NCBI GenBank assembly: GCA_023647555.1 | Contig: JALRLY010000231.1 | Coordinates: forward strand, 1 to 33,147 | Direction: 5' to 3' | DNA length: 33,147 bases | From: Pancytospora philotis | Lineage: Eukaryota; Microsporidia | The notes under the pieces: generated by a model | Seen by the model: the letters and a program-made list of their open reading frames with translations, nothing else | Database searches by the model: none | What the model was told of the DNA's origin: nothing | Part shown: positions 1 to 33,147 of the stretch, one piece after another | Layout: the number at the start of each line of letters is the position of its first letter | Numbering within the stretch: position 1 is the stretch's first letter | Position numbers and translations under genes: made by a program

Positions 1-1487
1 GGGGATACCAACTTTTCTCTCTCCTCCTTATCTTGCAACTGCTGCTTGTGCTTGCGAACATCCTCTATCAGCCTTTTGTTGTGCAGTTTCCGCCTCAGCG
101 TATTAATGTAGTAAAAAACCACCGGCAGCATGAGTCCCGTAGCTGTGTTTAATGTCATCAACCCGACTTCTAGCAGCGACAAGGTCCCCAAAAAGTTCCT
201 TCTGGCTTCGTCGTCGTCCGGCAGGGGGCAGACAGTGTCGCGCGCCGTCTGGTAGCTCTCGCGCACGTGCTCCTCAATTATCTGCCTGAGCACGATGAGG
301 CTGGCAATCGGCGGCTTTTTCGCCAGCACGTCTGCGAGCGGCTCTGCATCGAACGGCACCGTGTGATACTCGGGCACGTGGCTGGTACTCTTCGCCAAGA
401 AGATGGCGAACTGGTGCGCAAGGTTGGGCCTTAGCGCATTTTTCAGCATGTGGAAGGCGAAATCCCGCAGATACTCGTCTCCCGTGCTGGAGAGATAGCC
501 GTAGCAGGCCAGGTAGAACTGGGGGAACGTTAGGCCGAGCGGCTGCCTGAGAATGCGCTCGGTGAAGACCTTCGTGAGCGTGTATAGCTCGTAAAAGGCG
601 CGCGTAAGCACGAGCTTTTTGAATGCATTGTGCTCGGCGACGGTCATGCTTCTTTGGTTCAGAGCGAAGATCTCCAGCGCGTTTCGCAGCTCCTCGGTCT
701 TCTTTTTGTGCGGGATGAGCTCCCAGGGGCTCATCTCGCTGCGCACAGCGTCTATGAGTGTGTTGAAGCAGTTGTTATCCATGAAAAACTTCGGGAACAT
801 GTCATCCCCGCACTCGTCCTGCGAATTGGCGTAAGCCATTATTTGCTGGGTGTCGTCCACGAGTAGCTCGAACCGCCGGAGCATTTCCGGATCTGCGGGC
901 TTTAAAATGAACTCGGCGACGTGCCTTGAAATCGTGGCATTGTAGGCCGCCCCGCCCATCATATGATCATTAAAAGCGGTTTCGTCATGCTTATGTTCAT
1001 CAGTGTGGTTCTTGGGGTTGGGATCCTCCGAGCTGCACCTAGAAGGCTCATAGCAGTTCCGCGCCACGACCGAGTTGAACCAGCGGAGGACGCTGCGCGG
1101 GTCGGTAGGGAGACTTGCTGTCGCGTTATACAACCGTATATTCTCAGTGCTTTGGTAGCCCTCGGAGTCTTCTTCATCATCGCTGTACCCGGGATACTCG
1201 TTTTCATTCCCACCATAACGCTCGTCATTTTCGTCCTCCTCCCCGGGATCAGCATTTCCGAGCTGGTCGGCCGCATCGAACCGCGGATTTTCCATATCCC
1301 CCGTAAGCACGAGCATCGGCGCCGTTGTGATGATGCTGCTAGGGAACCAGCTCGCTGGCCCGCTCGGCACGGCGCTCGCGGGGTTAGGAAGGCTTAGGTC
1401 TGCCACACCGGCCCCGGCGATCAGTGCGCAGGGCAGTAGCCGTGCAAGGGATACTGCGCGCAGAGTATTCTGTAACGCGTTGTGCAT
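1..1487 (-). CDS. Secreted/membrane protein of unknown function, C-terminus cut off by window edge
   Basis: The frame is open from an ATG at 1487 down to base 1, about 495 codons, so the C-terminus lies outside the window. The first 29 residues look like a signal peptide: a polar start, then a hydrophobic stretch containing LLPCALIAGAGVA. Residues of roughly 65-110 are strongly acidic (runs such as GEEDENDE and SDDEEDSE). Near residues 432-462 there is a probable membrane segment (LMLPVVFYYI), followed by a basic, coiled-coil-like tail rich in K, R, E and Q. This suggests a type I membrane protein with a large lumenal or external part and a short cytosolic tail. A TATA-like AT-rich stretch lies about 20 bases upstream of the ATG. 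I do not recognise a family. The frame is well supported by its length and codon use; the topology is inference. Confidence 0.75.
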   Translation of the reverse strand, partial: MHNALQNTLRAVSLARLLPCALIAGAGVADLSLPNPASAVPSGPASWFPSSIITTAPMLVLTGDMENPRFDAADQLGNADPGEEDENDERYGGNENEYPGYSDDEEDSEGYQSTENIRLYNATASLPTDPRSVLRWFNSVVARNCYEPSRCSSEDPNPKNHTDEHKHDETAFNDHMMGGAAYNATISRHVAEFILKPADPEMLRRFELLVDDTQQIMAYANSQDECGDDMFPKFFMDNNCFNTLIDAVRSEMSPWELIPHKKKTEELRNALEIFALNQRSMTVAEHNAFKKLVLTRAFYELYTLTKVFTERILRQPLGLTFPQFYLACYGYLSSTGDEYLRDFAFHMLKNALRPNLAHQFAIFLAKSTSHVPEYHTVPFDAEPLADVLAKKPPIASLIVLRQIIEEHVRESYQTARDTVCPLPDDDEARRNFLGTLSLLEVGLMTLNTATGLMLPVVFYYINTLRRKLHNKRLIEDVRKHKQQLQDKEEREKLVS

Positions 1488-1843
1488 GGGCGCACTCAGC
1501 GCGCGCAATATATAGGCAGCGCGATATATCATCCTTATTGGCGTGTTGTATTGCGGCGTGATTAATTCATGATGTGATTGTCACGCGAGTCGAGTGCAGA
1601 CTAAAATTTTGTTAAGGGCTAGTACGCATGCTCGTGCTCGCATCCATATGCAGCGGCTGCCATTGCCCCGCGTACCATACCACAAAGTTACTGAAGGGCA
1701 ACCGCACCCTAGTTCATAATCCGCTCCGAAAGCACGTACAACTGCCTTTTATGTGAATCGATACGGGCAGCCGCCCTTGTTGCGGACCCATCTTGGATGC
1801 GCAGCCTGAGGACCCGCGCCCGCACCGCCTAGTTTTGCCCTAC

Positions 1844-1858
1844 AAAATTTTTAGCCCT
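1844..1858 (+). promoter_or_regulatory. AAATTT/CCC start-site motif of the CSE1-like gene
   Basis: AAAATTTTT at 1844-1852 and CCC at 1855-1857 stand directly before the ATG at 1859. The same layout precedes most other genes in the window, so this motif decides the start against the in-frame upstream TTG at 1793. Confidence 0.7.
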
Positions 1859-3964
1859 ATGGGCCAGCAGAACAGCCGCGTTGGCCTGCTCCTGCAGGAG
1901 ATCCTGAGGAGCCCGCAGTCGCCCTCTGCCGCGGCGCTGGAGCAGTTTGTGGCGACCGACGCCGGGCTTGCGGATCTGACCGAAAATCTGCGCGCCGGGA
2001 ACTCCCTGGCCTTCATATACCTTAAGCAGTGCGTGGGCCGCTGGGCCGATGCGGGCTCGCACGCGGCGCTGTACAGCCCCGAGTTCGTCGGCTTTCTGGT
2101 TTCCATCTCGTCGAAGGGCGCGCGCTACTACGTGTGCGATGTGGTGCGGCAGCTGAGCAGCCGCTGGCTGATACCCCCTGCGCTGGTATCGCGCCTGATT
2201 GCGGACGGGTGCTACGATGTGCTGGAGAGCGTGACCAGGAAGTACACGCAGGCCGCGCGCAGCAACGAGCTGTTTCTCGAGATAAAGCGCGTGATCGAGG
2301 AGATGGTGCCCGTGATCGGCCAGACGTACTTCGCCGAGGGCGTGGAGACGGCGGTGCGGCAGTACTGCCGGCAGAGCGAGCAGGGCGCCGGCGCGGCGGT
2401 GCACGTGGAGAGCATCCGCGCCCGCAGTCCGCACTTCTTCGATCCCAGCCTCCTCGGCATTCTCTACAACCTGCTGTACCAGGACCTGCACCCCTTCTTC
2501 GAGGACCGCCTGGAGTATTTCTTCGAGCTTTTCTACGTGCTCTTTGAGAACGAGGCGACGCGCGAGACTGTGGTGAAGATCTACGATCTGTTCTCCACCA
2601 AGTACCAGGACTGCGCGGACTTCCAGTCCATGATACGCTCGCTGGCGCGCTCCGACGAGCTCGACTTTGCGATCATGGGCGTCGTGACGCGCGCCTTCAG
2701 CTACCGGCCCGTCGAGCCGCTGATTGTCGTCGGTCTGCTGCGGCGCGTGCTTGCCTGCGAGCTCGACGAGGACGACATGGAGATGCACACCAGGAACATG
2801 CTGCAGGGCATCGACATGAGCCGCGGCTGCACGCACCGGCTGATCAAGCAGCTGTTCTTCGTGTACAAGGACGAGCTCGTGCGCTCCTTCACGGGCGAGC
2901 CGGCACTCTTCGTGGCCACCGTGCTGCGCTACCGCGACAGCAGCTTCGTGGCGAGCGCGCGCGACATAATCAGCACGTCGGAGGACCAGACGCTCCTGTT
3001 CTCGGCCTTCATGTATCTGATCAGCACCGGCAACTGCGTGGTCGGCGACCGCAGCGCGGACTATGCGAGTCTGTTCTTCAAGCACATCGGCACGCCCTGC
3101 CGCTTCGTATGCCTCAGGTACCTGAGCACGGCGCTGCAGAGCGCATCCAACTTCTATAGAAACAAGATCGTCGGGGGCGGCGCGCCGGCGGCCCTCGACT
3201 TCGACCCGCTCGTCCCCGCGCTTACGGAGATGGCCGGGCAGAGCATCGACGAGTTCAGCACGGAGTTCCTCTTCCAGACGGTCCGTGCGGCCGCCGCCTC
3301 TGGGGACGCGCAACGCACGCGGTCCTGGCCCGCGGTCTACGACTTCGTATCGCGGCTGTTCCTCAAGATCGGCGAGATCGCGTCGGCCCCCGTCAACTTC
3401 CTCTTCGACACATACATTCTGCTTTCGATCAGGCTCAAAAGATACAACTTAAAGCTCATCGAGGAGATCATCAACAACGACATGTGCGATCTGTTCGCTC
3501 CGTGCTTCCTGTTCCTCAGCATCCTCATCCAGGAGACCGCCATACCGCAGCAGTTCGTGCTCAACATTCTGGGCCAGGACGCCGTCTGGAAGGACACGAG
3601 CTACCACCTGCCGCTCGCGCTCGTCCTCGTCTCCGCGTACAAGAAGGGGATGGTCGACAGCCCGCGCGTGATGCTGGTGGCGGCGCGGCTGGGTGCCTAC
3701 CCGGCGGCCGTGCTGCTGTCGCGCTGCGCGCTGCCGGGCCCGGCGGGCGATCCGCAGACAAACTACATCGTGAACGGCACTTTCGATGCGCAGTGGTTCC
3801 GCGACAACTTCATAGATAGGAAGTTCTGCCGGCTCGTGCTGCGCCGGCTCGCGCGGGACACGCAGGTGCCCGGCGGCCTGCGCGACGAGATCATCGGCAA
3901 GAACCTGCGCAACATCGAGCTCGAGCTCACCTTCCACTCCGTTACCGACTACTTCGGTATCTAA
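1859..3964 (+). CDS. CSE1: Exportin-2 / CSE1-like karyopherin (importin-alpha re-exporter)
   Basis: A 701-residue all-helical protein that resembles the CSE1/CAS family of importin-beta-like receptors, which return importin-alpha from nucleus to cytoplasm with Ran-GTP. The clearest family blocks are PFFEDRLEYFFELFYVLF near residues 211-229 (yeast Cse1 has a similar EFFEDN helix) and ELDEDDMEMHTRNMLQGID near 301-319, which matches the REEDVELFEDDP...RRDLEG stretch of Cse1. The protein is about a quarter shorter than the usual 960 residues, and the N-terminal HEAT repeats are hard to match. The frame is open upstream to a TTG at 1793, but the ATG at 1859 is preferred because it follows the start-site motif. 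An AATAAA lies at about 4000. Another importin-beta relative is the main alternative. Confidence 0.75.
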   Translation: MGQQNSRVGLLLQEILRSPQSPSAAALEQFVATDAGLADLTENLRAGNSLAFIYLKQCVGRWADAGSHAALYSPEFVGFLVSISSKGARYYVCDVVRQLSSRWLIPPALVSRLIADGCYDVLESVTRKYTQAARSNELFLEIKRVIEEMVPVIGQTYFAEGVETAVRQYCRQSEQGAGAAVHVESIRARSPHFFDPSLLGILYNLLYQDLHPFFEDRLEYFFELFYVLFENEATRETVVKIYDLFSTKYQDCADFQSMIRSLARSDELDFAIMGVVTRAFSYRPVEPLIVVGLLRRVLACELDEDDMEMHTRNMLQGIDMSRGCTHRLIKQLFFVYKDELVRSFTGEPALFVATVLRYRDSSFVASARDIISTSEDQTLLFSAFMYLISTGNCVVGDRSADYASLFFKHIGTPCRFVCLRYLSTALQSASNFYRNKIVGGGAPAALDFDPLVPALTEMAGQSIDEFSTEFLFQTVRAAAASGDAQRTRSWPAVYDFVSRLFLKIGEIASAPVNFLFDTYILLSIRLKRYNLKLIEEIINNDMCDLFAPCFLFLSILIQETAIPQQFVLNILGQDAVWKDTSYHLPLALVLVSAYKKGMVDSPRVMLVAARLGAYPAAVLLSRCALPGPAGDPQTNYIVNGTFDAQWFRDNFIDRKFCRLVLRRLARDTQVPGGLRDEIIGKNLRNIELELTFHSVTDYFGI

Positions 3965-4134
3965 GCGCAGGCGCACTGTTCGATGCAGCGACAAGAACAA
4001 TAAATTCAACTAGTGAGTGTTTGGTAATCTTTGATCTCTGTTGTTTTTGATTCGTGGATGGGCTGGTTGGAAGTGCGGCCTTGAAACTAGGGACAGCAGC
4101 AACAGTGGTGCAACGTGCTGCCGTTTTCTAGGGC

Positions 4135-4149
4135 AAATTTTTCGCACCG
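4135..4149 (+). promoter_or_regulatory. AAATTT-type start-site motif
   Basis: AAATTTTT at 4135-4142 lies eight bases before the ATG at 4150. Here the C block is weaker (GCACCG in place of CCC). Confidence 0.6.
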
Positions 4150-5571
4150 ATGCACAGGTCGTTTTACTGTGTATGCGCGCTCCTGCTGCGTCTAGTCTTC
4201 AGCACCGAGGATCCGTTGGCGCTGGAGGAGCACGAATTGGGCCGCGAAATAACAATAGCGCAGTGGTTCAGCCCGGCCGCCCCGATCATAATTATAGAGG
4301 CGCTGTACATCAAGAAATGTATCAGATACTTCCTTGAAGAGGCCGTTGAAGATACGTTGAGAGCAGACAAGCAATTCCAGACCCTCTCTGGTGCTATTAT
4401 TGACAGCAATTTCAGAGATTTAAGCGGCGCTCTGTCCGCCGTGGTCGCTCTTCTCACGGCGTTTCCACGGCTGGGCGATGAGCTCCTGCGCGCTCACGAG
4501 AAGAATCCTACTGCGCTGCTGTGTCTGCACAGGTTCTTCGGAAACGAGGGGAAGGCGCTCCTGCAGTGCTACGAGAGCCCCGGCCCGTATTCGGATGACG
4601 CGCCTTTTATGATCAAAATCAAGCGGATTCCTCAGAAGATCAGGGACATGGACTATGGCCTATACATCAACGACAACGAGGTCAGCCGTTTCAGCCTCGT
4701 GACTCTGCTGGCTGTCAAGTCAAAGTGGAGGAAGAATGCGATGCAAGAGCAGATCGGGGTACTATCGCAGATGTTGCTGGAGTACTGCGACAGCGAAGCC
4801 GTATACCTTAACCTGGTCGTGGAATTCGTGAGGATTCTGTACAAGCTTAAGTTCTTGAGCACCTTGCCCCACGCCAGGACCGTTCTCCCGATGCTTATAG
4901 AGCTCGCTGGGCGGTATGGGAGGATTGCCAGCATCAAGTACTTCACTTTCGACAGCCCGGACGAGCAAATTCGTCGATGCATGGCCGCTGCGCTCGGTAA
5001 ATACTGGAGCACCAGGGAGGTGCGGTGGGCAGACTGCTGCGCGCTGTACAGTTTCTTCTACGCATACCGCCATCACTTTGTGAACGCTTGTGGTAGCATA
5101 GGTGAAGCGCTGTACACCCAGTATTGCCCGGAATATATCTCCTACGACACGTCGTTATGGCGTCTATTGAGTGTGGAAAGCCATTTTAGCTGCGTCCCTC
5201 TTAACTGGTTCCCTCCGCAGCTGAGCTACACGCTGTACTATTTGTGCAGGCAGAAGGAGAGCGGCGCTGCGACCAAACAGCTGACCCGTTTCCTCGCGCG
5301 CTTAGATGACAGAAACACGGCAGCTTTCATGTGCTACGCACTCTTAGACGCCAACGATAATAATTTCAAAAGATGCGTGACGACGCATTTGGGCTTCCTG
5401 AGCGGCGGCCGGCGCGTTTCGCTACGCAAATGGGTCAAGCAAAACGCAGAGAGCGTTGCTGAGGAGTACCCTGATATCTGGGGTAACACACCGATGGGGA
5501 CGGCGATGGAGAAGCTTCATGATATCCTGTGTGTCGAAGAAGCCGTATCAAGGTACCAAAGGTTAAAATAG
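4150..5571 (+). CDS. Putative secreted protein, 473 residues, unknown function
   Basis: The protein starts with a good signal peptide: His and Arg near the N-terminus, then a hydrophobic CVCALLLRLVF stretch with likely cleavage near residue 18. There is no clear second membrane segment, although a short hydrophobic APIIIIEALY patch lies near residue 48. The rest is predicted helical, with many L, A, Y and C residues and no motif I recognise. The start is fixed by the AAATTTTT motif just upstream. The C-terminal half is rich in aromatic residues and cysteines, which would suit disulfide-bonded secreted domains. Base composition is less GC-rich than the CSE1 gene beside it, as with the other lineage-specific genes of the window. 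It may be a secreted host-interaction or spore-surface protein, but that is inference from the leader alone. Confidence 0.75.
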   Translation: MHRSFYCVCALLLRLVFSTEDPLALEEHELGREITIAQWFSPAAPIIIIEALYIKKCIRYFLEEAVEDTLRADKQFQTLSGAIIDSNFRDLSGALSAVVALLTAFPRLGDELLRAHEKNPTALLCLHRFFGNEGKALLQCYESPGPYSDDAPFMIKIKRIPQKIRDMDYGLYINDNEVSRFSLVTLLAVKSKWRKNAMQEQIGVLSQMLLEYCDSEAVYLNLVVEFVRILYKLKFLSTLPHARTVLPMLIELAGRYGRIASIKYFTFDSPDEQIRRCMAAALGKYWSTREVRWADCCALYSFFYAYRHHFVNACGSIGEALYTQYCPEYISYDTSLWRLLSVESHFSCVPLNWFPPQLSYTLYYLCRQKESGAATKQLTRFLARLDDRNTAAFMCYALLDANDNNFKRCVTTHLGFLSGGRRVSLRKWVKQNAESVAEEYPDIWGNTPMGTAMEKLHDILCVEEAVSRYQRLK

Positions 5572-6338
5572 ATTTCAGTTTAGCTAAATTCTGGTACGCC
5601 ATTATAAGAATGGTGTTTATTTAAGTGAACTCACCTTACAGACAAGTTTTGCTTTTTCCTCGCAGCACCAATTCCCAATCTGACAGTACTCACAGTTCAC
5701 CAAGATCAAGGCCTCAATGTGCGATGAAGACCACGCAGCCCACTAGCGCAGAGGGTCAGATGGCTGCATGGCATTCTAAACGACTAGTGCTAGAGTGTTT
5801 CACAGATAATTTGCCTAGAGCTTGCAATGTTGATAGTGTAACCATCGAGCATTCTGAGCAGCCTACAATGCTTAGACAGGAATCGGAACCCTAGTCCAGC
5901 TGGAGTATCCGAGCTGCCGGTAGATGATGATTATCAATCTACAATCTCAGGTACGTCACTGCTTGATCATAACTGATACAGCCCGGTGGTAGGCTGGAGA
6001 GCGTTATGCGATAGTAGTGCCGCGACGAGCCCTCATAACTTGCTGCGATTATCGCCGATGACCTATTGCGCCAGTGCACTACTATCGTTGGTGCGTAGAA
6101 CACTCGATAGCGGCATAACTCGCTCAGACTCGTCAAATTATGATACTCTGCACAATAAACCACTAAAATTACGCACACCATCTAAAAATGCTAAATTTAT
6201 CACCGCCGGCGCCTCTGCAGGACTAACTGCGGCAGCATTTGATCAGAATACGCATATCCATCATCCCGGCCCAGATCAGCGCGACGCAGCAATCAGCAAA
6301 ATTGCATACAATTGGACTGAAAAATTTGTAAGCCCTAA
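5572..6338. other. Intergenic stretch with no supported gene
   Basis: These 767 bases are clearly more AT-rich than the flanking genes. Only short open frames occur, including an 89-codon one from a GTG at 5625 and a longer one from 5986 that runs into the next gene out of frame. None has a start-site motif or the codon bias of the neighbours. The last 20 bases hold the motif of the following gene. I found no tRNA-like fold by eye. Confidence 0.5.
6320..6338 (+). promoter_or_regulatory. AAATTT/CCC start-site motif of the Tup1-like gene
   Basis: AAAAATTT at 6320-6327 followed by CCC at 6333-6335, with the ATG at 6339. Confidence 0.65.
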
Positions 6339-7436
6339 ATGCATCCGAAGGAGCTGCGGGAGCTGTTGGATCATGTCAGCGAGGCGTACGCGAGCCTCTA
6401 CGACCGGGTGGGCAAGCTGCAGCGCGATGTCAAGGAGCTGCACGAGGACAGCGTGAAGCGGCGGCCCGCGATGCAGTACGCGCCAGCGCCCGGCTGGGCC
6501 GAGTCGTCGCTGCCACCGGCCGTGAAGCGCATAATTAAAATGGGCGCTGACTGGTACATGGAGGGCCAGACGCTGGCCGACGAGGCCGGCGCGCTGAACC
6601 TCTCGCTGGTGCAGCTCTTCAAGTTCCCCGGGCCGATCTGCAACGCGAAGATCAGCGAGGGCGGGCAGGTGGCTTTCACGTGCAACAAGCGCGTGTTCCT
6701 GTGGCGCAACGGCGTGTTCTACATGATGGAGGACGCGGCGCGCGAGTTCGATCCGGCGATGATGAAGAACGACCTCTCCGACAACTACCGCTGCGTGTTC
6801 GACTTCGACGGCGAGGATCTCGTGGTGTGCTACCGCGGCCTCGTGGTGAAGTACGCGGACAACAAGAAGGTGTGGACGCTGCAGGCGAGCGGCGTGCTGC
6901 AGCTGCAGGTCGAGGACGGGATGCTCTACCTCGTCACGCGCGACATGAAGGTGCTGGTGTTCCAGGAGCTGCGGCACGGCGAGGTGAAGTTCCTGCGGGC
7001 GATAGACACGGTCGAGCCGGTCAAGGGCATGCGGCTCGTGGGCTCCGACATTCTCGTGTACAACGACCACAAGATCTGGACGATCGGGAAGGGCTACGCG
7101 AACGAGAACATGCGCATCATGGCGGTGGATGTGAGCAAGGACATGGCGTACTACGGCGGCGAGTCGGGCGTGCTGAAGGTCGCGCGCGCGGCGCCCGCGG
7201 TGGAGCTGATCGACACGATTGTGATAAAGAAGAACATCTACGCGGTGAAGGCCTGGAACAAGTTCGTGCTGGTTGCGACGCAGGACAAGGCGCTGAGCGT
7301 GTGGGACGTGGCGGAGCGGAAGTGTTGTAGGATCGTCGGGAACGACAATGTAATAGACATATCGGCGAACAAGGACATGATCTGCTGCGTGGACAACAAC
7401 GGGCATCTGCGCATTTGGCAGCGCATGAGCCGCTGA
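6339..7436 (+). CDS. Tup1-like WD-repeat protein with N-terminal coiled coil
   Basis: A 365-residue protein with an amphipathic N-terminal helix (residues about 5-45, ELRELLDHVSEAYASLYDRV) followed, after a linker, by beta-propeller repeats. This is the layout of the Tup1 transcriptional corepressor, whose N-terminal coiled coil tetramerises and binds Ssn6 and whose WD propeller meets DNA-bound repressors. The first blade resembles Tup1 in detail: ICNAKISEGGQVAFTCNKRV parallels the Tup1 CCVKFSNDGEYLATGCNK strand. The last blades keep the LSVWDVAERK and LRIWQRM strand ends. The protein is about half the yeast length because the glutamine-rich and Ser/Thr-rich linkers are missing. The WD fold is fairly sure; the Tup1 identity is a reasoned guess, and another Groucho/Tup1-type or coiled-coil WD protein is possible. 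Confidence 0.6.
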   Translation: MHPKELRELLDHVSEAYASLYDRVGKLQRDVKELHEDSVKRRPAMQYAPAPGWAESSLPPAVKRIIKMGADWYMEGQTLADEAGALNLSLVQLFKFPGPICNAKISEGGQVAFTCNKRVFLWRNGVFYMMEDAAREFDPAMMKNDLSDNYRCVFDFDGEDLVVCYRGLVVKYADNKKVWTLQASGVLQLQVEDGMLYLVTRDMKVLVFQELRHGEVKFLRAIDTVEPVKGMRLVGSDILVYNDHKIWTIGKGYANENMRIMAVDVSKDMAYYGGESGVLKVARAAPAVELIDTIVIKKNIYAVKAWNKFVLVATQDKALSVWDVAERKCCRIVGNDNVIDISANKDMICCVDNNGHLRIWQRMSR

Positions 7437-7773
7437 GCGTCCGGTGCTGCGGCTGTGTTAAAAACTCATAGAGGAAGAATAGTAAATTTTTGCAACACTT
7501 GGTCCAGAAAATGTGAGAGTTAGGGTGCATCAATATCGGTTACCAATTTGTAGCAGCGCTTTTAAGGCGCCACCGAGCGCTATATTATGCAGTACATAAA
7601 TTATGTTCATCTACTATAGTATAATATAAACTGTAGCTATTTAACAGCTAAGAAGTTTAATAAAACTGATGAAGTATTCTTCGGTGATTTTATTAGGATC
7701 TGCTTTACAGTTTAGAGCTTATCGTATGTTCATACTCAAAGGCTTTGCTCAATCAGCGCCCTGGCTGCGTCCG
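7437..7773. other. Convergent intergenic gap, no gene seen
   Basis: An AT-rich gap of 337 bases between two genes that point at each other. It holds several TATA- and ATAAA-like stretches in the middle and can serve as the 3' regions of both genes. No coding frame or structured RNA was recognised. Confidence 0.5.
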
Positions 7774-8355
7774 CTAGGCGCTCTTAGCCACTGTCAGCGC
7801 ATACTCGCAGCCGTCGATCACCAGCCGGCCGCTGTTCCTATTGTAGAATGCCCGGCAGTCATCAACGGTGGCAAAGTCGAGAAAAACAACACTTTTGCAC
7901 GGAACGGTTCTGATGCCGCGCACGAGCTCGAACGCATCAGCGCCGAGCAGCGGCTGCTTTTCGTCAATGCCCTTTACAATTAGCAGACAGCTGTTGATAT
8001 CGGCTGAGGCTATCTGCACGCTAGCGCTGTTACCTTCGATCGGACTGTCAGCCTCTGATTTCACTTGCTCGTCTGTGCCCTGCGGATTCCATTTCGCCCA
8101 CCGCATCTCGGCATGCGCCATACTGGCGTGCAGCACAGTCCCGGTAATAGACAGCCCATCCAGCAGCGCGAGCGCTTCCTCCGCCTTCTGAGGGCATTTG
8201 AAGCTAGCGAAGGCCTGACCCGCCTTCCCCATTCTAAGCTTGTGGGACCCAAATGAGCCTTTCAGCAAATTAGTGAGCCTCCTGCGCGCCTCTGCCATCC
8301 CTGTACTCGTGTTTAGGCCCCGTATGTGTATAGTCCTAGTAGCGCTCTGCGTCAT
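7774..8355 (-). CDS. U1A/U2B''-like spliceosomal RNA-binding protein (two RRMs)
   Basis: A 193-residue protein with two RNA recognition motifs, the layout of the U1A / U2B'' / SNF family that binds stem-loops of U1 or U2 snRNA in the nucleus. RRM1 spans about residues 6-80, with RNP2 as IHIRGL (9-14) and RNP1 as AGQAFASF (45-52); the GQAF core is typical of U1A and U2B'' RNP1. RRM2 spans about 118-193 (LLIVKGI and SVVFLDFATVDDCRAFYN), ending like the second U1A RRM near the C-terminus. The linker between them is short and acidic. Its presence suggests that the organism still has a spliceosome and some introns. The upstream context has CCCC but no AAATTT run. Another small double-RRM protein is the alternative. 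Confidence 0.7.
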   Translation of the reverse strand: MTQSATRTIHIRGLNTSTGMAEARRRLTNLLKGSFGSHKLRMGKAGQAFASFKCPQKAEEALALLDGLSITGTVLHASMAHAEMRWAKWNPQGTDEQVKSEADSPIEGNSASVQIASADINSCLLIVKGIDEKQPLLGADAFELVRGIRTVPCKSVVFLDFATVDDCRAFYNRNSGRLVIDGCEYALTVAKSA

Positions 8356-8478
8356 TTTGGAAGGGGATCATCGTAGATGAGAAAAACAGAGCAAACACTA
8401 ATAATGCACCGACTAAAATAACGTAGATTCGTACACGTATTACTTAAATCAGATTTATTCACTCGTCTGATGCGAAGC

Positions 8479-8790
8479 TCAGCTCCTCTTCGTCCCCCGC
8501 ACAGTAGGCCTGCCAGCGGCCCGCTTCTTTGGAAACGCATCCCCATTTGCTGCTCTCCCGCTTGCCTGGGCTGTGCCACTGCAGACGCCTTTGCGCGGCA
8601 CGAGCAGCGCCTTTGGCCCCGCGAAGCTGCGGCTCATGGCCTCCCTGAGCGCGATGACAGGCAGCCCCATGATATCGGCACCGGGCAGCGTGTCCAAGCA
8701 CGCGTCCTTGAACTTCGATATCATGCTCCTGCGGAGCTGCATAATGCGGAGCCGCGTTTTCTTGCCCAGCAACTCTGTCTTGGTGTCCAT
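8479..8790 (-). CDS. Small Borealin/Nbl1-like protein (putative chromosomal passenger subunit)
   Basis: A 103-residue basic protein. Residues about 10-55 form a helix with the pattern RLRIMQLRRSMISKF, then ADIMGLPVIALREAMSRSF. This resembles the N-terminal helix of Borealin and yeast Nbl1, where an RI..(I/L) stretch is followed by an I..LP..LR.M segment that packs with Survivin and INCENP in the chromosomal passenger complex, the regulator of Aurora kinase at centromeres. The last 40 residues are low-complexity, rich in G, A, K and R. A GAAAAAATCACCC stretch, a weak form of the window's start motif, precedes the ATG. In another frame the 3' end would read an acidic tail ending at 8459, directly followed by AATAAA, so the exact C-terminus may be affected by an indel. 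The identity rests on a short motif. Confidence 0.45.
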   Translation of the reverse strand: MDTKTELLGKKTRLRIMQLRRSMISKFKDACLDTLPGADIMGLPVIALREAMSRSFAGPKALLVPRKGVCSGTAQASGRAANGDAFPKKRAAGRPTVRGTKRS

Positions 8791-9012
8791 TTGCTGGGTG
8801 ATTTTTTCGGTTCAAAAGGCACTAGCGCAGCCAAGCGCCATCGCCTCGCTGAGCGGCGCTTTCCTCAAATGGTAATAGCGCAGGGCTGTACTGCTATAAA
8901 ATCCGTGCTCTGCTGGCTGTCTATAGAGCTTGTAACCGATTGCATCTACCACCAACTGACAGCGGCATGCTACAAAATGCCTCATTAAATTAAATTTACT
9001 TACACGGCACTC

Positions 9013-9507
9013 TCATCTGTAATAGCCACCAGCGTTGGGGTCTACGTACAGCTCATACACCGGCTTCGGCGTCTTGTATGTGTGGACATCAAACTTGAGG
9101 GGGTTGACCTTCTCAGACTTCTTCGGGAATTTCCTGCGCCTGAAGTCCTTCGGCCGTCTATAGCGCTGTATTTTGACCCGGCGTTTCGACCCATCTGCGT
9201 TGCGCGGCGGGTTGTCCACCCTTGGGCGGCGGTCCGCATTCGACGGGACATTGTAGTGGGTGTGCGTGCCGCGAACCACGTTCTTGTCATTATCGATGGT
9301 GACAGTGGGGATGATCGTAGAGCGGCGCTCGCCGGAGTAGATCAGCATGTCATCTTCGTGGCAGCGCTCTTGCGGCTCGGCGGCGCTGAGGCGGAACACC
9401 CCGTGCGCGTAGTACCTTTCGGTGGCCTCCCTCTCGCTGCGTGCCAAGCGCACGTCCTCGAGCGTGTGCACGCACCAGCAGAGAGGCAGGATGATCAGAG
9501 CGTACAT
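9013..9507 (-). CDS. Small basic secreted protein, unknown function
   Basis: A 164-residue protein with a clean signal peptide (MYALIILPLCWCV, cleavage probably near residue 13-16). The mature part is hydrophilic and ends in a strongly basic region, with clusters such as RRVKIQRYRRPKDFRRRKF and PKKSEKV near residues 108-134, followed by a tyrosine- and proline-containing tail. I see no zinc-finger or enzyme motif. Small basic secreted proteins in microsporidia include some polar-tube proteins, but I see no specific match, so no name is given. The ATG at 9507 is the first in frame; its upstream context has CCC runs but no clear AAATTT. Confidence 0.65.
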   Translation of the reverse strand: MYALIILPLCWCVHTLEDVRLARSEREATERYYAHGVFRLSAAEPQERCHEDDMLIYSGERRSTIIPTVTIDNDKNVVRGTHTHYNVPSNADRRPRVDNPPRNADGSKRRVKIQRYRRPKDFRRRKFPKKSEKVNPLKFDVHTYKTPKPVYELYVDPNAGGYYR

Positions 9508-10117
9508 GTATTACGGGCCGCGGGCTGCTAAATGCGCGCGAAACAGTCTGAAACATATCGTCTGTGTTTGGCGTAGCAGGGCTAGCAAAGCAGAAGAATA
9601 GCAGTATGCGCATTGTAATAGCAGGTGTGGAGCTGATCTAGCGTATAGCACGAGCAAGTGCCTTGTCTGTGCGTCTCATTGTCAAAAATCAGCGAATCTA
9701 TGATTTATCACTTTTAAGATAAGCACATCAGCTGTACTAATGGCAGTGGGACATGCCCTTAGGCATATTGCTGTCATATTTCTGCCACGCTTGCCGTGCA
9801 TTTTTGGCACCTCTCCATCGCGCGAAAGTTCTAGAACAAATGGTGATTAACAATTTTATTCACAGGGTCGTACTAAAGCAGCACTGTGGCTCTCAGAATG
9901 CCTATCTTATCTCGTATAAGCTATCATCATTCACATTCCTATAATCGCATAGCCTCTACAACAGACGGCACTACAACAGTCCCCCTACACTGCTTATTTT
10001 CATCGCTATGCTAAAATAGCCTCTGTCTGAGTATGTCGCTCTTAATAAAACTGAATAAATATTTACGTTGTGTTTCCCGGGCTTTGCAGTTTCAGGTTTG
10101 CAAAAATCCGCCCCTTA
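9508..10117. other. Divergent intergenic region, no supported gene
   Basis: Some 610 bases between divergently transcribed genes, so both promoters should lie here. The middle part is AT-rich. A 63-codon open frame from an ATG at 9753 has a hydrophobic start, but its codon use differs from the real genes and it lacks a start motif. No RNA gene recognised. Confidence 0.45.
10101..10117 (+). promoter_or_regulatory. A-run/CCCC start-site motif deciding the start
   Basis: AAAAATC at 10102-10108 and CCCC at 10111-10114 stand before the ATG at 10118. This supports that ATG over the in-frame GTG at 10070. Confidence 0.5.
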
Positions 10118-11764
10118 ATGAGGAGTGAGCTGGACCAGAACGTGTGCGTGCCGCCTGTGGAGGGCGACATCAAGTACTACATACAGTACTACGACAAGCT
10201 GATGGACACCATGGGCAGGAAGAGCGTGGTTGTCGAGGGGTCCTCCGACGAGTCTGCTGAGGAGCCGGCAGCCGTCCCGGCACCGGTCGGAGTGCGGACG
10301 CGGATCGAGCAGCTGAAGGAGCAGATGCTCGAGAGGAGCGGCACGAGCTACGCGAACAGGGAGCGCATGGCGGAGGTCGAGCAGCTGTGCAAGCTGAAGG
10401 AGGAGGTCGTCTTCGAGAATCCCGCTGGATCGGCAGCTGTTGCCAGCGTGCCCAAGGCTGAAAAGCCTGAGGAGCGCGCGCCGGAGCCGGTGGATAGCAG
10501 CCCCAGCATCGCGGCCAGAGAAGAGGCAAAGCCGGAGCCCCTCGAGTCGCGTGCCGATCCGTTTATTGTTTATGCGACCGGCCCTTATGAGTATAGGCCC
10601 AGCAGCGCAGTAAAAGTTGATGCTGCTGTGCCTGTAAACAGCAGCACCGTGAAAGCTGGTGCGAGCCCGATTCAGCCTGAGCATGAGTCTGAAGCGGATG
10701 ACAGCTCACTGAGTGTTGAAGATACCGTCTATCCTAGCCAGATGGCTAACCGCTCAGGCCTGAGCAACGGCCTGATCGAAGACGAGCTCGACTCGCTGTG
10801 CGATGACGACCTTGCTGAGTTCTACGTTAAAATGGACAAGAAAAAGAACGAGCTGGGGAGCAGCCGAGACGTAATGGAGGAGAGTGTGCCAGTATCAGAA
10901 GAGAAGTGTGAAGAAGCGAGTTTTACTACCAATGTTAAGGAGGACTGGGCGCCGTCTGTTACCCTCCAGCCCAAGGAATATACGCCTGAAACATTCACCG
11001 CACCCTCTGTTTCTTGCGATCCGCTTCCCACCGGTCAGAGGCTGGTCGGTGATTTCCGCTTCGCCGAGTCCCGGCCGTTCCTCTTCCGGTGCCCCACGCT
11101 TTCGTTCAACAGCTCGAAGGCCTCGAAGAATCTGCTGGTGCAGTGCATAAACAAGGACTACAGCAACAAGAGCAAAAATACTTCGCTGCACGTAATGGCG
11201 CCGGTGCTTTCTAAGCTTCACATCGAGTCAGAGACCCACGTGTTCAGAGCGCCTGGCGCGATGCTGCCTGGGCGTCCCTCTATCAGCATCTACAGCTCTG
11301 TGCTCAGTGAGGACAGCGTTCTCTACTACCTGCACGTCAGCACTGCCGATGGTGATGCGTCGCGGGTCTCCTTGCATGACATTGCCGATGGCTGGCTCAT
11401 CAGGAAGGACCTGCCGCGCCTTCTCAGGGGCGCATCGGGCGCCGCGGTGATGCTGGCCCGGATCAACGAGATGGATGACCGCGCCTACAGCGCTTTTGTG
11501 CTTTCTGATATTGTGTCGGAGGTGCACCGGCGCTCCGCCTACGTTCTGTACAACGGCCGGAAGGTGAGCATAAAATTCCTCGGCAGCACACTGAGCGTGT
11601 GCAACGGGAGCCGCGTGCTCGCCTTCGTCAAGATGCAGGGCGCTGCCGTTGCGAAGCTCAACCGGAACGGCTTTGTCGTGTCGGGGATGGCGTTCGAGTG
11701 CAGCTGCGAGAAGGAGCGCGATGCCTGGTACGATGCAGTCACCAAAGAAGCCACTAAGCCATGA
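10118..11764 (+). CDS. 548-residue Ser/Glu-rich protein with possible PH-like C-terminus
   Basis: The first 310 residues are mostly disordered and acidic, rich in S, E, P and A, with one short coiled-coil-like helix (IEQLKEQMLERS, near residue 70). The last 230 residues look folded. Residues about 470-545 have the rhythm of a PH domain: several beta strands (YVLYNGRKVSIKFLG, SRVLAFVKM) and a final helix with the conserved tryptophan, ERDAWYDAV. Such a layout (disordered front, globular middle, C-terminal PH) occurs in anillin/Bud4-type cortical proteins, but nothing ties this protein to them firmly. The in-frame GTG upstream is not favoured because the motif-bearing ATG at 10118 is available. 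An AATAAA follows the stop within about 15 bases. The coding call is firm; the function is unknown. Confidence 0.75.
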   Translation: MRSELDQNVCVPPVEGDIKYYIQYYDKLMDTMGRKSVVVEGSSDESAEEPAAVPAPVGVRTRIEQLKEQMLERSGTSYANRERMAEVEQLCKLKEEVVFENPAGSAAVASVPKAEKPEERAPEPVDSSPSIAAREEAKPEPLESRADPFIVYATGPYEYRPSSAVKVDAAVPVNSSTVKAGASPIQPEHESEADDSSLSVEDTVYPSQMANRSGLSNGLIEDELDSLCDDDLAEFYVKMDKKKNELGSSRDVMEESVPVSEEKCEEASFTTNVKEDWAPSVTLQPKEYTPETFTAPSVSCDPLPTGQRLVGDFRFAESRPFLFRCPTLSFNSSKASKNLLVQCINKDYSNKSKNTSLHVMAPVLSKLHIESETHVFRAPGAMLPGRPSISIYSSVLSEDSVLYYLHVSTADGDASRVSLHDIADGWLIRKDLPRLLRGASGAAVMLARINEMDDRAYSAFVLSDIVSEVHRRSAYVLYNGRKVSIKFLGSTLSVCNGSRVLAFVKMQGAAVAKLNRNGFVVSGMAFECSCEKERDAWYDAVTKEATKP

Positions 11765-11913
11765 GTTGGTCGCAAGAATAAAGTCTGTGCGTTATTTGTT
11801 TATGAAAGCTTCTTCTCGAGTGATAAAGTGCTGCGAAACTCTACCTAGCCGCTACGCTTTACGTACAAGATTGCATTCAAAGCGCGCAGCCACCCTGCTA
11901 TATAATAAATTTA

Positions 11914-12384
11914 TTAGTACTCATTAACACTGTTCCTGTGGGGCTTTCCAGGCCGGCGGAAATACGCGCTGGGGCTGAACTCGTCACGGAGAATCTCAGG
12001 ATTGGTCCTATAGCCCTCGTGTATTTCAAAAGGAACGGTTATGTCCGTAAAATCCTCTCTGGTCCAGTCAGTTTCCGTGTATTCGTACTGCACGCATTTA
12101 CCGTAGGCGTACTGCACACAGCGCCAGGATTTATCGGTGGGGATCTGCTCCTTCCGGCCGCGCATCGGTCCACGGACGGCGTGGAGTTGTTGCACGCCAC
12201 GTGTGCGGTGCGGCCGGGAGCTGTGCGGAGCACCCGTGTCATACTGCGAAAGCCCGCCTGTGGTAAAAAGGTTACCGTAGCCCGGCCCGTACGCGCCTAC
12301 ATGCGACAGGAGTACTAAGGCCATTAGAAGGAGGCGCTCTAAATAATGAATGCAGTAACTGCGCCGGATCGAGTGCAGCTGCAT
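11914..12384 (-). CDS. Small secreted protein, 156 residues, unknown function
   Basis: The N-terminus has a basic stretch and then a hydrophobic segment (LLLMALVLLSHVGAYG, residues about 18-33) that suits a signal peptide. The true start may instead be the second ATG, at 12324, which gives a shorter leader. The mature part is rich in Tyr, Gly, Arg and Thr, has two cysteines spaced eight apart (WRCVQYAYGKCVQYEY), and carries no motif I know. It faces the gene ending at 11764 tail to tail. Like the protein at 9013-9507 it is small, secreted and hydrophilic, but I could not align the two. Confidence 0.6.
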   Translation of the reverse strand: MQLHSIRRSYCIHYLERLLLMALVLLSHVGAYGPGYGNLFTTGGLSQYDTGAPHSSRPHRTRGVQQLHAVRGPMRGRKEQIPTDKSWRCVQYAYGKCVQYEYTETDWTREDFTDITVPFEIHEGYRTNPEILRDEFSPSAYFRRPGKPHRNSVNEY

Positions 12385-12844
12385 GCGCAGATGTGCTGTC
12401 CGGCATTAAAGTGTTTTAGATCCCCCTCGATTGGACCGAACTGCTTCGATGAAACACGGCGGGCCAGGGTCGTAACAGAGTGCAGGGGAGCAGCGTTACA
12501 CTTGAATAAATGCAGCGTAGCAGTTTGTGTGCTAGTAGAACATGGCTAGTATAAAATGCAATGCAGCACTAGGAAAAGCTGCTGCTAGCACAGATAGTTC
12601 ATATAACATTGTTCAGTTGCATTAAAATTGGTATTATCAATAACCGTGAGTGCATCATCTCCATGCGCTTCAGTATGCTCGCCTTTTGCATGCCCTTTTA
12701 GCCAATGCGCATCCAGCCATCAGCTCCCCAGCACCAAATGAGTTTTATCTGTGTGATATCAGAAAGTCCTGTGGATCAGTTCCGGCTAAACGCCTATTGG
12801 CTCATTGTGTTACAGGTGATAAATTGGGAAAACCTGGCGGTGGG
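12385..12844. other. Divergent intergenic region, no supported gene
   Basis: Some 460 bases between divergent genes. The frame of the following gene stays open upstream to a GTG at 12650, but GC-rich codon use begins only near 12,830, so this part is treated as non-coding. A second frame with an ATG at 12738 gives a plausible-looking short peptide but runs into the next gene out of frame. No tRNA seen. Confidence 0.45.
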
Positions 12845-13330
12845 ATGCACTTTCTGCTGCTGCTGCGCACAGGGCGGGCATACTACGACTTCTTCGTCAC
12901 CGAGCCGGCCGGCTTTATGGACATCAAGTACTACGCGCAACAGCGGACCGAGCACGGCGGCGTCGTGTCGCCGGGCAGGTTCGTGGACTTGGCTGACAGC
13001 GACGATGCGATTATACAGGGAGAGTGCGACGGCGATTGCCCGCTCAAGGCTACGGCCAAGCTGGACGATGCCGCTGAAAGCGCCGACGCCGTCACCACTG
13101 GCAGCACAAAAGTGGCCTACAGGGACAGGAATAACGCGGACTTCAGAAGGCGCACCTTGAACGCGGCCGTAGATAAGAAACAGCGGGATGCGTACGCCAC
13201 GTTGCAAAATCCGCTGATTGTCGCGTGGTTCCGCGGCATGAGGCTGCCAATCACGACGCGCATCAGAGCGGCAGTGGGCCGGCAGGTTAACGATGCTGAT
13301 ATAAGGCATCATTATGATGAGACTATCTAA
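12845..13330 (+). CDS. Small unrecognised protein, 161 residues
   Basis: The start is placed at the ATG at 12845 because codon use turns GC-rich there. The protein begins MHFLLLLRTG, a short hydrophobic leader that could be a weak signal peptide but is soon followed by charged residues. The rest contains an acidic Asp-rich middle (DSDDAIIQGECDGDC) and a basic C-terminal third (NNADFRRRTL, DKKQRDA). No family is recognised. An upstream exon in another frame joined by a short intron cannot be excluded, as the region before 12845 has an open frame but no convincing splice signals. Confidence 0.5.
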   Translation: MHFLLLLRTGRAYYDFFVTEPAGFMDIKYYAQQRTEHGGVVSPGRFVDLADSDDAIIQGECDGDCPLKATAKLDDAAESADAVTTGSTKVAYRDRNNADFRRRTLNAAVDKKQRDAYATLQNPLIVAWFRGMRLPITTRIRAAVGRQVNDADIRHHYDETI

Positions 13331-13520
13331 AACTTGTAAGTAAACTATGCTAATGATTAGTGCTGCAATTTCTGTCTCAATATTGGTCGCTTGGTGTCTA
13401 CTCTCTTAATTAACTGCATCATTCGGCTTGTAATCTTTACAGTCCGATGCATAACCATTCTGTTAGTAAGCTCCATTCTATATAACGTGCAAAAGACGGC
13501 ATTCCCTGCACACACGCCGC

Positions 13521-13562
13521 TTCATCGCACACGCTTCATCGCACACGCTTCATCGCACACGC
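13521..13562. repeat. Three-copy 14-bp tandem repeat in SDA1 promoter region
   Basis: TTCATCGCACACGC occurs three times without a break or mismatch at 13521-13534, 13535-13548 and 13549-13562, preceded by a partial unit. It ends about 30 bases before the SDA1 ATG, so it lies in the probable promoter or 5' leader. Confidence 0.9.
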
Positions 13563-13581
13563 CCGTCGCTATAACGTGCTG

Positions 13582-13594
13582 AAAATTTTACCCG
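13582..13594 (+). promoter_or_regulatory. AAATTT/CCC start-site motif of SDA1
   Basis: AAAATTTT at 13582-13589 then CCC at 13591-13593, directly before the ATG at 13595. Confidence 0.7.
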
Positions 13595-15190
13595 ATGGAT
13601 TTGATTCTGCTCGGCATGAAGCTGAAGGAGGACCCGCGGACGTTCCGGCCAGAGTACATGCGCGAGCTGCGCGCGCTCGAGGCGCTCCTCAGCCTTCACG
13701 AGCCGCCCGTGAGGCAGATCAAGCCGATCCTTCCGTTTTTCATAAAAAACTGCCACGTCGAGCCCGCGCAGACGGTGCGGCTGCTGCTGCTGGCCCTCGA
13801 AACGGTGAAGGACATCAAGGTGAAGAAGAGCATCCTGCGCGGGCTGGTGCTTGTCCGCCAGAAGGGCTGCATCGCGTCGCGGGATCTCTTCCGGCACGTC
13901 CTGCTCAACGGCTGCGATCTCAGCAGTTATCTGCGCAGCTGCCAGGAGTTCCTGGATGCGAGCTGCTACGATGTGCTGGTGGAGTGGTACCGGAAGGGCA
14001 CCGAGAAGCAGAAGTCCTTCTGCTACTACTTCCTGGTGTATCTCTTCGTGATAGTGACCGGCGGCGCGAGGGCGGGGGAGTCCAGCGATGATAGCGGCGA
14101 GGATTCTAGCATAGAGCTCGAGGATGTCGAGCTGGAGGATGACGAGGCGGCGGACACCAAAAAATTCCGGGCCAACGACGCCGATGCTGTCGAGCGCGAG
14201 CGCACCCCCGGCGAGCTCTCTCCCGAGGAGCAGACCGCCATGCGGCGCGCGCTCGAGGAGATCATCTGCGAGGCGTTCTTCGGCACCGACAAGATCACCA
14301 AGATCTGCCTGCTCTACTTCCTGAACCGCACCGAGATCGCCTTTGATATTTCGCTGCTCGAGCGCGGCGCCGAGTACGCCAAGCGGATGTACCGCGAGCT
14401 CGCGAACGACCACCTCGACCGGGACATCAAAATAATGAAGCTGCGGGTGTTCGTGCTGTTCAAGAAGCACTTCAAGGTGCGGAAGAGCATCACGAGCATT
14501 GTGCTCAAGATGATCGATCTCGAGAAGGAGGATCTGGGCGAGCTGCTCGACTGCCTTGTCAGCAGTGTGGAGCGGCACGAGGCCCATGCGGTCTGCAAGG
14601 TGATAAGCGAGGAGTTTGCCAGCGAGAACAAGGACGATGATGTTATATGCTACGGTTTCAACGTGATGCGGGAGGTTTACTGCCGCCTGGCAGGTGTTCT
14701 GAAGCCGAGCAACATATGCGCCAATGACGAGCTGGAAATGGAGCTTTCTGAGGAAAGCAGTGAAGTAGATTTCAATGACAATGACGATGCTATTGATAAT
14801 GACAATGCCATTGATGATGGAGAGGAAAATGATACGCCTGTAAACGAGAAGGAGTCCTTGGACCCCTTTGTCGAGGGGCTGCGCAAGCTCATCCTCGACT
14901 ACGTCTTTCCGTTCAAGGGCAACCGGACCAAGAGCATCCGCTATGCTTACAAGGCGCTCATCAAGGCTGTGATGAAGCACGAGGGCACCGACCGCGCGAC
15001 CACCTTCGTCCTTAAGGCGAAGACGAAGGAGGAGCGCGAGACGCTGCGCAAGAAGAACTCCGAGGAGCGACGCCGCGAGATCGCCAAGGAACAGCGCGAG
15101 AAGAAGCTGAAGAAAAACAGAAAGGGGCGGAAGACGAGCAAGAAGAACAAGCTGCTGCGCCCCACCAAGAAGAAAACGAAGAGATCGTGA
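13595..15190 (+). CDS. SDA1: SDA1-like 60S ribosomal subunit biogenesis protein
   Basis: A 531-residue protein matching SDA1, a nuclear factor needed for pre-60S maturation and export. The N-terminal 150 residues carry the SDA1 helical domain (KLKEDPRTFRPEYMRELRAL resembles the family's K.DP..YR.EF...... start). The block near residues 325-366 (AVCKVISEEFASENKDDD then VICYGFNVMREVYCRL) matches the conserved family sequence ending GINAIREICARCP. A domain near 425-470 (NRTKSIRYAYKALI) fits the later K.VVMAARGLI block. Two acidic linkers (about 158-190 and 379-416) and a lysine-rich tail from about 472 are typical of nucleolar proteins. It is shorter than the roughly 700-residue yeast form. An AATAAA overlaps the bases right after the stop. 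Confidence 0.85.
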   Translation: MDLILLGMKLKEDPRTFRPEYMRELRALEALLSLHEPPVRQIKPILPFFIKNCHVEPAQTVRLLLLALETVKDIKVKKSILRGLVLVRQKGCIASRDLFRHVLLNGCDLSSYLRSCQEFLDASCYDVLVEWYRKGTEKQKSFCYYFLVYLFVIVTGGARAGESSDDSGEDSSIELEDVELEDDEAADTKKFRANDADAVERERTPGELSPEEQTAMRRALEEIICEAFFGTDKITKICLLYFLNRTEIAFDISLLERGAEYAKRMYRELANDHLDRDIKIMKLRVFVLFKKHFKVRKSITSIVLKMIDLEKEDLGELLDCLVSSVERHEAHAVCKVISEEFASENKDDDVICYGFNVMREVYCRLAGVLKPSNICANDELEMELSEESSEVDFNDNDDAIDNDNAIDDGEENDTPVNEKESLDPFVEGLRKLILDYVFPFKGNRTKSIRYAYKALIKAVMKHEGTDRATTFVLKAKTKEERETLRKKNSEERRREIAKEQREKKLKKNRKGRKTSKKNKLLRPTKKKTKRS

Positions 15191-15284
15191 AAATAAAAAA
15201 ATCATGAGTGGATGCGCTGTATTGCTAGTGAAGAAATTAAATATCTTTTAGATTTACTTTATATTTTTAACACTGCCACGATCA

Positions 15285-16160
15285 TCAGCCGTAAATCTCG
15301 AGCTTGGCCATGCAGAGATTCCCAAGCACCAGCTCATCGGAGCAACCGTTGATGCAGCTCTCCTCAAGCTGTGCCAAAACGAGCGAGAATTTGCATTGCT
15401 GCAGCTCAGCACCACGCAGCTCCTCGTTCAACTGCTTGACCAGCTGCAGCGCGCTGTAGCCAGCGAGCACAAAGTCGTTCACATAGGCTGCACGGCCTGC
15501 AGCTGTGGTGCTCCAGAAGGCAGCAACCAGTGGCTCAGGAACGATGCCCACCGCCTCGTCGACCAGCTCGTCGAGGGACGATCCATGCCCCGCGAGCACC
15601 AGCGGTTTGATGCCCTGCAGAACGTTTATGCATCTGCGCAGATCACCGCCGCACTTCTGGAACAGCCGGTCGTAGAACTCCTTGGAGAACCCGAGGCCCT
15701 CGGCCGCCCCGACCCGCTCCAGCGCGCCGCGGTTGCAGCCGCGGAACTTGAACTTGAGCAGGCGGCTCTTCAGCGGCCCGATGATGCTGCTGTGGTAGTT
15801 CGTGCAGAATATGAACGTGGTGTTCGGGTAGTCCTCGAGCACCCGCCGCAGACAGGTCTGTGCGTCCTTGGTAAGGTTCTCGCACTCGTCGAGCACTATG
15901 ACCTGCTTGGCGACGGTGTTCGCGAGCTGCTTGATCGTGCCGCGGACCGTCGCGATTCCCCTGTCGTCCGAGGCGTTGAGCTGGAACGTGGGGCTGAGCA
16001 GGTTAGCGAAGGTCGTCTTGCCGGTGCCAGGCGGGCCGTACAGGAGGAGGTGCGGGTGCCCGTTCTTGGCGGCATCGGTGAGGAACCGGCGGATGTGCTC
16101 CGGGACGTCCAGATCGTCTACGATTTTCGGGCGGTATTTCTCGGTCCACAGCGTGCTCAT
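15285..16160 (-). CDS. Replication factor C small subunit (yeast Rfc2 / human RFC4 type)
   Basis: A 291-residue AAA+ clamp-loader subunit, part of the complex that opens PCNA at primer ends in the nucleus. The start MSTLWTEKYRPK is the usual RFC box. Walker A is GPPGTGKT (42-49), the NASDDRG box is at 62-68, Walker B is VIVLDECE (87-94), and sensor 1 is TNYHSS (120-125). GGDLRRCINVLQ is the sensor 2 region. The collar ends with ALQLVKQLNEEL and SDELVLGNLCMAKLEI, close to the C-terminus of human RFC4. Deviations: Walker B is DECE where the family has DEAD, and the SRC arginine-finger box reads SRL (132-134). It is about 40-60 residues shorter than usual. RFC membership is certain; the exact subunit is less so. 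Confidence 0.9.
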   Translation of the reverse strand: MSTLWTEKYRPKIVDDLDVPEHIRRFLTDAAKNGHPHLLLYGPPGTGKTTFANLLSPTFQLNASDDRGIATVRGTIKQLANTVAKQVIVLDECENLTKDAQTCLRRVLEDYPNTTFIFCTNYHSSIIGPLKSRLLKFKFRGCNRGALERVGAAEGLGFSKEFYDRLFQKCGGDLRRCINVLQGIKPLVLAGHGSSLDELVDEAVGIVPEPLVAAFWSTTAAGRAAYVNDFVLAGYSALQLVKQLNEELRGAELQQCKFSLVLAQLEESCINGCSDELVLGNLCMAKLEIYG

Positions 16161-16276
16161 GGCTGGGCGCCGAGCTGCAAAAATAATTTGTACAAGGGTG
16201 GCGCCTGCATGTGAATGGCCAGGCAGCCTTTATTCGTACAAACCAATGAAAGCAGGGTAGGTTGTTAGGCAGCATT

Positions 16277-16371
16277 GCCGATAAGCGACTATGCTGATAA
16301 GCGCCTATGCTGATAAGCGCCTATGCTGATAAGCGACTATGCTGATAAGCGACATGCTGATAAGCGGCCAT
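16277..16371. repeat. Short minisatellite, about six 16-bp units
   Basis: Units of the form GCTGATAAGCGMCTAT follow one another at 16277, 16293, 16309, 16325, 16341 and 16356. Units 2 and 3 are identical; unit 5 lacks one base and unit 6 diverges. The array lies upstream of the RFC ATG and downstream of the DED1 stop. It has no coding potential in a consistent frame. Confidence 0.9.
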
Positions 16372-16528
16372 AGGATTATTACACTCAACACAGCCGATAA
16401 ACCAAGGCATCTATCAATTTTGCAGCCCATCAAAATTCTGGATCATTCAGAGCCATCAGAAAAAGCTGAGCCGATCAAAAAAGCTGAGTCAATCAAGCAG
16501 AAGTAAAGCAATGTAGTTTATTCATGGA

Positions 16529-17980
16529 TCACCACTCGCTGATTACATCGTCCTCAGAGTCAGACTTCTCAGCCAGCTTCTGGTTGTAGAGGCCCATGCT
16601 GGACAGGTTATCAGCCAGGGTGCTCGGCTGTTTGTGCGCGGACGGGGAGCCGCCGCCGGTGGTGCGCCGCGGGAAATCCTTGGCGCCGCCCTTGCCGCGG
16701 CCGGACCGCGAGGAGAGGAAGCCGCCGCGCGCCAGAAAGGCCGGCACCTCGTTCTTGCTCTCCTGCAGCACATCGACCAGCGCAGCCGCGAGATCGGGCG
16801 CCATCGAGGAGTCCACGAAGCTGATGGCCTCGCCGCTCTTCCCCTCGCGGCCCGTACGCCCGATGCGGTGGATGTACTCCTTGATATCCTTCGGGAAGTC
16901 GTAGTTCACGACCAGCTTGATGTCCTTCACGTCGATGCCGCGCGCCGCCACGCTCGTGGCCACGAGGATGGGCAGGCCGCCCTGCTTGAAGCGCGTGAGG
17001 ATCTCGAGCCGCTCGGACTGCATCTTGTCGCCGTGGATGGACTCGCACAGGAAGTTCGCGGCCCGGAGCTTGAGCTCGAGGTCGCGCGCATCGATCTTGC
17101 GCTCCACGAAGACAAGGATCTTGTCGCAGCCCTGCGCCGCCTTCCACAGATGCGTGGTGTTCATCCCGCGCAGAATCTCAACCAGCTTCTCGTCTTTGTT
17201 GCTCACATTCAGAATCTGCTGTTTGATCGCAGCGACGGTCTCGTTCGTGATCTCCACGGAGTAGCGCACGCCGGGGAGGAACTCGTTGATGATGTTGCTG
17301 AGGTTCTTGTGGTACGTGGCGGAGAACAGGCACGTCCGCGCGGTCCCGGGCACGAACTCCTTGATCGCACGGATCTCCCGCTCGAAGCCCATCTCAAGCA
17401 GCTTGTCGGCCTCGTCGAGCACGAGCGTGTTCATGTTGTTCAGCTTTATGCGCTCGCGCCTGAGCAGATCGAGCAGCCGCCCGGGCGTGGCCACAATTAT
17501 GTCCTTGTGGTGGTAGTTCACGCTCCGGCTGTCAGACGCGAAGCGCCCCTGGCTGCCGTGGTGCTGCGCGCCGTAGACAGCCTCCACGGCCACCTTGCGC
17601 GTCTCCGTCACCTTCAGCGCCTCGTCCTTGATCTGCTCGGCCAGCTCGCGCGTGGGCGTGATGACCACCGCCTTCACGCCCATCCGCGTGTAGCGGATCG
17701 ACTCGATCAGCGGGAGCAGGAAGCAGAGCGTCTTGCCCATCCCGGTCGGCGCGCGCACAATCAGCGGATGGCCGTGCTGCAGGATGGGGATCGCGTGCCG
17801 CTGGACGGGGCTCGGCTTCGTAAAGCTTAAGTTTTTGCCGCAGGAGATCTGCGCAAGGCTCTCGAGCGGCGGGTACGGGCTGTTCGTCACGACAGCAACG
17901 CCGTCCTCGTTGACCTCCCGCGCCTCGGTCGGGGGCTCGGTCTTGACAGCGTTCAGCATGTGTGGGCTTCTATATTCCAT
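16529..17980 (-). CDS. DED1: DEAD-box RNA helicase, Ded1/DDX3 subfamily
   Basis: A 483-residue ATP-dependent RNA helicase. Motifs in order: Q motif (FTKPSPVQRHAIP, Gln 60), motif I APTGMGKT (77-84), PTREL (109-113), TPGRL (164-168), DEAD (188-191), SAT (219-221), and HRIGRTGR near residue 370. Subfamily clues: PSPVQRHAIPIL, VFVERKIDARDLE, SIHGDKMQSER, ATSVAARGIDVKDIKLVVNY, and the stretch after motif VI ending LQESKNEVPAFL, which matches EAKQEVPSWL in Ded1/DDX3. A Gly/Arg/Ser-rich tail and a terminal Trp also fit. Ded1 promotes scanning in translation initiation. Motif I departs from the usual AQTGSGKT. The N-terminal extension is short (about 50 residues). GACTTTTTCTAGCCCC before the ATG is a degenerate start motif; AATAAA lies 10 bases after the stop. 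Confidence 0.9.
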   Translation of the reverse strand: MEYRSPHMLNAVKTEPPTEAREVNEDGVAVVTNSPYPPLESLAQISCGKNLSFTKPSPVQRHAIPILQHGHPLIVRAPTGMGKTLCFLLPLIESIRYTRMGVKAVVITPTRELAEQIKDEALKVTETRKVAVEAVYGAQHHGSQGRFASDSRSVNYHHKDIIVATPGRLLDLLRRERIKLNNMNTLVLDEADKLLEMGFEREIRAIKEFVPGTARTCLFSATYHKNLSNIINEFLPGVRYSVEITNETVAAIKQQILNVSNKDEKLVEILRGMNTTHLWKAAQGCDKILVFVERKIDARDLELKLRAANFLCESIHGDKMQSERLEILTRFKQGGLPILVATSVAARGIDVKDIKLVVNYDFPKDIKEYIHRIGRTGREGKSGEAISFVDSSMAPDLAAALVDVLQESKNEVPAFLARGGFLSSRSGRGKGGAKDFPRRTTGGGSPSAHKQPSTLADNLSSMGLYNQKLAEKSDSEDDVISEW

Positions 17981-18615
17981 TGGGGCTAGAAAAAGTCATC
18001 TATATAAATGCATGCGGAGGCGAGGACGCAGCAGGTAGCAGGTAGCAGACATTGCGGGAGCGCACTGTTGATGGCTGCGCGTTTGTTTGTTGGTGTGGTA
18101 GTGCGCTGGTAGACAGGACGAGGCTGTTATCAAAAAATAACACGTGTCGCAGTACATGCATTGGGAAGTGCTGTAAACCTTTGTGGTACAGCTAAATCTC
18201 GTCTATATGCTATCGAAACCAACTGACGGGTGAAAGTAAAAATTGTAAAAAGTTTTATCACGCCATTAAAATTTGCGCCTCTAGTGGTGCAATTTTATAG
18301 CGGTGTGGATCTGCGCTGGTGCATTCTGTGCACGGACTGGGCGTTTTGAAAATGTAGTTGACTGGTTCGCGACCCAGGAATATCTTGTTGTTAGTTGGCT
18401 GATCGGCCCATTCTTTCCTCATCGAGCGTTACTATTCTTCGTGTCTCCCTTTGGAGCTGTGCTGCCTGCAGAGACATGAAACAGTCTTATAGCCACATAC
18501 CCTAGCTGAATTTAATGATCGGCCAGTATCATGCATCTAGAAACATGGTGAATATAAGAGTAGCGCTAATAAAAATAAACATGAAGAGTGTAGAATGGAA
18601 GAATGTTAACACGCT
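17981..18615. other. Intergenic region, no supported gene
   Basis: 635 bases upstream of DED1 and downstream of the first paralogue. It contains a short AGCAGGT repeat near 18,030 and AT-rich stretches near 18,240 and 18,540. No open frame with convincing codon use and no RNA gene recognised. Confidence 0.5.
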
Positions 18616-20259
18616 TTATTCCTCTGCTCTCGGCAGTCCCTGACGATGCGTCTGATTTGGCTTTGTTTTGAGTTTTGCTAACATTTCACACATTCGTTCA
18701 AACAGTTCCGCCTCGGATTGCGATCTTTCAGACTCCATGGCAAGGTAATTCTTTAACACTGTGCGCATGCGTTTAACCGGTTCTGGCTCCAATGGCGACT
18801 GCTCGGACCGGGCAGCAAAGCCCATACGGGAGTGCTGAGAGCTTCCCTCAGCAGAAGTAGAATCCGTCGCAGCAGCCATCTCATTATGGGTCCTTTTGCG
18901 GCTCGGTCCGGGTGCATCATCAGCAACAGTATCGCTTGTGCTAACAAGCTCAAAATCAGAACCAACAGCTTCTTCGTTATCTAACATATCATAAGAGCCC
19001 AACATATCCTGGTCATCTGCTTTAGTCTTACTAGCGACAAGTCTGTCGATATCCTCGAAGCTTAGAGACGAAGCATCCTCGGCAACAGCCGTGATCGCAT
19101 CATCAATCATTTTATCAATCTCCTCATGGCTTAGTGCCCGGTCGCGATGAGCGATTCTAAGGTTCTCAAAGACAGAATCGATACTGCTGACCAGGTAATT
19201 CAAGTATGGCTCAAACGTATGTGCGGACCGACATATTTGAACTTCATCGACGTGTTTCTGGAGAGCTTCCAGTTCATGAGCAAGTTGTTTTTGGGCCGCG
19301 AGCCAGAAGGACCCCCATCCTGCATAATCCATTTCCGGATACACGAGATGCACAGACATGTACGGGTCCATTCCATATTTGGACAAGTATGGGGCCATTT
19401 CGCGTAGACGAATTGCCCTGCTAATAACCCCTGCCGAGATTCTTTCCTGAACACCCCAAACATAGGCGAGCGCCTTTTCGCAATAAACTGTAAACCTATT
19501 GATAAGGCCGTCATCGAGCACTTGGGGAGCATCATCTGTCCTTGATACGCGCGTAAGTATGTAACCACGGAAACATTCCCAAGATTCCCTCTGCATAGCA
19601 CCATAGCGATGGTCTAATTCTTTCCTGAGTGCGTCCAGTTCTCCGATCGCAGCGTCATCGAGACTTTCAAGTTCTTTAGCCTGAGGATTTTCGACAACGC
19701 TCTCAAGCCTTGCTGATACATGGGAGATTGCTGACATAATAGCACAAAATTCCCTATAGTTATAATCATAAGCATCCATCAAAGACTCGACATGTGTATA
19801 ATTCCTACGCAACAGCTCTGAATTTGAGAAAAAGGGCACCATAAAGTCAATGAGCGCGCTGACCACGGTCTTTACTATATTTTCACCGACGCGCTTTTCG
19901 AAACTATTCTGTTGATAGACACTGTTCACATAAATTATGAGAACAATCTGGTATCTCTTACAGAGCTGCTCTTTCCACGCTTCAGAGTAGCCAGATGCGG
20001 TCAAATCGCTTATGTCGGCCTCGTTCGCTTCCAGCGGGTTGTCTCCATGATTCGGTTTGGTGAGATTTTGTAAATCATAGTTAAAGCGTGAACAGACACT
20101 CGGCTCGTAGCGCTTTCTGCAATCACTGCCATGCGAAACAATGCCAGCATTGGTGTATTTCGCGTAGTATTCATCTGTTAATAAACCGGCTTGGTGCAGC
20201 GTATGCAAGGATGCCGCGAGGCAATGCGCGATGCATGTGAGCTTGATCGTGCAGCGCAT
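18616..20259 (-). CDS. Tandem secreted-family paralogue 1 (547 residues), novel family
   Basis: The longest of five tandem paralogues. It starts MRCTIKLTCIAHCLAASL, a weak signal peptide with likely cleavage after about residue 16-18, followed by the family sequence LLTDEYYAKY. Further family blocks are NSFEKRV (residue about 120), ELESLDDAAI with ELDALRKELD (about 195-215), and HLVYPEMDY near 305, followed by the helix AAQKQLAHELEALQKHVDEV. After residue about 390 comes a Ser/Asp/Glu-rich, probably disordered tail that is longer than in the sisters and contains two basic clusters, SRKRTHN (about 451) and PVKRMRTVLKN (about 495), which look like nuclear localisation signals. The stop TAA lies inside an AATAAA (18615-18620). 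Start context GAAAAATTTGCCCC is the window's standard motif. No known domain recognised. Confidence 0.85.
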   Translation of the reverse strand: MRCTIKLTCIAHCLAASLHTLHQAGLLTDEYYAKYTNAGIVSHGSDCRKRYEPSVCSRFNYDLQNLTKPNHGDNPLEANEADISDLTASGYSEAWKEQLCKRYQIVLIIYVNSVYQQNSFEKRVGENIVKTVVSALIDFMVPFFSNSELLRRNYTHVESLMDAYDYNYREFCAIMSAISHVSARLESVVENPQAKELESLDDAAIGELDALRKELDHRYGAMQRESWECFRGYILTRVSRTDDAPQVLDDGLINRFTVYCEKALAYVWGVQERISAGVISRAIRLREMAPYLSKYGMDPYMSVHLVYPEMDYAGWGSFWLAAQKQLAHELEALQKHVDEVQICRSAHTFEPYLNYLVSSIDSVFENLRIAHRDRALSHEEIDKMIDDAITAVAEDASSLSFEDIDRLVASKTKADDQDMLGSYDMLDNEEAVGSDFELVSTSDTVADDAPGPSRKRTHNEMAAATDSTSAEGSSQHSRMGFAARSEQSPLEPEPVKRMRTVLKNYLAMESERSQSEAELFERMCEMLAKLKTKPNQTHRQGLPRAEE

Positions 20260-20273
20260 GGGGCAAATTTTTC
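20260..20273 (-). promoter_or_regulatory. AAATTT/CCCC start-site motif of paralogue 1
   Basis: On the minus strand GAAAAATTTGCCCC directly abuts the ATG. The same string, with at most one or two changes, precedes paralogues 2, 4 and 5. Confidence 0.75.
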
Positions 20274-20807
20274 AGTGCCTTTTACAACCCAAGTGATGGG
20301 GGTAGGCAATTTTCTGCCCAGCCGGTCAGGTAACGCACAACCCAGTAAAGTGCGGTAAAGATCTGCTCCCTCCATATCTACGCTTGCAAATCAATGGGAA
20401 ATAGGCGCACTTAAATGCGTAGTCGCGCCGGTATCGATCGGACGTGCTGACGGGATGATGTGTAATATTCTCGAATAGAATACAATGACGTATGAAATCA
20501 GCAGTAAAGCGAATTACACGTGAGCAGGCAGTAGGTTGATTGGATGTCGACGAAATAGTAAACGAAGCCAACTCTTCTGCAAACGGGGGAATATAGCTCA
20601 TAGCTGCAACGCAACAGGTTCAGCCGGAGGGTAGGTATCCTACACATTCACTTCCTAGCCTCCGTTTCCCATAGATATCGTTAAGTTGTGAAGTGGCCAT
20701 GCACCCGTGAGCTCGAACTGAGTGTAGCAGGTGATACCACTGCGCGGGAGAAACTTTGAGCGCAGCGAGGCATAATAAAAAGCAAAACTAAAAAATGATA
20801 AGGCATT
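20260..20807. other. Gap between paralogues 1 and 2; conserved block and short-ORF remnant
   Basis: Besides the start motif this gap holds, at 20321-20334, the block GCCGGTCAGGTAAC, about 62 bases upstream of the paralogue 1 ATG; related blocks precede paralogues 3 and 4. A 91-codon minus-strand frame (20326-20601) contains an AEELAS segment that resembles SEELLS in the gaps upstream of paralogues 3 and 4, so it may be a decayed duplicate. The right half shows nothing I recognise. Confidence 0.4.
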
Positions 20808-22355
20808 TTAATCCTCCATCCTCTCGGGAGACTCTGAAGCGTTAGTCTTTCCTCCTTCAGTCTGTCCGTGAAGATGCCTCCGATTATGCTTCACTTTGGG
20901 CTTTGCTATCGTTTTACGGACGCGCTCGAGGCGTTCTGTTTTTGATTGTGACCAGGCGGCGCCGTACGCGCGGGAATGCTGAGGAGACCCTGCAGCAGAA
21001 GCTGGAGCGTTGTTAACGTTTATATTTTTATGAATGCTCTCAGGGCTCGGAACGGGTGTATCATTAGCAACAGTGCCAGCGATGTTGATGAGCTCAAATT
21101 CGCATCGAACTGAATCAGCAGAGCCCAACACATCTTCATCATCTACAGCAGCTTCGGCCTCATTAGCGATCAGTTCATCGATATCCTCAAAGCTTAGAGA
21201 AGAAATATCCTTGGCAACAGCTGTGATCGCATCGTCAACCATCCCAACTATCTTTTCACTGCCTAGCGTCTGGTCGCTATTAGTAATTCTATGACTCTCA
21301 AGGACCGAATCCATGCTCTCAACCAAGTACTTTACGTAAGGCTCGAGCTGCTGTTCAGACCTGCATCGTTGGACCTCGTCAACATGCCTCTGCAAAGCCT
21401 CTAATTCGACAGTAACTTGCTTCTGAGCCGCCTGCCAATAGTGCCTCCACGCCTCATAGTCCATTTCCGGATACACAAGATGCAGATGCTCATGCGGGTC
21501 CTTTTCGCCATTATAACGCATTAAGAAACCAAATATATGTCTCGATATATCTTCAGGGAATCCATGAGCGCATGCGAGCATCTTTTTGCAATACTTATCC
21601 AGGCGATCAATAAGATCATCATCAATCGCCTCAGGAATACGCGCTGAGGCTAACATGGGCGTGGGTATAGAATCGTTGAAATACTTACCGCAAGTGTGGT
21701 TCAGACAGTTATCGTCTAAACTCTCCCTAAGTTTGTCCAGCTTCTTGATCGCGGCGTCATCAAGGCTTTCGAGGTCGGTGACCTGGAAATTGTTAACAAA
21801 GGCCGAGAGCTTTTCCGTTAAAGTACCAAATGCTACTATCATACGACGGAACTCAGCATAATTAAAATCAAATGCCCGCGTTAGGGATCTTATATATGCG
21901 TAGCTCTTACGCAGCTGCTCTGAGGATGAAAGTGATTGCTTCATTCCTCCGATGAGCGCATCAATCACAATCTTTACCGTACTTTCCTCAAGGCGCTTTT
22001 CAAAACTACCCTGGTGATAGACCGTATCGACATAAACTCTGAGTAGATCCTTATATTTTTTGCATAGCAGATCCCTCCATTCCGTACGATAACTATATGC
22101 AGCAGTATCGCTTACGCCGGCCCCTTCTACCTTCAGGGGCTCGGCGTCGTAGTTCGGACGTGCTAGCCACTGCATTTCATACGCGAAACCGAGGAAGCAG
22201 CCCGGCATATAGCGCCTTCTGCTGTCGCTGGACGGGGGAGCAACGATCTTATTAGCCACTTGCGCGTAGTCATCGTCCGTTAATAACCCGACGCGGTGCC
22301 ACATGTGTGCCGCGAGGCAGCATGTAATGCTATTTAACATGATCGCGCAGCGCAT
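20808..22355 (-). CDS. Tandem secreted-family paralogue 2 (515 residues), novel family
   Basis: Starts MRCAIMLNSITCCLAAHMW, a short hydrophobic leader with a plausible LAA cleavage site, then RVGLLTDDDYAQ. Family blocks: GSFEKRLEES (about 118), DLESLDDAAI (about 197), HLVYPEMDY near 290-298 with AAQKQVTVELEALQRHVDEV after it. It is clearly closest to paralogue 3: both have HMWHRVGLLTDDDYA, a CFLGFAY block near residue 55, a DPHEHLHLVYPE-type sequence in place of the DPYMSVHLVYPE of paralogues 1 and 5, and the ending ESPERMED or EAPERMED. Cysteines (CLNHTCGKYF, about 220) are shared with paralogue 3 only. The tail is basic (KPKVKHNRRHLHG). The stop is part of ATTAAAA. Confidence 0.85.
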   Translation of the reverse strand: MRCAIMLNSITCCLAAHMWHRVGLLTDDDYAQVANKIVAPPSSDSRRRYMPGCFLGFAYEMQWLARPNYDAEPLKVEGAGVSDTAAYSYRTEWRDLLCKKYKDLLRVYVDTVYHQGSFEKRLEESTVKIVIDALIGGMKQSLSSSEQLRKSYAYIRSLTRAFDFNYAEFRRMIVAFGTLTEKLSAFVNNFQVTDLESLDDAAIKKLDKLRESLDDNCLNHTCGKYFNDSIPTPMLASARIPEAIDDDLIDRLDKYCKKMLACAHGFPEDISRHIFGFLMRYNGEKDPHEHLHLVYPEMDYEAWRHYWQAAQKQVTVELEALQRHVDEVQRCRSEQQLEPYVKYLVESMDSVLESHRITNSDQTLGSEKIVGMVDDAITAVAKDISSLSFEDIDELIANEAEAAVDDEDVLGSADSVRCEFELINIAGTVANDTPVPSPESIHKNINVNNAPASAAGSPQHSRAYGAAWSQSKTERLERVRKTIAKPKVKHNRRHLHGQTEGGKTNASESPERMED

Positions 22356-22370
22356 GGGGCAAATTTTTTA
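22356..22370 (-). promoter_or_regulatory. AAATTT/CCCC start-site motif of paralogue 2
   Basis: AAAAAATTTGCCCC on the minus strand directly before the ATG at 22355. Confidence 0.75.
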
Positions 22371-22775
22371 CCAATCTTTGTGAATTGTAGAATAGGGAAT
22401 AAGCGATTCTTGGCCCAAATTGGGCATATGAAACTACAATATTGTGGGATTCGTTGGAAGGCTTTAGGTAGGGAAAGAGGGCTGGATTGGCCAATCAGCC
22501 AGCTCAACATGAGAGCGAGATGGGCTTTGCCATTGATGATTGGAAAAATGGCCATTCTCCCGATCGAGGATGGAAGATCCGTTCACTTCGACTTCAGCAT
22601 CGCCAAGTGTCTCCCCAGCAGTTGTAATGTCCGTATAGATATAAAACAGCTATACAACCGCGAGCTTGAACTAGATTTGACGAGCGGTAATAACCACGCA
22701 AATAATCTTGATCACCGCGGGGAATATCAGGCACAATAAAAACCGATGAAGTAAAATTGAGAAATATAACGTATT
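22356..22775. other. Gap between paralogues 2 and 3
   Basis: 420 bases. A 73-codon minus-strand frame (22334-22555) has a hydrophobic start, but it overlaps the start of paralogue 2 and lacks support. The CTGRTCAG-type block found upstream of paralogues 1, 3 and 4 was not seen here. No RNA gene recognised. Confidence 0.4.
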
Positions 22776-24305
22776 TTAGTCCTCCATCCTCTCGGGAGCC
22801 TCTGAAGCAGTATTATCCCTTCCTCCGGTCTGTCTTTGAAGACACCTCCGATTACGCTGTGCCTGTGGGTCTGCCATCGTTTTACAGGCGCGTTCGAGCT
22901 GTTCTATCTTTAATAGCAACCACCCAGGCTGAGCGGTTCCTCCCGCATGAGAATGCTGAGGAGCCCCTTCAGCAGAGGCTGGAGTGTCTTCACGAATGCT
23001 CTCAGGGCTCGGAACAGGCGCACGGCTAGTACCGATATCGGTTATGCTGGTGAATTTAAAATCGGAGCGAACAGAACTGGTAGAGTCCAGCATACCCTCA
23101 TCGGCAGCTTCAGCATCAATGGCGATTAGCTTATCAATCTCCTCGAAGCTCAAGGCAGCAATATTCTCAGCAACAGCCGCAGTTGCACATTCAATTATAT
23201 CACAGCTCACTGCACGCCCACGATAAATGACTCCAAGATCCTTATTGGTGGAATCCATGATCTTAATCAAGTACTTTAAGTACGACTCAAGCTTTTGCCC
23301 CGACCGGCATCTTTGAACATCGTCGACATGCCTCTGCAGAGCTTCTAATTGAACAGTAACTTGCTTCTGAGCAGCCTGCCAAAAGTGCTCCCATGCCTCA
23401 TAGTCCAATTCCGGATACACGAGGTGCAGGTGCTCATATGGGTCCTTTCCACCATTACAACGCATTATGTAATCAGAAATTGTTCTCGATATATCTTCCG
23501 GGAATTCACAAACGCATTCAAGCATCTTTCTGCAATACCCATCCAGGCGATCAATGAGATCATCATCAATCACCTCAGGAATATGCGCTACGGTTAATAC
23601 AGGCGCGGGTATAGAATAGTAGAAATACTTACCACAGTTGTGGTTCAGGCAACGGGCGTCTAAGCTCTCCCTAATTGTATCCAGATTCTCGATCGTGGCG
23701 GCGTCAAGGCCTTCGAGGTTGGTGACCTGGAAATCATTGACAAAATCTGAAATCCGTTTCGACAAAGAATTGAATGCTATCATTATACGGCTAAACTCAG
23801 CATAATTAAGATCGAATACCTGGGTTAGGGATCTTAGATATGCGTAGCTCTTACGCAGGCGCTCTGAAGATGCGAATTTTTGTTTCAGCTCCTCAGTGTG
23901 CTTTTTGATGAAAAAATCCAGGTTCACTACGCTTTCTCCTCTGCGCTTCTCGAAACTATCTTCCGTATAAGCCAGCTTCCTATAATCTCTGAGTATATCG
24001 TTGTATTCTCTGCATAATTGTCCCTTCCACTCCGTGCGATAGCCAAATGCAGCAGTATCACTTACGCCGGCCCCTCCCACCTTCAGGGGCTCGTCGTCGC
24101 AGTTCGGACGTGCTAGGCTCCGCATTCCATACGCGAAGCCGAGGAAACAGCCCGGCATGTAGCGCCTTCTACCGTCGCCGGCAGGCGGCGCGACGACCTT
24201 ATGAGCTACTCGCGCGTAGTCATCGTCCGTTAATAGACCGACGCGGTGCCACATGTGGGCCGCGAGGCAACATGCAATGCAATTTAACATGATCACACAG
24301 CGCAT
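22776..24305 (-). CDS. Tandem secreted-family paralogue 3 (509 residues), novel family
   Basis: Starts MRCVIMLNCIACCLAAHMW, almost identical to paralogue 2 through the first 60 residues (GCFLGFAY, GAGVSDTAA, YRTEW). Family blocks: DSFEKRRGES (about 117), NLEGLDAATI (about 195), HLVYPELDY near 291-299 and AAQKQVTVQLEALQRHVDDV. Between the FEKR block and the next one its sequence differs strongly from paralogue 2 (DFFIKKHTEELKQKF), while the flanks remain close, so the pair looks recently duplicated with one divergent or exchanged segment. Unlike its four sisters, it has GAAAAAGGCACCCC before the ATG, where the ATTT core of the start motif is lost. The C-terminal tail is shorter and ends EAPERMED. 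Confidence 0.85.
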   Translation of the reverse strand: MRCVIMLNCIACCLAAHMWHRVGLLTDDDYARVAHKVVAPPAGDGRRRYMPGCFLGFAYGMRSLARPNCDDEPLKVGGAGVSDTAAFGYRTEWKGQLCREYNDILRDYRKLAYTEDSFEKRRGESVVNLDFFIKKHTEELKQKFASSERLRKSYAYLRSLTQVFDLNYAEFSRIMIAFNSLSKRISDFVNDFQVTNLEGLDAATIENLDTIRESLDARCLNHNCGKYFYYSIPAPVLTVAHIPEVIDDDLIDRLDGYCRKMLECVCEFPEDISRTISDYIMRCNGGKDPYEHLHLVYPELDYEAWEHFWQAAQKQVTVQLEALQRHVDDVQRCRSGQKLESYLKYLIKIMDSTNKDLGVIYRGRAVSCDIIECATAAVAENIAALSFEEIDKLIAIDAEAADEGMLDSTSSVRSDFKFTSITDIGTSRAPVPSPESIREDTPASAEGAPQHSHAGGTAQPGWLLLKIEQLERACKTMADPQAQRNRRCLQRQTGGRDNTASEAPERMED

Positions 24306-24771
24306 GGGGTGCCTTTTTCACAGCTTTTTGCAACCTGGAGAAAATGGAGGGGCTGGTGATCGCCTGTTCAGGCTGATCAGGTAATAAATGCAATTTTATA
24401 AATAGTAGCTGGTGGAATTGGAACTGACTTCATTAATCCCGTCGCAGCCATCCAGCGGGGTCCATTGCCCGCTTACGTATAAGTTGTGTTGATACTGATT
24501 TTACACGCTAGTTAATTCTATTCGCAGATTTTACACGTCAACCTGACAACAGTGGTAAAATTTTCCTTTGCACCGCAGGCACGCGATAGCAGCTCTTCTG
24601 AATACTGCCGTGGGGATACATCCAAAAAAAGCTGGCTGACACAGCAGAAAGGGGCAAAGCAGGAGCGGGCGAACCGCGCTCAGTTTGCTAAATTACTGTT
24701 TTAGCTCGGTAACGCTCTAATACTTAATACAGTAGCTTCCAATACAATTACTCTTCATACTTTTGATTATT
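24306..24771. other. Gap between paralogues 3 and 4; conserved blocks
   Basis: 466 bases. GCTGATCAGGTAAT at 24372-24385 lies 67 bases upstream of the paralogue 3 ATG and matches blocks in two other gaps. CGATAGCAGCTCTTCTGAAT at 24584-24603 is identical over 20 bases to 26222-26241. Read on the minus strand it encodes SEELLS in a frame that has no ATG, so a decayed copy of the short ORF at 26147-26335 is likely. Confidence 0.5.
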
Positions 24772-26091
24772 TTATTCTTTTGCCTTGGAAGATGCGTCCA
24801 GCTCCTCTTTTGATGCATCTTCGTTGCATATCCTTATCTTCGCCTCTATCTCCCTGGCAAATGTCGCCTCATCGAATGGCGCCTCTTCACAGCTTTTCCC
24901 ATGGGTCTGGTTAAACACCTTTTCCGCAACAGCTTCAATTTCGTTAGCAAGCAACGCACCGATTTCCTCTGGGCGGCGTGCATGATCAGGACGCTGCGCC
25001 TTGATGTGCTTCTCAGTGGCGATATCTATCCCCTCGAATAGCTCAGGCACAAAGCTGCGGTAAGTGGACATGCAGTAAGAAACCTCTTCGACATGCTTCT
25101 GCAAAGCCCTCACTTCGTTAGCCACTTGATTCTGACTTGCCCGCAAAAATGACCCCCAAGCTTTGTAGTCCATTTCTGGGTATACAAGATGAACGTAAAC
25201 ATATGGGTCCTTGCCATATGCAGACAAATATGAAAGGTTTCTGCGGATACAGACCGTGGAGTAGATTATAACTTCCGATACTTTTTCTTGGACTCCATAA
25301 ATATATGAAAGCGCATTTTTGCAATAATCTATGAAGCCATCGAAAAAATTACCATCGAGAGAATCAGCCATCCCCAATGTGCGCTTAGGTATGTAATTAT
25401 CGAAATATTCCCTTACCTCGCCCTTAATGTTATAATACCTCACATCTAACTCCTCCCTAAGTGCGTCCAGCTTCTCAATCGTCTTGTCATCGAGACTCTC
25501 GAGCTCTTTACTCAACGGATTACTGCTAGCATCTGAAATCTTCATTGATACGTGCATTATTGCTGATATAATAGCATTATACCTATTGTAATCACGCCTA
25601 TAAACCTTCACTAAAGATCTGATATATTCATAACTTTTGAGTAACCGTTCGGGAGATGAGAAGAAGCGCTCCATATCTTTAGTAAGTGCATTAGCCACGT
25701 CCGCTACTGTACTTTCGTCAACGCGCTTTTCGAAGCTATTCACGTGGTACACATCGTTTACATACTTTTCGGCTACCTTCCGGTATGCCTTGATGGACTG
25801 ATCCCTCCATTCCATATAGTGAGCAACGGCAGAGATATCACCCGCGCCTTCCTCCACCCCTTCCAGCCGGCAGCCCTCACAGATCGGCGCTGCAAGGTGC
25901 TGCAAGTCGTATTTGAAGCGTGAGAAAGCTCTCGGCTCGTAGGAATTGCTGGTGCTGCTGGCGTGCGTAATGGTGCCCGAGCTAATGTATATAGAGTAAT
26001 ACTCATCTCTTATTAAACCAGCCCGGTACAGCGTCGACAAGGAGGCCGCGAGGCACTGCGCAATGCATGTGAGCTTGGTCGTCCCGCGCAT
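24772..26091 (-). CDS. Tandem secreted-family paralogue 4 (439 residues), novel family
   Basis: The shortest paralogue. It starts MRGTTKLTCIAQCLAASL, then LYRAGLIRDEYYSIY, closest in the leader to paralogues 1 and 5. Family blocks: NSFEKRVDES (about 120), ELESLDDKTI and KLDALREELD (about 197-215), HLVYPEMDY near 300, followed by ASQNQVANEVRALQKHVEEV. The C-terminal tail after residue 340 is short, acidic and lysine-containing and lacks the Ser-rich region with basic clusters seen in paralogue 1. The TAA stop sits inside AATAAA (24771-24776). The start motif is GAAAAATTTGCCCC. The region between the FEKR block and the ELESLDD block is helical and charged (SPERLLKSYEYIRSL). Confidence 0.85.
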   Translation of the reverse strand: MRGTTKLTCIAQCLAASLSTLYRAGLIRDEYYSIYISSGTITHASSTSNSYEPRAFSRFKYDLQHLAAPICEGCRLEGVEEGAGDISAVAHYMEWRDQSIKAYRKVAEKYVNDVYHVNSFEKRVDESTVADVANALTKDMERFFSSPERLLKSYEYIRSLVKVYRRDYNRYNAIISAIMHVSMKISDASSNPLSKELESLDDKTIEKLDALREELDVRYYNIKGEVREYFDNYIPKRTLGMADSLDGNFFDGFIDYCKNALSYIYGVQEKVSEVIIYSTVCIRRNLSYLSAYGKDPYVYVHLVYPEMDYKAWGSFLRASQNQVANEVRALQKHVEEVSYCMSTYRSFVPELFEGIDIATEKHIKAQRPDHARRPEEIGALLANEIEAVAEKVFNQTHGKSCEEAPFDEATFAREIEAKIRICNEDASKEELDASSKAKE

Positions 26092-26105
26092 GGGGCAAAT
26101 TTTTC
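26092..26105 (-). promoter_or_regulatory. AAATTT/CCCC start-site motif of paralogue 4
   Basis: GAAAAATTTGCCCC on the minus strand directly before the ATG at 26091. Confidence 0.75.
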
Positions 26106-26146
26106 ACAGCATTTTATGGCCTGCGTAAAAAAGCGGCGGGCGATTG

Positions 26147-26335
26147 TTACTCGAGCTGGTCAGATAATGCACACAACTTGATATACTCTGGGCAAAAACA
26201 TTTCTTTTCGTTCGCGCTGCTCGATAGCAGCTCTTCTGAATGCCAAAGCGGATGCTCGTCCACAGGACGGCCGGTTAAGGCAGCAATGAGGGCTGAAATA
26301 GAAGCGATAGAAACGCATTTAGCTACCAAATTCAT
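26147..26335 (-). CDS. Possible small secreted peptide (62 residues) or remnant
   Basis: A short frame from an ATG at 26335, ending 55 bases before paralogue 4. It begins MNLVAKCVSIASISALIAAL, which reads as a good signal peptide, and the mature part carries three cysteines in KKCFCPEYIKLC. Its SEELLS segment corresponds to the 20-base identity with 24584-24603, where the homologous frame lacks a start. It may therefore be an intact small gene with decayed copies beside it, or simply a chance frame in a duplicated promoter region. It has no AAATTT/CCC motif. Confidence 0.3.
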   Translation of the reverse strand: MNLVAKCVSIASISALIAALTGRPVDEHPLWHSEELLSSSANEKKCFCPEYIKLCALSDQLE

Positions 26336-26403
26336 TATTCAACTTCTATAATATATGAATATCTAATACAATAGCCTACAACTTCATTATTATTTAAACT
26401 ATT

Positions 26404-27774
26404 TTATTCCTCCATTCTCTCAGCAGATGCCCCCGGCTCCTCGGTTACTGCATCTCCATCATTTCTACTTCTTTTCTGCGTTGGCTCCCCGGTAGATGCA
26501 GTCTCATCGATGGCCGTCTTTTCATTATCCTCCTCATGGTATAGGTTAAGCACTTTCTTAGCCAAAACTTCGATTTCACCACCGATTAACTTATTGGCCA
26601 AACTGGAGGTGAGCAGTATATAATCAGGCTTGTTAATTATGCTGTAGTCTATAACAGCGAAAACAGCCTCCTTAAATGCGCTATCGAGGTCATCAAATAG
26701 TCCTGGCTCAGTTTTGCGAATGTAAGACGTGCACCTGCGCACTTCATTGGCGAGCTTCTGTAAAGCCTCCAACTCGTTGGCAACTTGCTTCTGAGCAGCC
26801 CGCCAGAAAGATCCCCATTTTTCATAGTCCATTTCCGGATACACGAGATGCACCGACATGTAGGGGTCCTGGTTCCCTTTGTATGCATATCTGGGATAAC
26901 GTGAGATACTTTCGCGTATACGAATCGCCTCGTCGATAAAATTCTCTGATATTCTTTCCTGGACTCTATTAACATGTTTAAGCGCACGTTCGCAAAAATC
27001 TGTTACGCTATTAATAAGAGCATCATTAATTATATTAGAAGTTGCAGCTGTGTCTATCACATGCTGATCTATGTAATAATTAAAGCAACCTTCAAACGTA
27101 TTATGCATCACACCATGGCATTTGGTATCCAGTTTCATCCTAAGTGCGTTCAGCTGCCTGATCGTGTCGTCATCAAGCTCTGCGAGAACTTTGTCCTGTG
27201 GGTTTCCGACAACGTCCATGAGCTTTATTGATACATGAGCTATTCCCGACATAACTCCACGAAACCTTTTATATTTTTTATCGAAAGCTTCAATTAGAGC
27301 ACTAACATATGCATAACTTCTAAGCAACTGTTCTGGTTGTAATAGGAGCCGTTCTATATACAAAGTAAGCGCGCGGATCGCACCTCCAGCCGCATCTTTA
27401 CTAATGCGTTTTTTAAAACTATCCTTGTTGTAGATCATCCCCACATATATTCTGAGCGTTTCCTGGATCCTTTCAAGGGACTGCTGCTCCCATTGTGTAT
27501 AGTAATCACAGGCAGTGGTCTCGCCTATGTCTTCCCCATCCGCCACCAGCGGGCTGTCTCCATCGATCGGCTTTGCGAGATGCCGCATTTCATGGTGGAA
27601 GCGTAAGAAAACTTTCGGCTTGTAGGGGGGTTTGCCATCGTTGGCGGGTGAACAGATGCTATCGTCGATATATTTCGCGTAATATTCATCTGTTAATAAA
27701 CCGGCTTGGTGCAGCGTATGTAAAGATGCTGCGAGGCATTGCGCAATGCACGTGAGCTTGGCCATGTAACGCAT
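26404..27774 (-). CDS. Tandem secreted-family paralogue 5 (456 residues), novel family
   Basis: Starts MRYMAKLTCIAQCLAASL followed by HTLHQAGLLTDEYYAKY, identical in that stretch to paralogue 1. Family blocks: DSFKKRISKD (about 122, with FKKR replacing FEKR), LAELDDDTIRQLNALRMKLD (about 200-220), and DPYMSVHLVYPEMDY near 301-315 with AAQKQVANELEALQKLANEV. The C-terminal tail is short and contains TQKRSRND (about 430), a basic cluster like that of paralogue 1. The TAA stop is embedded in AATAAA (26403-26408). The start motif is AAAAAAATTTGACCC. It is the most upstream gene of the array, followed on the right by a long gap. Confidence 0.85.
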   Translation of the reverse strand: MRYMAKLTCIAQCLAASLHTLHQAGLLTDEYYAKYIDDSICSPANDGKPPYKPKVFLRFHHEMRHLAKPIDGDSPLVADGEDIGETTACDYYTQWEQQSLERIQETLRIYVGMIYNKDSFKKRISKDAAGGAIRALTLYIERLLLQPEQLLRSYAYVSALIEAFDKKYKRFRGVMSGIAHVSIKLMDVVGNPQDKVLAELDDDTIRQLNALRMKLDTKCHGVMHNTFEGCFNYYIDQHVIDTAATSNIINDALINSVTDFCERALKHVNRVQERISENFIDEAIRIRESISRYPRYAYKGNQDPYMSVHLVYPEMDYEKWGSFWRAAQKQVANELEALQKLANEVRRCTSYIRKTEPGLFDDLDSAFKEAVFAVIDYSIINKPDYILLTSSLANKLIGGEIEVLAKKVLNLYHEEDNEKTAIDETASTGEPTQKRSRNDGDAVTEEPGASAERMEE

Positions 27775-27789
27775 GGGTCAAATTTTTTT
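27775..27789 (-). promoter_or_regulatory. AAATTT/CCC start-site motif of paralogue 5
   Basis: AAAAAAATTTGACCC on the minus strand directly before the ATG at 27774. Confidence 0.75.
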
Positions 27790-28539
27790 CTGTCATTTCT
27801 GGCCAACGTAAAAAGGGGTGGAACATAACTGCTAAATCTGGTTGGATGTAGACATGGCCCGACGAATGCGTAGAATAAAATTCACCTGTCTTGATTTATA
27901 CACTTGCATAGCGGTAAAGGTGCCGTGCAGTTTTGCAGCTATTTAAGCCCACACTAATCTGGCAAAACGCAAAGCTGTCAAAGAAGCGTATCCCGCAGCG
28001 AGAAGTATGTAATGCCTACATTTGCTAGCTCGTTGTACTTTTCAGGTAATGTTTTGACAGCCCGTGTAAATAACCACTTATAGTAAGACGGATAGACCAA
28101 CCGCTCTCTTGAATATAGCCAGAATATTATTGGCGATCTGAACACTCCTTTATAATAAATCCCCATTGAGCAACTGCATTGGTTCATGTTCCACTGATAT
28201 TCGAAAGGAGGCGGTGCAGATCTTCAACAGGCTTTTTAATATAGCATTGCAGCTTTTTAATAGGTCTGATCTGATTATCTTGCACTGGCAAACTACCGCA
28301 AAGCATACGGCGAGTTACTGGGCGTTGAAACAACCCCTCGGTGGCCTCTGTGTATTTCTAGCCGTTCTTTAACTGCCCATCCTCTCCCAGCTTAGTCTGT
28401 TTCTTCAGTATATACCAAGTTAGCGATTCAGCGCTCAAACACAGAGACGATCGTAGAAATACAAGGGTGTTTAATGTTTGGGAAGAGCGCAGAAATGGAT
28501 GCATCTACACAAGTGGCATTTGGTACAAACGCATAGCGT
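27775..28539. other. Long gap between paralogue 5 and JAC1, no firm gene
   Basis: 765 AT-rich bases. A 69-codon minus-strand frame at 27978-28187 has an aromatic-rich peptide (PIIFWLYSRERLVYPSYY) but no start motif and no family match; it could be a relic. I found no copy of the conserved upstream block here and no RNA gene. Confidence 0.4.
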
Positions 28540-28986
28540 TCACTCGTCGCCGATCATGTCGTCCAGACGCCTGTAGTACGCCCAGCGCGTGATCCACTCG
28601 GGGTCGTCGTAGTGGCGCTTGCACTCGGCGATGCGGCCCCGCAGCTCCTGCCGCAGATTCGCGCCGCGGCTGATCCGCTCCTCGAGCTCGAGGCACTCGT
28701 TGAGGAAGCGCGGGCTCACCGCCTCGCTCGGGCTGGTGAAGAGCTTGGCGCGCAGGAAGTCGTCCTTGAGCGTGCTGTAGGCCTCGTTCAGCTGCGCGCT
28801 GTCGATCCGCTGCGCTGGCAACGCGCCAGAGATCCCGCGCCCGCCAGTGCTCGGCACGCGCATCTGCACGTCCGGGTGGGCCGCCTTGGACAGTCTGTAG
28901 TACTCTCGCTTCAGCTGCTCCTTGTCTATCTGGAACGCCGGCGGCATGCGGAAAACGCCGAAGATCTCCTTGGCCTTCTCGATCAT
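28540..28986 (-). CDS. JAC1: Jac1/Hsc20-type J-protein of iron-sulfur cluster assembly
   Basis: A 148-residue HscB/Jac1 co-chaperone, which docks the Isu scaffold to a mitochondrial-type Hsp70 for cluster transfer. In microsporidia this pathway sits in the mitosome. The J domain spans residues about 8-85: IFGVFRMPPAFQID, then LKREYYRLSKAAHPDV with the catalytic HPD at 37-39. An insert and LNEAYSTLKDDFLRAK follow, and then the C-terminal helical domain beginning FLNECLELEERI, which matches the Hsc20 Isu-binding domain (FLMEVLEINE in others). The frame is open upstream to an ATG at 29049, adding 21 residues, but GGGAATTTCAATCCC stands directly before the ATG at 28986 and the J domain begins there, so the shorter form is preferred. 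If the longer start is used, the extra residues are not an obvious targeting signal. Confidence 0.85.
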   Translation of the reverse strand: MIEKAKEIFGVFRMPPAFQIDKEQLKREYYRLSKAAHPDVQMRVPSTGGRGISGALPAQRIDSAQLNEAYSTLKDDFLRAKLFTSPSEAVSPRFLNECLELEERISRGANLRQELRGRIAECKRHYDDPEWITRWAYYRRLDDMIGDE

Positions 28987-29002
28987 GGGATTGAAATTCC
29001 CG
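28987..29002 (-). promoter_or_regulatory. AATTT/CCC start-site motif deciding the JAC1 start
   Basis: GGGAATTTCAATCCC on the minus strand abuts the ATG at 28986; the upstream ATG at 29049 has no such motif. Confidence 0.5.
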
Positions 29003-29137
29003 TCTTGTAAATCGGCGATAGAAGCGACAGTTGCGGTATGCTGCAGCATTTTAAACAGTTATCAAGCCGAAGCACTAGTAGAATAGAGTCATACGATATA
29101 ATTTAGTTACAGTAGTTGGAATGCACAAGCCCTGCAC

Positions 29138-30436
29138 TCAAAGGGCCTCCACGCGCTGCTCGACGCTCAGCATGCGCTGGCCCCGGTACGGCGTGTCCCT
29201 CGCGTTCGGCGACCGCCAGACGGGGTCGAAGATGGCCACATCATCGATATCAGTCATTTTCCTTGAGATGTTGCGCTCGGTCATGATCTTTGAGAGGTAG
29301 AGCGAGTTCTTGCCCGCGTCGTCCTTCTCGATGTCGATGCTCGCGGCGGGCGGCGCCGTGTACGGATCGATCACCAGCATCCAGATATCCTCGCAGTGCT
29401 TGATGTCGGACAGCAGCCTGCTGCAGGAATTGATCTCCTCGGCGTTGTTGATCAGGTACCACCGCTTCTTCTTGTCGATCGTGTCCTCATCGTTGCCGAT
29501 GATCTCCATGCCCGCGATCCGCCGCACAAACGGCACGAGGACCCGCAGACGGTCTATGCTGACCGCATACTGCCCGTACAGCTTGAGGAGGCGGTTCAGC
29601 CGCGCGGCCACGAAGCGGTTGCAGTTCGCCGCGATCTCGCAGCTGCGCGGGTCGCGGATGCTGAAATAGCCGATTATCTCGGCGTGGATGCCCACCATGT
29701 AGTTCGCCAGCTGGACATGATAGTAGTCGATCACCGTCCTGTGCTCGGCGTTCGTCAGCTTCTCGACCGGCGTGTCCAGCGTCTTGTATCGCACCGTGGC
29801 TGCGCTCCTGTCCTTGATCACGTAGTCTATGAGCTTTATGATGCGGCCTCTCGGCTGCTTTTTCTCGTAGTCGTAGAGGCAGTGGAGTTTGTCGCCGAAC
29901 TTTGTGCTCACCAGCTGCTCGAGCATCACCTCGTAGAACAGGTCGAGCCCTGCGATCGCCCTGCCCAGGTCCTTCTGCACGGCGCGGGCCGCCGTCACCG
30001 CGCGATTGTGGTTCGTGCGGATGAGGCTGGAGCGCTCGTCTCTGAAGGGCGAGCTCAGATTCACCACGCTGTAGTCCCGCACGTACGTGATGCACGCGTC
30101 GTAGAAGTCGTGATACGCCGGGGTGAATATCCTGTACGGATCGAGCTGCTGCTTGAGGACGCGGCTGAGCGCCTCCTCGAAGTTCGCGAGGTTGCCGAGG
30201 TAAAAGTTGAGCATCTTGCTGATCTCGCTGAAGTTGCTCTTCTGCAGCAGCCGCCGCTCCACGGGGCCGGCTATCGATCTGCTGATCACGGCGCCGTAGG
30301 TGTCTTTCGTCACTGCGACGCTGTTTCTCAGCGTGTCGGTCTGGGAGACCGTGTCGCCCGCGGTGCTGAACGACGACTTCGCCCTGTTCACCATCGCGCT
30401 CCCGAACTCTAATATTTTTAGAAAGAACGCCCGCAT
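29138..30436 (-). CDS. 432-residue helical protein of unknown function
   Basis: The GC-rich codon use matches the conserved genes, which suggests a real and possibly conserved protein, but I do not recognise it. It is almost entirely predicted helix, with a basic, mildly hydrophobic N-terminus (MRAFFLKILEFGSAM) and no other membrane segment. Residues about 60-330 have long amphipathic helices, and NYMVGIHAEIIGYFSIRDPR (about 250-270) recalls the way BAR domains end their long helices, though that is a weak resemblance. The C-terminal 100 residues look less ordered. The frame extends upstream to a GTG at 30460; the ATG at 30436 is preferred because CCCC and, further up, AAAAATTTT precede it. 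The gene is divergent from the Mis18-like gene, sharing a 370-base promoter region. Confidence 0.75.
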   Translation of the reverse strand: MRAFFLKILEFGSAMVNRAKSSFSTAGDTVSQTDTLRNSVAVTKDTYGAVISRSIAGPVERRLLQKSNFSEISKMLNFYLGNLANFEEALSRVLKQQLDPYRIFTPAYHDFYDACITYVRDYSVVNLSSPFRDERSSLIRTNHNRAVTAARAVQKDLGRAIAGLDLFYEVMLEQLVSTKFGDKLHCLYDYEKKQPRGRIIKLIDYVIKDRSAATVRYKTLDTPVEKLTNAEHRTVIDYYHVQLANYMVGIHAEIIGYFSIRDPRSCEIAANCNRFVAARLNRLLKLYGQYAVSIDRLRVLVPFVRRIAGMEIIGNDEDTIDKKKRWYLINNAEEINSCSRLLSDIKHCEDIWMLVIDPYTAPPAASIDIEKDDAGKNSLYLSKIMTERNISRKMTDIDDVAIFDPVWRSPNARDTPYRGQRMLSVEQRVEAL

Positions 30437-30806
30437 TAGGGGCGGAATACTCGAATTCACAAAATTTTTATTGCAGGATTAGTCTATCAGAAATACTCAT
30501 CGTTGTTAGCAGTATGGCTGGTGTATGCGCGTCCCTGCGTAATGTAAGTTTTTGTGCTTCCCCGCCCGGGCTCTACTGCAATCAGTAAAAAGAGTCAAGC
30601 AAAGCGCACTAAAAAGATCAATAAAATGATCGCGCGCTAGATTTTTTAACTTGTGACTGATGGCTAGTACACCATATTTTTAGCTGTGGGCAACTACTGC
30701 CAGCTGCTTACTTTCTTTTAAAGATACTCTCTGTGCACAGCCCGCCGATCAGCCACACAGCTCATCCCCCGCCATGCACACACAGTTTACAAATTTTAGA
30801 GCCCCA
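30437..30806. promoter_or_regulatory. Shared divergent promoter region
   Basis: 370 AT-rich bases between the divergent 432-residue gene and the Mis18-like gene. AAAATTTTT at 30461-30469 with GGGG at 30439-30442 serves the left gene (its motif is stretched compared with others); AAATTTT at 30791-30797 and CCCC at 30802-30805 serve the right one. Nothing else recognised. Confidence 0.55.
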
Positions 30807-31214
30807 ATGAGCGACGGAGGCCTGCGCAACCCATTCGTCGTGCAGTGCAGAAGCTGCCGGAGCATCCTCAGCGACTCGTTCACGCTGCACACGCTGAAGC
30901 ACGGCTTCCTGGTGCACGCGCACGGCACGCTGCAGCCCGCGGCGGGCGTGTACGCGGGCGGCGGGCTCTTCTCGAAGTGCCAGCTGCAGGACCTCGTGTG
31001 CGCGTGCGGCGCGCGCACCGGGCACTTCATCGCGAGCGGCGGCGGCGAGTGGAACGGCTGCGCGGAGATGTACGCGTTCGACAAGAACCGGATCACAAGC
31101 TACGTGCTGGGCACCGAGGCGGCCACCGAGAAGAGCCTGTACGAGGTCGTGGACGATGTCGAGAAGCTCAAGACCGTGGTGGCCAAGCTCTACAAGAAGG
31201 TGTACCAGCTGTAG
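30807..31214 (+). CDS. Mis18-like centromere protein (Yippee/Mis18 zinc fold)
   Basis: A 135-residue protein that fits the Mis18 family, which primes centromeres for loading of the CENP-A histone. The first half is the Yippee-Mis18 zinc fold: VVQCRSCRSILSDSFTLH (C14, C17) parallels the Mis18 FQC..CR..VGDS start, and LQDLVCACGARTGHF (C65, C67) is the second cysteine pair. The diagnostic ITSYVLG near residue 102 matches the ESYVLG that closes the fold in Mis18-alpha. A C-terminal helix (YEVVDDVEKLKTVVAKLYKKV) corresponds to the coiled coil through which Mis18 oligomerises. The second pair is CxC rather than CxxC, which is unusual; C58 is nearby. The ATG at 30774 is in frame, but the motif favours 30807. 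A plain Yippee protein is less likely because of the YVLG block and coiled coil. Confidence 0.75.
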   Translation: MSDGGLRNPFVVQCRSCRSILSDSFTLHTLKHGFLVHAHGTLQPAAGVYAGGGLFSKCQLQDLVCACGARTGHFIASGGGEWNGCAEMYAFDKNRITSYVLGTEAATEKSLYEVVDDVEKLKTVVAKLYKKVYQL

Positions 31215-31620
31215 GCGCACTGGGGTGTTTTGGAACGATGATTAAATTATCAAACAGAAGGGTATGTGTTGTATGAATGAGTGTTTGTATGGATATTTGT
31301 TGCTTTGCGCTATAAAAATAGCTGTGCGATCGTTCTAGCACATGGTTCTAGTACGGCAAGAAAAACCGATGATGTAATGAGTTGTCCATTGTTCGCTGAG
31401 CAAAAAGGCGCGCTATTTCGCTGCTCTGTTCCACGCGGCCCTGAGCGAGGGTAAAAAATCTGATAAAAAGCGGAGGCTCCTAAAATAGAGAATACCAGGG
31501 CTGGCACTTGGCATACCACAGCATCTGCATCCATTTGAGCCATCCCAGCGGCTGTGCACCGGCATTCGCCGCGGTTGGCTAAAAATTTGTATTTAATAGC
31601 GCGAAAATTTTTGGGCAGCT
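31215..31620. other. Intergenic region with start motif of MAK21
   Basis: 406 bases without a supported gene. AAAATTTTT at 31604-31612 followed by GGG at 31613-31615 precedes the MAK21 ATG at 31621, so here the GGG form replaces CCC. A second AAAAATTT at 31581-31588 lies just upstream. Confidence 0.55.
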
Positions 31621-32919
31621 ATGGGTGTGAAACGCGCTGATCCAGCGGCCAGAGGCAGCAAGGGACGCGGCGATGCGGGCAGGCCGAGATCGGGCAGCGG
31701 GTTCGGCAAGGACAAGCGGCGCGACCACAGCGACAGCAAAGACAAGCGGCGCGACCACAGCGACAGCAAGGATGCGCACAGCCCGTCGAAGACCAAGAAG
31801 CCGAGCGGGCCGCAGATAGAGTACGTGCTCGACGACGCGACGCCCGAGGAGCGCACGCTCATCAAGGAGGGGACGATGGCGGACCGCATCAACTGCCTTT
31901 CGCTGCTCTGCGCACGCAGCCCGACCGTGGAGAACTACAAGCAGCTGCTGTTCTTCGCCGAGAACCAGCGCAACGACGTGATGTACCACGTGCTCAAGAA
32001 TCTGCGGGACCTGCTCAGGGAGAAGATCGTGGACGATCTGTACATCCGCGGGCGCATAGTGAAGACCTTCGACCGCGGGCTGAAGAACCAGTACATCAAG
32101 GAGAAGGTGATCGATCTGGTGGGCGTGCTAGTGCGCACGGGCGTGTACGTGGAGGAGTTCGCGTCTCTGCTCGTCGAGCGGCTGCTTGAGAAGGACAAGG
32201 CGCTGCGGCTGGTCGAGACCGAGCTCAAGCGGATCATCCTCAAGCACCAGGAGCTCGTGGTCTCGTACATCGAGGACTTCTACTACAAGAACGACACCTT
32301 CCGTGTGCAGTACATCATCCTGCGCTTCCTCTCCACGGTGGATCTGCCCAACCCCGCGAGCCTCTTTGATTTCTACAACCAGGCGCTCACGACGCTGGAC
32401 ACCGAGTACCCGACCGACCAGTACAATCTGATGCTCGACTGCGTCATCAACGGGCTGAGCATCTCTGCCGAGCCGGGCGCGGTGGTGGAGCGCATCGAGC
32501 TGGTCAGGAACTTCGTCGGCTCGCCCAAGACTGTCATTTCGTGTCTGCGCCTGCTCACCAAGCTGGCCGATCCCTTCCTCGAGGCGTACATCATCCGTAC
32601 CGTCAAGTCCTCGATACTCCGTGCCACGCCACAGGAGGCCGATTTCCTGAACGTCATCGCCGGTCTGGACAATAAGTCGCTGATCACCAAGATTGTGAAT
32701 GACTGCTTCTTCTACTCCGTTTCCTTTATCATCGCTGTGATGCTGATCGCTTCTGAGAAGGGCGTGGATCCGAGCGGCCTGTACAGCATTGCCATTCTTA
32801 TACGGCACTACCACCCGGCGGTGCGCGAGGCGGCCGCCAAGCTGATGCGCGACGAACCGCTGCCTATGTACGATCCGTATGACCGTGTGCTGCTCGATTC
32901 TATCACTGCAATGTACTAA
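31621..32919 (+). CDS. MAK21: MAK21/NOC1-like 60S ribosome biogenesis protein (reduced)
   Basis: A 432-residue version of MAK21/NOC1 (CEBPZ in animals), which with Noc2 escorts early pre-60S particles in the nucleolus. After a basic, repeat-containing N-terminus (1-60) comes GTMADRINCLSLLCARSP, matching the family GTLSDKISALTLLVQESP, then helical repeats through the CBF-type domain. The end is very characteristic: IRHYHPAVREAAAKLMRDEPLPMYDPYD (about 395-422) matches LSLHYHPTVSLYASRLLNHEPMP in yeast Mak21. Yeast Mak21 is about 1,000 residues, so the acidic C-terminal part and long inserts have been lost. The start context carries AAAATTTTTGGG. Codon use is strongly GC-rich, as for SDA1, with which it shares a pathway but not a neighbourhood. 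Confidence 0.85.
   Translation: MGVKRADPAARGSKGRGDAGRPRSGSGFGKDKRRDHSDSKDKRRDHSDSKDAHSPSKTKKPSGPQIEYVLDDATPEERTLIKEGTMADRINCLSLLCARSPTVENYKQLLFFAENQRNDVMYHVLKNLRDLLREKIVDDLYIRGRIVKTFDRGLKNQYIKEKVIDLVGVLVRTGVYVEEFASLLVERLLEKDKALRLVETELKRIILKHQELVVSYIEDFYYKNDTFRVQYIILRFLSTVDLPNPASLFDFYNQALTTLDTEYPTDQYNLMLDCVINGLSISAEPGAVVERIELVRNFVGSPKTVISCLRLLTKLADPFLEAYIIRTVKSSILRATPQEADFLNVIAGLDNKSLITKIVNDCFFYSVSFIIAVMLIASEKGVDPSGLYSIAILIRHYHPAVREAAAKLMRDEPLPMYDPYDRVLLDSITAMY
31711..31770. repeat. Two-copy 30-bp direct repeat inside MAK21
   Basis: The 30 bases at 31711-31740 recur at 31741-31770 with a single third-position change at the last base. They encode DKRRDHSDSK twice in the basic N-terminal extension, so the duplication keeps the frame. 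Confidence 0.9.
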
Positions 32920-33147
32920 GAGCGATGTTATTGCTGCTTATTACTGCAGTGGTCAGTGGCTTATGCTTTATTCAGTAAATTAGATGGATAACATGATTTT
33001 TGTGGTGTAGCTGCGTTCTATCTAATGGTCAAAACATATTAATTGTGTCTCTAAGAAGTGCATGTGAAATAAAATCAGCTTTGTTGAGAATAAGATTCAT
33101 CACTGTCTGCAGTGCTAGTAAATCCTAAACCATTACTATTGCAGCAT
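32920..33147. other. Intergenic end of window
   Basis: 228 AT-rich bases after MAK21 with AATAAA-like stretches near 33,067. No gene seen. Confidence 0.5.

What the first reader, a model, noticed from the sequence alone, without database searches (positions are those of the whole stretch)
18616..27774. Array of five tandem, secreted-looking paralogues of an unrecognised family
Five same-strand genes (547, 515, 509, 439 and 456 residues) share the MR...CLAA leader, LLTDEYYAKY, a FEKR block, an E-L-D-D block, and a nearly invariant HLVYPEMDY at residue about 290-310 followed by an AAQKQ helix. I know no described domain with this layout; the microsporidian families I can recall (InterB-type, leucine-rich, ricin-type) do not show these blocks. 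The conservation of one central block with diverging flanks and tails suggests a functional core under constraint and variable ends under diversification, as expected for a family facing a host.
Basis: partly seen in the sequence, partly recalled or inferred. Interest (0 to 1): 0.88.

Follow-up and report, generated by a model that had tools for sequence, protein, structure and literature searches.

The report
Parasite gene family with swapped tails
A microscopic worm parasite carries a family of about two dozen related, helical and probably secreted proteins that appear to have exchanged their tail ends at one conserved spot; the kind of family is familiar in these parasites, but the tail swapping looks new.

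Summary
In detail: five intact tandem paralogues lie at the stated coordinates, though several quoted motifs are exact in only two to four of them. The window is a contig of Pancytospora philotis, a nematode-infecting microsporidium (inferred). The family has about 26 loci on 14 contigs. No Pfam family or solved-structure sequence matches, and the six database proteins found all come from this genome. It is a large gene family of the kind catalogued by Wadi et al. 2023; its catalogue number could not be checked. Secretion stays likely but unproven: leaders are moderately hydrophobic, yet two of three distant relatives start like textbook signal peptides. Positive selection at the ends is not seen (pooled dN/dS below 1 in every region). 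Of 85 strongly crossing triples, 81 break in or beside the conserved HLVYPEMDY...HVDEV block.

The parts
18616..20259 (-). gene 1, 547 aa, body groups with genes 4/5, tail type A; structure model mf81dfa01178f
20808..22355 (-). gene 2, 515 aa, tail type A; closest to gene 3
22776..24305 (-). gene 3, 509 aa, tail type A
24772..26091 (-). gene 4, 439 aa, tail type B; structure model mba96ec8b7e92
26404..27774 (-). gene 5, 456 aa, tail type B; its second 'copy' on contig C24 is read as an assembly overlap
20212..20259 (-). conserved leader, residues 1-16, gene 1
22308..22355 (-). leader, gene 2
24258..24305 (-). leader, gene 3
26044..26091 (-). leader, gene 4
27727..27774 (-). leader, gene 5
19237..19350 (-). 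conserved block HLVYPEMDY...HVDEV, gene 1 (residues 304-341): junction of body and tail
21369..21482 (-). conserved block, gene 2
23313..23426 (-). conserved block, gene 3
25078..25191 (-). conserved block, gene 4 (end set by the alignment; the script's pattern stopped earlier)
26737..26850 (-). conserved block, gene 5
18616..19236 (-). tail type A, gene 1: helices, a very low-confidence stretch, C-terminal long helix
20808..21368 (-). tail type A, gene 2
22776..23312 (-). tail type A, gene 3
24772..25077 (-). tail type B, gene 4
26404..26736 (-). tail type B, gene 5
20260..20277 (-). AAATTT...CCCC directly before the start codon, gene 1 (like the published microsporidian AAATTT/CCC signal)
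22356..22373 (-). AAATTT...CCCC before gene 2
24306..24323 (-). CCCC before gene 3 (no AAATTT)
26092..26109 (-). AAATTT...CCCC before gene 4
27775..27792 (-). AAATTT...CCC before gene 5

Best explanation
These are five members of a large gene family of Pancytospora philotis. Each protein has a short conserved leader, an all-helical body of about 270 residues, a conserved 38-residue block that begins one long helix, and a C-terminal tail of one of two types. Shown by computation: duplication in tandem and across contigs, purifying selection strongest on the block, the usual microsporidian start signal, and tails that do not follow the phylogeny of the bodies. Inferred: recombination or gene conversion between paralogues, with exchange points in the conserved block, swaps tails in frame without breaking the helix that joins body and tail. 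Inferred further: the leader sends the soluble proteins out of the parasite into the host intestinal cell, where body and tail make different contacts, so that reassorting them widens the repertoire.
For: 28 tblastn places, about 26 loci on 14 contigs (one overlap removed). Identity among tail-A genes equals that between A and B genes up to column 340 (0.33 and 0.31 at columns 201-300), then 0.47 against 0.19 at 369-420 and 0.51 against 0.17 at 421-470, 0 of 1000 label shuffles as high. Body tree of 20 genes: tail A needs 5 changes (shuffled mean 5.3, 298 of 500 as low); one clade of tail-A genes rejected, p-AU 2.4e-6. Clearest case: C83d has the body of C22b and the tail of its neighbour C83c, chi-square 231.5 against at most 20.9 in 5000 permutations; gene 1 is nearer gene 5 than gene 2 in the body (0.58 of informative sites) and nearer gene 2 in the tail (0.77), 0 of 5000 permutations. 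81 of 85 triples with chi-square over 40 and a crossing pattern, of 3420 triples, break at columns 321-385. Pooled dN/dS 0.18 in columns 300-375, 0.29 and 0.27 in columns 1-20 and 21-36, 0.37-0.51 elsewhere. Both models are all-helical, the block starting a long helix. CCC within 6 nt before the ATG in 24 of 24 rows, 50 of 1093 window ATGs. For secretion: relatives on C16, two of three with textbook-like signal peptides; hhalign probability 94% and 97%, two unrelated single-sequence controls 0.1%. No stretch hydrophobic enough for a membrane helix past the leader.
Against: Leader hydrophobicity (best 9-residue Kyte-Doolittle mean 1.20-2.47, mostly 1.4-2.1) is lower than in the clear signal peptides here (2.37-3.41) and overlaps four cytosolic-looking controls (1.43-1.83); C26b has lost the leader; the third C16 relative has no clear signal peptide. 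A leader at 55-57% identity against 31-38% in columns 37-300 is unusual for a plain signal peptide. The A/B contrast is weaker in columns 471-611, where few pairs remain (58 of 1000 shuffles as high). Only 6 of 17 inner branches of the body tree are strongly supported. MaxChi triples share genes and are not independent, and breaks tend to be placed where A and B tails begin to differ. Models are of modest confidence (mean pLDDT 59.5 and 62.3, pTM 0.59 and 0.52, 8 sequences). No expression, localisation or host-interaction data.
Confidence: 0.6

Rival explanations
1. An ordinary duplicated host-exposed family whose two tail types arose by independent loss or divergence along the tree, with no exchange between genes.
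For: Tails A and B look distantly alike by eye in their first 60 or so residues, so B could be a decayed A.
Against: C83d and C22b have close bodies (pS 0.26-0.64, pN 0.02-0.20 per region up to column 375) but far tails (0.74/0.55), while the tail end of C83d is 87% identical over 373 bp to that of C83c. Decay cannot produce a close match to a third gene.
Confidence: 0.1
2. The leader is not a secretion signal but a cytosolic or membrane-associating N-terminus (for example a cysteine-acylated or organelle-directed helix), and the family acts inside the parasite.
For: Moderate hydrophobicity, cysteines at positions 3, 9 and 13 in many members (13 in all 20), constrained sequence with dN/dS 0.29.
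Against: Two of three aligned distant relatives begin like textbook signal peptides; expansion and lineage restriction are typical of host-exposed families (PMC5423893, passages read).
Confidence: 0.25
3. Mosaic genes are artefacts of a fragmented assembly in which paralogues were joined wrongly.
For: The assembly has 83 contigs, N gaps inside family genes on C51 and C56, and an overlap of contigs C8 and C24 left unmerged.
Against: The partners have diverged since the exchange (C83d and C22b bodies differ at about a third of synonymous sites; C83d and C83c tail ends are 87% identical), which a recent misjoin would not show. Tail type is independent of body across all 20 genes, not only in one.
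Confidence: 0.1

Closest known systems
PanLGF families of Pancytospora (Wadi et al. 2023, PMC10393165)
   Same: Same genus and, by inference, same genome; [quoted passage not shown]
   Different: [quoted passage not shown] this family has about 26 loci. Its modelled member PAPHI01_0471 should lie on a contig of 78-124 kb by tag order, where no member was found (inference).
NemLGF1 (Nematocida and Pancytospora; PMC5423893, PMC10393165)
   Same: Secretion signal, several domains, a less conserved helical C-terminal domain, lineage-specific expansion (as described in the papers).
   Different: 81 members are reported in P. philotis and 45 in P. epiphaga; here about 26 loci, and no hit outside this genome. 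No NemLGF1 sequence was at hand for a direct test.
InterB / DUF1609 family and leucine-rich or ricin-B families of microsporidia
   Same: Expanded microsporidian families.
   Different: No such Pfam match in any of 20 members at E <= 0.01.
Encephalitozoon cuniculi subtelomeric interAE/interD families (PMC4704409)
   Same: Recombination sites inside genes of multigene families (passages read).
   Different: Those are subtelomeric families of membrane-associated proteins in segmental repeats; here soluble-looking genes, an array inside a contig, and breaks in one conserved coding block.

Membership tests
Microsporidian large gene family (criteria of PMC5423893 / PMC10393165) | at least 10 paralogues in one genome | tested here: met
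   28 places, about 26 loci after removing the C24 overlap and joining the split C56 gene; 21 full-length ORFs
[quoted passage not shown]
   hydropathy proxy only, intermediate values; no signal-peptide predictor available
Microsporidian large gene family (criteria of PMC5423893 / PMC10393165) | restricted to a species or clade (typical, not required) | tested here: inconclusive
   6 of 6 database proteins found are from this genome, three named P. philotis, but only the 7996 candidates sharing most words were scored and several members of this genome were not listed either
PanLGF1 | homology to PAPHI01_0471; over 100 members in a species | tested here: inconclusive
   copy number lower and no member on a contig of the expected size, but the sequence itself was not available
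NemLGF1 | three-domain fold shared by Nematocida and Pancytospora proteins | not testable with these tools
   no NemLGF1 sequence or model was fetched
InterB / DUF1609 | Pfam DUF1609 domain | tested here: not met
   20 members scanned at E <= 0.01; three isolated hits, to other families; that this copy of Pfam holds DUF1609 was not checked
Leucine-rich or ricin-B microsporidian families | LRR or ricin-B Pfam domain | tested here: not met
   no such match among 20 members; both models all-helical

The most novel reading that the evidence does not exclude
The conserved 38-residue block is kept both as the hinge of the fold and as an exchange site, making the family a combinatorial system: one set of helical bodies and two kinds of tails reassorted in frame by recombination, a modular effector repertoire in a microsporidium that needs no accelerated point mutation.
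Probability: 0.3. Interest if true: 0.7.

Novelty: new variant of a known kind. Interest (0 to 1): 0.48.

Why it matters
Large lineage-specific families are a main source of predicted host-exposed proteins in microsporidia (PMC5423893, passages read), yet how they diversify is little known. Here diversifying point mutation is not detected while module exchange is, and the exchange site can be named to within a few dozen residues. That gives a testable prediction for other P. philotis isolates and a way to ask whether tails or bodies bear on host specificity (this parasite infected Oscheius tipulae but not the closely related Oscheius sp. 3; PMC5179134, passages read).

Tried and rejected

A solitary tail-like hit on contig C60 lies in a zinc-finger ORF and is taken as chance. 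Positive selection: not seen by pooled pairwise NG86 counts, with most pairs near saturation; no site models were run. Contig-end location: nine of 27 loci or fragments end within 2.5 kb of a contig end (positions), but contigs tend to break in repeats, so this is not counted for or against a subtelomeric bias. Kinship with two other window genes was tested and not found. The third protein search, with the C16 relatives, found two proteins, both P. philotis. Recalculation of breakpoints with a stricter cut-off replaced a looser first scan (384 crossing triples, breaks again mostly at columns 320-399).

Not found in print: searches for PanLGF/NemLGF1/Pancytospora, microsporidia with gene conversion and multigene (12 of 24 papers listed) and large families with structure prediction listed no paper whose title or abstract deals with tail exchange in this family. 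Only openly licensed PMC papers are covered, and supplements could not be read.
Full report
WHAT WAS CHECKED. The five ORFs are real, intact and tandem at the coordinates given and align over their full length, genes 2-5 being 40-46% identical to gene 1.

WHERE IT COMES FROM. The window is a whole contig (C8, 33,147 bases) of an 83-contig, 3.68-Mb assembly. Proteins PAPHI01_0639, 0285, 2082, and 1707 with 1708, named Pancytospora philotis, lie on contigs of 78,152, 124,509, 29,064 and 41,598 bases, which are the lengths of contigs C10, C38, C83 and C16 of this assembly. I infer that the genome is P. philotis, an intestinal parasite of the nematode Oscheius tipulae (PMC5179134, passages read), sequenced by Wadi et al. 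2023 (PMC10393165; outline with abstract, sections 8 and 10, and passages read).

HOW MANY COPIES. A single-protein search gives 28 places. C24:1-2843 and C24:6300-6716 are 100% identical to window 26432-29274 and 32731-33147; I read this as one overlap of two contig ends, so that the C24 'copy' of gene 5 is not a separate gene. One gene on C56 is split by N. That leaves about 26 loci on 14 contigs: 20 full-length members aligned in A2, a divergent full-length one on C16, and five partial ones, three at contig ends (C22a, C83a, C83e) and two at N gaps (C56, C51; C51 shows only a leader, in a stretch 94% identical to C56, and may not be separate). A further truncated leader lies at the end of C38. 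All 27 matches of the leader search fall in family loci, the C24 overlap or that truncated leader. Counts of this tool are lower bounds.

RELATIVES. Three neighbouring genes on C16 (371-376 aa) are distant relatives: hhalign of their profile gives 94% probability over 243 columns against the family profile, and 97% against the intermediate C16 member; two other window genes, as single sequences, give 0.1%. Two of the three begin like textbook signal peptides, the third does not clearly. Two profile searches of 5.8 billion proteins found six proteins, all from this genome. These searches scored only 7996 candidates and did not list genes 3 and 4 or most other members, so absence elsewhere is weak evidence.

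ANATOMY. Two AlphaFold models from eight sequences (mean pLDDT 59.5 and 62.3, pTM 0.59 and 0.52) are almost wholly helical. The leader has low confidence. The best-predicted parts are about residues 91-170, 251-270 and 321-400. The conserved block begins one long helix (309-365 in gene 4; 312-344 followed by 346-370 in gene 1). Tail A of gene 1 has two further helices, a very low-confidence stretch at 413-492 and a C-terminal helix at 493-532. No stretch past the leader is hydrophobic enough for a membrane helix (best 19-residue mean 1.42). No fold match is convincing.

START SIGNALS AND COMPOSITION. CCC lies within six bases of the start codon in 24 of 24 rows examined (23 distinct loci, the C24 overlap being one row) and AAATTT-like plus CCC in 17 of 24; of 1093 window ATGs, 50 and 8 do. 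This resembles the published microsporidian signal (PMC2803860, passages read, abstract in part) and occurs at several other window genes, so it speaks for ordinary expressed genes, not for specialisation. GC at third codon positions is 0.36-0.65 in 25 family rows against 0.67-0.92 in 14 other window ORFs, close to intergenic DNA; the C16 relatives have 0.56-0.62.

SELECTION. Pooled pairwise dN/dS (190 pairs, 20 genes) is 0.18 in columns 300-375, 0.29 and 0.27 in columns 1-20 and 21-36, and 0.37-0.51 elsewhere; four close pairs give 0.30-0.42 overall. The core is held by purifying selection, and since its pooled synonymous difference is the highest (0.70), not by recent homogenisation. There is no sign of positive selection, with the reservation that most pairs are near saturation.

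TAIL EXCHANGE. Six of the 20 genes carry tail A (window genes 1-3, C10a, C22b, C38b, the last shortened) and fourteen tail B; the partial C83e also has tail A but was not in the count. In a tree of columns 1-330, tail type needs 5 changes, as in shuffled labels (mean 5.3, 298 of 500 as low); starred branches, 6 of 17, force 3; the tail-A genes as one clade are rejected (p-AU 2.4e-6). The groups were named from the tails before the tree was made. Mean identity among tail-A genes equals that between A and B genes along the body and parts at columns 341-368 (0.63 against 0.55, 13 of 1000 shuffles) and beyond (0.47 against 0.19 and 0.51 against 0.17, 0 of 1000; 0.34 against 0.20 in columns 471-611, 58 of 1000, few pairs) (the pairs gene 2-gene 3 and C22b-C83d were left out of the observed means). 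Triple scans put 81 of 85 strongly crossing breaks, out of 3420 triples, at columns 321-385, which is residues 294-350 of gene 1; triples share genes and are not independent. The cleanest case is C83d: body of C22b, tail of its neighbour C83c, chi-square 231.5 against at most 20.9 in 5000 permutations. In the window, gene 1 groups with genes 4 and 5 by body (support 100/98) but is nearer genes 2 and 3 by tail.

HOW IT PROBABLY WORKS. Shown: duplication, constraint on the block, tails independent of bodies. Inferred: recombination or gene conversion between paralogues, many of them neighbours, uses the most alike coding stretch; because this stretch is the start of a long helix linking body and tail, exchanged products stay in frame and foldable. 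[quoted passage not shown] Secretion is the weakest step: the leader is moderately hydrophobic and more conserved than a signal peptide needs to be.

WHAT IS KNOWN. Wadi et al. [quoted passage not shown] philotis. This family meets the size criterion; the signal criterion is open. Its number in their table is unknown to me, as supplements were closed. Locus tags fall in order of contig length on the four contigs I can compare, which would put the PanLGF1 example PAPHI01_0471 on a contig of 78-124 kb where no member was found; I therefore doubt, but cannot exclude, that this is PanLGF1. Recombination inside multigene-family genes is known at Encephalitozoon cuniculi chromosome ends (PMC4704409, passages read). 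Body-tail exchange at one conserved block in a microsporidian family was not found in the listings.

VERDICT. A real family of a known kind, in a sequenced species, very likely covered by an existing catalogue, with one feature that looks new and is well supported by sequence statistics: modular exchange of tails.

Noticed in passing
window 4150-5571 (+): 473-aa protein with a signal-peptide-like start belongs to a second family in this genome (17 places, many on contig C13), with no kinship to the array by hhalign.
   Followed up: partly
window 26432-33147 and G000:C24:1-6716: Apparently a perfect overlap of two contig ends (about 3.3 kb of 6.7 kb compared, 100% identical); C24 would continue the chromosome to the right by about 7.4 kb.
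   Followed up: partly
L055 (G000:C38:123900-124509): A family leader breaks off and runs into a short tandem repeat that reaches the contig end.
   Followed up: partly
window 18616-27774: GC at third codon positions is far lower in the five genes than in 14 other window ORFs (0.46-0.53 against 0.67-0.92); cause unknown.
   Followed up: partly
L005 (G000:C26, 34.6 kb): One member has lost the hydrophobic leader while keeping the CCCC before its start codon.
   Followed up: no
window 9013-9507 (-) and 11914-12384 (-): Two further short ORFs with strongly hydrophobic N-termini and no Pfam match; their families were not sought.
   Followed up: no
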